A DNA stretch of 64,000 bases from Amylostereum areolatum. Lineage: Eukaryota > Basidiomycota > Agaricomycetes > Russulales > Stereaceae. Below the pieces are notes generated by a model. The model saw only the letters and a list, made by a program, of their open reading frames with translations, had not been told where the DNA came from and ran no database searches. The stretch lies in the NCBI GenBank assembly GCA_012932865.1, contig SAXG01000059.1:62001-126000 (forward strand), read 5' to 3'. Positions within the stretch are counted from its first letter, which is position 1. Each line of letters begins with the position of its first letter. Position numbers and translations under genes: made by a program. This document shows positions 1 through 64,000 of the stretch, in pieces.

Positions 1-254
1 CCACCGTTGGGCGAGGGACGGTGGTAGGTGCTAGGGGACTTTGAGAGTCCAAACGAGCCGGCCATGTCACTTAAGTGAGACCCTTGGATCGTAAATGACC
101 GCCACAGGTGGGGCCGCTGCACTGTGTACTGCGTAGGCCCGTCAGCCAATGTTCCGAAAGAGAGAGAACCCGACTCACCATGAGGACACTATTTCATCCC
201 CCAACACCTTGTAACCCGACAGCGGCGGCGAACGCGCGGAGCTCGGAAGCCTGT

Positions 255-3200
255 TCAGTATACTGAGATATAAGTATGTCGGTCAGTAAATGAGTTAACA
301 TGAAACGAGTCGCAAAGGTCTAGAACGGTATCAGTAGTCCAATCGCGCGGAGCCACAGGTCCGAACTTAGGAAACAGAACGACGCTACAATGTATAGCAT
401 CGACTGGGATGATCCTGGCCTCCCTTCGCCCATCGCGCACTGCCCGGCGGACAGGGTACATGAGGTGGTTCTCAGCGGCAGTGGAATCGAAAGGCGTGAA
501 CCATTCGATGTATGCGAGATGCGACGGGGGGACGACGTGTGGAGCAAAGCATGATTTTTGCGCCTTCTTGGACAGCGCGAAGACAAGCCGTACTTGAGCG
601 ACACGGTAGCCTGACGCCACCAACATTGAGAGAAACCCATGTAAATGAGCAACGGTACGCACCTGTGACTCCGGTTATATCGCCATCACCCAAATTGACC
701 AGGGCGGTATCGAACCATCCTCCACGCAGTCGCGCGAGTGTATCCCTGTAAGCAGGTCGTACGTGGATAGCGTCCATTGTGTCTGGGACGTTGCTCCGAC
801 CTTGGGCATCCGAGTTCCAGAATTTGATCTTGTGAAAGGCGGCGACCGTCTTGAATGGGAGGGAAAGACCGCTGGCTAGCTGTTTAACCTGTGCAGTGGA
901 AAGGTTCGGATTGTTCGTCCTGACAATGAACCGACGCAGAAGAACCTCCAGCTCGGCCGCGCCATAAAGAGCGGAAGCCTTGGTGAACGACACGGACTTG
1001 TCGCTGGGGAAACGAGTGATATGAAGACGTATATGATGGGGGGTGCGATCGGGCCCGGCCTCCAAAAGGGTTGGACGTCCCGCCATCCTCCAGTGAATAA
1101 AGGCTTCGTGGCGTAATATTTTTTCACGTCGTGTGAGCCACGCCGTCATCTGAGGATATTCATCTTTATGGTTTGTTGCACGGTACGCATCCTTGGCGAA
1201 ATCGATGTGGAGATGTTCAGTAGATTCCGTGCTGTAGTTGTCAGTCGTCCCGAACTCTGCAATCGACGGAACGTAGTGGTAGAGCGAGTGTAGCTTTGGA
1301 AGTTCGAAGTCCTTGCGAATCCCGAGCTCGACAAATATCGACTTGTTGGAATGGAATCTCTTGAGCGCATCCTTGAGGTACCCGAGAGTGGTCGAGGTAT
1401 GGCAGGGGTACTGGGCTAAGTACACGAAGTCGAGAAGCGCACGGAGCGCACGGACAAGACGGACAGGGGAGCGGCCCTCTGGAAGTCGGAGGTCGATGAC
1501 GACACCGAGTAGAACCCGGCAAATGTCCTTGTGCTCTTCACCAGAGACGCAGGACAAAATGGAGATCCCCTGAGAGAAATGGCGTAGATTGTGATTTGGG
1601 GGCAGACGCGCAAAGCGTGCATCGATCTCAGCCTCGCCGAAGGCATCCTTGATCCATTCGATGATGTGCTTGACCATGCCTTGGTAAAGCTGGTGGAGAA
1701 CGTCGGGTGTGATGGCGAGAAAGGGATCGGCGTGCGGGAGATCCTCCCAGAACGGATGCGGGATTGGCTCCATGTCAACCGCTTCACATGCATTGACGAA
1801 TTCGACAGGCCCGCGATCAATCGATGAGAGGGCAGCGAGCATGTCCTCAAGACTGCGTTGTTCAGGTTCGAAGTCCTTGCCGAGGTCCCCATCGTGGAGG
1901 ATGCACTTCTTGGGACAGTCGCCTTGCTTGCAACAGACGACGAGACATTGCTCTGGGTAGTCTCCTACAAAGACAGCAAAAATCGGATGGCAGCGGCGTA
2001 CGACACCATCCCCACTGGCCAACTCGACACCGTGACGACCGGCCTTTTTGAGGGGGTGAAGAATCGTGCGGAGTGCCGCATGGAAGAGGTTCGAGAGAGC
2101 AAGACGCCGTGTCTGTGCATCTTTGATATGTGAGAGACGTGTGGTGGGAAGATAGCCAAGAAGAATTTGAGCGTGTTGGCCGGGTTTTCGTCGAATACCC
2201 TTAGGGATGTTGCCGATCGTGAGATAGACAGGATACGCGGAGCGATTGTGAAAGAGAGTAAGTTGTGTTTTATCGGAGGAAATTATGATAGGGATGATAG
2301 TCGCGCCCGGCCTCTTGGTCTCGAGCTTGATCTAGCAAAGAAAACAATAAGGAAGTGCGTCAGTCAGAAAACAGAAGATACACATACCTGAGTCCTCCAC
2401 CACCATTTTCCCGTGTTCATCTCATTGTACATAGGTATCGTTTGGTCGGGATCTGTGTAATGTCTCTCCGGAGCGAACACAAGGTGTTCCGCAAAGTTGG
2501 GGTCGCTGTATAACGACTTGATGCATTCCATAACGTCCCTGTAGTAAATATCGTGCGAGACCCCGTCGATAATGATTTCGCCGCGCTTGAATTCGGGACG
2601 AGTGCCAGGTAATTGCTCGTCGACTACGCTGTTGAGCTCCTTAGCGGTCTTGAAAGAAAGACCCAAAAGATCACGGAGCTAAGCCAGTGTTACCATGCGT
2701 CGGCAAAGAGAGTCTGGATAGATGAACGCACCCCCTCGATGCTTAATAGCTCGGACAGTGCCGTCGAAGATGGCCCCCGTAGTTTCGCCCACCGTGCTAC
2801 CTCCCAATCTATCTTGGACGCAAAAGGATGCCATATAGGCAGTCCATCTTCGTTCTCGCCACCACCTGTGTCGTTGAGCTCGCCGTCGGACCTTCCCCCT
2901 CGCAAAGAGTCCTCGTATTTATTGTGCGCGCCCTGATTCTGTCCTATAGCCTCGCCGGCTCTTCCTCCAAAGTGAACAACGGTCGGCTCACACCACAAAG
3001 AGTCGTCGTCGACCCCAGGGTGTTCGTCCTCGTCGAGAACTTCTTCCATGGTAACCGCGGGACGTGGCGGATGCGGGGGTGGCTCCGTGTACTCTGTTGG
3101 GAGAGGCATGGTTTCTATATTGTCGTCCGAGTCTTCATCACGGAAGTCTTGAGTTGGATGTTCCGCTGCAGCTGTGTCTGCGTCATCTTCGTCATCCCAC

Positions 3201-3526
3201 GGAAAGTCGAGTTTGGTGTAATTGGTGCCAAAGTAGTCGCTGTGGAAGATGTTTGGAGGAAGGTCGGCGGCGGGAGGATGTTCTTCATCATCCATAGGTA
3301 GGTCTTCCACCTCGGGCACCAGGGGGGCATGTTCGACGGGTGGGTGAGGGTGCGGAGCAAGTGTAGAGGGGCCTGCTGAGTTGCTTGACGTTGCAATGTC
3401 CAAGGACTGCGAACGATAGGCCAGGCATTTCCGTTTCTTTGTCTGACTGAGGTGATGCGATAAGCCGACGAATGAGAATTGCTTTCGACACCCGTGGCAG
3501 AAAAATTGTGCGCTGCTGGATGCCAT
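255..3526 (-). CDS. Plavaka-type (CACTA-like) DNA transposase, probably disabled
   Basis: The reading frame runs on the minus strand from ATG 3526 to the stop at 255. Its N-terminus has a C2H2-like finger (FFCHGC...H...K) followed by a long acidic disordered region. The segment 2666-2388 carries the family motif LGLSFKTAKELN. An intron (2387-2332) follows, then a long exon 2331-663 that opens with PIIISSDKTQLTLF and GNIPKGIRRKP, holds the probable first catalytic Asp of a DDE nuclease, and continues through HFSQGIS and STESTEHLHIDFAK. A second intron (662-611) leads to the last exon (610-255), which has the usual C-terminal ENHLMYPVRRA and WTTDTVLDLCD motifs. Between 2690 and 2666 the first segment ends in a stop (TAA), and the frame leading into the next segment has a TAG where a Lys codon is expected, so the copy is probably inactive. 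Terminal repeats were not located. The family is recognised from motifs and the exon borders are inferred. Confidence 0.75.
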
Positions 3527-3869
3527 GTGGAGTGATTAGGATGTAGGTGCACTGTGTCGTTCGGGCAGCGATGAGGAAAACTGGCGAGACGAAAGTGTAA
3601 GCGCGTAAGCTGAGAGGCTGTCGGCTTGTCGGATAGCCCGCTCTCGACACTGGAAAAATATATGCACCGAAAAAACAACTGATTCTAGGACTTTCGTCCC
3701 AAGGCTCGAGAGGACTAGAGGTGAGTGCTGAGCAGTGCCGAGTATGAGGACCTACCGAGAAGGGCGAGACCGACACGACACGGGAACATAAAGGCAGTGC
3801 GTGCTCTCTCCTCCGCTCTCATGCTCCCTTTCACTTTCCATTGACAACCATCTCACTGAAACCTTTCCT
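3527..3869. promoter_or_regulatory. Divergent intergenic region
   Basis: This is the non-coding space between the Plavaka transposase (minus) and the DUF6532-like gene (plus). It is pyrimidine-rich around 3800-3890 and is the only place for both promoters. No specific motif can be supported. Confidence 0.3.
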
Positions 3870-6470
3870 TCTTCTTCCTCAATACGGCCCCATCCCACAA
3901 GACCAAATCGACGCGGAGGGCAAATGCCAAGGCGAAGGCAGAGGTAAACAAGAACCTGGCGGCTCCGCCCAAGCCTAAAGGCCGACGAACTCAGGCGCGC
4001 ACGGTGCAGGCGCAGGCGCAGGACACGTGTATGTTCCAGTTGCATTCTCTCCTCTTTCATATTCTCACTGTCTTTATAATTCAGCACCTGCTCTGGCCAC
4101 TGCCTCTGCTATTCCCACCGCTCAACCATCTTCTCGCCCATCCCGAAAGGCAAAGCAGAATGCTTTGGAAGCTAAACGTAGGTCATGGATGCGGTGTCTA
4201 TCAGCTGTAATGTCCTCACTGTATGCCACGTCACAGCGTGGTTGGGTAATGCACCCACAGGTCATGGCCATAAGCGCTCCGGTGAAGACAGCGGCCTTCC
4301 TGAAACAGCGTCGAAGAAGCCTCGGACTGGTGAGTCCAACCGTCAATTGGATTGTTCGTTTCGTAGCTCACATCTTCGTCGGCAATTAGCTCTTGCCGAC
4401 TTTCACCTTGAGCCCCAGCCTCCATCTAACTCTCCACCTTCTATAGTACCAATGGACATCGACGACACGCTCAGTGAGCTCAGTGATGGTGAGATCATGT
4501 GTCCAGTCTCTGTTTATTGGCAGCTAACGTGGACACAGATGAATCCCTTCCGGCATCTGTGGATATCAACGCACCCCAGGCTGCCGTCACAGGGCTCAAC
4601 AACGATATTGAGTCTGACGACGACGATGACAGCAACTCCCATGATTCGGAGGAAGCTGAACCTGCTTCACAGTGGGAGGACTCGGATGCCGATGCTGGTG
4701 TGGCCGCACCCAACGTCAGCCAACCATCATCTCGCCGTCATCGCGCAATTGTGAAGAAGATGGCACAAGCTGTATGTTTTGTTTCTTCTACACCCTGTTT
4801 CTCGCTGATCTATTCGTGCACACGGTAGACGCCAATCATTGTCGTTGACTCGGACGACTCCGCGGACGAACAAGAAGTTCATCATGTCAATGAGACCACG
4901 ACTGTCTCGAACATGGTGGCCGCATTGGTGTGTTCCTTTTCTCTTGGTCATGTATACACAGTAACGGGATTCCTGTCTCAGAGCGAACACGGTACGGGCT
5001 TGTCGCAGACACCAGTGAACTCAGCCCCGCCCAACGCGCCTGGCCCGGCTTTCGAGAACAATATCAGTCAGGTATGCACACCTTACATTCTTGCATAGCA
5101 TTGACTTCATATCCTGCAAGGTCCCTTCGCTGTCTGTGACACCGCCTGTCATCATCAGTGGCAATAGTTCATCTCAGGCTCCCGACGCGCCACCGCCGCC
5201 GCCTTTGCTTACAACGACAGCTCCGACAACTCCATTGGCCTTCCCGTCATACACCAACCTCGTCCTGGATCACAACAAGCTGGCTGACCTGCAGCGACAA
5301 ACACGCGAGGTCGCTTTGACCATCAAGACGGCAAATACCTTTGATATGCCACATGCGATGATGTGGGACCACCCGATGCCCCATAGACTTCAGCGCGATG
5401 CTCTCATCAGCCGTGCTGTACAGCTTGCCGCCGTCCGTGTAGGTTACCCGCTCATTGCTGAGCGTATACGCGCCGACCAGTCGTACGAGAGGTTGATCAT
5501 CCAGAATGTAAGTGCATTCGTATTTCACTACATTCATTGATATACTTACCTCAAGCACAGACTACCCATCGCGTTAGCAACTTCCGTGGATCCCTCAAGG
5601 ACAAGGCTGCAACGATCGACGTACTCTCGAAGTTTGACCTGCAGCATGTTCATGGGAGCCGCTTGGCTTCCGCCGTGCTGTCGCTCACCACTCCAGCAGC
5701 GGCCAATGATGACAACTATCCCTGTGTTTACCCTTTTGTCGTACGTGTCTTCCATCTTCTCCTTTCCGATGTCAAACTCATTTCTCTACTAGACTGGCAA
5801 ACCTGATCTCACAAAGCCGTTTTGCAATGGCGCGATTGTTGACTTGCTGAAGTCTGCCTTCTTCCATGGGCCACGGACGGTGTGTATGTTTCCGCAAGAG
5901 TACTACACTTCGACAATTGCTACGGGGCCCCTCTCTCTGCAACCTGAACTTCCGTTGTGTATGGTCGCATTTGGCGGTCTTGTGGTATGATGACTGTTGA
6001 TCATTTTGCGCTCAGATTGCTCACTGTTATGCAGGTTTATATAATACTGAAAGATTATCAGACTGGTGCACATGTTCCTCTCGATTTCCGTCCTGCACAG
6101 CACATCAGTGTGTTCGAACATCTTCACGACTGGTTGCTTGACTTGAGGGAGCAGAACCCGAGAGGCTTCCATACACTGATGGCATACCTATACCACAAAG
6201 TTTCGTACGTCATCGCCTTTTCACTTCATTTGCTATCTCGATCTATCAATTCTAATCTCAGATGTAGATCTGTCGATGATAATGATTCTCTGTCGCTTGA
6301 AGGTGGTCACGTCTTCCATGCCAACATGTCTGCTGTTGGATCAACTCTTGCTTAATGGACCTCAGGTGCGCAAACTCATCTCTTACTGTCCGTGCTTCAT
6401 CTCATTGCATATGAAACAGATTGCTATGTTTTCATTATGCTGTACCCCTACCCCCACTGCCCCCACTTAG
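3870..6470 (+). CDS. DUF6532-like hypothetical protein, multi-exon
   Basis: This plus-strand gene has at least nine short introns. The N-terminal half is disordered: a Lys/Arg/Ala-rich stretch (3900-4010), Pro/Ser-rich segments, a MDIDDTLSELSDG box near 4453 and an acidic Asp/Ser run near 4610-4690. The folded C-terminal part begins near 5260 (HNKLADLQRQTREVALTIKT). It continues with MPHRLQRDALISRA, SNFRGSLKDKAATI (5578), KPFCNGAIVDLLKSAFF (5818) and FEHLHDWLLDLREQ (6115). That series of blocks resembles DUF6532, a domain of unknown function expanded in Agaricomycetes, recalled from its pattern only. The start codon and first exon are unresolved, and the last exon after 6260 is uncertain. It sits head-to-head with the Plavaka gene and could be cargo of the same element. 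Confidence 0.55.
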
Positions 6471-6479
6471 TCCACTACT

Positions 6480-7208
6480 TATATGTTAGTACCTCCTGCA
6501 CGTAATTTCGGAACCGCCACAGGCGGGGCCGACGCGCGGGCCGCCTTGGGCCCGATATAGATTGTGTTTTATTATTTGTTTATATATGTAATACATTTGT
6601 CGTCTGTTATACCTGTGATATGAACGCTTATTGTGATTGATTAAATGTAATTAATATTATATTGCATTCTATTTGAGATCCAACTGCTAGTAACTACATG
6701 TGGCTAGGATTAACTTATCTGTAGTTACTTGCAAATACCAATACATGCTATGTTGTTCCCCTTACCCATTTCAATTATAGAATGTAATTACCTCAATTAC
6801 ATGTCAAAACATCAAACTAAAAATAATAACTCAGGCTGACCTACGTGATTTACTGTAATTACCAACTTCCTCTAACTGATGGTAATTGATGGTAATTGAA
6901 CACAATTACAGTAAATTACAATCAATAACTAGGGGGTAGGATCCCTGATGGAGCCTCGTCAGAGTTTCCCCCACCTGGTGAGCAGGTATAAGAGCTCCGT
7001 CAGCGTGATATAGGTGCTAGCATATTTGTCTTAATTGCGGATGACTTACCTGAGGTTTATCTGAGTTGCAGGCAAACAACCGCCAATTACAAGTGGTTCT
7101 TCATCTGCTTCCTCTGTGCAAGTCTGTCAGGTGATTATATCAGGCAAACACAAACACATTGCTTGGGACTTATGTGGAAACCGGAAGGTATGTCATTAAT
7201 TAGTCTCA
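6480..7208. other. AT-rich non-coding region
   Basis: There is no open frame of note. 6550-6930 is AT-rich and repeats the short palindromic words GTAATTAC, CAATTAC and GGTAATTGA in both orientations, which could be the remains of a small inverted-repeat element. A GC hairpin (CCGCC-ACA-GGCGG) lies just upstream at 6515-6527. Nothing else is recognised. Confidence 0.4.
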
Positions 7209-7900
7209 TTGTTCTATTCAACTCATGAACCAAGCCCAGTAATGAATTCTAAGGTAGAATGGTTTTTCACTGCTGGTTCGGACGACTCAGAGACGACCCC
7301 GAGTCGGAGAAAGGGGTGGGTGAGGGGCGAGGACAAGGATCAGGAAGCGACAATAATGGTGCGAGACTCTGAAGATACAATGAGAACGGAGACGAGGATG
7401 CTATGGGGGTGGGGACAGGGACGGGACGGACACGGTGGGGGCGGGAACGGGGCGAGGGGGATGGATGGGAACGGGGATGACTCGGAGTCGGAGAACACGA
7501 CCAGGGGAACTAGGGAGAGGCATGGAGGATACATTTTCCCCCATACTACTTGGTAAACTTAGCCTCAGTAAATACGACTCACTATCACTTCGACGGCTGG
7601 CAGAGGCTTGCAAATTGAGGATATGCGAAGCACGAGGAGCTCCGTCCGGTACTCGACGCGCGCATCAATCCGTTCGGATGGGGGGGGGGGAATGCCGCGT
7701 GCATTGGCCTCGGGCCCGCTTTTGAAGATTGCTTTGCGCGCGAGCCTGGCCTACGCGGATGAGGACGGTGGAGAACGCAATGGAGATGATAGGCATGCTC
7801 TATCGAAATCCGCGTCAGGAGGCCCCACAGCAGAAAAAGGACGACTCATGACGCACCACTGAAAACTCGCCAGGGAGATCGCACGAACAGAGAGAGAGAG
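7209..7900. repeat. Purine-rich low-complexity and non-coding DNA
   Basis: 7300-7510 is almost pure purine on the plus strand (runs of GGGGAC, GGGGATG and GGGACGG) with a G10 tract at 7680-7689. Apparent reading frames here come from composition bias. No gene is supported. Confidence 0.5.
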
Positions 7901-7950
7901 GTTAGTGAACACAGCGCCAAGACGGGGAATAGGGCATTGGCACGTACTGT

Positions 7951-8690
7951 CTAAGACTCTAACACAACGAATTGGCCGTTGCTCTTGACCATGAAAGCGA
8001 CAAAGGCCACAAAGAGCGCGATGGAGTACGGGGCAGCGCCATCAATGATGACCAACATGACAGACAAGAGACCCATGCGACGGCCGTTGATGCTGGAGAC
8101 TAGTGTGTCGGCGGCCTTCGAGTTGACCTGCCAGATCCTCAAGATCAGGAGCACTGCTCGATGGCGTTACGAGGATAGATAGGAAGGAGGGGGGAGTTAA
8201 AAGACGCACATGTTACAATGAGGTTGGTGGCGAGTGTGAGACCGTAGAAGGCAGAGATCCACGCATAGGTGTTGTGATGAAAGATCCCCCCCGTCTCGAG
8301 TGGAGATGTTGCGCATGCCCAAGTAGCGCCTACCCCCGACACTGGATCGACGACAGAAACAAGCAAATAATTGACAGACCGTGACAGCGCGACAAAGAAG
8401 AACAGAGCGTACCGGCCATAGAGCATAGCAGCATGATTGGAAGAACGAGGACCCACCACGTCTGCCAGACGACCCATAGACGGAAGATCTGGTTAAAACC
8501 AGCGAGCATTTGTGAATAAGACAGCGAGCCATCGGGTTGCAAGCGACGCTACATACAATTAACCCGTATATCGTGTTCTTGAACACGAAGGTAAACCTCG
8601 AGATGTCCTCGAACCAGAGGGCCGTGGACAGTGATTTGTTAATGATAAAGCCTTCAACAGGCCTCCGACTCTTCATCACCCTGAGGCTCT
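7951..8690 (-). pseudogene. Decayed multi-pass membrane protein gene (Agaricomycete orphan 7-TM-like family)
   Basis: The minus strand, read from about 8690 downwards, gives the recurring blocks of a large Agaricomycete family of multi-pass membrane proteins of unknown function. These are FKNTIYGLIV (8560-8590), IFRLWVVWQTWWVLVLPIML (8410-8490), TYAWISAFYGLTLATNLIVT (8215-8275) and INGRRMGLLSVMLVIIDGA (8035-8090), then SNGQFVVLES followed by a TAG. The blocks fall in different frames. Some changes can be introns (around 8500-8550 and 8160-8210), but the expected N-terminal helices are missing and the frame stops where relatives continue into a last membrane helix. It is therefore called a truncated pseudogene. 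The function of the family is unknown. Confidence 0.5.
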
Positions 8691-9033
8691 CTTCATCTCC
8701 TCGTCCCAGAGAGAAGGGTGTGTGATGACGGAAAGAGCGTAGCAGGGCGCGGAGATGAGAAGAATAGGAATGTGAGACGAACTCGAATGAGACAGAGTGG
8801 GTGCAAGAGGATGCAGGAGGCGGATGAGGGAGTGGGGAACTTGTGTAAGACGCGCGAAACGGGGACTCTGAACCTTCAAGTTCCTTCCTGCGTCCGCTCG
8901 CCCTTCGCACCCTTGGTGACCTTCCACTCACACATCTTGCCACACACACCCATATCGTGCATCTACATTCGTCGTGAGTTTCCAGATTGAGAGAGATAGT
9001 GACCGAGTTCGATACTAACCTTCGAAGAGAACC

Positions 9034-9142
9034 ATGCCGTTTAAATTCGAGCTGAAGGCATTTTTTTCGAAGAACTTGAAGTCTCTGAAGTTCATGGCGG
9101 AGGTACGTTGACGAGCTTGGGTCTAGATCATGAGTAGTAACT
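9034..9142 (+). pseudogene. Orphan first exon cut off by the E1 inverted pair
   Basis: An ATG at 9034 opens 23 codons (MPFKFELKAFF...KFMAE) ending at a plausible donor (GAG|GTACGT, 9102/9103). The intron is interrupted at 9143 by the left LTR. No continuation appears at the other end of the composite, which enters an unrelated minus-strand KDZ transposase. This is probably the 5' end of a host gene severed by rearrangement. The product is not recognised. Confidence 0.35.
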
Positions 9143-9279
9143 TGTCATGAATGGTCTATCATTTTCTTTTTACTTTACATCGGTTACACGCTTTAGGACT
9201 TATCGACTTATCACCGGTCCGGCTCCACTTCGGCCTGGACCCGGTTCATCTATATCCCGCCCGGACCCACGTGACTCAT

Positions 9280-9736
9280 TGTCAGCAACGACTAGTGCGA
9301 CAGCACCAAGTTACGACAAAGCTGACAGAGGAAGAGGACGACAGAGGGGAGCCGATCAGACACGGCGACAGACGAGGGAAAGCAAGCAAAGTCGGTAGAA
9401 TTGACTAGCTCGAGATAAGGAATATGTACAGTGAGAGCGAGCCTTATATGCACAAGAGGAGAGAGACTTAGGAAAGCAACCGATACACGGTGATCAGTAA
9501 GCAGACCTAGTATAAGTAAGCAGTCGTATGTAAAAGAGCACAGCATGAGTCAGTATCGTACAGCATGAGTCAAGAGAAAGGAGTCAGACCTGGGCCGAGA
9601 TGAGTCATGTGGGTCCGGGCGGGATATAGATGAACCGGGTCCGGGCTGAAGTGGAGCCGGACCGGTGATAAATCGATAAGTCCTAAAGCGTGTAACCGAT
9701 GTAAAGTAAAAAGAAAATTATAGACCGTTCATGACA
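9280..9736 (-). repeat. Nested solo LTR of the E1 family, inverted, TSD CTCAT
   Basis: A complete 457-bp LTR (TGTCAGCAACG...TTCATGACA, read on the plus strand) sits in opposite orientation inside the left E1 LTR. It is flanked by perfect 5-bp direct repeats CTCAT at 9275-9279 and 9737-9741. No internal sequence is present, so it is a solo LTR left by LTR-LTR recombination after a separate, later insertion. Confidence 0.93.
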
Positions 9737-9892
9737 CTCATCTCAGCCCGGGTCTGACTCCTTTCTCTTGACTCATGCTGTACGATACTGACTCATGCTG
9801 TGCTCTTTTACATACGACTGCTTACTTATACTAGGTCTGCTTACTGATCACCGTGTATCGGTTGCTTTCCTAAGTCTCTCTCCTCTTGTGCA

Positions 9893-9934
9893 TATAAGGC
9901 TCGCTCTCACTGTACATATTCCTTATCTCGAGCT
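9893..9934 (+). promoter_or_regulatory. E1 left LTR promoter: TATA box and predicted RNA start
   Basis: TATAAGG at 9893-9899 is followed 32 nt later by ATCTCGAGCT (9925-9934). That is the usual TATA-to-start distance, and the decamer is the exact reverse complement of the sequence 2 nt beyond the LTR (10064-10073). The start site is inferred from this coincidence, which recurs in E2 and E3. Confidence 0.7.
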
Positions 9935-10063
9935 AGTCAATTCTACCGACTTTGCTTGCTTTCCCTCGTCTGTCGCCGTGTCTGATCGGCTCCCCTCTGT
10001 CGTCCTCTTCCTCTGTCAGCTTTGTCGTAACTTGGTGCTGTTGCACTAGTCATTGCTGACATA

Positions 10064-10073
10064 AGCTCGAGAT
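10064..10073 (+). other. E1 left self-priming primer-binding site
   Basis: AGCTCGAGAT lies 2 nt after the LTR end (10061) and pairs with ATCTCGAGCT at the predicted RNA 5' end. No tRNA 3'-end complement is seen. This is the arrangement of Tf1/sushi elements, where the RNA 5' end folds back to prime reverse transcription. Confidence 0.75.
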
Positions 10074-10403
10074 CTATTTACTCTTGCACCACCCTACGAC
10101 CGTCCCTACGTACTGTAGCGTAGTAGTAGTAGTACCCGTCTGGTACTGACCTTGTTCTTCCCCCGCGCCGCCCTAGACCGTTGCCCCCAGAGTACGCGAC
10201 TCGTTACCCTGACATTGTGGTCGTGTGCACGTATACCGGTGCCGGCTTGACGTTTCCTCGAAGCATTACACCTACTCGAGACTCTCCAATACCAGGAGTT
10301 GAAAGCTCAAAGGTGACAGTAGAAGGTGCACCTTTGGTGTAGGAAACGAGTAAAAGCGGCGAAAGGAAAGCGGTTTAGGAAGTCTTTGGGCTCATGTCCC
10401 CTA

Positions 10404-10545
10404 GACGAAGAGACAGCCAACAGGTTGAGAAGACTGAGGCAGACCGTCTTGCGATCTCATAACAGAACCACCTTCCCTCGACAAAATCTTCCCTTGCCGC
10501 ACAGAGTAACCATTTCGGCTGGGGGCTTGTGCATGGAAGATTGGC
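10404..10545 (+). other. Conserved leader block shared by E1 and E2
   Basis: The bases around GACGAAGAGACAGCCAACAG and AGGCAGACCGTCTTGCGAT (10404-10455), then CCCTCGACA, CCCTTGCCG and GGGGGCTTGTGCATGG up to the ORF0 ATG, are nearly the same in E2 (about 34870-35005, minus strand), although gag and pol of the two families have diverged widely. Small indels between the copies argue for an RNA role (packaging, dimerisation or translation) rather than a protein. Confidence 0.55.
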
Positions 10546-10910
10546 GCTCGCAAGTACAAGAATTCATCCCCATCAGCGACAACACCATCATCTCCCTCAT
10601 CAACAAGTCTAAAGACCCTTGGGCCTGGCACAATTGGAAGGTCACCCTCGGCGTAGAAGAACTCGAAGACTCCGTCATAGACGTCCATTTCTATTGTCTC
10701 AAAATAAGAGAACAAGGAACTAGAAACCACTACGTCCACTTCTGCCCATACGTCACCTACCGCTACAGACTCGAGCAACCCCCAAAGTCCTTCTACGCAC
10801 CCAACGAGAAAATACCTGTTGACACTCGACACACCCACCGTCTCCTTACACCAGGCAACACCCCCGATCCCACACCAGAGCCAGAGGTCATCAACCTAAC
10901 CCACTTATAA
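10533..10910 (+). CDS. E1 left ORF0, conserved pre-gag protein (125 aa)
   Basis: ATG 10533 to TAA 10908-10910. The start was chosen because no other ATG lies between it and the gag ATG at 11220. The protein has no familiar retroviral domain. Its core (LINKSKDPWAWHNW, then VIDVHFYCLKI and RYRLEQPPKSFYAP) can be matched to the equivalent frames of E2 and E3, with a shared D-P-W or P-D-W centre followed by beta-strand-like stretches. The frame is the same as gag's, so only the TAA separates ORF0 from the gag frame. The upstream ATG at 10394 begins a short separate frame and is GTG in the right copy and in E2. Confidence 0.6.
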   Translation: MEDWRSQVQEFIPISDNTIISLINKSKDPWAWHNWKVTLGVEELEDSVIDVHFYCLKIREQGTRNHYVHFCPYVTYRYRLEQPPKSFYAPNEKIPVDTRHTHRLLTPGNTPDPTPEPEVINLTHL

Positions 10911-12476
10911 ACAATTCCCTTGTTTGGACTCAACAGTTCCGACTCCAGCTCAGAAACAGGCTCTGACACCGACCCCGATAACTGCTGCATCTTCCCCCTC
11001 CCACTAGGCATCACTCAAGAAGACAACGACATCTTCACTGATCGACTCGGAGACAGCACCCAAGAAGTCACCTTTGTAACCACTGAACTCAGTGGCATCA
11101 TCTGGTACTTCACCGACGGAGACCAACCCGACCTCACCGAAGCTGACTTCAACCTCATCGCCACCTCCGCCCTACCACCTGTCACCGACGAAGACTTCTC
11201 CGACCTCGACGAACCAATCATGGCTGCCCAGTGGATCCGCACCGACCCCCAACCCCCTCTCCCCGCCGAACTTACCAACTGCACCGAAATTGGGGGAAGA
11301 TGGAACATCGTCATCGGCCAAACGGGCTCTCCCATCCAACACATGAATAACGGCACCGACAATGCATGGCTCATGGAAGTAAATGGCCAATGGGTCGCCA
11401 TCCCTGCCGTGCTTGTTGCCGCCCTCAACCTGCCACCCCCCACCGTCAACGTCACTGCCCCCCCCATCACCGTCAACCCCCCTGCGGTCACTGTTAGCGC
11501 CCCAGCCGCCGCCGCCGCCAGACCCCCTCGAAAGAAGGTCCACGCGAAAACTCCTGAAGGCTTCTCTGGGAAACGAGAGGACTTCAACGACTGGATGCGG
11601 TCATGCGAGGAGTACATGCGAGCCGCCGAGGATGACCTCGTGACGGACAAGGACAAAGTACTCTTCATCCTCACCTACATGATGGGGGAAGCAGCATGCA
11701 CCTGGAAGGCCAAGTACGAAGATGCGCACCTAGCCAATGGAGCCATGGTCACCTGGGTGGACTTCCACAAGGCGCTCAAAGGCGCCTTCACCGACGTCAA
11801 TGAGCAGCACCGTGCCGCGGTCGAACTGGACGGGTTCAAACAGACAAAGGGTACCACCGCCCATGGATACTTTGCCAGGTTTGAACAACTGGCAAGGAAG
11901 GCTGGGTACTCCACGGCGCAGGACCCCATCCACCTCATGCAGCTGCTTAAGCACAACATCTACTACCGGACCATCGACTCCATCTATGACAGCGGTCACG
12001 TCCCTCAGAAATATGAGGACCTCAAGGAGCGCATCATTCTGATTGATGGACTGCGACAGGAGCGGGAGGACCTGAAAACTCAACGCAGCGGCCCCGCGCA
12101 GAACCAAAAACCCAAAGGACAAGGGTCGTCCAATGGGCAGCAAGGGGGACAGGTCCCATGGCGCCGCGACGGAACCGGCACGGTACACGGTGGCAAAGGA
12201 CAGCCGATGGACGTCAACTGTGTCGACATTAAGGGCCGATGCTTCCGCTGTGGACAGAATGGCCACCAGGTGCGGGACTGCAGGGTGGACGTGAAGAACA
12301 TCCGAGATATGTGGGGGAGGGACCGGTACACGGAACCACCAAAGCGGGAGGCTCGAGCACAGACGTTCGAGATGCCCACCGCCTGGGCTAGGAGCCTGTC
12401 GGCCGAAGATCGGAAAAGCGTGATGGACGCGCTTCAAGCTCAGCCGAAGGTGGAAGAGAAGAAGGAGGGTTTTTGA
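10911..12476 (+). CDS. E1 left Gag frame, including AUG-less N-terminal extension
   Basis: The frame is open directly after the ORF0 stop but has no ATG until 11220 (MAAQWIR). The 103 codons before that ATG carry PLPLGIT and WYFTDGDQPDLTEADFNLIA, motifs also found in the same segment of E2 and E3. Downstream is a capsid-like region (FNDWMRSCEEYM, YFARFEQLARKAGYS) and a CCHC knuckle CFRCGQNGHQVRDC (about 12240-12281). The protein is 418 aa from the first ATG. The frame ends at TGA 12474-12476, overlapping pol in the -1 frame. Gag forms the virus-like particle and binds element RNA. Confidence 0.85.
   Translation, partial: TIPLFGLNSSDSSSETGSDTDPDNCCIFPLPLGITQEDNDIFTDRLGDSTQEVTFVTTELSGIIWYFTDGDQPDLTEADFNLIATSALPPVTDEDFSDLDEPIMAAQWIRTDPQPPLPAELTNCTEIGGRWNIVIGQTGSPIQHMNNGTDNAWLMEVNGQWVAIPAVLVAALNLPPPTVNVTAPPITVNPPAVTVSAPAAAAARPPRKKVHAKTPEGFSGKREDFNDWMRSCEEYMRAAEDDLVTDKDKVLFILTYMMGEAACTWKAKYEDAHLANGAMVTWVDFHKALKGAFTDVNEQHRAAVELDGFKQTKGTTAHGYFARFEQLARKAGYSTAQDPIHLMQLLKHNIYYRTIDSIYDSGHVPQKYEDLKERIILIDGLRQEREDLKTQRSGPAQNQKPKGQGSSNGQQGGQVPWRRDGTGTVHGGKGQPMDVNCVDIKGRCFRCGQNGHQVRDCRVDVKNIRDMWGRDRYTEPPKREARAQTFEMPTAWARSLSAEDRKSVMDALQAQPKVEEKKEGF
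12467..12473 (+). promoter_or_regulatory. Probable -1 frameshift site G-GGT-TTT at gag/pol
   Basis: In the gag frame the last codons are GAG GGT TTT TGA, giving the heptamer GGGTTTT, which fits the X-XXY-YYZ slippery rule, directly before the stop. The pol frame is -1 relative to gag. The right copy has the same bases in reverse complement near 19526-19532. Confidence 0.7.
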
Positions 12477-15400
12477 GGGGGCTGACGATGTACACGGCAT
12501 CTGAAGCCCAAGTTTCTGTTTCTCGCTCGTCTGGTTTTGTTGCGCCTCGGTGGCCTGGTTCTCGTTTGCATATGCGCATTGTTGATTCGGACTGTACTAC
12601 TACGGGGGATATCCCCATTATGACTTCTTTTACGGACTCTATCGGTACGGGCACGCGTCCCGTTGTTATTTTAGATAGTCAGGCTTCAATTTGTGAGCCT
12701 TCGGCTTTGGATACGGCATCAGTTTCGGTTTCAGTTTTGGATACAGCTTTGGATACGGACTCGGTTTTGGTCATGGACCCTGTGGAGACAGGGACAACGC
12801 CGTGCGATGGAAGGGGCACGGCGCTCGAATCATGTTATATGGCACCTGGAACGGCTCAATGGACGCTTTGTCGCTTAAGGGAAGACAAACCCGAAAGTGC
12901 AATTGCAATCCTTCGCATCTGGACACACCATCGACGTCGTGACGAGGCTACTTATGAAGCCATCAAGGAGATAACTGGCATGGAAGATGAATTAGCATGC
13001 CAAGCTCTACTAGAGCTCGCCACTCCCATGCAGTTCATATGCTCCTCCAGCGCCAAGGAACAAACGATCATTCCCACACAACTCGTGGTAGATTCCAAGC
13101 GCATTGTCAAAGCTCTTGCACTCCTGGACAGTGGTTGCACTGGCTCGTGTATCAACACGAAGTTTGTGCAGGAAAATCACATTCCCACGCGACGGACTGC
13201 TCGCCCAATCCCAGTACGAAATGCAGACGGCACTCTCAACGCAGGAGGTCCCATCACGGAATATGTCACACTTCGCCTAAATATTCAAGACCATGAAGAA
13301 AGCATTGACCTGGCGGTCTCCAACCTAGGAGATACGGACCTTTTTATTGGACATGAGTGGCTAAAAAAGCACAACCCTCACATCGACTGGAAATCCGGGT
13401 CAATTGAATTTGACCGATGCCCTATCAGCTGCTCTCGTCCCCCTCCCCTCCTCAATATCGATGATGATGAAGAAGAGGAGGAAGAGCCAGTCCACATGGA
13501 AAAGGACGAGCAGCTGTTTGCTTTCGACTGGGATGGTTACAAAGCGACATACCACATCCGGACCCATGCATCGGACATTGCAATTGAAGAGCACGCTAAG
13601 AAAAAGGAACAGACCTTCTCTGAGCGAGTCCCAACGGCGTACCACGAATTCAAGGACATCTTTGACAAAGACAACTTCGACAAGCTCCCTGAGCGACGCC
13701 CATGGGACCACGCCATTGAGCTCACTCCTAACTTCAAACCGGTCGATTGCAAAGTTTACCCCCTCACATTGGACGAGCAGAAGCAACTGGACACCTTTTT
13801 GGAAGAGAACCTGAGATCTGGCCGGATCCAGCCGTCCAAATCACCCATGGCCTCCCCATTCTTCTTCATCAAGAAAAAAGACGGCTCGCTACGTCCTGTG
13901 CAGGACTATCGAAAGCTCAATGAGATGACGATAAAAAACCGTTACCCGCTCCCGCTCATCCAAGAGTTGGTTGACAAGCTTAAGGGAGCACGGCACTTTA
14001 CCAAGCTCAATGTCCGATGGGGGTACAACAATGTTCGGATTAAAGAAGGGGACGAGTGGAAAGCTGCATTCCGCACGAACAAAGGTCTCTACGAGCCTAC
14101 GGTCATGTTCTTTGGACTCACCAACTCCCCGTCTACGTTCCAAGCCATGATGAACGACCTGTTCAAAGACTTGATCCACCAAGGAGTCGTGGTCGTCTAT
14201 TTGGACGACATCCTCATCTTCACGCATACGCTAGAAGAACATCGTCAAATAGTCAAGGAGGTCCTCCGGATCCTGCGAGAAAATAAACTCTATCTGAAGC
14301 CAGAAAAGTGCGAGTTTGAGAAGGCAGAAATCGAATACCTGGGCATGATTGTCGGCGGAGGAAGGGTTCGCATGGATCCAGCAAAGGTCGCGGCAATCAC
14401 CAATTGGCCAGCCCCCAAAACAAAGAAACAACTTCAATCGTTTTTGGGCTTTTGCAACTTCTACCGTCGCTTTATCAAGGACTTCAGCGGCATTGCTCAC
14501 CCAATGACTAAACTCACTGGGAAGACGGAATGGGTCTGGGACACCCCACAGCAGGAGGCTTTTGAGGAACTCAAGCGACATATAACATCACAGCCAGTTC
14601 TAGCAATCCCTACAGATGAGGGGCAGTTCCGTGTCGAGGCGGACTCCTCTGACTATGCCACGGGCGCGGTACTTTCGCAACAACAGGACAATGGCAAATG
14701 GCACCCGGTCGCCTTCCTCTCAAAGTCCCTCAGCGAAGCTGAGAGGAACTATGAGATTTATGACAAGGAATTACTGGCTATCATGACGGCGCTAGAGGAA
14801 TGGAGACAATACCTCATGGGGGCACGACAGGAGTTTGAAATCTGGTCGGATCATCGCAATCTCACGTACTTCCGCAAGGTGCAGAAGCTAAATCAGAGAC
14901 AATCACAGTGGTTAACGGAGCTGCAAGAGTATCATTGTACGCTACTCCACAAGCCCGGCAAAACAATGGGTAAACCCGATGCTATTTCCCAACTAGCGGG
15001 CCTTGAGAAGGGGGAGAAAGACAATGAAAACATCGTCCTCCTGAAACCAGGACTCTTTCGCGCCCTCAACCATGCAGGAATTATAACCAATGGACCTGAC
15101 AATGTCTTCATTGAGCGGATTCAGGAGGCTACCTTACTCCGAGACCATGCAGTAGAACGTGCCTTAGCACTCAAAGTAAAGGGATGGCTGGAACATGCAG
15201 ATGGAACAGTCACCTGGCAACACAGACTCTATGTCCCAAGAGACAAAGGACTCCGTGCAGACATTATCCAGGCTCATCATGACGGCCCGCTTGTCGGTCA
15301 TCCAGGACGATACAAGACCCACGAGCTCATCACGCACAACTACTGGTGGCCTGCCATTAGAGATGACGTCCGGAAATATGTCGAAGGATGTGAGACCTGC

Positions 15401-16126
15401 CAACGTACCAAGATTAGACATGATCGCATTGCCGCTCCACTCCACCCACATGACCCGCCACAAGCGCCTTGGGAGCACGTATCCATTGACTTTGTCATGC
15501 CACTCCCGGTCTCGGATGGAAAAGACACCATCTGCAATGTGAACTGCATGGGTACCAAGCAGGTTGTATTCTGGGCCACGACCAAAGACCTAACGGAGGA
15601 CAAGCTTGCCTTCGAGTACCTAGGAGAAGTAGTCCCCCATCATGGAATTCCTAGAAAGATTGTCAGTGACCGCGGCAGCGTCTTTGTCTCCAAGTTCACC
15701 ACGGCATTGTTCCAACTGCTAGGCATTGAAGGGAATCCATCTACGGCGTACCACCCTCAGACGGACGGACAGACCGAACGCTCCAACATGACCATGGAAA
15801 ACTACCTTCGCATCTTCGTCAATCAACGACAAGACAATTGGACATGTTACCTCCCACTTGCCATGACTGCGCTCAACAACATGGTCCATAGTTCAATTGG
15901 GATGTCTCCCAACTTTGCCAACTATGGTCGGGAACTCTACCTGGGGACAAACCCTCGACGCTTAGCGCAGAGCGGGCTTCCTCATAGATGTCTCGCATGC
16001 ATTGTGCAAACTCGTTCGCCAATGGGTTGTCTGTCTCGCGTCGAGGGTTTGTCCCCAGGTAGAGTTCCCGACCATAGTTGGCAAAGTTGGGAGACATCCC
16101 AATTGAACTATGGACCATGTTGTTGA
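12473..16126 (+). CDS. E1 left Pol (protease, RT, RNase H, truncated integrase)
   Basis: This is the -1 frame after gag; it has no ATG of its own at the junction, consistent with a Gag-Pol fusion. Visible in order: protease LLDSGCTGS (about 13123), RT YPLPLIQELVDKLKG, RT motif A KLNVRWGYNN (14003-14032), YLDDILIF (about 14200), RNase H VEADSSDYATGAVLS (about 14635), integrase zinc finger H..H..CETCQRTK (15390-15414), and the catalytic SIDFVMP, VSDRGSVF and TERSNMTMENYL. Element sequence ends at 15961; residues after TNPRR read through the palindrome centre into antisense sequence. The motif A aspartate is Asn (AAT 14009-14011), so this RT should be inactive. Confidence 0.9.
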   Translation: MRGLTMYTASEAQVSVSRSSGFVAPRWPGSRLHMRIVDSDCTTTGDIPIMTSFTDSIGTGTRPVVILDSQASICEPSALDTASVSVSVLDTALDTDSVLVMDPVETGTTPCDGRGTALESCYMAPGTAQWTLCRLREDKPESAIAILRIWTHHRRRDEATYEAIKEITGMEDELACQALLELATPMQFICSSSAKEQTIIPTQLVVDSKRIVKALALLDSGCTGSCINTKFVQENHIPTRRTARPIPVRNADGTLNAGGPITEYVTLRLNIQDHEESIDLAVSNLGDTDLFIGHEWLKKHNPHIDWKSGSIEFDRCPISCSRPPPLLNIDDDEEEEEEPVHMEKDEQLFAFDWDGYKATYHIRTHASDIAIEEHAKKKEQTFSERVPTAYHEFKDIFDKDNFDKLPERRPWDHAIELTPNFKPVDCKVYPLTLDEQKQLDTFLEENLRSGRIQPSKSPMASPFFFIKKKDGSLRPVQDYRKLNEMTIKNRYPLPLIQELVDKLKGARHFTKLNVRWGYNNVRIKEGDEWKAAFRTNKGLYEPTVMFFGLTNSPSTFQAMMNDLFKDLIHQGVVVVYLDDILIFTHTLEEHRQIVKEVLRILRENKLYLKPEKCEFEKAEIEYLGMIVGGGRVRMDPAKVAAITNWPAPKTKKQLQSFLGFCNFYRRFIKDFSGIAHPMTKLTGKTEWVWDTPQQEAFEELKRHITSQPVLAIPTDEGQFRVEADSSDYATGAVLSQQQDNGKWHPVAFLSKSLSEAERNYEIYDKELLAIMTALEEWRQYLMGARQEFEIWSDHRNLTYFRKVQKLNQRQSQWLTELQEYHCTLLHKPGKTMGKPDAISQLAGLEKGEKDNENIVLLKPGLFRALNHAGIITNGPDNVFIERIQEATLLRDHAVERALALKVKGWLEHADGTVTWQHRLYVPRDKGLRADIIQAHHDGPLVGHPGRYKTHELITHNYWWPAIRDDVRKYVEGCETCQRTKIRHDRIAAPLHPHDPPQAPWEHVSIDFVMPLPVSDGKDTICNVNCMGTKQVVFWATTKDLTEDKLAFEYLGEVVPHHGIPRKIVSDRGSVFVSKFTTALFQLLGIEGNPSTAYHPQTDGQTERSNMTMENYLRIFVNQRQDNWTCYLPLAMTALNNMVHSSIGMSPNFANYGRELYLGTNPRRLAQSGLPHRCLACIVQTRSPMGCLSRVEGLSPGRVPDHSWQSWETSQLNYGPCC

Positions 16127-19100
16127 GCGCAGTCATGGCAAGTGGGAGGTAACATGTCCAATTGTCTTGTCGTTGATTGACGAAGATGCGAAGGTAGTTT
16201 TCCATGGTCATGTTGGAGCGTTCGGTCTGTCCGTCCGTCTGAGGGTGGTACGCCGTAGATGGATTCCCTTCAATGCCTAGCAGTTGGAACAATGCCGTGG
16301 TGAACTTGGAGACAAAGACGCTGCCGCGGTCACTGACAATCTTTCTAGGAATTCCATGATGGGGGACTACTTCTCCTAGGTACTCGAAGGCAAGCTTGTC
16401 CTCCGTTAGGTCTTTGGTCGTGGCCCAGAATACAACCTGCTTGGTACCCATGCAGTTCACATTGCAGATGGTGTCTTTTCCATCCGAGACCAGGAGTGGC
16501 ATGACAAAGTCAATGGATACGTGCTCCCAAGGCGCTTGTGGCGGGTCATGTGGGTGGAGTGGAGCGGCAATGCGATCATGTCTAATCTTGGTACGTTGGC
16601 AGGTCTCACATCCTTCGACATATTTCCGGACGTCATCTCTAATGGCAGGCCACCAGTAGTTGTGCGTGATGAGCTCGTGGGTCTTGTATCGTCCTGGATG
16701 ACCGACAAGCGGGCCGTCATGATGAGCCTGGATAATGTCTGCACGGAGTCCTTTGTCTCTTGGGACATAGAGTCTGTGTTGCCAGGTGACTGTTCCATCT
16801 GCATGTTCCAGCCATCCCTTTACTTTGAGTGCTAAGGCACGTTCTACTGCATGGTCTCGGAGTAAGGTAGCCTCCTGAATCCGCTCAATGAAGACATTGT
16901 CAGGTCCATTGGTTATAATTCCTGCATGGTTGAGGGCGCGAAAGAGTCCTGGTTTCAGGAGGACGATGTTTTCATTGTCTTTCTCCCCCTTCTCAAGGCC
17001 CGCTAGTTGGGAAATAGCATCGGGTTTACCCATTGTTTTGCCGGGCTTGTGGAGTAGCGTACAATGATACTCTTGCAGCTCCGTTAACCACTGTGATTGT
17101 CTCTGATTTAGCTTCTGCACCTTGCGGAAGTACGTGAGATTGCGATGATCCGACCAGATTTCAAACTCCTGTCGTGCCCCCATGAGGTATTGTCTCCATT
17201 CCTCTAGCGCCGTCATGATAGCCAGTAATTCCTTGTCATAAATCTCATAGTTCCTCTCAGCTTCGCTGAGGGACTTTGAGAGGAAGGCGACCGGGTGCCA
17301 TTTGCCATTGTCCTGTTGTTGCGAAAGTACCGCGCCCGTGGCATAGTCAGAGGAGTCCGCCTCGACACGGAACTGCCCCTCATCTGTAGGGATTGCTAGA
17401 ACTGGCTGTGATGTTATATGTCGCTTGAGTTCCTCAAAAGCCTCCTGCTGTGGGGTGTCCCAGACCCATTCCGTCTTCCCAGTGAGTTTAGTCATTGGGT
17501 GAGCAATGCCGCTGAAGTCCTTGATAAAGCGACGGTAGAAGTTGCAAAAGCCCAAAAACGATTGAAGTTGTTTCTTTGTTTTGGGGGCTGGCCAATTGGT
17601 GATTGCCGCGACCTTTGCTGGATCCATGCGAACCCTTCCTCCGCCGACAATCATGCCCAGGTATTCGATTTCTGCCTTCTCAAACTCGCACTTTTCTGGC
17701 TTCAGATAGAGTTTATTTTCTCGCAGGATCCGGAGGACCTCCTTGACTATTTGACGATGTTCTTCTAGCGTATGCGTGAAGATGAGGATGTCGTCCAAAT
17801 AGACGACCACGACTCCTTGGTGGATCAAGTCTTTGAACAGGTCGTTCATCATGGCTTGGAACGTAGACGGGGAGTTGGTGAGTCCAAAGAACATGACCGT
17901 AGGCTCGTAGAGACCTTTGTTCGTGCGGAATGCAGCTTTCCACTCGTCCCCTTCTTTAATCCGAACATTGTTGTACCCCCATCGGACATTGAGCTTGGTA
18001 AAGTGCCGTGCTCCCTTAAGCTTGTCAACCAACTCTTGGATGAGCGGGAGCGGGTAACGGTTTTTTATCGTCATCTCATTGAGCTTTCGATAGTCCTGCA
18101 CAGGACGTAGCGAGCCGTCTTTTTTCTTGATGAAGAAGAATGGGGAGGCCATGGGTGATTTGGACGGCTGGATCCGGCCAGATCTCAGGTTCTCTTCCAA
18201 AAAGGTGTCCAGTTGCTTCTGCTCGTCCAATGTGAGGGGGTAAACTTTGCAATCGACCGGTTTGAAGTTAGGAGTGAGCTCAATGGCGTGGTCCCATGGG
18301 CGTCGCTCAGGGAGCTTGTCGAAGTTGTCTTTGTCAAAGATGTCCTTGAATTCGTGGTACGCCGTTGGGACTCGCTCAGAGAAGGTCTGTTCCTTTTTCT
18401 TAGCGTGCTCTTCAATTGCAATGTCCGATGCATGGGTCCGGATGTGGTATGTCGCTTTGTAACCATCCCAGTCGAAAGCAAACAGCTGCTCGTCCTTTTC
18501 CATGTGGACTGGCTCTTCCTCCTCTTCTTCATCATCATCGATATTGAGGAGGGGAGGGGGACGAGAGCAGCTGATAGGGCATCGGTCAAATTCAATTGAC
18601 CCGGATTTCCAGTCGATGTGAGGGTTGTGCTTTTTTAGCCACTCATGTCCAATAAAAAGGTCCGTATCTCCTAGGTTGGAGACCGCCAGGTCAATGCTTT
18701 CTTCATGGTCTTGAATATTTAGGCGAAGTGTGACATATTCCGTGATGGGACCTCCTGCGTTGAGAGTGCCGTCTGCATTTCGTACTGGGATTGGGCGAGC
18801 AGTCCGTCGCGTGGGAATGTGATTTTCCTGCACAAACTTCGTGTTGATACACGAGCCAGTGCAACCACTGTCCAGGAGTGCAAGAGCTTTGACAATGCGC
18901 TTGGAATCTACCACGAGTTGTGTGGGAATGATCGTTTGTTCCTTGGCGCTGGAGGAGCATATGAACTGCATGGGAGTGGCGAGCTCTAGTAGAGCTTGGC
19001 ATGCTAATTCATCTTCCATGCCAGTTATCTCCTTGATGGCTTCATAAGTAGCCTCGTCACGACGTCGATGGTGTGTCCAGATGCGAAGGATTGCAATTGC

Positions 19101-19526
19101 ACTTTCGGGTTTGTCTTCCCTTAAGCGACAAAGCGTCCATTGAGCCGTTCCAGGTGCCATATAACATGATTCGAGCGCCGTGCCCCTTCCATCGCACGGC
19201 GTTGTCCCTGTCTCCACAGGGTCCATGACCAAAACCGAGTCCGTATCCAAAGCTGTATCCAAAACTGAAACCGAAACTGATGCCGTATCCAAAGCCGAAG
19301 GCTCACAAATTGAAGCCTGACTATCTAAAATAACAACGGGACGCGTGCCCGTACCGATAGAGTCCGTAAAAGAAGTCATAATGGGGATATCCCCCGTAGT
19401 AGTACAGTCCGAATCAACAATGCGCATATGCAAACGAGAACCAGGCCACCGAGGCGCAACAAAACCAGACGAGCGAGAAACAGAAACTTGGGCTTCAGAT
19501 GCCGTGTACATCGTCAGCCCCCTCAA
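15873..19526 (-). CDS. E1 right Pol (inverted copy, truncated integrase)
   Basis: The frame has the same length as the left copy (1217 codons) with the same protease, RT, RNase H and integrase landmarks on the minus strand. By eye the amino-acid differences before the centre reduce to one (MPLLVSD here, MPLPVSD on the left). RT motif A again reads KLNVRWGYNN (AAT at 17990-17988), so both arms share the same loss of the catalytic Asp. True element sequence ends at 15962; codons beyond that are read from the other arm. Confidence 0.9.
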   Translation of the reverse strand: MRGLTMYTASEAQVSVSRSSGFVAPRWPGSRLHMRIVDSDCTTTGDIPIMTSFTDSIGTGTRPVVILDSQASICEPSALDTASVSVSVLDTALDTDSVLVMDPVETGTTPCDGRGTALESCYMAPGTAQWTLCRLREDKPESAIAILRIWTHHRRRDEATYEAIKEITGMEDELACQALLELATPMQFICSSSAKEQTIIPTQLVVDSKRIVKALALLDSGCTGSCINTKFVQENHIPTRRTARPIPVRNADGTLNAGGPITEYVTLRLNIQDHEESIDLAVSNLGDTDLFIGHEWLKKHNPHIDWKSGSIEFDRCPISCSRPPPLLNIDDDEEEEEEPVHMEKDEQLFAFDWDGYKATYHIRTHASDIAIEEHAKKKEQTFSERVPTAYHEFKDIFDKDNFDKLPERRPWDHAIELTPNFKPVDCKVYPLTLDEQKQLDTFLEENLRSGRIQPSKSPMASPFFFIKKKDGSLRPVQDYRKLNEMTIKNRYPLPLIQELVDKLKGARHFTKLNVRWGYNNVRIKEGDEWKAAFRTNKGLYEPTVMFFGLTNSPSTFQAMMNDLFKDLIHQGVVVVYLDDILIFTHTLEEHRQIVKEVLRILRENKLYLKPEKCEFEKAEIEYLGMIVGGGRVRMDPAKVAAITNWPAPKTKKQLQSFLGFCNFYRRFIKDFSGIAHPMTKLTGKTEWVWDTPQQEAFEELKRHITSQPVLAIPTDEGQFRVEADSSDYATGAVLSQQQDNGKWHPVAFLSKSLSEAERNYEIYDKELLAIMTALEEWRQYLMGARQEFEIWSDHRNLTYFRKVQKLNQRQSQWLTELQEYHCTLLHKPGKTMGKPDAISQLAGLEKGEKDNENIVLLKPGLFRALNHAGIITNGPDNVFIERIQEATLLRDHAVERALALKVKGWLEHADGTVTWQHRLYVPRDKGLRADIIQAHHDGPLVGHPGRYKTHELITHNYWWPAIRDDVRKYVEGCETCQRTKIRHDRIAAPLHPHDPPQAPWEHVSIDFVMPLLVSDGKDTICNVNCMGTKQVVFWATTKDLTEDKLAFEYLGEVVPHHGIPRKIVSDRGSVFVSKFTTALFQLLGIEGNPSTAYHPQTDGQTERSNMTMENYLRIFVNQRQDNWTCYLPLAMTALNNMVHSSIGMSPNFANYGRELYLGTNPRRETDNPLANEFAQCMRDIYEEARSALSVEGLSPGRVPDHSWQSWETSQLNYGPCC
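15962..16037. other. Centre of the E1 palindrome (76-nt spacer)
   Basis: The plus arm ends ...ACCCTCGACGC at 15961 and its reverse complement begins GCGTCGAGGGT at 16038. The spacer is a normal continuation of the right (minus) copy's integrase frame (ETDNPLANEFAQCMRDIYEE). The right copy is therefore longer at the centre, and the left copy joins it at a break. This is the shape left by a template switch or fold-back. Confidence 0.85.
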
Positions 19527-21085
19527 AAACCCTCCTTCTTCTCTTCCACCTTCGGCTGAGCTTGAAGCGCGTCCATCACGCTTTTCCGATCTTCGGCCGA
19601 CAGGCTCCTAGCCCAGGCGGTGGGCATCTCGAACGTCTGTGCTCGAGCCTCCCGCTTTGGTGGTTCCGTGTACCGGTCCCTCCCCCACATATCTCGGATG
19701 TTCTTCACGTCCACCCTGCAGTCCCGCACCTGGTGGCCATTCTGTCCACAGCGGAAGCATCGGCCCTTAATGTCGACACAGTTGACGTCCATCGGCTGTC
19801 CTTTGCCACCGTGTACCGTGCCGGTTCCGTCGCGGCGCCATGGGACCTGTCCCCCTTGCTGCCCATTGGACGACCCTTGTCCTTTGGGTTTTTGGTTCTG
19901 CGCGGGGCCGCTGCGTTGAGTTTTCAGGTCCTCCCGCTCCTGTCGCAGTCCATCAATCAGAATGATGCGCTCCTTGAGGTCCTCATATTTCTGAGGGACG
20001 TGACCGCTGTCATAGATGGAGTCGATGGTCCGGTAGTAGATGTTGTGCTTAAGCAGCTGCATGAGGTGGATGGGGTCCTGCGCCGTGGAGTACCCAGCCT
20101 TCCTTGCCAGTTGTTCAAACCTGGCAAAGTATCCATGGGCGGTGGTACCCTTTGTCTGTTTGAACCCGTCCAGTTCGACCGCGGCACGGTGCTGCTCATT
20201 GACGTCGGTGAAGGCGCCTTTGAGCGCCTTGTGGAAGTCCACCCAGGTGACCATGGCTCCATTGGCTAGGTGCGCATCTTCGTACTTGGCCTTCCAGGTG
20301 CATGCTGCTTCCCCCATCATGTAGGTGAGGATGAAGAGTACTTTGTCCTTGTCCGTCACGAGGTCATCCTCGGCGGCTCGCATGTACTCCTCGCATGACC
20401 GCATCCAGTCGTTGAAGTCCTCTCGTTTCCCAGAGAAGCCTTCAGGAGTTTTCGCGTGGACCTTCTTTCGAGGGGGTCTGGCGGCGGCGGCGGCTGGGGC
20501 GCTAACAGTGACCGCAGGGGGGTTGACGGTGATGGGGGGGGCAGTGACGTTGACGGTGGGGGGTGGCAGGTTGAGGGCGGCAACAAGCACGGCAGGGATG
20601 GCGACCCATTGGCCATTTACTTCCATGAGCCATGCATTGTCGGTGCCGTTATTCATGTGTTGGATGGGAGAGCCCGTTTGGCCGATGACGATGTTCCATC
20701 TTCCCCCAATTTCGGTGCAGTTGGTAAGTTCGGCGGGGAGAGGGGGTTGGGGGTCAGTGCGGATCCACTGGGCAGCCATGATTGGTTCGTCGAGGTCGGA
20801 GAAGTCTTCGTCGGTGACAGGTGGTAGGGCGGAGGCGGCAATGAGGTTGAAGTCAGCTTCAGTGAGGTCGTCTTGGCTTTCATTGGCGAAGTACCAACTG
20901 ATGCCACTTGTTTGGGTTGCTACAAAGGCGACTTCGACAGTGGTGTCTCCGAGTTGGACCAAGAAGTGGTTTCCTTGTTCAGTGAAGCCTAGAGGGAGGG
21001 GATATATGTAGCAGTTTTCGTCCTCGACGTCGGTGTCGGAGTCAGAACTGGAGTCGGAGCCGTTGAGTCCGAACGAGGGAATTGT
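19523..21085 (-). CDS. E1 right Gag frame with AUG-less extension
   Basis: The frame opens after the ORF0 stop (TAA 21088-21086) and has no in-frame ATG until 20779. In the extension it differs clearly from the left copy (SGISWYFANESQDDLTEADF against SGIIWYFTDGDQPDLTEADF). From about 20780 inwards the two Gag proteins are the same over nearly their full length, including the CCHC knuckle. The end (TGA, 19525-19523) and slip site match the left copy. One out-of-frame ATG occurs at 20883 in this copy only. Confidence 0.8.
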   Translation of the reverse strand, partial: TIPSFGLNGSDSSSDSDTDVEDENCYIYPLPLGFTEQGNHFLVQLGDTTVEVAFVATQTSGISWYFANESQDDLTEADFNLIAASALPPVTDEDFSDLDEPIMAAQWIRTDPQPPLPAELTNCTEIGGRWNIVIGQTGSPIQHMNNGTDNAWLMEVNGQWVAIPAVLVAALNLPPPTVNVTAPPITVNPPAVTVSAPAAAAARPPRKKVHAKTPEGFSGKREDFNDWMRSCEEYMRAAEDDLVTDKDKVLFILTYMMGEAACTWKAKYEDAHLANGAMVTWVDFHKALKGAFTDVNEQHRAAVELDGFKQTKGTTAHGYFARFEQLARKAGYSTAQDPIHLMQLLKHNIYYRTIDSIYDSGHVPQKYEDLKERIILIDGLRQEREDLKTQRSGPAQNQKPKGQGSSNGQQGGQVPWRRDGTGTVHGGKGQPMDVNCVDIKGRCFRCGQNGHQVRDCRVDVKNIRDMWGRDRYTEPPKREARAQTFEMPTAWARSLSAEDRKSVMDALQAQPKVEEKKEGF

Positions 21086-21487
21086 TTATAAGTGGGTAAG
21101 GTCGATGACCTCTGGCTGGGTGAGGTCGATGACCTCTGGCTCTGGTGTGGGGCTGGGGGTGTTGCCTGGTGTAAGGAGGCGGTGGGTGTGTCGAGTGTCC
21201 ACTGGTATTTTCTCGTTGGGCACGTAGAAGGACTTTGGGGGTTGCTCGAGTTTGTAGTGGTAGGTGACGTATGGGCAGGAGTAGACGTAGAGGTTTCCGT
21301 TTCCTTGTTCGCTTATTTTGAGGCGATAGAAGTGGATGTCTATGACGGAGTCTTCAAGTTCTTCTACGCCGAGGGCGACCTTCCAATAGTGCCAGGCCCA
21401 AGGGTCTTTAGATTCATTGATGAGGGAGATGATAGTGTCGTGGCTGATGGGGATGAATTCTTGTACTTGCGAGCGTCAATCTTCCAT
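21086..21487 (-). pseudogene. E1 right ORF0, nonsense codon at position 4
   Basis: The ORF0 ATG at 21487 is followed by GAA GAT TGA (stop 21478-21476); the left copy has TGG there. Beyond this stop the frame stays open to TAA 21086 and keeps the DPWAWHYWKV and RLKI blocks. An in-frame tandem duplication of the EPEVIDLT segment lies near 21090-21145. The upstream ATG of the left copy (10394) is GTG here. Confidence 0.7.
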
Positions 21488-21946
21488 GCACGAGCCCCCA
21501 GTCGAAATGGTTACTCTGTGCGGCAAGGGAAGATTTTGTCGAGGGAAGGTGGTTCTGTTATGAGATCGCAAGACGGTCTGCCTCAGTCTTCTCGACCTGT
21601 TGGCTGTCTCTTCGTCTAGGGGACACGAGCCCAAAGACTTCCTAAACCGCTTTCCTTTCGCCGCTTTTACTCGTTTCCTACACCAAAGGTGCACCTTCTA
21701 CTGTCACCTCTGAGCTTTCAACTCCTGGTATTGGAGAGTCTCGAGTAGGTGTAACGTTTCGAGGAAACGTCAAGCCGGCACCGGTATACGTGCGCACGAC
21801 CACAATGTCAGGGTAACGAGTCGCGTACTCTAGGGGCAACGGTCTAGGGCGGCACGGGGGAAGAACAAGGTCAGTACCAGACGGGTACTACTACTACTAC
21901 GCTACAGTACGTAGGGACGGTCGTAGGGTGGTGCAAGAGTAAACAG

Positions 21947-21956
21947 ATCTCGAGCT
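21947..21956 (-). other. E1 right self-priming primer-binding site
   Basis: AGCTCGAGAT read on the minus strand, 2 nt from the LTR (21959). It pairs with ATCTCGAGCT at the predicted RNA start of this LTR (22096-22087), which follows a TATATAAGG box near 22124-22132. Confidence 0.7.
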
Positions 21957-21958
21957 TA

Positions 21959-22417
21959 TGTCAGCAACGACTAGTGCGACAGCACCAAGTTACGACACAG
22001 CTGACTAGAAGATGAGGACGATAGAGGGGAGCCGATCAGACACGGCGACAGACAAGGGAAAGCAAGCAAAGTCGGTAGAATTGACTAGCTCGAGATAGGG
22101 AATATGTACAGCGAGAGGGAGCCTTATATACATGAGAGGAGAGAGACTTAGGTAAGCAACCAATACACGGTGATCAGTAAGCAGACCAAGTATAAGTAAG
22201 CAGTCGTATGTAAAAGAGCACAGCATGAGTCAGTACTGTACAGCATGAGTCAGGGGAAAGGAGTCAGACCCGGGCCGAGATGAGTCACGTGGGCCCGGGT
22301 GGGATATAGATGAACCGGGTCCGGGCCGAAGTGGAGCCGGACCGGTGATAAGCCAATAAGTCCTAAAGCGTGTAACCGATGTAAAGTAAGAAAGAAAATT
22401 ATAGACCGTTCATGACA
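21959..22417 (-). repeat. E1 right LTR (459 bp)
   Basis: A complete LTR in minus orientation (TGTCAGCAACG...TTCATGACA on the plus strand). It matches the left LTR and the nested solo LTR with scattered substitutions. The flanking GATGT has no partner at the left end of the composite. Confidence 0.92.
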
Positions 22418-23315
22418 GATGTCGTCCCAGGCGTCGTCCCCTGTGACCATGAATTCATCTTCAATATTGTCCCCTGTACTTTCCATTGTATGGATATGAG
22501 TGGTATTCAATGGTTTGTCACTCACATACCATCTTCAATCTCGGCTGTCAGAAGATCGGGCATACTTTCGTCCGCAATTACCTCGGCTCTATCAGATGGC
22601 GAGCCGGGTTCACCCCCTTGTTGCCCACGGGGCTCACCGGCATCAGTCGCAACTTCTTCTGGTCCTATATGACCTGAACATGCCTGCCCTCCATGACCTA
22701 GGCAAAGGGATACCCCAACCTCTCGCAGCCAAGATGGTTTCCAATATGATCCGGTCCAGTGTTGCACCCTGTGGAATGGGAGTTTTGAATGAGTCGCTTT
22801 CATACAGTTTCCACAGTAAACTGGTCGTGCAAAACAGAGAAGACATCGAAACAAATCAGCCTGGTCAGTGCTGAGGGGGCACTGACTGCATATTGCGCCG
22901 GCAGGGGGAGCCTCCCGGTCGTACAGGGCATGAGTATAGATCCCCTCCTTCGGGAGCCATTGCCGCATGAAATCGTTTTGCGACTAGATGGGCAGGATCA
23001 CAGGGACGATTTCACGCATAGACATTTACACCCACGTACCGTGCTTGTGGGTCTGTACACTGGCTCTGTATCGTACAGAGCCAGGTCACCTTGATTGTCA
23101 TATAGTGCACGGTCCAGAGGGGTCACAGTGCTGGGCTGTGTAGAGGATTTGCCTTGGTGACTGTCCGGCTTGGGCGCACCTCTCGGCTTCTTCAGGGTCT
23201 TTTGTACCTTCACAATGCGGCCCCGGTATACTTTGGCATCGTACCGAACGCGCTTGACCTCAGGCTGGGAAGGGCCGGATGCGTTGAGAACCCGTTTGGT
23301 GACCCGTGGAGGCAT
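22418..23315 (-). pseudogene. KDZ transposase N-terminus (CxC2 cysteine cluster), truncated by E1
   Basis: ATG 23315 starts a basic leader (MPPRVTKRVLN...VRYDAKVYRGR). An intron (about 23041-22984) leads to an exon with CSQCPL, FRCLLCFARPVYCGNC and HSKLPFHRVQHWTGSYW, then LGHGGQACSGHI. This C-x2-C cluster with PFHR..W matches the CxC2 module found before KDZ transposase domains in Agaricomycetes. The frame runs on toward DDAWDDI and meets the E1 LTR at 22417. The catalytic KDZ domain is absent from the window. The flank on the other side of E1 is not its continuation. Confidence 0.8.
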
Positions 23316-24944
23316 GGTCGTTGGGTTGATGAAGCACAAACCCAATTTCAAACGTGCTCGCAACCTTGTCCGGCATATGCCGGCAGCTCCTACATCCATA
23401 CTCAAGTCCGGTCTCTGGTCTTCGTCCCTCCCCCGATAAGCAAACTGTTTCCGTGATCGTGGAGGATGCCTGCGTGGCTTTGTGCTAAATAAATTCCAGA
23501 TTTTTAACACCACAGGGATTTCGGCGATAGAGGATCTCTCATACTCTCTGCCAAAATTTACCTCCCAAATGGCAATTTTTGTGATATGGACCGGTTGCGA
23601 TGCCGTGTAAAATAAGGTAAGCGCATAATCATGTTCTGGCATACAAATGATTAGTACATGCATATATCCAGCAAGGTGGAACTGTGCTCTCGCTCTTATA
23701 GAGGAGGATCAGGTCGAGAGAGGTGGTATTCCGGCCTTCTCGGGTGAGCATACTTTACTCAATGTTTTCGACTTATTCAATATCAACTGAATGATATTGA
23801 CGTGCCGAGAGTGAATGGTGGCGAGGGGTTGTGCTGCTGCATTGCGGTGGAGCGAGCAGTGGGCGAGGACGTCATGGAGGTACAGAACAGGTGGTGGAAC
23901 ATGTTTCAATAGACGGTCAAACACCCATTATCACTCGATATGAAACACTACCTTGTGTTTATCCACCCACAATGAATGGGAGAAGGCTCACATGGGTCGC
24001 CCCTCACCGTGCATGACAGTCGGGCCGAGGCCGACAGAGTGAAACAGTGCTGGGGTGCAAAACAACGTGGAACAAGACAGTGAGAGTGAGTTGCATGAGC
24101 ACAGAATGATGCTCAAACTCCCCGCCTCTCTCTAATTTCTGCCGTCTGTGTTCTTTGCCCCCCCGGGTTCCCTCAGTCTTGGGCCGATAAATCACGGCAA
24201 AGACACCTTTGCTTGTCTCTGAATGCTCCTGAATCCCTCGAAATCATACAGACGCAGAGAATCAAGTATGCATCCTGGGATACATGACGGAATGAGCCAT
24301 GACACGGATATCTCTGGCCCTCAATTGCATAGTGGGCCGAGAGTCGTCGGACCAAAAGCGCGGCTCTACGGCTAGTCTGCGTACCAGATAACGAGCCCTT
24401 GTGAGTCTCTGCCCCACGGAATCCCAGAGTGCTCGAGTTATTCGAAGTGACTGCTCTCGAGTCTACATGCATCGAGGGTGAGCAGTTCAATTGTTGGTGA
24501 CTTGAATGGGGGTGCCTAAGCAGCGGAGATGGCGCCATCAAGGAACCTGGGCCTAGTCGGCAGGACGGTTCTGCCAGTCTAGGCCGAAGCCGTGCCGGAT
24601 CCGGGTCCCTGGTCAGTTTGTTTGTTTGTGTTCTTTCACTAAGGTATTCCACTAATCCAGCGGGTATAAGTGTTGCACTTGCACAGGTATCCAGACATAT
24701 TTGTCGGCTGGAGGTGGTAAGAATGAGGTGCCGGGACGTAGAACACATGAACACCATCCACATTTGACTGTGGACTGAGTTCCTGCCTTGTCAGATGCAT
24801 CTGAGACATGCATTTCACTAGATCCTCCATGGCAATAGTTTCCAATTGCTGTCCGTGCACTCCATATCGCACCACAAAAATCTACCCTCTATTCCTGTCT
24901 TTCACCTCCACCGCCGGCCCCTTCTCCCTCTCACCCGGCCCACA
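23316..24944. other. 1.6-kb region without a supported gene
   Basis: The reading frames here are short and lack recognised motifs. A minus-strand frame at 24875-24639 (MVRYGVHGQQLETIAMEDL) could be a small divergent gene next to the 24945 start, but no splice structure or homology supports it. Confidence 0.4.
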
Positions 24945-27900
24945 ATGTCACAGTCTCCCGACCCCCTCACCGAGGAGGAGCGCGAGCACCTGCAGACAGA
25001 ATTGGAGACCTTCCAGACGTCCAAAAATAAGAAGGCTCGAAATGCCTTGGTCACCAAAATGACCGATAGCGTATGTCTCCTTCGCGGGTCCACAACGGCT
25101 GCTGAGAAGGCAAGCGTGCGGAATGTATGTCCACACCTTCCTTTCATTTCTTTCGTCCATTCATCCCATCCATCCCTTCCTTACAGGCCGTAAGCTCGTA
25201 CTATCATGACAAGGGAAAGCGGCAGAAGGAGTCTCTCGGTTTCTGGCGGTGGTTCACCCGCTTCACATGGCGCAAAATTCTTTGTTACTACCACGGGGAC
25301 AAGGTGAGGGAGGTCGTTGCTACACTTTCTGGAGCCGCGGCCGGCTCCCAAGATTACATCAAGTACTGGTCAAAAGGAGTTGTTCAGGTGTCGAAAGAGC
25401 TAGGCGACAAGGAACAGGAGTACCGGGAGGAGGCAAAGATGTGGATGGAGTGTTCTCCTCCGCCCGAGGCTCAACGCCAGTACGTTCTCCATGCAGTGTT
25501 ACAGCATGTGTACTCACTTTCTCTTTGCAGCTTTGCCGAGTCTCGGCTCTTCCGCTTCTGCACCAAGTTCTCCGCCGCCATGTTCCGCGTCTTGGGTGTT
25601 TGGGTCGTAATTGTTACCGCCTATGACACCGGCTCACATGTGACGGTCGCAATGTAAATTCACTTAGTTGTTCTATATGTCCGCCATATTCACGAGGAGG
25701 TAGACATGACAGCAACAATGTCCTCGGGAAAGCCCTTCAAGTTCGGGACGTCACGGCCGACTTTGAGGAGACGGTCATTGGGCTTGTCGAGCCGTGGGCA
25801 AACAAGGTGTTTGGTACGTCGACCCTCCTTTTTGGAACATAGATAACTGACCTTTCTGGCAGGTAAAAAGGTGCGGTCCGACATCATCTATGCACCGGGA
25901 GGTCATCCGCGTAAAGGACAGCGGCCCGACCCGATTCCCCGGTTCTACGAGAATGGCTTCCCCAAATTGCCACCGTCGCCGTTAGAGGAAGGTGTAACGT
26001 CCACGGAGTGCGACAAGGATGCGCTTCAATGGTACTTGAAGGCGGTATACTGTGCGTACCAACTACTTGTCCTAGCCCGAAGCCGTATGTGACGTCCCGT
26101 GAAGCCTGGCAGGTCGGCACAGCGGCTACGCTGCCGTGGCTGAAGGCATCCAACATTGAAAATCCCTGGTACGACCCCGACTGCCTCCCCGAAGACCTTT
26201 CCCCGCCCCCCGACGTAACGAAAATGCGCATCAAAGACCTGCATGCCTGGCGGTCACACATCCGGTCTCGGGAGGAACGCGGGCTCCCAGGTGTGGTCTT
26301 CTTGGAGTTGGGTGCCACTCGGCGAGGAGCCGACGAGCGTGACCCACCTGATACTGTGGATAACAACTGTGTTTTTGGAAGGGATACTAACGGCCATCTT
26401 GTAAGCACTGATGAGCTCGCAGAGGACCTCTTGGCACCGTCGGAACGTGCCGCTCGCCCCGTTGACACTACTACAGGACAAACCACCCCAAATCCGGCAC
26501 AGGCAGGTCCATCCACCCAGGCGACGGATCCGCCACCAACAACAAGGAAAAAGCAAGGTCGAACCACTAAAAAGCGCCAGGCAACTAAGAAAAGTGCGGC
26601 CAAGGCGTCAAGTTCCACAAGCAAGGCCAAGGGCAAGCAAAAGCAAACACGCGAGGAAGCCGAGGCCGATGAGGTCAATACTGAGGAGCTGGCGCCAACT
26701 CAGTCACGTCCCAGGAGAGCCGCGACAACTCAGAGGAAGCCGACGGCGCCAAGCGAAGGTTCCAAGGACTCTGATAATTCTGTCGCTGATCCAGACTTCC
26801 ATAGCTCGTTGGATGACTCGGACAGTGATGAGACCGAGTACGACGACAATGCGGACGATGACTTGGATGTCACCTCCAACTATGACGGGGTGCCCGAGGG
26901 CTATGTCGGCCCACTCCCTCAAATCTCAAAACGGCCGGTCCCGATTCCAATCGTCCCACCGACCACTGTCTGCAAGATTCGAGAGATCATGCATGCACAT
27001 CCGGCACCGAGGGCTCCCAGCAAAGTGCAGAACACAGACCAGGCCCATGAAGAGTTTCTCTCGACGCTGTGGCGGGACAAAGAGTGGTGGCAATGCATCA
27101 CACTACTAAGGGCCCTTCATGTATGATGCACGCATATTTTGTCTTCACTGTCAACTCATCTTGTGATGTTTTCAGCTGCTCGAACGGCACATGCCCGTCT
27201 CTAGCAACATACCGGCCGCTTTTGAGGATGACAACAAAGCCCCCCCATTCATTTCGTGGTCATATTCGAAACCGTGGCTTCCACTGGCAACGCACAGTGC
27301 CGGCTCCGGCACACAGCAGCTGGTATGGATGGAAAAGGCTGTTTGCGATGCAGTGATGAAGGCAGAAGTGTCCGGGATCTTGAGGCCATGCTCCTCGGCC
27401 TAGGTCAATTAGCCCGTGACATCGAGGCCTCTCATTTCCAAGAAGACAACGAGCAACCCTTGGAGCCAGTAAATCCTTCTGGAGAAAGCCCCGATGTTGT
27501 GCCGACTTATGTGGTCAACACGATCCCCTTCCTTTTCGCCGACCTTGAAGATGTTATTCGGCCCCAGGTGGAGCAAATTCGGAAGGTCATGCTGTCGCGG
27601 CTGGCGTATATCACGTACGAGATTCCTGGACCCGACATCTCCTGGGAGTGCCGGTACGCATTTGATGGTGAGTAGTACGATACTACTGCCTAAATTTTAG
27701 GCTTATTGCTTTGTCGGGTTCAGAGGAGATTCAGAAGATGTATAGAAGGAAGATGAGGTTGGCTGCCCTGGAGGCCCCACTTCAACCGCAGACAATGGTG
27801 AGGTCACTGCCGAGTCCGGGCCCGGTGGACAGCCCGAGAACCCTCTCGGCACACCAGCGGCTTTGTCGGTAGGGCCGTCGCATCAAACCGAACCGCCAGG

Positions 27901-28375
27901 TAGAGTGTTCCAACCCATTCCACATATCGTCGCTGATGTTATATATGAACATCCGCCAACACAGTCCCACCCCCACCGGCTGCAAGGAAGTCGAGCCGAG
28001 GTGGAAAAAGTGTGGGTCAGAAGCCGAGCCGAGGCGCCAAAGGTGTGGACAGGCCGAAGGTAGCTGATCGGGATGAACGTAGGTCTATCACGATGATGCG
28101 TCTGGAGAATACTAAAACGGTAACCAGCGCAACCAACGACGGGAAAACGAGGCCGAGCTCGGTCTGCTGTTGACGCAAATGGTGCCGGGCCATCAGGGTC
28201 GCAGTCTGCACCGGAGGTCTCACGTCAGGCAAAGCACGCTCGACCGCCTTCCGTGGACCCTGCTAACATCCAACCGGGTCCGCGTACACGCAAGCCGAGC
28301 TCAAAGATAAAGTACGTGACCTCTTGCATCAAGCCGAAAGGTTTCCTCACCTCTTTCAGAGAGTCTCGCCGTTAG
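24945..28375 (+). CDS. Hypothetical multi-exon protein, acidic/basic disordered middle
   Basis: ATG 24945 (MSQSPDPLTEEEREHLQTEL) with several short introns, for example 25124-25186 and about 25655-25701. The N-terminal part is charged and helical, with WRWFTRFTWRKILCYYHGD, RLFRFCTKFSAAMFRVLGVW, DFEETVIGLVEPWANKVF and IIYAPGGHPRKGQRPDP. The middle (26470-26880) is low complexity: Lys/Arg/Ala-rich, then Asp/Ser-rich. The C-terminal part has PLPQISKRPVPIPIVPP, WVDKEWW-like and VIRPQVEQIRKVML blocks, then a basic tail ending at TAG 28373. Near 27365 the frame must shift between two well-conserved-looking stretches, so a small unseen intron or an indel is present. The family is not recognised; the composition suggests a nuclear protein. 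Confidence 0.5.
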
Positions 28376-28856
28376 GTGCCCTCGGTTTGGAACATGGCTT
28401 ATATTTTCTACTGTATCAACTTTATGGGTGATGGACAAATGATTATGATTATATTATGTACAAAAAAAACCCTGAGTAAATGACACGCAACATGGAAAGA
28501 GGTCAAGAAAGAGATATGCATGGTACAGTGGTTCGAAACTAGCAAGCAAGAAGGGACACATGACATCGATACTTACTTCCGCGCGCCCCATCCGAAACCA
28601 ATTGACTGGCCCAACCGGCTCGTGTTCAGACCACCGAACAGCTCCGCTGGCATGCCGCCGAACCGGGAGTGAGAAGCCGCGCTCGGCTCCTGGACACTCG
28701 GCTCCTGCACGGGCGGCTCCTGCTCACTTGCTTCCGCCATGGTAGCGTCGGTGTCCACACCGGCATTGTCGAGAGCAAGGGGAACGGTCTGCGTACCGAT
28801 AGTCGCAACTGGACGCACAGGGGCTGGAAGTGGGGCCCCGGCTTCTAGGCGGTCCA

Positions 28857-29349
28857 TGTCAGCAACGGCCTTAGTGACGAGCACTAGGCGACGACGTGTG
28901 ACACAAGTGAAGAGGGGCGATGGGGAGTAAGGTCGGTAGTATTGACCAGGTCGAGATGGGGAATATGTACAGGAGGAACGGAGCCCTTATATACTACGAG
29001 GCAGAGTCACTTAGTAAGCTACGACACACGGCGGTCAGTAAGCAGAGCTAAGTATAGATACATGCGCAGCAGGATCAGTAAGCGAGACAATAAGGATGAG
29101 CCGGGTCCGGAGCGGCATGATGTCATGCGCAGCATTATGATGTCATGTGGAGTCAAGAGAAGCGATGATAAGACGAGCCTGGAGTCATGACGTCAGGAAG
29201 GAGCAAGGATAAGCCGAGTCTCCACCGGAGTGACGGAGTGTTACTAAGTGATGAGTAGTCAGATAGAAATGAAAATAAAAATGAATTGGGATATTATCCC
29301 CGAGGTCCCCGAGGTGTCCGAGATGTCCGGAATGGTAACGTTCATGACA
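28857..29349 (-). repeat. E2 3' LTR
   Basis: 493 bp, TGTCAGCAACG...TTCATGACA on the plus strand. A purine-rich tract (AACGGGAAGGTGA on the minus strand, 29350-29362) directly precedes it in element orientation and fits a polypurine tract. Confidence 0.92.
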
Positions 29350-29441
29350 TCACCTTCCCGTTAGATTCAACGTCCTCGTTGAATCCCGATGATAAACCCT
29401 TCGGCGCACAAGATGTTTGTCCAGACGCTCATGGGCAGCCT

Positions 29442-32398
29442 TCATGATCGTATGGTTGGCTTCGATCGTAATCGGCGTATGAGGAGCCATTTGAGCAGTC
29501 TTAAGGCGGTGGGGTGGCGGCGGTAGAAGTCGTCTAGGGGTTTCTTGGCTTTCCCCAGATTTGTCTTTGGTTCCCAGGTATCTTCACTTTGATCGTATCC
29601 TTTCCAATGGACCAGGAATTCGAGGCGTTTCGACTTTCTACGGACGTTGACGATGGATTCTACTTCGTAGAATTCTTCTCCTTGGATAAGGTCAGGGGGC
29701 GGAGGTGGTGCTTTTTTCTGTTGGTCGAAGGCAGGACCGTTGTGCGGTGATAAGAGGGATTCGTTGAACACTGGGTGTTTACGTCCCCACGTCTTCGGGA
29801 GTTGAAGATGGTACGCCGATGCCCCAACCTTTTTCAGAACTTCGAACGGCCCGAATCATTTGGCGTCTAGCTTCTGCATTGGTCGTACGGTATGGATCAC
29901 CGTCTGTCCGTCGCGAGTTTTGGCTTCCAACCATACGAAGTCCCCGACATGGTAGTCCACGGGGTCGGCTTTGTTACGATCATAGAACCGCTTCTGATCA
30001 TTTTGAGCGGCTTTGAGGGCGGAGCGTGCTTCGGTGTAGATGTCTCGCATTCGTTGGGCGAGTTCGTTGGCCGTGGGGTTGGTTGTTTCGCGGCGGGGAT
30101 TTGTTCCGAGGTAGAGTTCGCGACCGTAATTGGCGAAGTTGGGGGACATGCCGATGGATGAATGGGTCATATTGTTGAACGCGGTCATGGCCAGGGGTAG
30201 GAAATGGGCCCAGTCGTCCTGACGATGGTTTACATAGATGCGGAGGTAGTTTTCCATCGTCATATTGGAGCGTTCGGTTTGTCCATCGGTTTGGGGGTGG
30301 TACGCCGTGGAGGGGTTGGCTTCAATTCCTAGTTGTTCGCACAAGGCCTTCGTGAATTTGGAGACGAATACGCTGCCTCGGTCGCTGACGATCTTTCGCG
30401 GGACACCATGATGGGGCACGACATTGCGTAAGAATTCTTTGGCTAATTCGTCTTCTTCCTTGATGCGGACGTTGTTGTACCCCCATCGTACGTCGAGTTT
30501 GGTGAATACCTTGGCTCCTTTTAACTTGTCGAGGAGTTCCTGTACGAGTGGGAGTGGATAACGATTTTTTATGGTCATGTCGTTAAGCCGTCTGTAGTCT
30601 TGCACCGGTCGGAGGGATCCGTCTTTCTTTTTGATGAAGAAAAACGGTGAGGCCATCGGGGATTTTGAGTTGCGGATGCGTCCGGAGCGTAGGTTTTCTT
30701 CGAGAAAGTCGTCTAGTTTCCCTTGCTCGTCAAGCGTCAATGGGTAGACTTTGCAATCTACGGGTGTGAAATCGGGCTTGAGTTCGATGGCGTGGTCCCA
30801 AGGTCGTCTTTTTGGGAGTTTATCAAAGTCGTCTTTGTCGAAGATGTCCTTAAATTCGTGATAATCCGAGGGGACGCGTTCCGCGAAGGTTTGAGCCTTT
30901 TTCTTCGCGTTTTCCGCAATGGCGATGTCCGAAGCAAGTGTCCTGACGTATAGCGAGGTCGATGATTGGTAACCTTCCCAGTCAAAGGCGTATAATTGTT
31001 CGCCTTCTTCTAGAGGGTAGACTTCGTCAGGTGTTTCCTCATCTTTCTCATCGATGTTGAATTTCGTGGGTTGGCATTCCTGGGGGCACCTGTCGAACGT
31101 GATAGTCCCTTCTGTCCAATTGATCGACGGGTTGTGCTGTCGAAGCCATTCGTGACCGATGTAGACGTTCATTCCGAGGTGTGAAACCGCCAAGTCAAGG
31201 TCTTCTTCGTGTCCGTGAATGGTTACATGCGCCGTAACGTACTCGGTTATTGGTCCTCCTGAGTTGTGGGTTCCGTCTGCGTTTTTAACCGGAATCGGTC
31301 GTGCGGTTTTCTTAGTAGGGATGTCGTGTTTTTTGACGAAGGCTTCGTCAATGCACGACCCCGTACATCCGCTATCGATTAGGGCCTGGGCGTTTACTGT
31401 CTTTGGACCGAACTGGAGCCGGATGGGGACGTTGATCTGCTCTCGTCGTCCGTTTGATCGTATGAACCTCATGGGTGAGTGAAGCTCGTGCAAGGCTTGG
31501 ATCGCTTGTTCGTCTCCCATTCGGCCGATCTCTTGAACGGCTTCGTGGGTGGCTTCTTCTCGTCGCTTATGATGAGTCCATATCCGTAGTTCTGCGATCG
31601 CGCTTTCAGGTTTGTTTTCCCTTAAGCGTTTCAAGGTCCATTGCGCAGTTCTTGGTAACGCATATTTTCGTGACGTATCTACACCTGTGGGGGGCGCCCC
31701 TGCCATCGCGCCTCCCCTGTCCCGAGCTAAACTCGGGTCCACCGGGATTTCCCTGTCAATGCAACCCCCGTCTCCGTTTTCCGGCTTCGTGTCCCCGACC
31801 TTGCAAGAAGGATCTGGCGTGTATCCGCCCTGAGGAGGTCGAACTATGCCCTTTTCCTCTCGGGGAGGTGGTTGGGTGACATCCGTATCCTCCTCATGGA
31901 TGGTGCCCACATGAGCGCGCGATGTCTTAGGGAGTTTCACCGGTGGCACTCGGAGGAAGGGGTTGAACGCGGGCCATGTGAAGGTCCGCGGCTTGATTGG
32001 ATCCAGGATTTTCGGGGCGGCCCAGTCGACGGTGTTGAAGGCCGTCCATCCGACCGGGAATTTCTTCCTTTCTTCGTCCTTCTTGAGGGCAGGCTTCTCA
32101 CCTGGGCTACAGTTTATCGTCGTGTTGGACGTGCGGAGCGACATATACGGGGGAGGAGGGGATTTAATTGTGTCCAGCGACGCGCCCCAGCCATCGCGCG
32201 TCGTAGTCTCGGTCTTCACCGAGTCCTTTTCCAGCGAGGGATGTACATGTGATCGTAAACGAGAATGGGGCCAACGATTGAAGAAATCCGGGTCAGGGAA
32301 ACGAGAGGGTACAGAGAGTCCTGATGATAGAATGCGAGAAAGAGGCCATCGAGAAACTGGTTTCGAGGCGTTGGATGCCGTGTTCATCCTTCGCCCCT
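29442..32398 (-). CDS. E2 Pol, internally deleted, with one stop before the chromodomain
   Basis: The -1 frame from the gag end; first ATG 32387. Visible are protease LIDSGCTGS (about 31385), RT VYPLTLDEQ, KDGSLRPVQDYRRLN and motif A FTKLDVRWGYNNVRIKE. At about 30445-30458 the frame jumps to integrase (LAKEFLRNVVPHHGVPRK, VSDRGSVF, TERSNMTMENYL). The rest of RT including YLDD, all of RNase H and the integrase zinc finger are missing without loss of frame. TGA at 29858-29856 (CGA expected, since FGPFEVLKK follows) stops the frame. The integrase tail (PKTWGRKHPVFNESLL) and a chromodomain (YEVESIV...LVHWKGY..SEDTWEP, 29530-29700) lie beyond it. Confidence 0.88.
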
Positions 32399-34120
32399 CT
32401 AAAAATCCGACTCTGCGTCGGCATCTGATCCACCGCTCTTGGTGCTCCTGTCGTCGACTACCTTGTCCTTGTCCTTCTTCTTCTTCCTTGCTTCTGTTTT
32501 GGGCGTCGGCGTGGTTTTGCCGTCGGTTTCCACCAGAGCGCGGAGGATCATCTTTCGCTGCTCGTCGTCCAGAGTGTTAATCCATTCTTTGGGCGAAGCG
32601 AATTCTTCCGTGGTCTGGGACCGTGCTTGCTGGTTGGGGTTGCGTTTGAAGGGAGGTGGTCGCGGGGTGTTCGAGGAGCGGGGTCCTTTGTAGTTGGGAG
32701 ACGTGCTGTAGCGGTCACGTCCCCACTTTTTCCGGATGTATTCGACCGACGCCTTGCAGTCCTTGGAGATGTGGTTGGTCATTCCACATTTGAAGCAGCG
32801 TCCCTTGGTGTCGATGGCGCCTATGTCCATGGCTTGTCCACCGCCTCCATGAATGGTACCCGTGGCATCTTTGACGTCTTTGGGTTTGGAGGTGGTATGG
32901 GTGGAGGAGGAGGGGTGTCCGCGGTGCATTTCGGAGATTTCGCGCCAGGCATTGTCCATCTCAGTGACGCGTTTCTTCCAATCGGTGTATGTGGTGGGGA
33001 CCGGCGGGCTGCGGAAGATGTTCTTCAGTATCTCTATCTTGATGTTGGCTTTGAGAATACGAAGGAACCAGGCGTTGTCGTTGGTGGGGATGACGTTAGC
33101 GCGTCGCGCAATTTGTTCGAACTTGACGAAGAATTCATCGGCTGATTTGCTCCCCATTTTGAACTGATCCAGTTCATTGAGCGCGTCCTGCTGATCCGAG
33201 GTGCTGACGAAGGAGGCGTCGAGGGCAGTGATGAAGTTGGCCATCGTGACCGTGGTTCCGGCGGTGAGGACATTGGCGTCCTTGAAGTTGCGCGCCCATT
33301 CCTTGGCGGCGCCTTCCCTCATGTAACTGAGGATGAAGCGGACTTGATCGATTTCACTGATGAAGTCTTGGGGGGCCGCTTCGATGTAACTAGTGACTTC
33401 ATGTTTGAAGTCCGCGTATTCAGAACGTTTTCCGTTATACTCCCGCGGTTTGGCGGCGTGGATTTTTCGTTTAGCGGTGGCGGCTGCAGGCGCTCCTGGG
33501 GCGGCGGGAGTGAATGCGGCGATGATTAGGCCACTGAAGGCGTGCCAGTTTCCGGCGTCGACATAGGCCCATTGTGTTCCATTTAACGGGTCGTCGGTGA
33601 ATTCGAATTTGGCGACTTCGTACGCTATCCCATTAAGGAACGCGTAGCGGGTGTTTCCGATGACGGGGGCGAATGCGGCGATGTTGGCGGGGCAGTTGGT
33701 TTGATCGGCTGCGCGGCGGTTGAGGACAGTGGCGGCCATGGCTCGTCTTCTGTTCCAGGCGGATGAGGGGGGGGAGCGGGGTCGTAGGGGTCCGGTGTGG
33801 GTTTGGACTTGGAATGTTCGAGGTGGTGGGTTATACGGTGGGGGTGGGGGTGGTGCGGGGGGAGGTTGGTTCCTCAGACGTTCTTGGCGTCGGTCGTAGT
33901 CTAGGGCGATGAGTGCGAGGTCGGCTTCAGTGAAGGCTTGATTTCCTTCTTCGTCGGCACACCACTCTCCGTCAACAAAGTAGACTTGGTCTTCTTCTTC
34001 GTCTCCTTCTAAGTGGATGAAGTAAAGAAATCTCCGTTCCCTTCGGAGGTATTCTTCGGTGATTCCTCGGGGGAGGGGATGGGGACTACGGGGGCGTAAG
34101 CCGTAAGTGGACGACACGGT
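32399..34120 (-). CDS. E2 Gag frame with AUG-less extension
   Basis: The frame opens right after the ORF0 TAA (34123-34121). The first ATG is 33739 (MAATVLNRRA), giving 446 aa. The 127 codons before it have no ATG but carry PLPRGITEEYLRRER, VYFVDGEW and FTEADLALIA, matching the E1 and E3 extensions. Downstream are a capsid-like region (FFVKFEQIARRANVIP) and CCHC CFKCGMTNHISKDC (about 32750-32795). The frame ends GAT TTT TAG at 32399; pol follows in -1. Confidence 0.85.
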   Translation of the reverse strand, partial: TVSSTYGLRPRSPHPLPRGITEEYLRRERRFLYFIHLEGDEEEDQVYFVDGEWCADEEGNQAFTEADLALIALDYDRRQERLRNQPPPAPPPPPPYNPPPRTFQVQTHTGPLRPRSPPSSAWNRRRAMAATVLNRRAADQTNCPANIAAFAPVIGNTRYAFLNGIAYEVAKFEFTDDPLNGTQWAYVDAGNWHAFSGLIIAAFTPAAPGAPAAATAKRKIHAAKPREYNGKRSEYADFKHEVTSYIEAAPQDFISEIDQVRFILSYMREGAAKEWARNFKDANVLTAGTTVTMANFITALDASFVSTSDQQDALNELDQFKMGSKSADEFFVKFEQIARRANVIPTNDNAWFLRILKANIKIEILKNIFRSPPVPTTYTDWKKRVTEMDNAWREISEMHRGHPSSSTHTTSKPKDVKDATGTIHGGGGQAMDIGAIDTKGRCFKCGMTNHISKDCKASVEYIRKKWGRDRYSTSPNYKGPRSSNTPRPPPFKRNPNQQARSQTTEEFASPKEWINTLDDEQRKMILRALVETDGKTTPTPKTEARKKKKDKDKVVDDRSTKSGGSDADAESDF

Positions 34121-34873
34121 TTAGAGCGGGCGAGGGATCTGGGGCGGGGTTGCGATGTAGGGGACGGGGATCTGATCCCAGTCGTTGTTATTGAGGTTTT
34201 CTGGTTCTCCCCACTCGAGGTTGTCGGGGTCGTATTCAAAGGAGTCGTCGTCGACGAGGGTAGTAGTGTCGGAGAGGTATAGGTCGAGGATGTCGTCGAC
34301 TTCGTCTAGTTCGCTTCCAATTCTTCCTCCGTCTCCGATGGTCCAAGGCCCAAGTGGATAAATCCGCGGGGATCCGTCCAGGGATCGCAAGCTATTGGGT
34401 GCGGACCTGCTGGAATCTGAATCCTCGTGGGTTGAGGGGATGGGACTGCTGGGGGCTGTCCAGAAACCTTCTTCTTGCGGTGGCGGACTTGGCGTTGGCG
34501 TTGGCCTCCCACCTTCTGGGCTGGTCGTGGTGTAGAGGGGGATGGGGGTGTGGGGCCCGTACCACTGATTTGGTAGTTGTTCGTTCCGGTAGATTGCAGA
34601 GAAATAGGGCCGGAACTCAAGCCGGGGATGGCCCTGTTCAATTGATACGATGATCCGAGTCCAGTCAACTCGAACCCGAAATCCCCAATCAGGGTTGCTC
34701 GCAGAGGCGTAGACCCAGTTGTGGGCGTCGAAGAGGTTGTCGCCAAAGTAGGCGGTGATGGCGGTGTCACGTTCGATTTCGGTGACGGCTGTGAATTCTT
34801 CGCGTTCATACACGAAGTCGAAGTCGGGGAAATGGAAGTTTTCTTCTTCCAAGGCTTGGTGTTCCTCTCCCAT
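34121..34873 (-). CDS. E2 ORF0, conserved pre-gag protein (250 aa)
   Basis: ATG 34873, the first ATG after the predicted RNA start, to TAA 34123-34121. The N-terminal half is acidic and folded-looking (FDFVYEREEFTAVTEIERD, SNPDWGFRVRVDWTRIIVSI); the C-terminal half is Pro/Ser/Asp-rich. The PDW core and following strands resemble KDPW in E1 and E3. One out-of-frame ATG lies at 34809; none follows until the gag ATG at 33739. Confidence 0.65.
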   Translation of the reverse strand: MGEEHQALEEENFHFPDFDFVYEREEFTAVTEIERDTAITAYFGDNLFDAHNWVYASASNPDWGFRVRVDWTRIIVSIEQGHPRLEFRPYFSAIYRNEQLPNQWYGPHTPIPLYTTTSPEGGRPTPTPSPPPQEEGFWTAPSSPIPSTHEDSDSSRSAPNSLRSLDGSPRIYPLGPWTIGDGGRIGSELDEVDDILDLYLSDTTTLVDDDSFEYDPDNLEWGEPENLNNNDWDQIPVPYIATPPQIPRPL

Positions 34874-35335
34874 GTACTAGCCCCCGAGTCGAGGACGGTT
34901 ACTAGTACGGCAAGGGGATCGGGTGTCGAGGGATATGTCACTGGTCTTTCCAATCGCAAGACGGTCTGCCTCAGCCTTCTCGGCCTGTTGGCTGTCTCTT
35001 CGTTCAAGGGTCACGAGCCCAAGAACTTCTCGGGTCACTTTCCCTTTGTCGCTTTTACTAGCCTCCTACACCGTTAGGTGCACCTTCAACTGTCACGTCT
35101 GGGTTCTCGTGGTGTTCGAGGGGCCCCGAGTACGTGTAACGTAACGCGGTTACGTCAAGCCGGCGCCGCTGATGCGTGCACACGACCACAGAATCGGGGT
35201 GACTAGTCGCGTACGCTGGGGGCAATGATCCGAGGCGGCACAAAGGAAAAGTGGAGTTAGTAGCGCAATAAGGCGTCTACTACAGACAGGTATGCTACGC
35301 TACGATGGTCGTCAGGTAGTGCGATGGTAAAGTAG

Positions 35336-35345
35336 ATCTCGACCT
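35336..35345 (-). other. E2 self-priming primer-binding site
   Basis: AGGTCGAGAT on the minus strand, 2 nt from the LTR (35348). It pairs with ATCTCGACCT at the predicted RNA start inside the 5' LTR (35448-35439). Compared with E1 one base pair is changed on both sides (GAGCT/AGCTC to GACCT/AGGTC). Confidence 0.78.
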
Positions 35346-35347
35346 TA

Positions 35348-35840
35348 TGTCAGCAACGGCCTTAGTGACGAGCACTAGGCGACGACGTGTGACACAAGTG
35401 AAGAGGGGCGATGGGGAGTAAGGTCGGTAGTATTGACCAGGTCGAGATGGGGAATATGTACAGGAGGAACGGAGCCCTTATATACTACGAGGCAGAGTCA
35501 CTTAGTAAGCTACGACACACGGCGGTCAGTAAGCAGAGCTAAGTATAGATACATGCGCAGCAGGATCAGTAAGCGAGACAATAAGGATGAGCCGGGTCCG
35601 GAGCGGCATGATGTCATGCGCAGCATTATGATGTCATGTGGAGTCAAGAGAAGCGATGATAAGACGAGCCTGGAGTCATGACGTCAGGAAGGAGCAAGGA
35701 TAAGCCGAGTCTCCACCGGAGTGACGGAGTGTTACTAAGTGATGAGTAGTCAGATAGAAATGAAAATAAAAATGAATTGGGATATTATCCCCGAGGTCCC
35801 CGAGGTGTCCGAGATGTCCGGAATGGTAACGTTCATGACA
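35348..35840 (-). repeat. E2 5' LTR with TATA box and predicted RNA start
   Basis: 493 bp, seemingly identical to the 3' LTR. In minus orientation a TATATAAGGG box (near 35480-35489) lies about 32 nt before ATCTCGACCT (35448-35439), the proposed RNA 5' end. Confidence 0.9.
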
Positions 35841-35897
35841 GTCCATTGTCTGGCGGACCGCGTTCCACATTGTCGCTTGATGGGACATCGCCTCGTC

Positions 35898-36447
35898 TGT
35901 TAAGGATGGTCCTTATCACGTGACAAGCGGCTCAGGCTACAGTACTCTTACGCGTGAGAGGTGGGTTCAGGTGATCCAGACGTCTCGGTTATACGAAGGT
36001 GAAGGTCGATAAGCGAAGCAGTAAGTCTTCACGGAAGACTTAGGCGAACTTATCAACTTAGTTTGCTTGGGATTCTCTTTAGCGTTAGAAGAGGAGGTTC
36101 TTATTAGAACAGTCCTGTATTTACAAAGAGAACGAGCTGAAGAATGGCTCATTCGTTGAACCTCCTTTTATAAGAGAGGAGGTCGAGTAAATATATGTAC
36201 ATTGAGCAATGGTCACATCGAGTATCTACGGGGACGCGACTGGGGCACAGTCGTGGCTGCGTTGTCGAGATGCCGACGAACAGTGGCACTGTCGTAGCTG
36301 TGTTGTTGAGATGCCGACGAACTGTGGCACAGTCGTGGCTATGTCGTCGGAACGGTTACGAGCTGGGGCACGGTCGTAACTCGTTGTTTAGCGACGTCCT
36401 TCCTAATAAGGAAACAGGAAATGAAGTACCTTGAGCGAGTTGTAACA
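35898..36447 (-). repeat. Solo LTR (550 bp) of a fourth family, TSD TCGTC
   Basis: TGTTAAGGATGG at 35898 and GTTGTAACA at 36447 form TG..CA ends with short inverted repeats. TCGTC flanks it at 35893-35897 and 36448-36452. TATAAAAGG lies on the minus strand near 36170. About three degenerate copies of a roughly 45-bp unit (CAGTCGTGGCTGCGTTGTCG-like, 36230-36390) would sit upstream of that TATA box, fitting U3 enhancer repeats and minus orientation. The ends look copia-like, which is a guess. Excision restores the host reading frame. Confidence 0.85.
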
Positions 36448-36911
36448 TCGTCCCACTGTGCCTGCATGGTGGCAAGCGTCTCCCGGATGTGGATGATGTC
36501 GGCCTCAGGAATGATGGCATACCCGGCTGGGATACCGACGTGGTGTTGGTACGGTGCCACCGAAAATTGTCCCGCCGACCGGGGCGAGTTGAAACGCGAG
36601 GGGGACGTACTTGGGGGGACAGTGGGTTCAGAGAGCGGGACTTCACCAGGGAAGTGAGAGAGGGCGGAGGCTGGGGTTGAGCGGCCAACTTCCACATCAA
36701 CTTCCTGGGCTGGGCTACCCTGGACCGAGTTCATCGTCTCGTCGTTGTCGTCCTCTTCGACTTCGTTGGGGGCCTCTTCCTCGGCATCCTCAGCATGCTC
36801 GGCATCCTCGTCGACACCTTCTGGAAGAAAGAACTCCACACCTTGTCGGTAAAGGCACCGGTAGCGGTCGAGGAGGGTGACATTGGCGTCCGACGAGCCG
36901 CATTTTGCAAC

Positions 36912-37331
36912 TGTCACGGATCGCTCCATTTCTCTCTTCGTTTGCAGACCTCGTACACGCGACGTGTCAAGGCACATGACTTTCCCTTGCATCACATGCT
37001 TCAACGACGTCATTGCCCGGACTTCCGAGCGGGGTTCCGCATCCTTATCTATGACATCATTGCTCCGGACCTTTGTCCTCCGCCCCATGACTCCTTTCTT
37101 ATTGTTCCCCCCGCTCGCACCACTATTGCATCGCATCGCACCATCGTACCCACTTGTATATAAGGACAGTGTTTCTCTTCCCTTTTCCCTAGACTGTCCA
37201 TCTCGTCATACGGTACTGTAGCGCACGTTGCACTACCCTAGACCCCGGCACTCTCGAATCTATTTTCTTCTCGCTCCTCCCATCGTCGCGACTTAGGCGG
37301 TTCATCGGTCTCATAAACTGCGTTTCTGACA
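36912..37331 (+). repeat. E3 5' LTR
   Basis: 420 bp, TGTCACGGATC...TTTCTGACA. TATATAAGG at 37157-37165 is followed by TAGACTGTCCA at 37190-37200, the predicted RNA 5' end, 31 nt from TATAAGG. Confidence 0.93.
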
Positions 37332-37948
37332 CCTGGACAGTCTACCCCTACGCCTACCTCGCACCCCTCTCTCCATCTACCTCTGCCGTCTCCACGACGT
37401 TAAAAACTCCCACCACGGACCTCCCGAACGCACCGGTTTTCCTCCCGTTCAACGGAAAGCCGATCACCCCCCGCGACGACGCACCACTCCCCTACCCTTG
37501 GTCCGACGCCGTCACCGTCAACTGCCTCGTCCCCGTACAGAACCTCTGCAAGAAAGATCCCTGGACCGCGCACGGCCTCAACTTCCGCATCTTCGAGTGG
37601 AGGTGGCACAAGGATCACGGTACTGTCGTCCTTGCCCTATACGTCCGGATCACCACGTGCATCAACGTAGACCTCGAACGCCTTGAATTCACCCTCCACG
37701 CCCCCACCTACCACACGTACCTCATCCAGGACGCCCCCAACCCGATCCTCCAAACCAGTTTCACCTCCGTCTCCCAGTTTAACCGCCGGACCCCCGAATC
37801 CACCCCGCCACCAGTCCTCCGTCCCACCATCAAGGGTAAGACCCTTCGTCGCCGCCACCACGAACATAAGATCCGCCAGGCAGTAAAAGCCGGCTACCTC
37901 ACCAAGAAACTCCTCGGCCGTCGCCCCATCGCGGCGGACTTCTTCTAG
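37193..37948 (+). CDS. E3 ORF0: open frame without any ATG, in gag frame
   Basis: From the second codon after the predicted RNA start to TAG 37946-37948 this frame has no stop and no ATG (251 codons). Codon third positions are dominated by C, as in the element's real genes. The segment DPWTAHGLNFRIFEW, then VVLALYVRITTCINVDLERL, resembles the KDPW core of E1 ORF0. A basic stretch (GKTLRRRHHEHKIRQAVKAG) precedes the stop. Translation would need a non-AUG start; the true start is unknown. No functional domain is recognised. Confidence 0.5.
   Translation, partial: TVHLVIRYCSARCTTLDPGTLESIFFSLLPSSRLRRFIGLINCVSDTWTVYPYAYLAPLSPSTSAVSTTLKTPTTDLPNAPVFLPFNGKPITPRDDAPLPYPWSDAVTVNCLVPVQNLCKKDPWTAHGLNFRIFEWRWHKDHGTVVLALYVRITTCINVDLERLEFTLHAPTYHTYLIQDAPNPILQTSFTSVSQFNRRTPESTPPPVLRPTIKGKTLRRRHHEHKIRQAVKAGYLTKKLLGRRPIAADFF
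37334..37344 (+). other. E3 self-priming primer-binding site
   Basis: TGGACAGTCTA, 2 nt after the LTR end, is the exact reverse complement of TAGACTGTCCA at 37190-37200. Eleven pairs is the length known for Tf1. Confidence 0.8.
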
Positions 37949-39565
37949 ACCATCATCACGTCCTCCACAGCCCCTCGTCCCCCCACTCCGAACCTCCCCC
38001 CAGGCGTTTTTCGAGACTACTGTCCCGAAGAATACTATATCCTCACCTCGCAGCAGACTAAGGAATCCGTACGTTGGCTGCACGACGAACCAAACCGGCA
38101 ACGTCGAGACTGGTACTTCGACGACCGTGACGAACAACCCTACGTTGAAGAATCGGATTTTGCCACCGCTGCGGACGTTCTACAGCGCTTCCTGAACCCC
38201 CCTCCGACCAACTCGCCCCCACCCCGTCGACGTACTGTAATCGAAGTCCCCGAAGGGATCAACCACAACGACACAACTGGGAAGTGGTACGCCTATAGAC
38301 GAAACAAGAACGGAACCCCAGGACGATCAGTAGTTGAGTGGCAGCCCACTTCGTTCAGTCCCGTCCAAGATCACTGGTCGTGGCATCATAACCAGCAATT
38401 CCTCACCCCCGCCGACTTCCTTGTCGCAAAACAAGTTGAGGACGAAGTTGAAGAAGCAGAAGAACGCCGACGAGAAACCCTACGCCGCCTTGATCAAGAA
38501 CTCGCCCAATCCCTCACCGTCCCCCTCCCCTTCGACAAGATGCCCGACGCCGAATCCAAACCTGTCGTCTCCAAGCGGGAGATCGGCCCCAAGCCAAAGC
38601 CATTCAAAGGCGATAGACGCGACACCCTCCGGTTCTCCCTCGAGCTCCGCATGTTCCTGCGCGTTAACAAAGATGTTTATGCCACAGATGACGCCAAGAT
38701 GATGCTCCTCCTCAGCCTGATGGAGGACGACACGGCGAAAGCCTGGGCCACGCATCGCCGCATGGAACTCTTCGCCGACGAAGACGAGAAGGAAGACGCC
38801 GACACCCTCGACCCCACGCCCCCAACACTCCACTATAACTCCTACAAAGAGCTCTTCGAGAGGTTTGGCAAAGACTTCGTGCCCGTCGATCCGAAGATAG
38901 AGGCTCAGCGTAAGATCAACGAGCTCGCAATGACCACCCGGGACGTCACTGACTTTATCACCGAGTTTGAGATGCTGGCAACCATGTCAGCATACGACGA
39001 CGAGGCGCTAATCCACTTTTTCAAGAAGGGACTTCAGCGTGACCTCGGCAAGCAGGTGGCCCGGTCGTACCCGTTCCCCACAAAGCTCGCGGAGTGGAAG
39101 GAGCGCGCCCGCCGCATCAACCACCAGTGGCTCGAAGAGAACCCGGAGAGGAAGAGCAGTCAGTCCAAGGGGGCTGTCGCGCTCACCTCGAACGGTTCGA
39201 CCAACGACTCCTCGTCGCGCCGAGTCGGCGCCTTCACCAACACCTCGACCCGCCCTGCAAAGCTGACGGACGACGAGCGCGCAAAGATGATGCGCGAAGG
39301 CAAGTGCTTCATGTGTCGACAAGCCGGTCACGTCTCTCGCGACTGCCCCAACCGCGACTCGAGCGCGCGACGGGTGGGCGCAGTAGAGACTGGGTCCAAG
39401 GCCCCTCCCCTGCCGACGAACACGGCTCCGTCCACTGCGAAAGCAGCTCCCGACCCATCCAAAACCATCGCGGCGATCACCCGCCAGCTGAAGGATCTGG
39501 ATGCGGAAGGTAAGGAGCAGGCAGTGGCACTGTTGAAGGATATCCTAGAGTCGCAGGATTTTTGA
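37949..39565 (+). CDS. E3 Gag frame with AUG-less extension; first ATG 38540
   Basis: After TAG 37946 the gag frame is open for 197 codons without an ATG (37949-38539). It carries LPPGVFRDYCPEEYYIL and DWYFDDRDEQPYVEESDFA, comparable with the E1 and E2 extensions, and a coiled-coil-like Glu/Arg-rich end. From ATG 38540 the 341-aa Gag has a capsid region (FSLELRMFLRVNKDV, FITEFEMLATMSAYDDEA) and CCHC CFMCRQAGHVSRDC (about 39306-39347). It ends GAT TTT TGA at 39563-39565 with pol in -1. Confidence 0.85.
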   Translation, partial: TIITSSTAPRPPTPNLPPGVFRDYCPEEYYILTSQQTKESVRWLHDEPNRQRRDWYFDDRDEQPYVEESDFATAADVLQRFLNPPPTNSPPPRRRTVIEVPEGINHNDTTGKWYAYRRNKNGTPGRSVVEWQPTSFSPVQDHWSWHHNQQFLTPADFLVAKQVEDEVEEAEERRRETLRRLDQELAQSLTVPLPFDKMPDAESKPVVSKREIGPKPKPFKGDRRDTLRFSLELRMFLRVNKDVYATDDAKMMLLLSLMEDDTAKAWATHRRMELFADEDEKEDADTLDPTPPTLHYNSYKELFERFGKDFVPVDPKIEAQRKINELAMTTRDVTDFITEFEMLATMSAYDDEALIHFFKKGLQRDLGKQVARSYPFPTKLAEWKERARRINHQWLEENPERKSSQSKGAVALTSNGSTNDSSSRRVGAFTNTSTRPAKLTDDERAKMMREGKCFMCRQAGHVSRDCPNRDSSARRVGAVETGSKAPPLPTNTAPSTAKAAPDPSKTIAAITRQLKDLDAEGKEQAVALLKDILESQDF

Positions 39566-42500
39566 AACGCCCCCCAGTCGCGTCGTCTGGCGGAGGCAAA
39601 AGACTTATATCATCGGCATCTTACAATCGCTTCTCTGTACTATCATCTATGACCTCATGTGAGCAATCGTATCCATCGTGTGTGCACCTCTCTACTGTCA
39701 CGAAGAACAGGCAGACACCCTCGATAACGCTCAAGGTCAAAATGATTGGACGAGCGACAGGCCGACAAATCGACGCAGAGGCACTGCTTGACAGCGGTGC
39801 AGAAGGAATCATCATCAACCGAAGCTTCGCTGAACGCAAGAAGCTGACTACAAGAAAACTAGAAAACCCGTTCCCCGTGCGTAACGTGGACGGCACCGAG
39901 AACATCATGGGCTGGGTGCGTGATACGACGACCCAACGGATCCGGATATACTCGCAAGACTCGAAGGCATACCATGAGGAAGAAGCTGAGTTCTTCATCA
40001 CCGACATCGGTGATCACGATATGATCCTTGGAACAGACTGGCTCGATGAGCATAACCCCACCATAGACTGGCAGCAAGATCGTGTTGACATGCTCCGCTG
40101 CCCTCCCTCTTGCACCCTCTCCGAACCGACCGTGACAAACCTTGCAACAAAGCCGCGAACACCATCGTCGACCCGATCACAGCAAAATATTCGAACTGAT
40201 GCGGCCCCTAAGGTACCTCTAGCCCCGGACGACCCATTCCCAGAACCAGTGTATGTCTCCTGGGCCCCTATCCCTACGTATGTCATCCCCGCGCGCAGGG
40301 TCAAAGGAGTTCGCATCCGCACATTCCATCTCTCACCTTTACCTGCCCGCCTTTTCACTGAAGACGACGACGAACGACCCAGGGTCTTCCGAGACTGGGA
40401 GATCAATGGCCTGCATCGTGCTGGGATTCTTCCTGAGGTTGACGGCCCCAACCCGGAGGCAGTACCAATCCGAGCGGGCTTCACCAAGGCGCAAGAGCTT
40501 GCAGAGCACTCAAGGGAAAATGCACGCCCGCAAACCTTTGAAGACTTGGTTCCCCCTCCATACCGCGACTTTGCACCCGTATTCGACAAGAAAACCTCTG
40601 AACGACTACCCGACCGGCGACCATGGGATCATGCCATCGACATGAAGGACGGCTTCGAACCCAAGCCCTGCAAGATCTACCCGCTCTCCCCCTCCGAGCA
40701 GATCGAGCTCGATACCTTCCTCGACGACCACCTGAAGAAGGGCTACATTCGCCCATCGAAATCACCGCAGGCAAGTCCGTTCTTCTTCGTCAAAAAGAAA
40801 GATGGGAAGCTGCGGCCTGTACAGGACTATCGAGAGCTGAACAAGGGTACCATCAAAAACGAGTACCCCTTGCCGCTGATCTCAGAAATTGTTGACCGCC
40901 TCAAAGGTGCAAAGATCTTCTCCAAGATGGACGTCCGCTGGGGGTACAACAATGTCCGCATCAAGGAAGGCGACGAGTGGAAGGCTGCGTTCAAGACGAA
41001 TCGTGGCCTCTTTGAACCTACGGTGATGTTCTTCGGCCTTATGAACTCCCCCGCGACGTTCCAGGCAATGATGAACGAACTTTTCAAGGATCTTATCGAC
41101 TCGGGCAAAGTCATCATCTACATGGACGACATCCTCGTATTCACTCGAACTATGGAGGAACATCGTGCCATAGTGCGACAGGTTCTCCAACGCCTACAAG
41201 ACAATGACCTGTTCCTTAAGCCAGAGAAATGTGTCTTCGAGCAGGACTCCGTTGAATACCTCGGACTCATTATTTCACACGACAAGATCGCCATGGACCC
41301 CGTCAAGGTAGCTGGTATCCAGGACTGGCCGACACCCCGGACGGTCAAGGATGTACAATCCTTCCTCGGATTTGGTAATTTCTACCGACGCTTCATCAAG
41401 GATTTCTCCAAGATCGCACGACCTCTATTCGACCTGACAAAGAAGGACTGCACATGGAATTGGTCGACGGAATGCCAGACGGCGTTTAACGCACTTAAAG
41501 CTGCGTTCACCTCCTCCCCTGTCTTAGTTATGCCTGATCCAAGGAAACCCTACCTTGTCGAAGTTGACGCCTCGGACTTTGCTACTGGAGGTATACTCTC
41601 GCAGAAAGGTGACGACGGTCACTGGCATCCAGTGGCGTATCTGTCCAAAGCCCTATCGGAACCGGAACGCAACTACGACATCTACGACAAGGAGCTACTC
41701 GCGATCATCCGTGCGCTCGAAGCCTGGCGCCACTACCTCGAAGGCGCCCCCGACACCGTCGAAATCTGGACAGACCACAAGAACCTGGAGCACTTCAAGA
41801 CGGCACAGAAGCTGAGCCGCCGACAGGCACGTTGGGCTCTATTCCTCACTCGATTTGACTTCGCGCTCGTTCACAAACCAGGAGTATCCCATCGCCCAGA
41901 CCCAATGTCCCGACGACCTGATCACAAGCAGGGCGTTGAGAACGACAACAAGGAGCGTATCTTGCTCGACCCCAAGTACTTCCAGATACGTGCAACAAGG
42001 CCAGGAGCAGTAACCTCCCTCGGCGATGTCGAACTCCGACGACGTATCCGCGACTGCAAGACCAAGGACATTGAGGTCGTTCAAGCTCTGGATGCCATCT
42101 TACGGAATGGACCACGTACACTCGTTAAGAACCTTCAAGAGTGGAACTACGAAGAAGGCCTGGTCCTGTTTAGAGGAAAGGTATATGTCCCTGCAGACGA
42201 CGGGTTGCGACGCGACATTGTCAAAATGTACCATGAATCGCCCCTGGCTGGACACCCTGGTCGCTTCAAGACTTACGAACTTGTGAGTCGTGAATATTGG
42301 TGGCCTGGCATGTCTGTCTTTGTCCGCGACTTTGTAGCAGGATGCGCAACCTGCCAGTCGACAAAGACACAGAGCAGCCGACCCCACGTCGACATGATCC
42401 CGAACGAAGTACCCGACCGACCATTTGGCGTCATCTCTACCGACTTCATTGTCGAGCTCCCTGACTGCGAAGGCTATAATGCCGTCAACGTCGTGGTTGA

Positions 42501-43656
42501 TCGCCTCACCAAGATGGTGGTTACCACCCCATGTACAACGAAGATCACCAGCGATGGCACGGCCGACATTCTCTTCGATAAGGTATACCGACATTACGGC
42601 TTGGCGGACAAGATCATCTCGGATCGTGGACCCCAATTTGCTGGGCAGGTAATGCGTACACTCAACGAGAAGCTCGGGATCAAGTCTGCCCTTAGCACAG
42701 CGTACCACCCACAGACAGATGGCCAGACCGAACGCGAAAACCAGAACCTTGAGCAGTTCCTGCGAGTATTCTGCAACTACCGTCAAGATGACTGGGTGAA
42801 GTGGCTGCCCTTCTTCGAGTTTTCTCACAACTCCCGCACCCATGCAGCTACCGGAAAGGCCCCCTTTGAAGTCCTCTATGGCTTCCTCCCCAAGATGTAC
42901 CCATCCGTAAACCCGTCCTCAAAGGTCCCTGCAGTTGAAGAATGCCTCCGTCAACTTGAAGAAGTCCGACAGGAGATCAAGGCCAGCCTTGCCCTCGCAT
43001 CCGACTTAATGAAGCACTACAATGGTGACACGATCAGCAAATCGACACTGTTCGCCGTCGGAGACAAGGTCTGGCTCGAAGGCAAAAACCTGAAGACGAC
43101 GAGGCCGAAAGCTAAGCTTGCTGCCAAACGATTTGGACCCTTCGAGATCGTTGACATCATTAGCCCAGTGAACTACCGCCTGAAGCTGCCGAAGACGTGG
43201 AGAATCCACCCAGTCTTCCATGCTTCGCTGCTCACCGCGTACAAGGAGACAACGGCACACGGTCCAAACTATGAACAACCGCCGCCTGACCTTGTTGATG
43301 ACGAAGAAGAATATGACGTTGAAGACATCATCGACTCGAAGCCGACCCGTAACAAGAAAGGCATACAATACCTCGTCAAGTGGGCAGGCTATCCTGACTC
43401 TGAGAATACCTGGCTCCCTCGCTCCTCGCTCTCAAAAGTCACCAACATGATCGACGCCTTCCACAAACGCCATCCAAATGCGCCCCGCCCTGTGCGTTCC
43501 CTCGGCATCTCCTTTGACGATTTCCTCGCATCTACCCTTGCAGATGACATTGCGCTCCAGGCGAAAGCGCGTCTTAAAGGGGGGGTAATGTCACGGATTG
43601 CTCCATTTCTCTCTTCGTTTGCAGACCTCGTACACGCGACGTGTCAAGGCACATGA
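39562..43656 (+). CDS. E3 Pol (protease-RT-RNase H-integrase-chromodomain)
   Basis: A 1364-codon frame in -1 to gag. Landmarks: protease LLDSGAEG (39786), RT motif A FSKMDVRWGYNN (40918), IIYMDDILVF (41112), RNase H VEVDASDFATGGIL (41560), integrase finger H..H..C..C (42240-42360), IISTDFIVELP-type Asp (42436), ISDRGPQF (42616), TERENQNLEQFL (42730), tail LPKTWRIHPVFHASLL (43185), and a chromodomain YDVEDII..YLVKWAGYPDSENTWLP (43312-43420). Nothing catalytic is visibly missing. The stop (43654-43656) lies 68 nt inside the 3' LTR, so the last residues are LTR-encoded. A chromodomain usually directs integration to modified histones. Confidence 0.93.
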   Translation: MKRPPVASSGGGKRLISSASYNRFSVLSSMTSCEQSYPSCVHLSTVTKNRQTPSITLKVKMIGRATGRQIDAEALLDSGAEGIIINRSFAERKKLTTRKLENPFPVRNVDGTENIMGWVRDTTTQRIRIYSQDSKAYHEEEAEFFITDIGDHDMILGTDWLDEHNPTIDWQQDRVDMLRCPPSCTLSEPTVTNLATKPRTPSSTRSQQNIRTDAAPKVPLAPDDPFPEPVYVSWAPIPTYVIPARRVKGVRIRTFHLSPLPARLFTEDDDERPRVFRDWEINGLHRAGILPEVDGPNPEAVPIRAGFTKAQELAEHSRENARPQTFEDLVPPPYRDFAPVFDKKTSERLPDRRPWDHAIDMKDGFEPKPCKIYPLSPSEQIELDTFLDDHLKKGYIRPSKSPQASPFFFVKKKDGKLRPVQDYRELNKGTIKNEYPLPLISEIVDRLKGAKIFSKMDVRWGYNNVRIKEGDEWKAAFKTNRGLFEPTVMFFGLMNSPATFQAMMNELFKDLIDSGKVIIYMDDILVFTRTMEEHRAIVRQVLQRLQDNDLFLKPEKCVFEQDSVEYLGLIISHDKIAMDPVKVAGIQDWPTPRTVKDVQSFLGFGNFYRRFIKDFSKIARPLFDLTKKDCTWNWSTECQTAFNALKAAFTSSPVLVMPDPRKPYLVEVDASDFATGGILSQKGDDGHWHPVAYLSKALSEPERNYDIYDKELLAIIRALEAWRHYLEGAPDTVEIWTDHKNLEHFKTAQKLSRRQARWALFLTRFDFALVHKPGVSHRPDPMSRRPDHKQGVENDNKERILLDPKYFQIRATRPGAVTSLGDVELRRRIRDCKTKDIEVVQALDAILRNGPRTLVKNLQEWNYEEGLVLFRGKVYVPADDGLRRDIVKMYHESPLAGHPGRFKTYELVSREYWWPGMSVFVRDFVAGCATCQSTKTQSSRPHVDMIPNEVPDRPFGVISTDFIVELPDCEGYNAVNVVVDRLTKMVVTTPCTTKITSDGTADILFDKVYRHYGLADKIISDRGPQFAGQVMRTLNEKLGIKSALSTAYHPQTDGQTERENQNLEQFLRVFCNYRQDDWVKWLPFFEFSHNSRTHAATGKAPFEVLYGFLPKMYPSVNPSSKVPAVEECLRQLEEVRQEIKASLALASDLMKHYNGDTISKSTLFAVGDKVWLEGKNLKTTRPKAKLAAKRFGPFEIVDIISPVNYRLKLPKTWRIHPVFHASLLTAYKETTAHGPNYEQPPPDLVDDEEEYDVEDIIDSKPTRNKKGIQYLVKWAGYPDSENTWLPRSSLSKVTNMIDAFHKRHPNAPRPVRSLGISFDDFLASTLADDIALQAKARLKGGVMSRIAPFLSSFADLVHATCQGT
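43576..43585 (+). other. E3 polypurine tract
   Basis: AAAGGGGGGG, 3 nt before the 3' LTR at 43589, within the pol frame. Confidence 0.7.
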
Positions 43657-44008
43657 CTTTCCCTTGCATCACATGCTTCAACGACGTCATTGCCCGGACT
43701 TCCGAGCGGGGTTCCGCATCCTTATCTATGACATCATTGCTCCGGACCTTTGTCCTCCGCCCCATGACTCCTTTCTTATTGTTCCCCCCGCTCGCACCAC
43801 TATTGCATCGCATCGCACCATCGTACCCACTTGTATATAAGGACAGTGTTTCTCTTCCCTTTTCCCTAGACTGTCCATCTCGTCATACGGTACTGTAGCG
43901 CACGTTGCACTACCCTAGACCCCGGCACTCTCGAATCTATTTTCTTCTCGCTCCTCCCATCGTCGCGACTTAGGCGGTTCATCGGTCTCATAAACTGCGT
44001 TTCTGACA
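43589..44008 (+). repeat. E3 3' LTR
   Basis: 420 bp, TGTCACGGATT...TTTCTGACA; near-identical to the 5' LTR. Confidence 0.93.
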
Positions 44009-45790
44009 GCAACCAACTTGCCTTTCTTGTTGCGCACGAGCTGGGCGTGGGAGCACTTGGTCTTGCTATTGTTGCAGCGTTCGCACGCGCCACACATGCG
44101 CGGCACGCAAACCTTGCCAGCTCTGCCTTTGCTGCACATGTTGTATGGTCCAATCTGAGATCGGTCAGTTGCTGGAACAAGGAGCCGAGCGGCCGAAAAC
44201 GTACCGCGTCGATGATGTCCTGGTGCGACTTGATCCACCGTGGAAGTTCCGGAGCGTCGCTCTCGTCTTCTTCATCCTCAATCTGCTCTTCATCCGTGTC
44301 ATCGTCACCGTCTTCATTGTCGTTGTCCGTCGCGTGCCTGCGCTCGGGCTCGCTCTCCGGCTCGGGATCAGCTTGCCGAGATGTCTTGCGCCTTTTAGTA
44401 GCCGGCTTCGATGCCGCGCGGGCTGGTGCCGAGGTCTACCAATGTTAGTACTTGCGCCTTCCACATAGTGTTGTCGGGTAAGAACTCACTTTTCTCGACG
44501 AACGGCCCCCTCGCTTTGGCGTAGTCGATGCACGCCGCTTGCGCTTGGTGGCTGCCGACCCCTGCTCACTTGCGGAGACCTCCTCGTCGCTTGGAACCGT
44601 GTCCTTGGCCTTGGTGGAGACTTGCTGACGTGCCTTCACCCTTTTAGCAAGGGGCTGGAGAAACCATTAGCTCAGTCATCGTTCCACAGTGTATTGAACA
44701 CTTACCTCGGACTCCGGGCCCTTTCTTTTTGGGGCCATGGGCTCGTCGGTATCCTTTACGGCTGTGGCGACAGGGTTGGCCTCGGCCCGTCCCTTGCCCT
44801 TGCCCGTGCCCTTCTTCACCGGCGTGGATGCCAAGGGCGCCGGTGGCGCGTTCCCTGCCTAAACCGGGACACAGAGTGTTAGCACTAGATGGTGGATTGT
44901 CATAATGAGTGTAAGGGACGTACCTCCACTGCCGTGCCGACCTTCTTCCCCGCCGCTGGACCCTCCTTTGCCGGCGGGACATCAACCGCTTTTCCTTTTG
45001 CTTTCTCGATTGTGCTCGGTGCCGTGGATTTCGCCAGAGACGGCTTTGCTTGAACCGACGCCGGAGCTAACAATGCATGAGTAAGGTTCCAAGCAAGAAA
45101 ATCGGCCACTCACTTTGCCACCACGCACCAGTAATGGGGATGCCGGAGAACCGGGCGGACCAGTCGACAGGCGGATTCCCACTCTCGAACGCGTCCCTCC
45201 AGAGAGCTTGAGCATCGAAGCTCTCCGCGAGCTCCTTGTTTGTCTTCGATGTGATTCGCTCGAGACAGAGCCGCAAGACGCGGGGGACCTGGAGATGTGC
45301 GCCCTTGCTGCGTGCATCCTTCGCGAACATCGCCGAGGCGGCCTGTGTAACGGTGTGAGTAAGAAGAAATGTGTGATGATTGAGAACACACCACTGCTTT
45401 CCTGAACTCCCGGAACCACTCTTCTGACCGCCGCTCCTCCGAGAATTGCAATGTGCGCAACGCGGCCCAAGGGAGAGCCGAGACCTGCTCGAAGGCATGT
45501 TGAAGCTGAGGTGATGCGACAGCTGGAGCCGAAGCCGACGGTTTCGAAGCAGATGCCATTGTGGGTTGTTGACCAGGAGAAAGGATGCGGGGAAGGAAAG
45601 GAGGAATGCTGGTGGTGGTAGCGAAAGAGCCGTGTGTACAGACGCGACGCGGTGAAGTGACAACTATACAATCACGTGCCAATTTGATCCGCCAGGTGAC
45701 GTTCGGCCCCGTTTACTCCGCTCATCAAAAAGCTCAGATCGGCCGTAAAGTTACCGGCTCAAACGCGGTCGGCCTGCGTCATTATCAAAG

Positions 45791-46613
45791 CTATTTACGG
45801 TATTCTATACAGTGTTCACAATATTTACGCAACCTATTGACTTCGACCTCCAGTGCACGCTGACGATCGTAGTACACAGTAGCAGTACTATGCATCCGAT
45901 CGACAGCACGTCTGATATCGTAAGGGTCTCCGGCCTGCGCGAGCGGAGCGGGGGTGTCCACAAAGGGTGAGATGGGGAGTGAGATCGTTGTTTGAGGAGG
46001 CGATGGGGAGCCGAGCGAAGCGACAGCTTGGAAGCCGGAAAACTCGGAGACTTCACCCGCTTGAACCGAAGATTGAGGAAGCGGTGGGAATGGATCTATT
46101 GATCACCCAATTTCAATGGATCATGTAAGGGTCATATTAAGATAGATCACTTACCGGCCCACCACGGATTCGTTTTGCGAGTGATAACCGGTTCGAGTCG
46201 TTCGGTCCAATAGTCCATGTTCCTCAACCCTCTTTTCCAAATCCATTGCATGTTGATTCTGTGCTTCGGGTCTGCCTCGCGAGCTTTGAACGCGTCCAGG
46301 GCGTGCTGTATGACATCGGGATACCCTTGCGAGAGGCCCGCCTGTGTCGATAGTCCCGCGTACACGACTACAATGATCTGTACTAGATGAGCCTTCATGT
46401 ATGTCGTAAAAATGAATAACTTACGATCTCATGCCGGAGCCTTGCCAACCATTCCCGGCTCGGGTCCAAAGAATTGTCTACGGCCCATCGAATGGTGCCG
46501 AATGCGCTCGCTATTGCCGCCGTGAGTGGGGGACAGTATGCCTGGTATTTTGCGTTGATGAGGTCTTGAAGGTATTGAGATGCCGGTACATCTGGTGAAT
46601 CGGAATCGGACAT
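45791..46613 (-). CDS. Hypothetical protein, three exons
   Basis: ATG 46613 (MSDSDSPDVPASQYLQDLIN), then LTAAIASAFGTIRWAVDNSL and LARLRHEI. An intron near 46425-46375 leads to IIVVVYAGLSTQAGLSQGYP and INMQWIWKRGLRNMDYWTER. A second intron (about 46155-46095) leads to a Ser/Pro-rich exon ending in a short helical tail (YYDRQRALEVEVNRLRKYC) and TAG 45793-45791. It precedes the split host gene in the same orientation, 230 bp away. The family is not recognised. Confidence 0.55.
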
Positions 46614-46744
46614 GATTGGGGAGAAAGACGGCAAAGAGGCGAAGCGCGCGGTTGTGGCGTTGGAAATTTTTTCTTTCCATGTGACAATGAAAGTCATCAA
46701 TTGTTGGCGCTTACAATCTCATCTTCTTATCATTGTACACCAGG
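46614..46744. promoter_or_regulatory. Divergent promoter region (131 bp)
   Basis: The only DNA between the divergent ATGs at 46613 (minus) and 46745 (plus). No specific motif is claimed. Confidence 0.4.
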
Positions 46745-49700
46745 ATGAACGGTAAGTACAGTTTTCCGTGTTGGCAGCATATGGGCTAAGTCTCTTTCTG
46801 TAAAGGAAGTCGGCACACATTCAAAGCGCCCGAAAGGGCCGAAGTTGATGCTGCCGTCAAGGCTCTGGATGCCAAGGAGATCTTCGGTATGGATTTTGTC
46901 CCCTCATGATCAACGAGACTGATTTATACTCTCAAAGCATTCTCTAACCCCTTGCACAGTGGGCTCTCCTTACGAAATGGAAGAGTCGAGCACGGGAGGG
47001 GTGTGCCGGCTATGGAACCCTCGACCACCACTCCCTCAACTGGTGCCACTCGTCTGCGTGGTACGCGTCTAGCCCATTCACACCACTTACCTCACGAGTA
47101 CATAGGTGGCGCCCGACGTGACACGGCGGCCACGGTCGATGACATGGAACGAACAAGTGAGCCGAGTTTCAGTTCGGCTTCCTTCTGACCAACCGAACTA
47201 ACATAGACAACAGTGTAAGGCTCCAACTGTATAGTTTATGTCTAGTGAGATTGGGGTAGCTAGATAGTATACTATACTAAATAGTAAACAGACAGTAAAT
47301 AGACAGTTTAGACAGTTAATGCATCACTACTGAGGTAAAGAAGTCAGCACTGGCAGTGTAGAGTTTAGTACACATAAGCTCTAAGATAGTCTTAGCCTTT
47401 AGTAATGTGCATGCATCAGTACATATATGGCAAGCATCTGAGAACAACTTGCACTCAACAGACATCAAGGTAGCATCAGCAATTTGTCAATTTTTGTTTT
47501 GTTGTTTTGAATGGTTGAGACCATATTTGAGGTGTTGAGGTGTTGTCACCAGTTGTGACGTTGGCTAAACACGTGCCAACTGGGATGAGTACTCAACAAT
47601 ATACCAATATCTCATAAACTACCCAGGTTTGAACACAATACAAGAACTCTATGCAACAGGCTTCCCATCTCCATCAACAACATGAGCAATACCTTAGTAT
47701 TTACACTTGGGACAGAATTCCTGGCTAGCTTGTTAAAACAAGTGTGACTTGGAAGTTCTCTTAGATATACTATAGAAGTTTACTTTCATACTTGGTAAAT
47801 TTAGTAGGTAATTTGGTTAACTATGCAATTACTTGTGAAATCACGACTTAGCAGATTTCGGATACATATAGTCACGTGACTCTTCAGTTATGTTGACGCT
47901 CGACACCATGTCGTCTCTTTGTCTTCAACCACGACAATCTGTCGTTCGTTGGGGACCCGGCCTAGTCGCCGTCACCGCCGCCTTTGTCGCCGTCGCCGCC
48001 GCCTTCGTTGCTCTCGCCGCCGCCTTCATTGCCCTCGCCCTTGCCTTCATTGCCCTCGCCCTTGCCTTCGTTGCCCTCGCCCTCGCCTTCAACGACTTCC
48101 CCGCCGCCCTCAGCAACCTTGCCGCCACCCTCAATGCCCACACCCGTCGTCCTCCACGCCAACGCACATGTCACCCCCAACGCCAATGCGCGTCGCCCCC
48201 AACGCCAACGCCTTTGTCACCCCATGGTGACGCGCGTCACCCCCACCCCCCACGCCCTCGTTACTCACGCCCTTGTCACTCCCCGCGCCCTCGTCATCCG
48301 CAAGGCCCACGGCCTCGTCACCCCCCAACGACCTCACTGTCGCACTCGACACCCACGCCCGTCGCCCTCAACGCCCACGCCCGTCGCCCTCAACGCCCGC
48401 GCCTGTCGCCCTCAACGTCCACACCTGTTGCTCTCAACGCCGACACGCGTGTCACCCCCAACGCCGAAGCGCGTCGCCCTCAATGCCGATGCCTTTGTCG
48501 CCCCCACGGCGACACGTGGCGACCCCACCCCCACGGCTACGTCACCCCCCGCGCCCTTGTAGCCCCCAACGACCGAGCCACCATCCTCAACGCCCACACT
48601 CGTTGCCCTCAACGCCAATGCGCCCGTCGCCCCCATGGCAACATGCGTTGTCCCCGCCGCCGACGGCCTCGTCACCGCCGACAGCTTCATTGCCCCCCAC
48701 ACCCTCGTATCTCCCCATGCCCTCGTCACCCTCTACGGTCTCATTATCCCCCAACGCTCACGCGCGTGTCGCCCGCCAATGCCAATGCGTGTCGCCCCCA
48801 GCGCCGATGGCCTCGTGACCCCCAATGCCAACACCTGGCTCTCGACGCCCCTGCCCCCGTTGTCTCATTGCCCGCGCGCGTCTCTCCACCCGCACCCTCG
48901 TCATTCCGCACCCTACTGCCTACAATATTTACATTACCTAGTATGAATTGAATAGCTACATTGTTTTGAATGGAATTTGTTTTGATCCTGATAGATGATG
49001 TTTTGAATGTATTCAAACTGAGTTGAACTGTTGTACCAAGTTGCCAGCTATTACTAACCTGTATAACTGTTGGAGATTATAAGTTGTGTGTTCATTGGGT
49101 ATAGATTGGCTGTTCATTGGCCAACTCATGCATGTTGAGCAATCAGACATGGCCTGGGGACATGTTGACACGTTGGCATGTTTTGACTGTTTCGCACTGT
49201 TTTCGCACATTGTGCAACATCAAAACCAGCAAAAACATGGCTTAACAAGGTGAAACAAAATTCGACAATTTGCTGATGTAGCAGGAATTACTAAAAAATC
49301 CTGGGCCATGCACATGATGACCATAGCCTTCTAACAATTGAGCTCTAGGACCTCTGGAAATATGGAGATGGGTGCTGAGAATGACAGCTGAGATGGCTGA
49401 AAGAATCACCAGAGTTGGGCATGAGTGTAATAGGTGTAGTGGAGGCTGATAGCTTGCACCTGGTAGCACCTACGGGCATGTCACACACTGCCACTTTGGA
49501 TAGGGTTTACTGTCTAGTATACTCACTACTTACTGTCTACAGCTGATGGGGTAGCTAGATAGTAAAACTATACCATATAAACAGTTTATAGACAGTAAAT
49601 AGACTATAACGTTGGAGCCTTACAACAGTGGGGCTGTCTTTTCCCGACAGTGATGTAGAGGAGGTGTCTTCCGTATCGGGACCATCAGACCTGCATGTCA

Positions 49701-50658
49701 CCGGCACGTCTGACATACTCAGTTTCCCCTTCTCGGCTGACCTATTGGCATAGCCGGCTTGTCGTTTGGAGACAGCGATATGGAGGAGCCTATTCCTTCC
49801 GATCTCGCGGTCACAGGTATGCGAACCTCACATATTCGGGCGGTACCTCTCGGCCGACCTATCACACAGCTGGGTTGTTGTTCGGAGACAGAGATACGGA
49901 GGAGCTTATTTCTGCTGACCTCGCGGTCACAGGTAAGCAGTTCTCACATGTTCGGGCTCTCCTTCTCGGCTGACCCAGCACATAGCTGGGTTGTCGTTTG
50001 GAGACAGCGATACGGAGGAGCCGATTCCTGCCGATCTCGCGGTCACAGGTCAGCGGTCCTCACATATTCGTGTTCTCCTTCTCGGCTCACCTATGGCATA
50101 GTCGGCTTGTCGTTCGGAGACAGTGACGAAGATATGAATCTTGACCGTAAGTAACCTGTGCTCGGGAGATAAGTGCTGATGTGGCTGGGACCTTAGCGAC
50201 CGAGCCGTCCGACTTACAGGTCACAGGTATGTCGAGCATTGTATTTCTGAATAATATTTACCGACCCTACCCAAGCCGGCTTGTCCTTTGGTGATAGTGA
50301 TGCCGAGGAGCTTGCCGATAGTGGCCTCGGGACCACAGGTAAGCCAACCTTTCCGGTATCACTATGATTTCTGACATGGTCGGGTTCAATAGCTGAATTA
50401 ATGTTTGCTAACAGTGAAGAGGAGATGGCTCGGGTGGAACTCCCTGGTAAGAAATTGAACATACTTGACACTTGTAAGCCTAACATGTCGCCTTCCCATA
50501 CAGCCCTGCGGGGAGAGCTATTTCTCCTTCAGCGGGAGTACAAAGCCATAAGTGAATTGAGGTTGCAGTACCTTATGCTTTGGGGCGGCCAGAAGGAGGT
50601 CAGCAACAGCATTCGGAATGCGTTGGTTATGTACGAAGCATACTTTGGATGGCCGTGA
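46745..50658 (+). CDS. Hypothetical protein with tandem 63-nt exons; carries a hAT insertion
   Basis: ATG 46745 (MNG), an intron at 46752, then RHTFKAPERAEVDAAVKALD. Further exons end in VDDMERT near 47156. The next exon, GLSFPDSDVEE, begins after the hAT-like insertion at 49629. At least three 63-nt exons (GLSFGDSD.EEPI..DLAVT), one shorter exon and a further 63-nt exon follow, each with a short intron. The last exons are MFANSEEEMARVELP and a helical C-terminus (REYKAISELRLQYLML...YEAYFGWP) ending at TGA 50656. All repeat exons have the same phase, so copies can be gained or skipped without loss of frame. The phase of the exons around 46960-47090 is unresolved. The function is unknown. Confidence 0.5.
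47216..49622. mobile_element. Non-autonomous hAT-like element, 2407 bp, TSD CAACAGTG
   Basis: The ends are TAAGGCTCCAAC and GTTGGAGCCTTA (12-bp inverted repeats; TAAGG fits the hAT end rule YARNG). A perfect 8-bp duplication CAACAGTG lies at 47208-47215 and 49623-49630. Subterminal words GGGGTAGCTAGATAGTA and TAGACAGTAAA occur at both ends. No transposase is encoded. The interior is AT-rich near both ends with a 1-kb C-rich repeat array. Confidence 0.88.
47918..48900. repeat. C-rich degenerate minisatellite inside the hAT-like element
   Basis: Roughly 1 kb of imperfect units built from CGCCCTCAACGCCCACGC and CACCCCCAACGCC words, with strong strand bias (C-rich on plus). A 353-codon open frame at 47890-48951 spans it but consists of Arg/Pro/Ala repeats from the array and is not taken as a gene. 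Confidence 0.75.
49629..50340 (+). repeat. Tandem exon-intron array (63-nt exons)
   Basis: Units of about 115-120 bp, each a 63-nt exon plus a short intron ending in CAG or TAG. Clear exons lie near 49756-49818, 49872-49934 and 49988-50050, with a shorter one near 50105-50148 and a divergent one near 50277-50339. Similarity covers intron as well as exon, so whole exon-intron units were duplicated. Confidence 0.75.
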
Positions 50659-51249
50659 TGGAGTAGTAAGCATACTTTGGATGGTCGGTGTATTAGAGTA
50701 TCTGGTATATTTTGGTCTCGCCAGTATCGAATCCATATCCTGTGGCATCCCGTTTTTGATAAGGAAATGATCGGTACCCACTGCCACAGAGCCGAAATGG
50801 TATCGCGGACATGAGTGAGATGAAAGGAGAGGCCCTCACAGGAAATGTAGGACATTATGACGTTTTCAGGGATATAATTGAAGAACTGGGACACATGGTA
50901 TGTACACTGTGAGGGTATAGACATGCGCGTAGCTGCATAGAAACAGCTGTGGGCCCGGCCCATCTGCACGGCTGAGGAGCCGCGGTTACATCGGCGTGGG
51001 CCCATCAAGGTAACACGGAGGACGAGCCGAGTTCAACCTACGTGGGCCATTCAGAGAGCTTCACAGACATATACTAAGGAGAAAACTGGAAGTTCATGAC
51101 TGTATTGAAGGTGCAGTGTAGTAGATACTACACAGTAGAAGCCGTGGGCCCGGCCCATGTGCACCGCCAGGAAACGTGGGGTGAGCCGACTCGGCTCCTG
51201 GTTTCACCTCGTGGGGTATTCCATGTATATAAGGTAAAAGTAACTGAAT
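50659..51249. other. Intergenic, no gene seen
   Basis: It contains a short direct repeat (AGCATACTTTGGATGG at about 50638 and 50669) and two copies of a GTGGGCCCGGCCCAT word (about 50950 and 51147). No coding signal. Confidence 0.4.
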
Positions 51250-52834
51250 ATTGTGCCGTACGATACTCTGCATTCCGGTGACCTCGGAAAGTGGGGCAAG
51301 CATTTATGGCCGCTCCTTCTGAACGCACTCGAGAACGAGCAATGCAAAGGCTCGTTAACACAAAAGTATGTCCAATACTTGGCGGCCGGATGCGTAGCTG
51401 ACGAGAGCCCTTCTAGTATGAGTCGCGTGCCACCCTGGCCCAATCTCAAACATTTTAACAACGTCACAACGGTAGAGTACGCAGATGGGCAGGCATTTCT
51501 TGATATATTGAAGGTGAGTTTCGTCTCTGCACAACGGCCGGTATATGTAAGCTAATAGAAACCGCTTCTAGTGTGTTATTCCGTGCGCGGTAAATCTTCT
51601 CCCTAGAAATTCCCCTCTTGTCCTTTGCATTCGTGCCTACGCCCGCTTTCGTATGATGGTTGGCCTCCATTGTATGACTAGCTCCCGTTTAGCGCGACTG
51701 AAGGTGTACATGGCTGAATATGAGAAATGGTCCACTGTGAGTTTTCCATCCAAGTTTCTTGTATCTCATATCATTGTAGCTCACATTTGCGCAGGAGGTA
51801 GGAAAGACATACGGCAAGGAATTCGATTTCTTCAAGCAACACGCATCAAGCCATGCCCCGGGCGATATTTGGACCAAGGGGACTACGAATAATTTCACAA
51901 CTCGTCCAGGCGAAGGATTCCAGCAAGAAGCGGCAGAATCGTATGAAATGACGAACCGCAAAAACGTCGAAGTCCAGGTAAGTTGAATTTTAATTTGTGT
52001 TGGATCCCATGGGAATATTCTAACTTGTTTTTCGAAGATGAATCGACGAGATGCTACACAGGAAGCGATCACGAAGATTCGCATGACCGTCGACGACCAC
52101 GACCAAGCTCTGCAACAGTCGGCTTCAACTGCGGAAGAAGATGCCACATCACAACAACGAACGAGCGATGGAGGTCACAGCTACTCAGAGTACAGTGACG
52201 AGGCGCCACACTGGACACTCGGGGCCAGCGACCGTCTCACCACCTCACGCGAGTTAGAGGCCACTCTTCGTTTCCGGTCGTTCCACACCAAGCTAGTTTC
52301 GTTTATCAACGAACATGTTACAGGTGCAGAAATCGACCCGGAAAGGTCTATCAAGGTACCGTGCTACTTAGGTTTGCATCTGTGAAGGGGACTGACAGTA
52401 GGGCTGGCAGGTACAACCACACAAGTACGTCGCGCTAGAATACCAGTCTCAAGAAGATTGGACCTCAGCTCGCGACATTTTGCGCTGCAATGCGAGCTTT
52501 CATGGGCGCGAACGCCATGACTGTGTTCTGGTGAACGACGACTCACCGCACCTCTCGTGCGCGCGCCTCTGTGCGCTGCTTCGATGTACACTGCACGCAG
52601 GGAAATCTTGCGATGTTGCGGTAGTCACCCTGCTTCACCCTGATTCGTGGAAGCCTCGGACATTTTGGTCCAATTGTCGAGTTTACAAAGAGGTTGAGGA
52701 GCCCGTTTTCGTCCTGCCTCAGTTTTTTATCCGTGGTGCCCATATGATCCCGGCATTTGGTTGCAACCACCCTCAAAGGTTCATACTAAACGATCTCATT
52801 GACCCCGACATGTTCCTCCGCGCCGGCAATTGAT
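51250..52834 (+). pseudogene. Transposase 3' remnant (Plavaka/CACTA-like, Agaricomycete type)
   Basis: The exons give GDLGKWGKHLWPLLL, YADGQAFLDILK, IRAYARFRMMVGLHCMTSSR (51640), KEFDFFKQHASSHAPGDIW (51820), TRPGEGFQQEAAESYEMTN (51905) and EAITKIRMTVDDHD (52065). The C-terminal stretch WSNCRVYKEVEEPVFVLPQF and NDLIDPDMFLRAGN ends at 52834. This block order is typical of the region after the catalytic domain in a common Agaricomycete transposase group. The catalytic part is absent upstream, so this is a 5'-truncated remnant. Assignment to Plavaka rather than a sister group is uncertain. Confidence 0.6.
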
Positions 52835-52888
52835 ATACATAACGTACAGCACTTGGTTTGGAATACACACTCATCCGACCATGCACCA

Positions 52889-53906
52889 TCATGCACTGAA
52901 CAGGTCCTCGCCGTCTCCCCGCTCATCCTCATCCCCCTCCATTTCCTCCAAAAGACCGAGCTTGTGCCGCGAGCTTGCAGCCTGCGCCGCCTCGGTCTTA
53001 CAATCGAGCAGTCCGAAGGAAGTCCCCCGGACGTGCTCAACCGATCGGCGGGCATCGTACGTGAGCTTACGGAGCCGTGAGGGCGTGACGAAGGGGGAGT
53101 CCCGCTTGGAAGCTCTGTAATCGGCAAGCTCGGGAGAGTTTGCCACTAGAGCATATTTGGCGCGCGCGCAACGAGCAATGTGCATCGGAGACTGACACCA
53201 AGTAAGCCCTCGCACCACGTAATGAACAACATGACATACCCAAACTTTCGCTCTATCTTCGATCCATCGCGAAAGTTCGTGGATCTAATAGCGACTACAT
53301 TGAGGTTCAATCAAGGTCACTACAAGTGAGTACGCACCTCGGGGTCCTCAGCCTGAATATTCTTGAGAAGCCGTCGAGCCATAGTGAGAACAGCATGCCG
53401 CCGTATCGGTTTCAGGTCGTCATAGAAAGGTCCGTCGGAATGAATGTTTAAAGTGGGACTGATGACAACGGCGGAGTTCTTCCTCGTCGGGTTGCGAGCG
53501 TAGTGAGTGAAATGCCACGGGTCGAAAAAGACCATGGACACGGAAACGGGGTGGGAGTGCTAATAACGTCAATAGTAATCCATGAATCCTTTATGACCAC
53601 GCACGTTCAAGGCTTCGAAACCCGACACATTCTTGTGGCGAACGACGACGATGTCCTTCTTGTCGACGGATTCCACCACCTTTCGCACGTCTTCCGGTAA
53701 GGCAGAGATTGGCCTCTGAGATAGCTCTCCTCGCAATGTAACCTCCATGTTGTCAACTACGGGGTTTGAGCTCTGTGATTTGACGACAGCCTGCGATTGC
53801 GAAAGAGGTTCGAGAATGGTGTCGTTCAGAAGGGTTGGCTATGAGATTGGTCAGCCGGAAGAAGTGTGCTGGGGAATTGGACACTTACATCGGTTGAATC
53901 GGACAT
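52889..53906 (-). CDS. Hypothetical protein, about five exons
   Basis: ATG 53906 (MSDSTD), an intron to about 53838, then PTLLNDTILEPLSQSQAVV, LPEDVRKVVESVDKKDIVV and SGFEALN. A second intron leads to VSMVFFDPWHFTHYARNPTR, DLKPIRRHAVLTMARRLLKN and AEDPE (53339). A short exon (IHELSRWIEDRAKVW, about 53287-53240) and a last exon (MHIARCARAKYALVANSPEL...GDGEDLFSA) follow, stop at 52891-52889. It ends 55 bp from the converging transposase remnant. The family is not recognised. Confidence 0.55.
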
Positions 53907-55811
53907 AGTTAGTGTACAATGAAGGAGAGGTGAGAGGGAATGGGTGGGTTGGCGAGACGGAAGCTGCGATGCACGTCGACGAGAGCACGACCCACCTGCA
54001 GGTGACGTCACCGAGCGACGACTGACCAATTCAGCGCTTTCTCGAGGTCTCAGTGACATCATCTGAACATCTACTGGCTACTCTCTGGTCACCCGCTCAT
54101 CAGGTCTTGTAAGTCATCGGCCGGCGTCAGGTGGCGTCAGATTTCCGTCAACTGCTGATCAGCCAAATCCGATTTTTCCGACAGCGGGAAGGACGAACAC
54201 AATACATAACAACATCCCCATACACCGAGTGGATAGAATATCGATTGCTTCGCGTGACTGGTATGTTGATGGAAGTCATCGCAGGCTCTTTCCTTCGATG
54301 CCACACCTCGAACATTACGAAAGGCGCCGTAACGACGCAGAATGTGCACGATGTCAAGCGCGTGTATACGTTGAACAACAATGATATTGAACTGATACGG
54401 TTGTATGGTAGGATCTTGGGCTGCGTACAAGAAATGTTCTGATTATGGTTGTCTCGGGTGCACTCGTCAATGAATGATACTGTCCAGGCTGCAGACCAAA
54501 GTGAGTAAATCTGGCAGAACTGGGAACCAATCACATACGGCAAATTAAGTAGGACACCACCCGCGACCTGGATCTGGACAATTCGTGTTCCCTGCGCAAC
54601 TCCGCTCATTATGTCAGATGTAAGAGACAAGAGAAGGGTACTCACATCTTGTAGAATCGCATTTGCGTGGACGACCCCTTGCTGGACTTGCCCTTGGGCG
54701 GTCCAGAATCGAACGGGACTTCCGATCTATGAGGCGATTTAGCTGAGCGTTGGCGCGCCGCGAAGAAATGCAAAATCATACAGGAGGGGGGCTCATAGCC
54801 GAAATAGAAGAGGGGTGCAGTGGTTTGCTTCAGAAAACCCCAGGGCTCTGAAGCTTTGGCCGGTGGGCTCACGTCAAGGTCGCCTTTATAAAAGCCGCAC
54901 CTGAAAAGTGCAGTGCCGACACACGACACACGATCGGACACAACACGAAGACACATGAAGACATGAGTGGGTATACCAACAACGAGGGAGAACGCAACCC
55001 AGATCTGTGTGGAGAGTATGCGGGAATCTTGAAGGCATAATAGGGTTTCATGAGACCATGGTCGATTTCCGGGGAGAACCTTTGAGTGCGAACAAGTAGA
55101 TCCGAGTTGAACAGTGACCGATCATCTCCACGATGCACGATGCGTGGCGAAGCCGAGAAGATCTACACAGAAAAGTGAGGGGCAGGATGGGGTTGCCGTG
55201 GGGTCAGGTAAAATAGAAAAAGCAGGCACGGAGGTCGCCCGAGGATTGAAACGTAATTTCGCGCATGGTGGGGGGTGACTTATGCCAGGGAGCAAAGAGG
55301 ACAAAAGGGAAGAGAGCTGCTGGGGTTCTCGGAGTGCCGAAGTCGTTCAAGCATGCGGCGGATAACTCTAGATTGCCAGTGACAGCGTGGGCCCGATTTC
55401 CGAAGGAAAGCTGCGGAATATCGCGAAGCCAAGGGAGAGCGACTTCCATACACGAGTTGAAGTAGAACGAAAGAGAAGGTGATCGTGCAATGAGGGGAAG
55501 AACGAGCAGGAAGGCAGTGAGCGCAAGGCAGCAGGCACACATCCACTAGATCAGGCCCAGGCTTGCGTAAGTTACGCTTCGGGGCGGCACACTCCTTACA
55601 AGACTCCTTACAAGATATCCACACCGTCACGCCTTCCTCCACAAACAAAGCGGCTCCTACACGCCATGACATGTCTTTTATCGTCATCCGCTCGTCAAAC
55701 GACTACTCGCGCCGGCGGCCCTTCATAAGAACGTCCATGTTTATGAGATCGCAAGCTCTTCTTCGACACCGGTATGTCTAAACCTTTTCACGTTCGTTGT
55801 GCCTTCTCAAG
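53907..55811. other. 1.9-kb region without a supported gene
   Basis: Several frames of 90-165 codons occur on both strands. A minus-strand frame starting at 55542 (MCACCLALTAFLLVLPLIA) has a hydrophobic, signal-like start, but no continuation through splice sites could be established. Confidence 0.35.
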
Positions 55812-56275
55812 TCCGCAGGTTTTCACGTTCGAAGGATACCTTCCCAACGTATCGTCTGTTTTCTTCTCATAGTTGTGGAAAGTGGCTGGTCACTGGTAGC
55901 GAGGATGGTACGATAAAAATATGGGATCTTCGGTGCGTTTGCGGTTTAGGAAAGATGAAAGACCCCCTGTCATTGACCACCAACGGAGTTTAGGCCCCTA
56001 CCCCATCTTGAAATCTGCTCACGATGTCTGCGTATATCCCAACTAAGGCGAGCCCATCTTCTGCGACCAGGCCGGTCGGATCAAGCAGTGGGACCTCTCT
56101 GACAACATCTGCACGCACGAATTGGTACGTGTCCCGCGTCCTCATTCTACGTTCCCATTACTACCCACGGATCCAGACCGGCGACGTCTACATACGATCC
56201 GTCACCCTAGCCTCGGTCGGGTCTTGTCTCGTTTCTGGGACAAGGTGCGGCCAAGTCGATATCGATCGTGCTGGC
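55812..56275 (+). pseudogene. LST8-like WD40 fragment, decayed
   Basis: Exon-like pieces match the middle of LST8, the WD40 subunit of TOR complexes. They are VFTFEGYLPNVSSVFF (55818), GKWLVTGSEDGTIKIWDL (55875-55930), GEPIFCDQAGRIKQWDL and SDNICTHEL (56048-56125), and RSVTLASVGSCLVSGT (56199-56246). A frame change and TAG lie between the first two (about 55869). TAA replaces the expected Gln codon before GEPIFCDQ. Start, first repeats and C-terminus are missing. Introns remain, so this is a duplicated genomic fragment and not a retrocopy. Confidence 0.75.
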
Positions 56276-56564
56276 CGTCGCTCATCCCCTACGCATGAAG
56301 GGCAAATGCTATGTTTGTAAAAGCAGCAAAGAGAGTTTGAGGGGCAGGCGGGCATAAGTAGGTCTCTTTGATTCTGCGATCCAACAATTCCACCTCCTTT
56401 CTACCTTGTTTCCTGTATACCGTTATCATCCGGTACCGCACGCCCTCCCCACCCCTCCGAGCACCACTTATAATACATAGAAGAAAAAGATACACACAAC
56501 CTTACATTAGCACGCATCTAATGGCGGATCTGGGTACGATCTAATGAATACATGTTCCAGGATA

Positions 56565-57730
56565 TCAATTCCAGCGAATGACTGGAGACTGAGTGCACGT
56601 TCGAGTAAGAGATGGAGGGAGGTAGACCCTGTGCACGATACTGAAAGGAGGGGAAGTGAATGCAGTCAGAGATGATATGCCAGGTCCGTTAGTGGGATTG
56701 CTCGCTAGGTAATCATCCTCCTCGACCCTCACGACATTGCATGATTGTGGCGTATACAAAGATGCCTTCATCACATGTGTGTTGGACACAAACGGAAGCG
56801 GACGAGTGGGGCCATCCAACATGCCATGGTCGGAACCGTAAGCCGATCGCTGTCGACGGATGTCACTAGGATCCAAGTTCTGATCAGGCGCACAGTTTCG
56901 TTCCGAGCTCGACCGGCCATCATGGAAGAAAGTACTCGTCGAGTATATAGTACTCGAGCCAGCACTCGGTGATCGCGTCGGAAAAGGGTATGCCACCGTC
57001 GCACAGAGGCCTGAAGAGGACTGCCTCGATGAAGAGGAGTTCAAGCTAGGATTGGGGAAAAGCGAAGGAGAGGAGGGTGACAGATAAGAGACGTCAGAAG
57101 AGCGATCGTAAGCCTCCGACGACAGAGGACTCGGAGGTGTCTCGCTGGGACTCTGGGGAGACGAGGTAAGACGAAAAAGGGGACGACGAGCAAAACAGCG
57201 TACATGGTAAACATGGTAAGGGTCTTCTAGCGACGTGCGTCTCCTTTTGTGGTTGCGATTGAAGTGGTCGACTACATCACTGGAAATGGGAGACTGGCAG
57301 GCATCTTGGCAGGGATCGGAGCTGGATTCGTTGGCTACGATTGGAGGGCTGCGAATTTGAGCCTGCCGAAGCTGCCTTCGTGTGTCTTCCAGCTCTCGGT
57401 GAAGCATCGCGTTCTCCTGCTCAAGCTGGCGTATACGGTCCGACAGGGGAGGTAGAGCAGTGACTTGATCAGGGGGAAGCGCGAACTTGGCGGCGGTCTG
57501 CAGTTTGGCGACGGCCCGCTCGAGCTGAATATAGCAGCAGAGTCCGAGTAACAACCCATAGGTAAGGGATGGATAGAGCGAATGGTAGAACAAACCTGCT
57601 CTATGTAAGCCTTGCGCTTCGCTCGGTGTTTGGCTTGGGCCTTCGCGTTACGGGTTCGTTCGGAACGGTCTGCAGGAGAGTAGATGGGAGACTGGGAGCG
57701 GGAGCGGGAGATGGACTGCGAAATAGTCAT
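56565..57730 (-). CDS. bZIP transcription factor (364 aa)
   Basis: Exon 1 57730-57596 (45 codons) holds the basic region RNAKAQAKHRAKRKAYIEQ, fitting the bZIP N-x7-R pattern. An intron (57595-57525) is followed by exon 2 (57524-56565), which begins LERAVAKLQ and continues the zipper through LSDRIRQLEQENAMLHRELE. The rest is Ser/Pro-rich with a basic KRRRTS patch. The frame is intact and splicing joins the basic region and zipper in phase. It should bind DNA as a dimer; targets are unknown. It diverges from the Sfp1-like gene, sharing a 650-bp upstream region. Confidence 0.85.
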
Positions 57731-58383
57731 CGGTAGTACGAAATGATGGTGGGGGTGAGGGGATATTAATGCCAGGGAAGAGATGGCGAGAGGGCCTGAT
57801 AATTTAAGTAAGAAGAGATTGCAGCAGGGAGAACCCTGGCATTTGCGTGCATCAAGAGGAGTTCGTGCGAAGGAGTCACTATGACACTACCTGCTCGCCT
57901 CGTCAGTGTCCGTTAAAGACTCGGCCTCCAGTCTAGCAGTTGCCTCCCTTACTATTTCCCGTCATCTTGAGTGTATTGGTTGCACCAGGTTGCACCGTGC
58001 CCGGCGGCCGGCGTGATTCACGGAGATGGACGGACATCATCATTTTGGATTCTGATAGAAGTGCGCCTACGTAAAACAGGTGGGACAGATAGAGGCACAA
58101 TATATGTGGAATCCTCGATTCAGAATCGCCGTGATCATCGAATGACAAGTTCGGTTTAAGGTTAGAGATAGCTGGAGCCCGTGGCAAGTACTAAACGTGG
58201 GAATCGATCCCTCCTCAGTTTCCCCTTCTCACTGGGGATCACCTACCACATTCCTCTTGGTCCTCGGGAACACGGTCTGTATTAATATGTCGTAGTGCTC
58301 ATCATGGTCGCCGTTGTTCCCAGTCCGTCAAAAAGAGCTACCCGGCCAAGCAGTAGTCATCCTTCGTCGATTCCGACTGCGCG
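57731..58383. promoter_or_regulatory. Shared upstream region of bZIP and Sfp1-like genes
   Basis: 650 bp of non-coding DNA between divergent starts at 57730 and 58384. No individual site is claimed. Confidence 0.35.
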
Positions 58384-59609
58384 ATGTTGCTCGAAGATGA
58401 ATTCGTACGTTTTCCATCACTATGCTATAATCCGTCTATCCACTCACGCAACGGCCAGTGCCGAGACTACAGTTGCTGCTCTCTACACCTGATCGACCTC
58501 CATGCACTCATCGACCACTTCGAAGAAGCCCACGCTCTCGTCATGGACCCCGTCACCCACTCCTCCCATGCCGCCTTTCCTCCATCAACACCAAGTGTGC
58601 CGTCCTTCCCGTCGCCACCCCCATTTATTCATTCATCCTACCCCCTGTCACCGTCCCAGCCCTTCGACGCCGCTGGCGACGCGGATATGGAACTCTTCCC
58701 GTTCCCCTCCCACGCGCATTCGTGTCCGCATTCTCTCCATACCCAAGACCTGCATTATTTCAACCCGTTCTCGCAGTCCTCCGCCTGCCTGTCCCTCATC
58801 TCTGCCGCTGACACTACCACCGTTATGCACTCCCATGCCACCGCGCCCTTCGGTCTCGCGCGGGGGCAGGATGACAACACCGCTACGGTAGCCCACGGCG
58901 AACGCACCGCCGCACCCGTCCTCCCTTCCGGTAACGCTGATGCGGGGACAAGTCGCGAGCCTGACCGATCGCCACGTCAGCGCTCGCCCCGCGCAAAGCT
59001 GTCCTCGTTTCGAATCACCCTGCCATACCCGTCTTCCTCCACTCGCTTATCCGGCGCGTCCTTGCCCACGTCCTTGCCCACGCCCTTGCCCACGTCCTCC
59101 TACCCTCCTACACTCTCCATTCCCTCCACGTCCATGTCCGGCGTGTCGAGTGACTTCATCACGCTGCATGCGTTGACCTCCCTCTCGCCCCCGGCGTCGG
59201 CGCCACTGCTGTCGAAGCCCTTCCGGTGTCCAAATACAAACTGCTCCGAGTCGTACAAGCAGGTAAAAGGGCTCAAGCACCATATCGGAACCGGATTGTG
59301 CAACTCCATGCAACCGGAGGGCCTGCGGGGAGTGCTCATCGGAGGGGACTGGCGCACGGATGATGGAAAGAGCCACAGGTTGAGTAACGGTCGGGTCAGA
59401 AAGGTCAAACCAAAACTTGAAAGGCCTCAGCCGTTTGCATGTTGGATTGGGGAGTGCCAACGGCGATATGCGACTCCGAATGCCCTCCGTGCGTTTCTCC
59501 TCTCTTTCCTCTTCAACTTGCTCTGATGGTGAGATGGTTGCGTGTAGGGGACCACTGTAGGAGCTTCCATAATATGAAGGTGTGCGTCTCTCACCGACAG
59601 CAGAATTAA
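58384..59609 (+). CDS. Sfp1-like C2H2 zinc-finger regulator (370 aa)
   Basis: Exon 1 58384-58404 (MLLEDEF), intron, exon 2 58459-59488, intron, exon 3 59548-59609; the sum is exactly 371 codons with stop. The N-terminal CRDYSCCSLHLIDLHALIDH is the degenerate first finger of the fungal Sfp1 group. A long Ser/Pro-rich middle follows. The C-terminal fingers are FRCPNTNCSESYKQVKGLKH and CWIGECQRRYATPNALRDHC; the last one gains its two His only from exon 3. Without that splice the frame reads through to a stop at 59526 and lacks them. Sfp1 proteins regulate ribosome and growth genes in yeast; the role here is inferred. Confidence 0.7.
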
Positions 59610-59999
59610 CGAGAGCCAACGCCCTCCGCCCCCGCTTCCGATTCTCCCCCGTTTGCGGTCCCCACGGCGGGCAATTTGAATTTTGCGGTCTCGGGTTGGA
59701 GATGGTTAGCAAATCCTGCAAATCTGCAAATCTGCAACATTAGCGCTGATAGTAGACGGGTTTTGCAAAGGGGTTTTCCTAGAGAATATGAACTGTCCTA
59801 AAAAGTGCACATTGGGCGTTTCGATGGGGCCCACCGGAACTCCCGATTCAAACGCACCTCCACATTGGTCGTTCCTCCTCCTAATTTAGTCCTCCGTTCA
59901 CGATCACAATTGGCACGACTTCCCCTCTCGTGCGCCCTCCGCCACTACTTATACACTCTCCTTCCTTCATCTCCATATCCATTCCGACTCGTCCAAGCC
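59610..59999. other. Intergenic, no gene seen
   Basis: About 390 bp of non-coding DNA upstream of the 60000 gene, ending in a pyrimidine-rich stretch (59940-59995) that may be its core promoter or leader. Confidence 0.3.
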
Positions 60000-60772
60000 A
60001 TGCTCCCCGTCCCCGCCTCCCCTTTGATGTTCATCCCCGGTCTCTCCCCTCAATCCCCATCCCCCTCCTCATCCTCCCCCTCTTCCTCCAGTGAGGGAAG
60101 TCTCGTCACACCCTCCACCGTTGACGACCCCTCGTTTCCACGTCTCCTCGCTCGCTCGCTCCTCCCACCCATCGACTCCGATCTCCTCCCCCCGCCTGAT
60201 CTCGTCCCCAAGAAATCCGCTATTCCTATTGCCCATCCTTATACTCGTCTCTACGCCAAGAACCCTGAAGATTCCGCCAGTAAACGTCGTAAGATCTGGC
60301 ACCACTCCCTCGAGAGGCTCGTCTTCTCCCCGGGAGAAATGTACTCTTCAATCCTTTCCTTACCTGTCACCCAAGTATCTCATCAGCCTTCTCATAGCGC
60401 CTCCATGGGACCATGTCACCGTCGCACCATCTACATGGCCAGCCTCGAAGCCCACACCGACACTCTTCATGCCCAGCTCATTGACAATCGCCTCTACCCC
60501 CGTTCCCTTTTCGTCCTTGGAGCCTTTCAGAGGTCTCAACTGCAAGACCGCAAAGGTGAGGGTTTCTCGCGTGGAATGTACTATCGGATGACGCTCACTG
60601 AATTTCCCTCTAGAGCATGGTGGCCGGCCTCCAGCACGACGCCGCCCAAATCAAGAGCGAGCTCTTCGAGCTTGACCGCGCGGTAAGTAGTTACATTCCC
60701 TTGGTCACCGAGATCTGACTTGAATTTGAATCCCCGCAGAAACACGGTCTTCGTACCCGTTTGTCAGATTGA
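60000..60772 (+). pseudogene. Conserved Agaricomycete protein, single-base frameshift
   Basis: ATG 60000 (MLPVPASPLMF), Ser/Pro-rich, then HPYTRLYAKNPEDSASKRRK and RRTIYMASLEAHTDTLHAQL. Introns 60556-60613 and 60683-60739 separate exons SMVAGLQHDAAQIKSELFEL and a short end (KHGLRTRLSD, TGA 60772). The conserved part LEPFRGLNCKTAK before intron 1 is in another frame from the start. The change occurs at CCCCC (60496-60500 region), where removing one C would join the halves. It is therefore either a pseudogene or a homopolymer sequencing error. Blocks of this kind recur in an Agaricomycete family of unknown function (recalled). Confidence 0.55.
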
Positions 60773-61091
60773 AGGAATCCGAGGTGAATGCCACCTGTTA
60801 TCCTCCCGGTCTTCTACAACCTGTCAAGTGGTGAAATTCTGTGGATACCGTTCGGTGTTCTTGATCATCGGTGGGACGGCTCTCAGTAGTCTCTGGTAAC
60901 TGATTTGTAGCGTACTGTACTGTAACGTGCATAGTAGTAGTAGTTCAACCATGATGCATGATTGGCTTTCGTAACAGAAGCACCGCTGTATCGCCCGGGG
61001 CTTCGGCCACCGCCGAGTTGTCCACGCGCCGCCCTGCCTTTGGTCTTCCATCGCACCTTTGTCCTGGCCCCTCCTCCCCTCTCTCTCCTCC

Positions 61092-61286
61092 ATGGAAAAA
61101 TCAGATCTAGAGACCTATCAAGTCCAGCTCTCTCAGGTCGAGCTCGCCCTCGCTGCCGATCCTGACAATGCCGAGCCTATCGAGCTCACCACCGCCGCCA
61201 TCGGAGGCCGCCGCGTCCTCCTCCAAGGCCGAGGTATTGCGTCGAACGACCGTGAGCGCACCCGCCGCGACGCGGACCGCGAGTGA
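61092..61286 (+). pseudogene. SPF30/SMN-domain splicing factor N-terminal fragment
   Basis: ATG 61092 gives DLETYQVQLSQVELALAADP, close to the conserved N-terminal helix of SPF30 (SMNDC1-type), followed by IELTTAAI. The helix is shortened relative to what I recall, the frame then degenerates and stops at 61284-61286, and no Tudor domain follows. Probably a truncated duplicate. Confidence 0.45.
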
Positions 61287-62134
61287 CGAACTCTCTGACG
61301 ACGGAAGATACAGTTCGCGGGCACTACTCGTGGCTTTGATTTTCCCGAGAGCTGCGTTCGCGGTATACGTGGGCCTGTTTGTGTTCTAACGGACGGGAAT
61401 ATGCCGCACTGCCAGGAGTTTTGTACGTGATCTCAATATCCCGCTCTTGTCAATTAGTAGTAGCTGACTGTATCAAATGCGACATCAGGTCATGGAATAC
61501 GGCCTCGAAAATCGATGGAGGTATGTGTCGTCTCCTGTATTGTCAAGTACCCGGACCTTACTTTCTTGTAGCTCTAAAGCTGTCCAGCTTGGATGCGCTG
61601 GAAGTGCTGCAAGGGTCGTAGATATTTGGACACATGCACGCGGTCTATCATTGAGTCACCTATTTGCACGACGGTTCCTCGGGTCTAAATGAATCTCAGT
61701 CGAGACGTGATTGATATTTGAGGACCGTTCTGGATGTTCAAATTGGGCGACACCCAGCAGGACGAAAACTGATGCACTACCATGTAAGACTCGGATGGAA
61801 CAATCGGCGACTCACATTCGCGCGTTTTTCAATGCGCAATCCATGCCGCTTCCACCCCATCTTTTATCTCGTAACGTTGAATTCCGCGGCATGGTTCCAG
61901 CCTGTCACACTAGCATATCTGGACACCGTGATCGTCGTTCGCCACCGTTTTGGTCTGGCGGCAGGTCCTCTGCCTTTCGCTGCCAGCCGATCGCCTTGAA
62001 AAACGTCACTCCTGGGCCCCCCATTTCCTGACTGTTCTGTTCCTCTAATAGATCTCAAACGTTCCCATTAAAACTCCATGCGAAGGACGCTCGCTGTTAT
62101 TTATCCCCCCCCCTCTCTTCGCTCTTAGCTCCTC
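61287..62134. other. Intergenic, no gene seen
   Basis: Short frames only. 62085-62115 has a C9 tract and pyrimidine-rich DNA just before the REX4-like start. Confidence 0.4.
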
Positions 62135-63015
62135 ATGATGCACCATATCACAGACGTCATCTCCATCTCCTGCATTTGCGTTGGTGCAGGTCCAGGCGGC
62201 ACGACATCTATGCTCGCGTATGTGTCCGCAACTCACTCTTCCCTTCACACATTTCTTACGCCTTCCACTCTTCCAGACACATCGCCATCGCCGACTATCG
62301 TGGAAACGAGATCATCGACTGCTTTGTCAAACCAACCATGTCCATTACAGACTATCGTACTATCGAGCCCACCGACATTTCTTCAGGTTGTTTGTCGTTG
62401 TTTTGCTCGGTGCGCGCTTCACCGGCTAATCGGCGGATTCTGTGTATCAGCTTTTGCTTTGCCCTTCAATGTGGTTCAGGCGCGCGTAGCCCACTTCATC
62501 GATGACAAGGTCATCGTTGGGTAGGTCACATGTGCTCGTCCTTTCTTAACTTACAAGCTCCCCTAAACTCCTTTTAACCAGTCACTCCCTCTGGAAAGAC
62601 CTCTCTGTTTTAGGTATTCCTCACCCTGCCGTCAACACTCGCGACGTTGCCCTATATCAACCCTTCCGCGATGCCCTCGGTTCTGAACGCCTTGTCGGTC
62701 TCCAAACCCTAATCTGGAAATTTATGCGCCGGCGTTGCCAGCAGGGCATGATCCACCCGGTGCGTATACTACTGCGTTTCATTCCCGTACTTCTCGTGAA
62801 TGACGTCATTGTTTTGCTCGTCCTGTCCCACCCTTGCCCTGCGTCACCGTTGAACGTTGAAAATCGACGCTTTGGCCTGACCTTTTCAGCTAGAGAATGC
62901 TCGGGCTGCGCTCGACCTATACCGTTCAGAGGAGATACAGTGGGAAAGTGTCATCGGAAAAGCTCAGTGGCCGTCCGTCCTCCCTCCCAGTGATTTTTCG
63001 CGTTGCTTTCTTTGA
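62135..63015 (+). CDS. REX4-like exonuclease paralogue lacking the first catalytic motif (188 aa)
   Basis: Five exons: 62135-62217, 62277-62386, 62451-62520, 62582-62759 and 62890-63015; together 189 codons with stop and no lesion. The fold markers of the REX4/RNase T family are present: VGAGPGGTTSMLA, ADYRGNEIIDCFVKPTMSIT, GHSLWKDL, HPAVNTRDVALYQPF and LENARAALDLYRS. The usual D-x-E motif before VGxGPGG is replaced: the frame reads ISISCICVG, with Ser and Ile where Asp and Glu are expected. Later acidic positions (NTRDVALY, ALDLYRS) remain. It should be a poor or inactive nuclease; the open frame and clean introns suggest it may still be expressed. Confidence 0.75.
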
Positions 63016-63511
63016 CGTGTCTTTTCTTGCGCCGCCTGTGTGCTCACTGGCACTGGCATGCACCTCATCTGTCAAGCTTACTCAAAAATATTTGGCCGGA
63101 ACAAACAAAGAATTGCGAGGCACTGGCACGTGAGATCGTATGGCACACTACCCTACCATTCAGTTTTGATCAAGGAAACCCAACGATGTGGCCACTCTCC
63201 TCCGATCTATCATCGGGGAAACCCGAGCGCATCTATCCATCCCCACACATTTTACTGCATGGGAATGAATCGAGGATCTGAGCACAGGTCAAAATTTTGT
63301 TGCGACGCCGGCCGAAATACAACTGGTCCAGACTTTGCAGCCTGATCGGTGGGCTCTATGAGGCTCTATGGCACAAGGTCATCGATCTCCCGCCCCGAGC
63401 TTCCCATCGCCTCGGCCAATTCTGATGTATAAGCTCGAGTGAATGAGTATTGCCGCATCATGGCCTCATGGCTCCCAACGCATCGGCATCGTCCCTTTGG
63501 ACTTTGTACGG
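63016..63511. other. Intergenic, no gene seen
   Basis: Short overlapping frames without recognisable motifs. Confidence 0.4.
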
Positions 63512-63645
63512 CCCGATGTATCTTTGATACCTCCACCTCCCGATGTATCTCGGTACCTCCGCCCCCCGATGTATCTCGGTACCTCCGCCCCCCGATGTAT
63601 CTCGGTACCTCCGCCCCCCGATGTATCTTAGTACCTCCGCCCCCG
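63512..63645. repeat. 26-bp minisatellite, about five units
   Basis: Units of the form CGATGTATCTCGGTACCTCC plus a C-rich spacer; the outer units are slightly diverged (TTTGATAC first, TTAGTACC last). Confidence 0.85.
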
Positions 63646-64000
63646 ATCACCACGGGCATTGACTGGTATTCCGTCTCTCGAAGGGAATTCAAAACCTGTT
63701 GGAAAGCTATCATTTATCTTGCATTTTCTTTAGGTTCTTATATTTCAGAAACATCAGCTATGGAGGTCAAAGTGCCGCAAAAATATAACCCAAAAACATT
63801 TTCCCACACCGCGGCCCACAAACATTTTCTCACAAACATTTCGACACTCAACGCCAGAACGTCCAGAAACTAGAGCCGTAACGAAACTGGAACCGCAACC
63901 CACCAGCGGGCGCGCGCGGCCCCCGCGAGCGGTGGGACGGACTCGGAGGTAGGAGTAGCGGGGGAGTGGGTGCTGGAGGAGGTGCTGGAGCCGGAGGACC
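63646..64000. other. Window end, no gene supported
   Basis: 63870-64000 turns GC-rich (GCGCGCGCGG, then GGAGGTGCTGGAG repeats) and could be the start of a coding region outside the window. Confidence 0.3.

Follow-up and report, generated by a model that had tools for sequence, protein, structure and literature searches.

Probable leaky scanning with non-AUG starts upstream of Gag in LTR retrotransposons of Amylostereum areolatum

In the window analysed here, 64,000 nucleotides of contig SAXG01000059.1 from the fungus Amylostereum areolatum, the retrotransposon families E1, E2 and E3 carry a reading frame named ORF0, a single in-frame stop and a conserved extension of Gag that has no AUG of its own; the sequence-only reading had described this layout, and its coordinates proved exact (Table 1). 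The arrangement is best explained, with good probability, by polycistronic leaky scanning with non-AUG starts, similar to that of Rice tungro bacilliform virus (RTBV), followed by a −1 shift into pol. ORF0 and the extension are under selection at the protein level, depletion of ATG extends to every frame, the two frames stand in variable phase to each other, and near-cognate codons in good context occupy homologous places.

In the proposed mechanism, ribosomes would scan from the cap along a nearly AUG-free 5' RNA, and a minority would initiate at ORF0; the codon used would be a well-flanked ACG or CUG in E3, E5 and E6 and a poorly flanked AUG in E1 and E2. A second small fraction would initiate at an AUC, AUU or GUG with a purine at −3, situated 3–8 nt past the ORF0 stop, and would produce Gag with a longer N terminus; E4, which has no ORF0 before the extension, would use an ACG for this. 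The remaining ribosomes would arrive at the Gag AUG and make Gag, and Gag-Pol would arise by slippage into the −1 frame shortly before gag ends. The codons that start translation, the efficiencies of these starts and the position of the RNA start are those that we infer from the sequence, and ribosomes may come to the extension start entirely by scanning or, in part, by reinitiating once ORF0 has terminated.

Layout of the elements and phase of the reading frames

The Gag proteins of E1, E2 and E3 match Retrotrans_gag in Pfam, and zf-CCHC is matched in E1 and E3, with E2 just below the cut-off. The domain scan of pol, carried out for E3, gave matches to RVT_1, RT_RNaseH, Integrase_H2C2, rve and Chromo, and by this domain set and the chromodomain E3 is a Ty3 chromovirus (Metaviridae). 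The capsid domain and zinc knuckle of a chromovirus gag are found together with pol in the −1 frame, which the sequence-only reading had named, and a GGGTTTT or GGATTTT is present just 5' of the gag stop. The motifs reported as common to the extensions of E1–E3, namely a PLPxGIT or LPPGVF block, WYF, and TEAD or EESD followed by hydrophobic residues, were confirmed. ORF0 of the same three families has no Pfam match up to an E-value of 1, and AlphaFold modelled the ORF0 protein of E3 poorly, with a mean pLDDT of 48.8.

Table 1. Features of the E1, E2 and E3 elements (positions in the window)
Element	Feature	Details	Position	Strand
E1	ORF0	AUG with U at −3 (weak); 125 codons; TAA 10908-10910	10533..10910	+
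E1	Gag extension	putative AUU start (ACA AUU); no ATG in any frame	10914..11219	+
E1	Gag	AUG with A at −3, G at +4	11220..12476	+
E1	putative −1 slippery site	GGGTTTT	12467..12473	+
E1, right copy	extension frame	ATT 21082-21080; Gag AUG 20779	20777..21085	-
E2	ORF0	AUG 34873 with U at −3 (weak); 250 codons; TAA 34123-34121	34121..34873	-
E2	+1 ORF overlapping ORF0	AUG 34809 (U at −3); 167 codons	34306..34809	-
E2	Gag extension	putative GUG start (ACC GUG); no ATG in any frame	33740..34117	-
E2	Gag	AUG with G at −3, G at +4	32399..33739	-
E2	putative −1 slippery site	GGATTTT	32408-32402	-
E3	TATA box in 5' LTR	TATATAA, read from sequence	37157..37163	+
E3	ORF0	177 codons; no AUG; putative ACG start in CCCACCACGGAC	37415..37945	+
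E3	ORF0 stop	TAG	37946..37948	+
E3	Gag extension	putative AUC start (ACC AUC); 196 codons; no ATG in any frame	37952..38539	+
E3	Gag proper	AUG with A at −3, C at +4; Retrotrans_gag, zf-CCHC	38540..39565	+
E3	putative −1 slippery site before gag stop	GGATTTT	39556..39562	+
E3	pol, −1 frame	protease, RT, RNase H, integrase, chromodomain	39514..43656	+

The gag frame of E1 is open from 10911 to 12476 and reaches its first in-frame ATG (11220) after 103 codons; the corresponding distances are 127 codons from the TAA to 33739 in E2 and 197 codons from the TAG to 38540 in E3. In the right copy of E1, whose positions were mapped via the inverted repeat, the ORF0 stop lies at 21088-21086. The TAA of ORF0 is at the same place in 30/30 loci of E1 and in all 27 alignable loci of E2 (30 fetched). 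The E3 RNA is presumed to start about 30 nt downstream of the TATA box. The AUG-less extension is also present in E4, where no ORF0 stop precedes it.

ORF0 and the extension share one frame (phase 0) in all 33 rows of E1, in 32 of 34 rows of E2 or E2-like copies and in the four E3-like rows; their phase is +1 in 16 of 18 E6 rows and +2 in the remaining two, and +2 in all nine rows of E5. The E2-like copies L106 and L057 have phases +1 and +2, with ORF0 intact in both and one TGA in each extension. In at least five copies (L081, L082, L085, L094, L096), ORF0 and the extension-gag frame are both open and lie in different frames. The spacer between the ORF0 stop and the near-cognate codon measures 3-8 nt in every tallied row (E1, E2, E2-like, E3, E5, E6), with values of 4, 5, 7 and 8 nt in E5, E6 and two E2-like copies. 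Within E6 (the three pairs of L081, L085 and L086), indels of 1-3 nt occur in the leader and none in ORF0; indel counts by nucleotide alignment in the other, diverged ORF0s were uninformative.

Protein-level selection and depletion of ATG

The dN/dS ratio, proposed in the sequence-only reading as a measure for the extension, was estimated from pairs of related copies, without a tree. In E1, for which 19 of the 30 loci were used, it was 0.40 (0.28-0.59) for the extension in its own frame, with 0.99 and 0.91 in the shifted frames, and 0.41 (0.28-0.62) for ORF0; the shifted frames of E1 ranged over 0.78-0.99. The extension of E4 gave 0.31 (0.20-0.49), and its shifted frames 0.73 and 1.42 (four copies). 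Between the families E3, E5 and E6, the ratio was 0.16-0.41 for ORF0, 0.36-0.51 for the extension and 0.29-0.52 for early gag. The extension is therefore regarded as a conserved, translated protein without its own AUG, as had been claimed, because purifying selection is confined to the claimed frame. No additional island of nucleotide-level conservation was found at the junction of ORF0 and the extension.

Upstream of Gag, ATG is nearly absent from all three frames and not from the gag frame alone, which the earlier description had missed, as it had the lack of any AUG in E3 ORF0. The upstream regions of E1, E2 and E3 together hold one ATG versus 18.1 expected from dinucleotides, the most depleted of the 64 triplets, and their gag regions hold 69 versus 47.0 expected. 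In a set of one chosen copy from each of six families, whose other copies carry more ATG, the 1993 upstream codons include no internal Met and three out-of-frame ATGs (one in E2, two in E5), versus 33.7 expected from 2000 synonymous shuffles (SD 4.0, minimum 20). The gag parts of these six copies include 46 Met in 1536 codons and 49 out-of-frame ATGs versus 34.7 expected. Taken singly, two of the six upstream regions of E1–E3 reached P < 0.05 in the shuffled-dinucleotide test, and the right copy of E1 showed no depletion (P 0.27, start codons included).

In E3, no ATG occurs in any frame from 37151 to 38539, an ATG-free run of 1389 nt to the Gag AUG. The run is 1198 nt in two of three E6 copies, the third having one ATG in the desert and a lost Gag AUG, and 1295 nt in one of three E5 copies, a copy in which ORF0 is incomplete; upstream of Gag, the three E5 copies whose sequence was followed as far as Gag have 0, 2 and 6 ATGs. 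The desert is free of ATG in 13 of 30 E1 loci and holds exactly one in 21 of 27 E2 loci, with more in the others; in the E2 element of the window, AUG 34809 is the only one inside it, and none lies between the TATA region and ORF0. A leader ATG stands at 10394 in E1 (an ATG is there in 3/25 loci) and in some E5 copies, and AUG is absent from the leaders of E3 and of the E4 copy L063. No AUG at all was found upstream of the extension in E3, E4 L063, E5 C120 and C94, and E6 C120 and C30; the E6 and C94 pieces start just behind the LTR, and C120 of E5 is the copy without part of ORF0.

Candidate start codons and competing explanations

Common to E1–E3, E5 and E6 is a near-cognate AUC, AUU or GUG with a purine at −3, located shortly past the ORF0 stop. 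The purine was found in 98/98 rows, tallied with patterns that required AT[CT] or GTG and, in E3, E5 and E6, an A just after the stop; in L066, L076 and the E3 of the window the counted ATC is the second of two, and tandem ATCs occur in many E6 copies. The putative extension starts of E1, E2 and E3 have no G at +4, and Ile or Val at this position could reflect plain protein conservation. The apparent start of ORF0 is a well-flanked ACG or CUG in E3, E5 and E6 and a weak AUG in E1 and E2. Within 240 nt of the frame opening or, for E5 and E6, of the start of the fetched piece, and with AAG and AGG left out of the count, a single near-cognate with both a purine at −3 and G at +4 was found in the ORF0 frames of E3 (ACG), E5 and E6 (CUG, aligned with the ACG of E3) and in the extension frame of E4 (its putative start); in the extension frames of E5 and E6, AUC is the first of this kind. 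Of the 20 aligned rows of E3, E5 and E6 that extend over the ORF0 start place, 16 have ACG or CTG there and four have CTA or ACA. The Gag AUG has A or G at −3 in E1, E2, E3, E5 and E6; in E4 it has U, which runs counter to a simple weak-then-strong order.

A sub-form of the leaky-scanning explanation, judged separately for the extension start, is that ribosomes ending ORF0 would restart at the near-cognate 3-8 nt further on, with leaky scanning serving the Gag AUG only. The spacer, which is short (3, 4, 5, 6, 7 or 8 nt) in every row and not demanded by pure scanning, speaks for such termination-coupled reinitiation; however, the extension of E4 is AUG-less with no ORF0 before it, and reinitiation after ORFs of 125-250 codons is rare in eukaryotes, which leaves this variant rather doubtful. 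Moreover, leaky scanning also serves ORFs of Caulimoviridae that overlap slightly or meet in a fused stop-start codon, according to the available part of a published account (PMC5902531).

Of the three routes to the extension considered in the sequence-only reading, non-AUG initiation is favoured by the near-cognate codons and the AUG desert, whereas readthrough is rejected as the shared mechanism because the phase between ORF0 and the extension differs between families. Readthrough of the ORF0 stop into an ORF0-extension-Gag fusion agrees with the common frame and single, constantly retained stop of E1–E3 (retained, that is, at the E1 and aligned E2 loci), but it is very unlikely: the frame behind the stop is a different one in E5, in E6 and in two E2-like copies that retain an intact ORF0, E4 offers no stop for readthrough, and ORF0 of E3, lacking an AUG, would need a non-AUG start anyway. 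Frameshifting in place of readthrough in E5 and E6 would be compatible with the frame data alone. The suggestion of two recoding events in one RNA is not supported either. An intron that joins an upstream AUG into the extension frame is conceivable for E1 and E2, given the AUG of their ORF0, but this route fails in the E3–E6 copies named above, because their stretches contain no AUG upstream of the extension to splice in, and the explanation as a whole appears extremely improbable. It is scarcely credible, too, that ORF0 and the extension are an untranslated leader, kept for RNA or DNA reasons, with Gag as the sole product. A long leader through which ribosomes scan would be expected to avoid AUG in any case, but dN/dS is well below 1 in one frame only (E1, E4) and low between E3, E5 and E6, and frames of hundreds of codons stay open; this possibility was rejected on dN/dS.

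Relation to known systems

LTR retrotransposons are usually described as gag-pol elements with one recoding event. The glyco-Gag of gammaretroviruses, an N-terminally extended Gag initiated at an in-frame CUG that lies 5' to the Gag AUG, resembles the extended Gag postulated here in its non-AUG start; to our knowledge, it is associated with neither a preceding ORF0 nor kilobase-scale depletion of AUG in all frames.

In RTBV and badnaviruses (Caulimoviridae), several long ORFs without internal AUGs lie on one RNA; the first ORF of RTBV starts at the non-AUG codon AUU, an upstream AUG is in moderate context, scanning of this type covers about 900 nt to the main ORF, and ribosomes shunt across a leader that has short uORFs and a stem-loop (PMC5902531, available part). 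The present elements share the long upstream ORFs without internal AUG; in the six chosen copies these hold the three out-of-frame ATGs mentioned above, and other copies hold more. In the chosen copies of E3–E6, where no AUG is available and ACG or CUG stands in good context, the first ORF may start at a non-AUG codon; E1 and E2 have a weak AUG there. As to the order of contexts, the ORF0 AUGs of E1 and E2 have U at −3, and the Gag AUGs have A or G at −3 in E1, E2, E3, E5 and E6 and U in E4. In contrast to RTBV, and judged by the AUGs of the leader, a shunt leader with a short uORF before a stem-loop was not found, the E3 leader being without AUG; gag takes the place of the main ORF and continues by a −1 shift into pol, the element is a fungal LTR retrotransposon, and the second start would give an N-extended form of the main product. 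The elements agree with fungal Ty3/Gypsy chromoviruses in their LTRs, CCHC gag and −1 pol with protease, RT, RNase H, integrase and chromodomain, but ORF0 and the non-AUG Gag extension are additional to the gag and pol of which the survey "LTR Retrotransposons in Fungi" speaks in its available part (PMC3248453). An extra ORF named ORF0 is also reported in rice Retrosat2, a plant element with LTRs > 3.2 kb, likened here by description and not by sequence; the opening of that abstract contains nothing on non-AUG starts (PMC3485330). The literature search, with subscription papers mostly outside its range, returned no report that fungal Ty3 elements, or LTR retrotransposons, use leaky scanning or initiate at codons other than AUG.

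It is possible, if on balance improbable, that a fungal LTR-retrotransposon lineage has a multi-tier, nearly AUG-free 5' polycistron with a near-cognate restart immediately behind the ORF0 stop, an overlapping gene of E2 on a single tolerated AUG, and in ORF0 a new retrotransposon protein, by a strategy that either arose independently of its counterpart in the sister family Caulimoviridae or has a common ancestry with it.

If ORF0 and an extended Gag are indeed translated from near-cognate codons in these families, and AUG has disappeared from most of the pre-Gag RNA to permit this, a plant-pararetrovirus strategy would extend to Metaviridae, and gene finders that demand an AUG would miss part of the coding content in hundreds of element copies of this genome. 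The elements would also offer a testable system for start-codon selection in fungi, because ACG, CUG, AUC, AUU and GUG occur as natural variants at homologous positions.

Among the roughly 8000 best candidates scored for each query, proteins outside this genome included one relative of E1 (P0002, gag only) and one of E3 (P0001, from Amylostereum chailletii). The scan of IMG/VR gave one weak RT match, and one RT-motif pattern occurred at a single place. P0001 has no Met in its extension part and is 74% identical to the extension-gag of E6 over 163 residues.

Conservation of the extension and variation of its phase relative to ORF0

The dN/dS figures are pairwise values across related copies, calculated without a tree. 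For E1, the set comprised the 19 of 30 loci without stops in ORF0 (the extra reading frame 5' of gag) and in the extension (the AUG-less N-terminal part of Gag before its AUG), with 95% intervals bootstrapped over codons. In these loci, dN/dS reached 0.41 (0.28-0.62) in ORF0, with 0.78 and 0.96 in the shifted frames, and 0.27 at the start of Gag. The sequence-only reading had taken the extension for a conserved protein, and this is borne out by a dN/dS of 0.40 (0.28-0.59) in frame against 0.99 and 0.91 in the shifted frames; judged by this substitution pattern, the extension genuinely encodes protein. Across all 30 E1 loci, decayed ones included, dN/dS was 0.45 for ORF0, 0.43 for the extension and 0.27 for early Gag; 27 E2 loci, again with decayed ones, gave 0.28, 0.25 and 0.10 for these three parts, and comparisons among E3 and the sister families E5 and E6 of the same genome gave 0.16-0.41, 0.36-0.51 and 0.29-0.52. 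A protein of Amylostereum chailletii (Russulales) carries an E6-like extension, the last 118 residues of which, ahead of the Gag Met, contain no Met.

A degenerate RT-motif pattern matched 721 places in the assembly (57.1 Mb, 182 contigs), the first of which were listed; families behind other haplotypes were read as small fetched pieces. ORF0 of E5 and E6 is homologous to that of E3 and ends in GACTTCTTC TAG or a close variant. The stop is followed by ACC ATC in E3 (phase 0), by A-ACC ATC or A-ATC ATC in E6 (4 nt, phase +1) and by ACACCACC ATC in E5 (8 nt, phase +2). The tally of 98 rows gave phase 0 for 33 E1, 32 E2 and 4 E3-like rows, +1 for 16 E6 rows and one E2 row (L106), and +2 for 9 E5 rows, 2 E6 rows and one E2 row (L057); junctions off these patterns, such as L089 (phase +1), were left out, and some loci are counted twice because L001, L026 and L031 denote the window copies too. 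Both E2 exceptions have an intact 250-codon ORF0 and one TGA in the extension. In copies L081, L082, L085, L094 and L096, ORF0 and extension-gag are both open in different frames. Among the matches listed, the 556-codon E6 frame occurs in 13 rows (in 2 of them the match contains a stop) and the 629-codon E5 frame in 4 (1 with a stop). Thus, two multi-copy families, E5 and E6, have kept the extension open though it is out of phase with ORF0.

The sister family E4 (copies L062, L063, L072 and L078) has an AUG-less frame and no ORF0 stop. In L063 this frame is 244 codons long, counted from CCCACCACGGAG as far as the Gag AUG; in L072 it contains one TAG. Across the four copies, extension dN/dS was 0.31 in frame and 0.73 and 1.42 out of frame.

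Some copies look recombinant, combining an E2 ORF0 with a different extension or an E3-like ORF0 with an E6-like extension (L057, L106, L073, L091). E3 and E6 have 92% in common in the first 100 Gag residues and 54% in ORF0. In the E3-like copy L076, some 500 nt of other sequence interrupt the extension near the middle, after which it continues.

Depletion of ATG upstream of Gag

The scarcity of ATG concerns every frame, which goes beyond the gag-frame observation of the sequence-only reading, and ATGs are frequent directly past the Gag AUG of E1, E2 and E3. With the upstream regions of these families pooled, no triplet was as depleted as ATG (1 found where 18.1 were expected), against 69 found and 47.0 expected in their gag. 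In dinucleotide shuffles of single regions, P fell below 0.05 in 2 of 6, and the region of the right E1 copy, shuffled alone, showed no ATG depletion. One copy per family was chosen (the window copies of E1-E3, L063 for E4, C94 for E5 and C120 for E6). With protein and codon usage held fixed, out-of-frame ATGs numbered 3 against 33.7 expected (SD 4.0), 2 of the 3 being contributed by C94, which has a full-length ORF0; internal Met was found in 0 of 1993 upstream codons against 46 of 1536 gag codons. The nearly ATG-free RNA, or desert, is entirely free of ATG in 13 of 30 E1 loci and holds exactly one in 21 of 27 E2 loci. Three E5 copies have 0 (part of ORF0 missing), 2 and 6; two of three E6 copies have none, and the third has 1 and has lost its Gag AUG.

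Coordinates of the features in the window
Feature	Element	Position	Second position	Remark
ORF0 AUG	E1	10533		
Gag AUG	E1	11220		no ATG in any frame between ORF0 AUG and Gag AUG
ATG-free span	E3	37151 to 38539		no ATG in any frame
Span with one ATG	E2 (minus)	34873 to 33739		ATG at 34809, +1 frame
Leader position	E1	10394		ATG in 3 of 25 E1 loci compared
+1 ORF overlapping ORF0	E2 (minus)	34306-34809		167 codons, starts at the only desert AUG
Inverted repeat, pol to pol	E1, two copies	11045-15961	16038-20954	76 nt between arms
Stretch around ORF0 stop and extension start	E1, two copies	10879-11035	20961-21117	
120-nt leader block 5' of ORF0	E1 left, E2	10336-10455	34953-35072	81% alike

Candidate start codons and possible mechanisms

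Near-cognate codons, AAG and AGG left out, were tabulated by frame in one copy per family. Each of four frames, those of ORF0 in E3, E5 and E6 and that of the extension in E4, holds a single near-cognate that combines a purine at -3 with G at +4, counted from where the frame opens (in E5 and E6, from where the fetched piece begins) to +240 nt. It sits at the aligned ORF0 start, as ACG (E3, E4) or CUG (E5, E6), in the context CCCACC or CCCATC. At this place, 16 of the 20 aligned rows have ACG or CTG, and 4 have CTA or ACA; the E6-like copy L073 has ATG. Three E6 copies are set apart by leader indels of 1-3 nt ahead of the CUG; their ORF0s show none. In the E5 and E6 extension frames, the first near-cognate to have both the -3 purine and the +4 G is the AUC that follows the ORF0 stop. 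The first near-cognates of the E1, E2 and E3 extensions are AUU, GUG and AUC, respectively, with A at -3 and without G at +4; a purine occupies -3 of the candidate extension start in 98 of 98 rows. At -3, U precedes the ORF0 AUG in both E1 and E2, and the Gag AUG has A or G there in E1, E2, E3, E5 and E6 and U in E4. Translation probably starts at these near-cognates; the start codons themselves, the proportions of the products and the RNA start, which was placed by TATA boxes, are inferred.

Readthrough of the ORF0 stop, the main proposal of the sequence-only reading, is contradicted as a shared mechanism, since the E5 and E6 extensions are open out of phase with ORF0; therefore, translation there cannot come from readthrough alone. 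Splicing and an untranslated leader are likewise contradicted as shared explanations. Room is left for reinitiation at the extension start after ORF0 termination, with which the tight spacing of the two sites agrees, although the AUG-less extension of E4 exists without an ORF0. The preferred reading is leaky scanning with non-AUG starts, similar to RTBV, but the uORF-and-shunt part is a feature of RTBV that was not seen in E3. The mechanism is already known in Caulimoviridae; as far as could be seen, the setting and arrangement are new. A survey of fungal LTR elements, in the part consulted, speaks of gag and pol (PMC3248453), and no description of this layout in LTR retrotransposons was found in the literature searched.

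Elements in the window and overlapping frames

The window holds three Ty3 families, E1, E2 (minus strand) and E3, whose previously read coordinates proved exact on re-reading, as did the -1 frame of pol in all three. Just 5' of the gag stop stands GGGTTTT (E1) or GGATTTT (E2, E3). Retrotrans_gag and a zinc knuckle were detected in the gag parts of all three (the E2 zinc knuckle below cut-off), and the domain scan, covering the pol of E3 only, found RT, RNase H, integrase and a chromodomain; E3 is therefore a chromovirus.

The +1 ORF within E2 ORF0 has stops in 0 of 27 copies, and the ORF0 frame over the same stretch in 2 of 27. Synonymous divergence of ORF0 is 0.039 inside the overlap and 0.100 after it, and dN/dS of the +1 frame is 0.53 (0.31-0.95); this ORF may be a further gene. 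In the four E4 copies, an open +1 frame of 307-314 codons spans the extension and continues beyond the Gag AUG; that it codes is unsupported by dN/dS, which is 0.73 (0.48-1.16) in the desert part.

The two E1 copies of the window form a large inverted structure. The arms of their pol-to-pol repeat, 4.9 kb in length, are 99% alike, while the 157 nt around the ORF0 stop and extension start, outside these arms, are only 80% alike, a pattern that suggests exchange between E1 subfamilies. E1 and E2 differ widely outside the 120-nt leader block, which is 83% alike between the right E1 copy and E2 and could be an RNA element.
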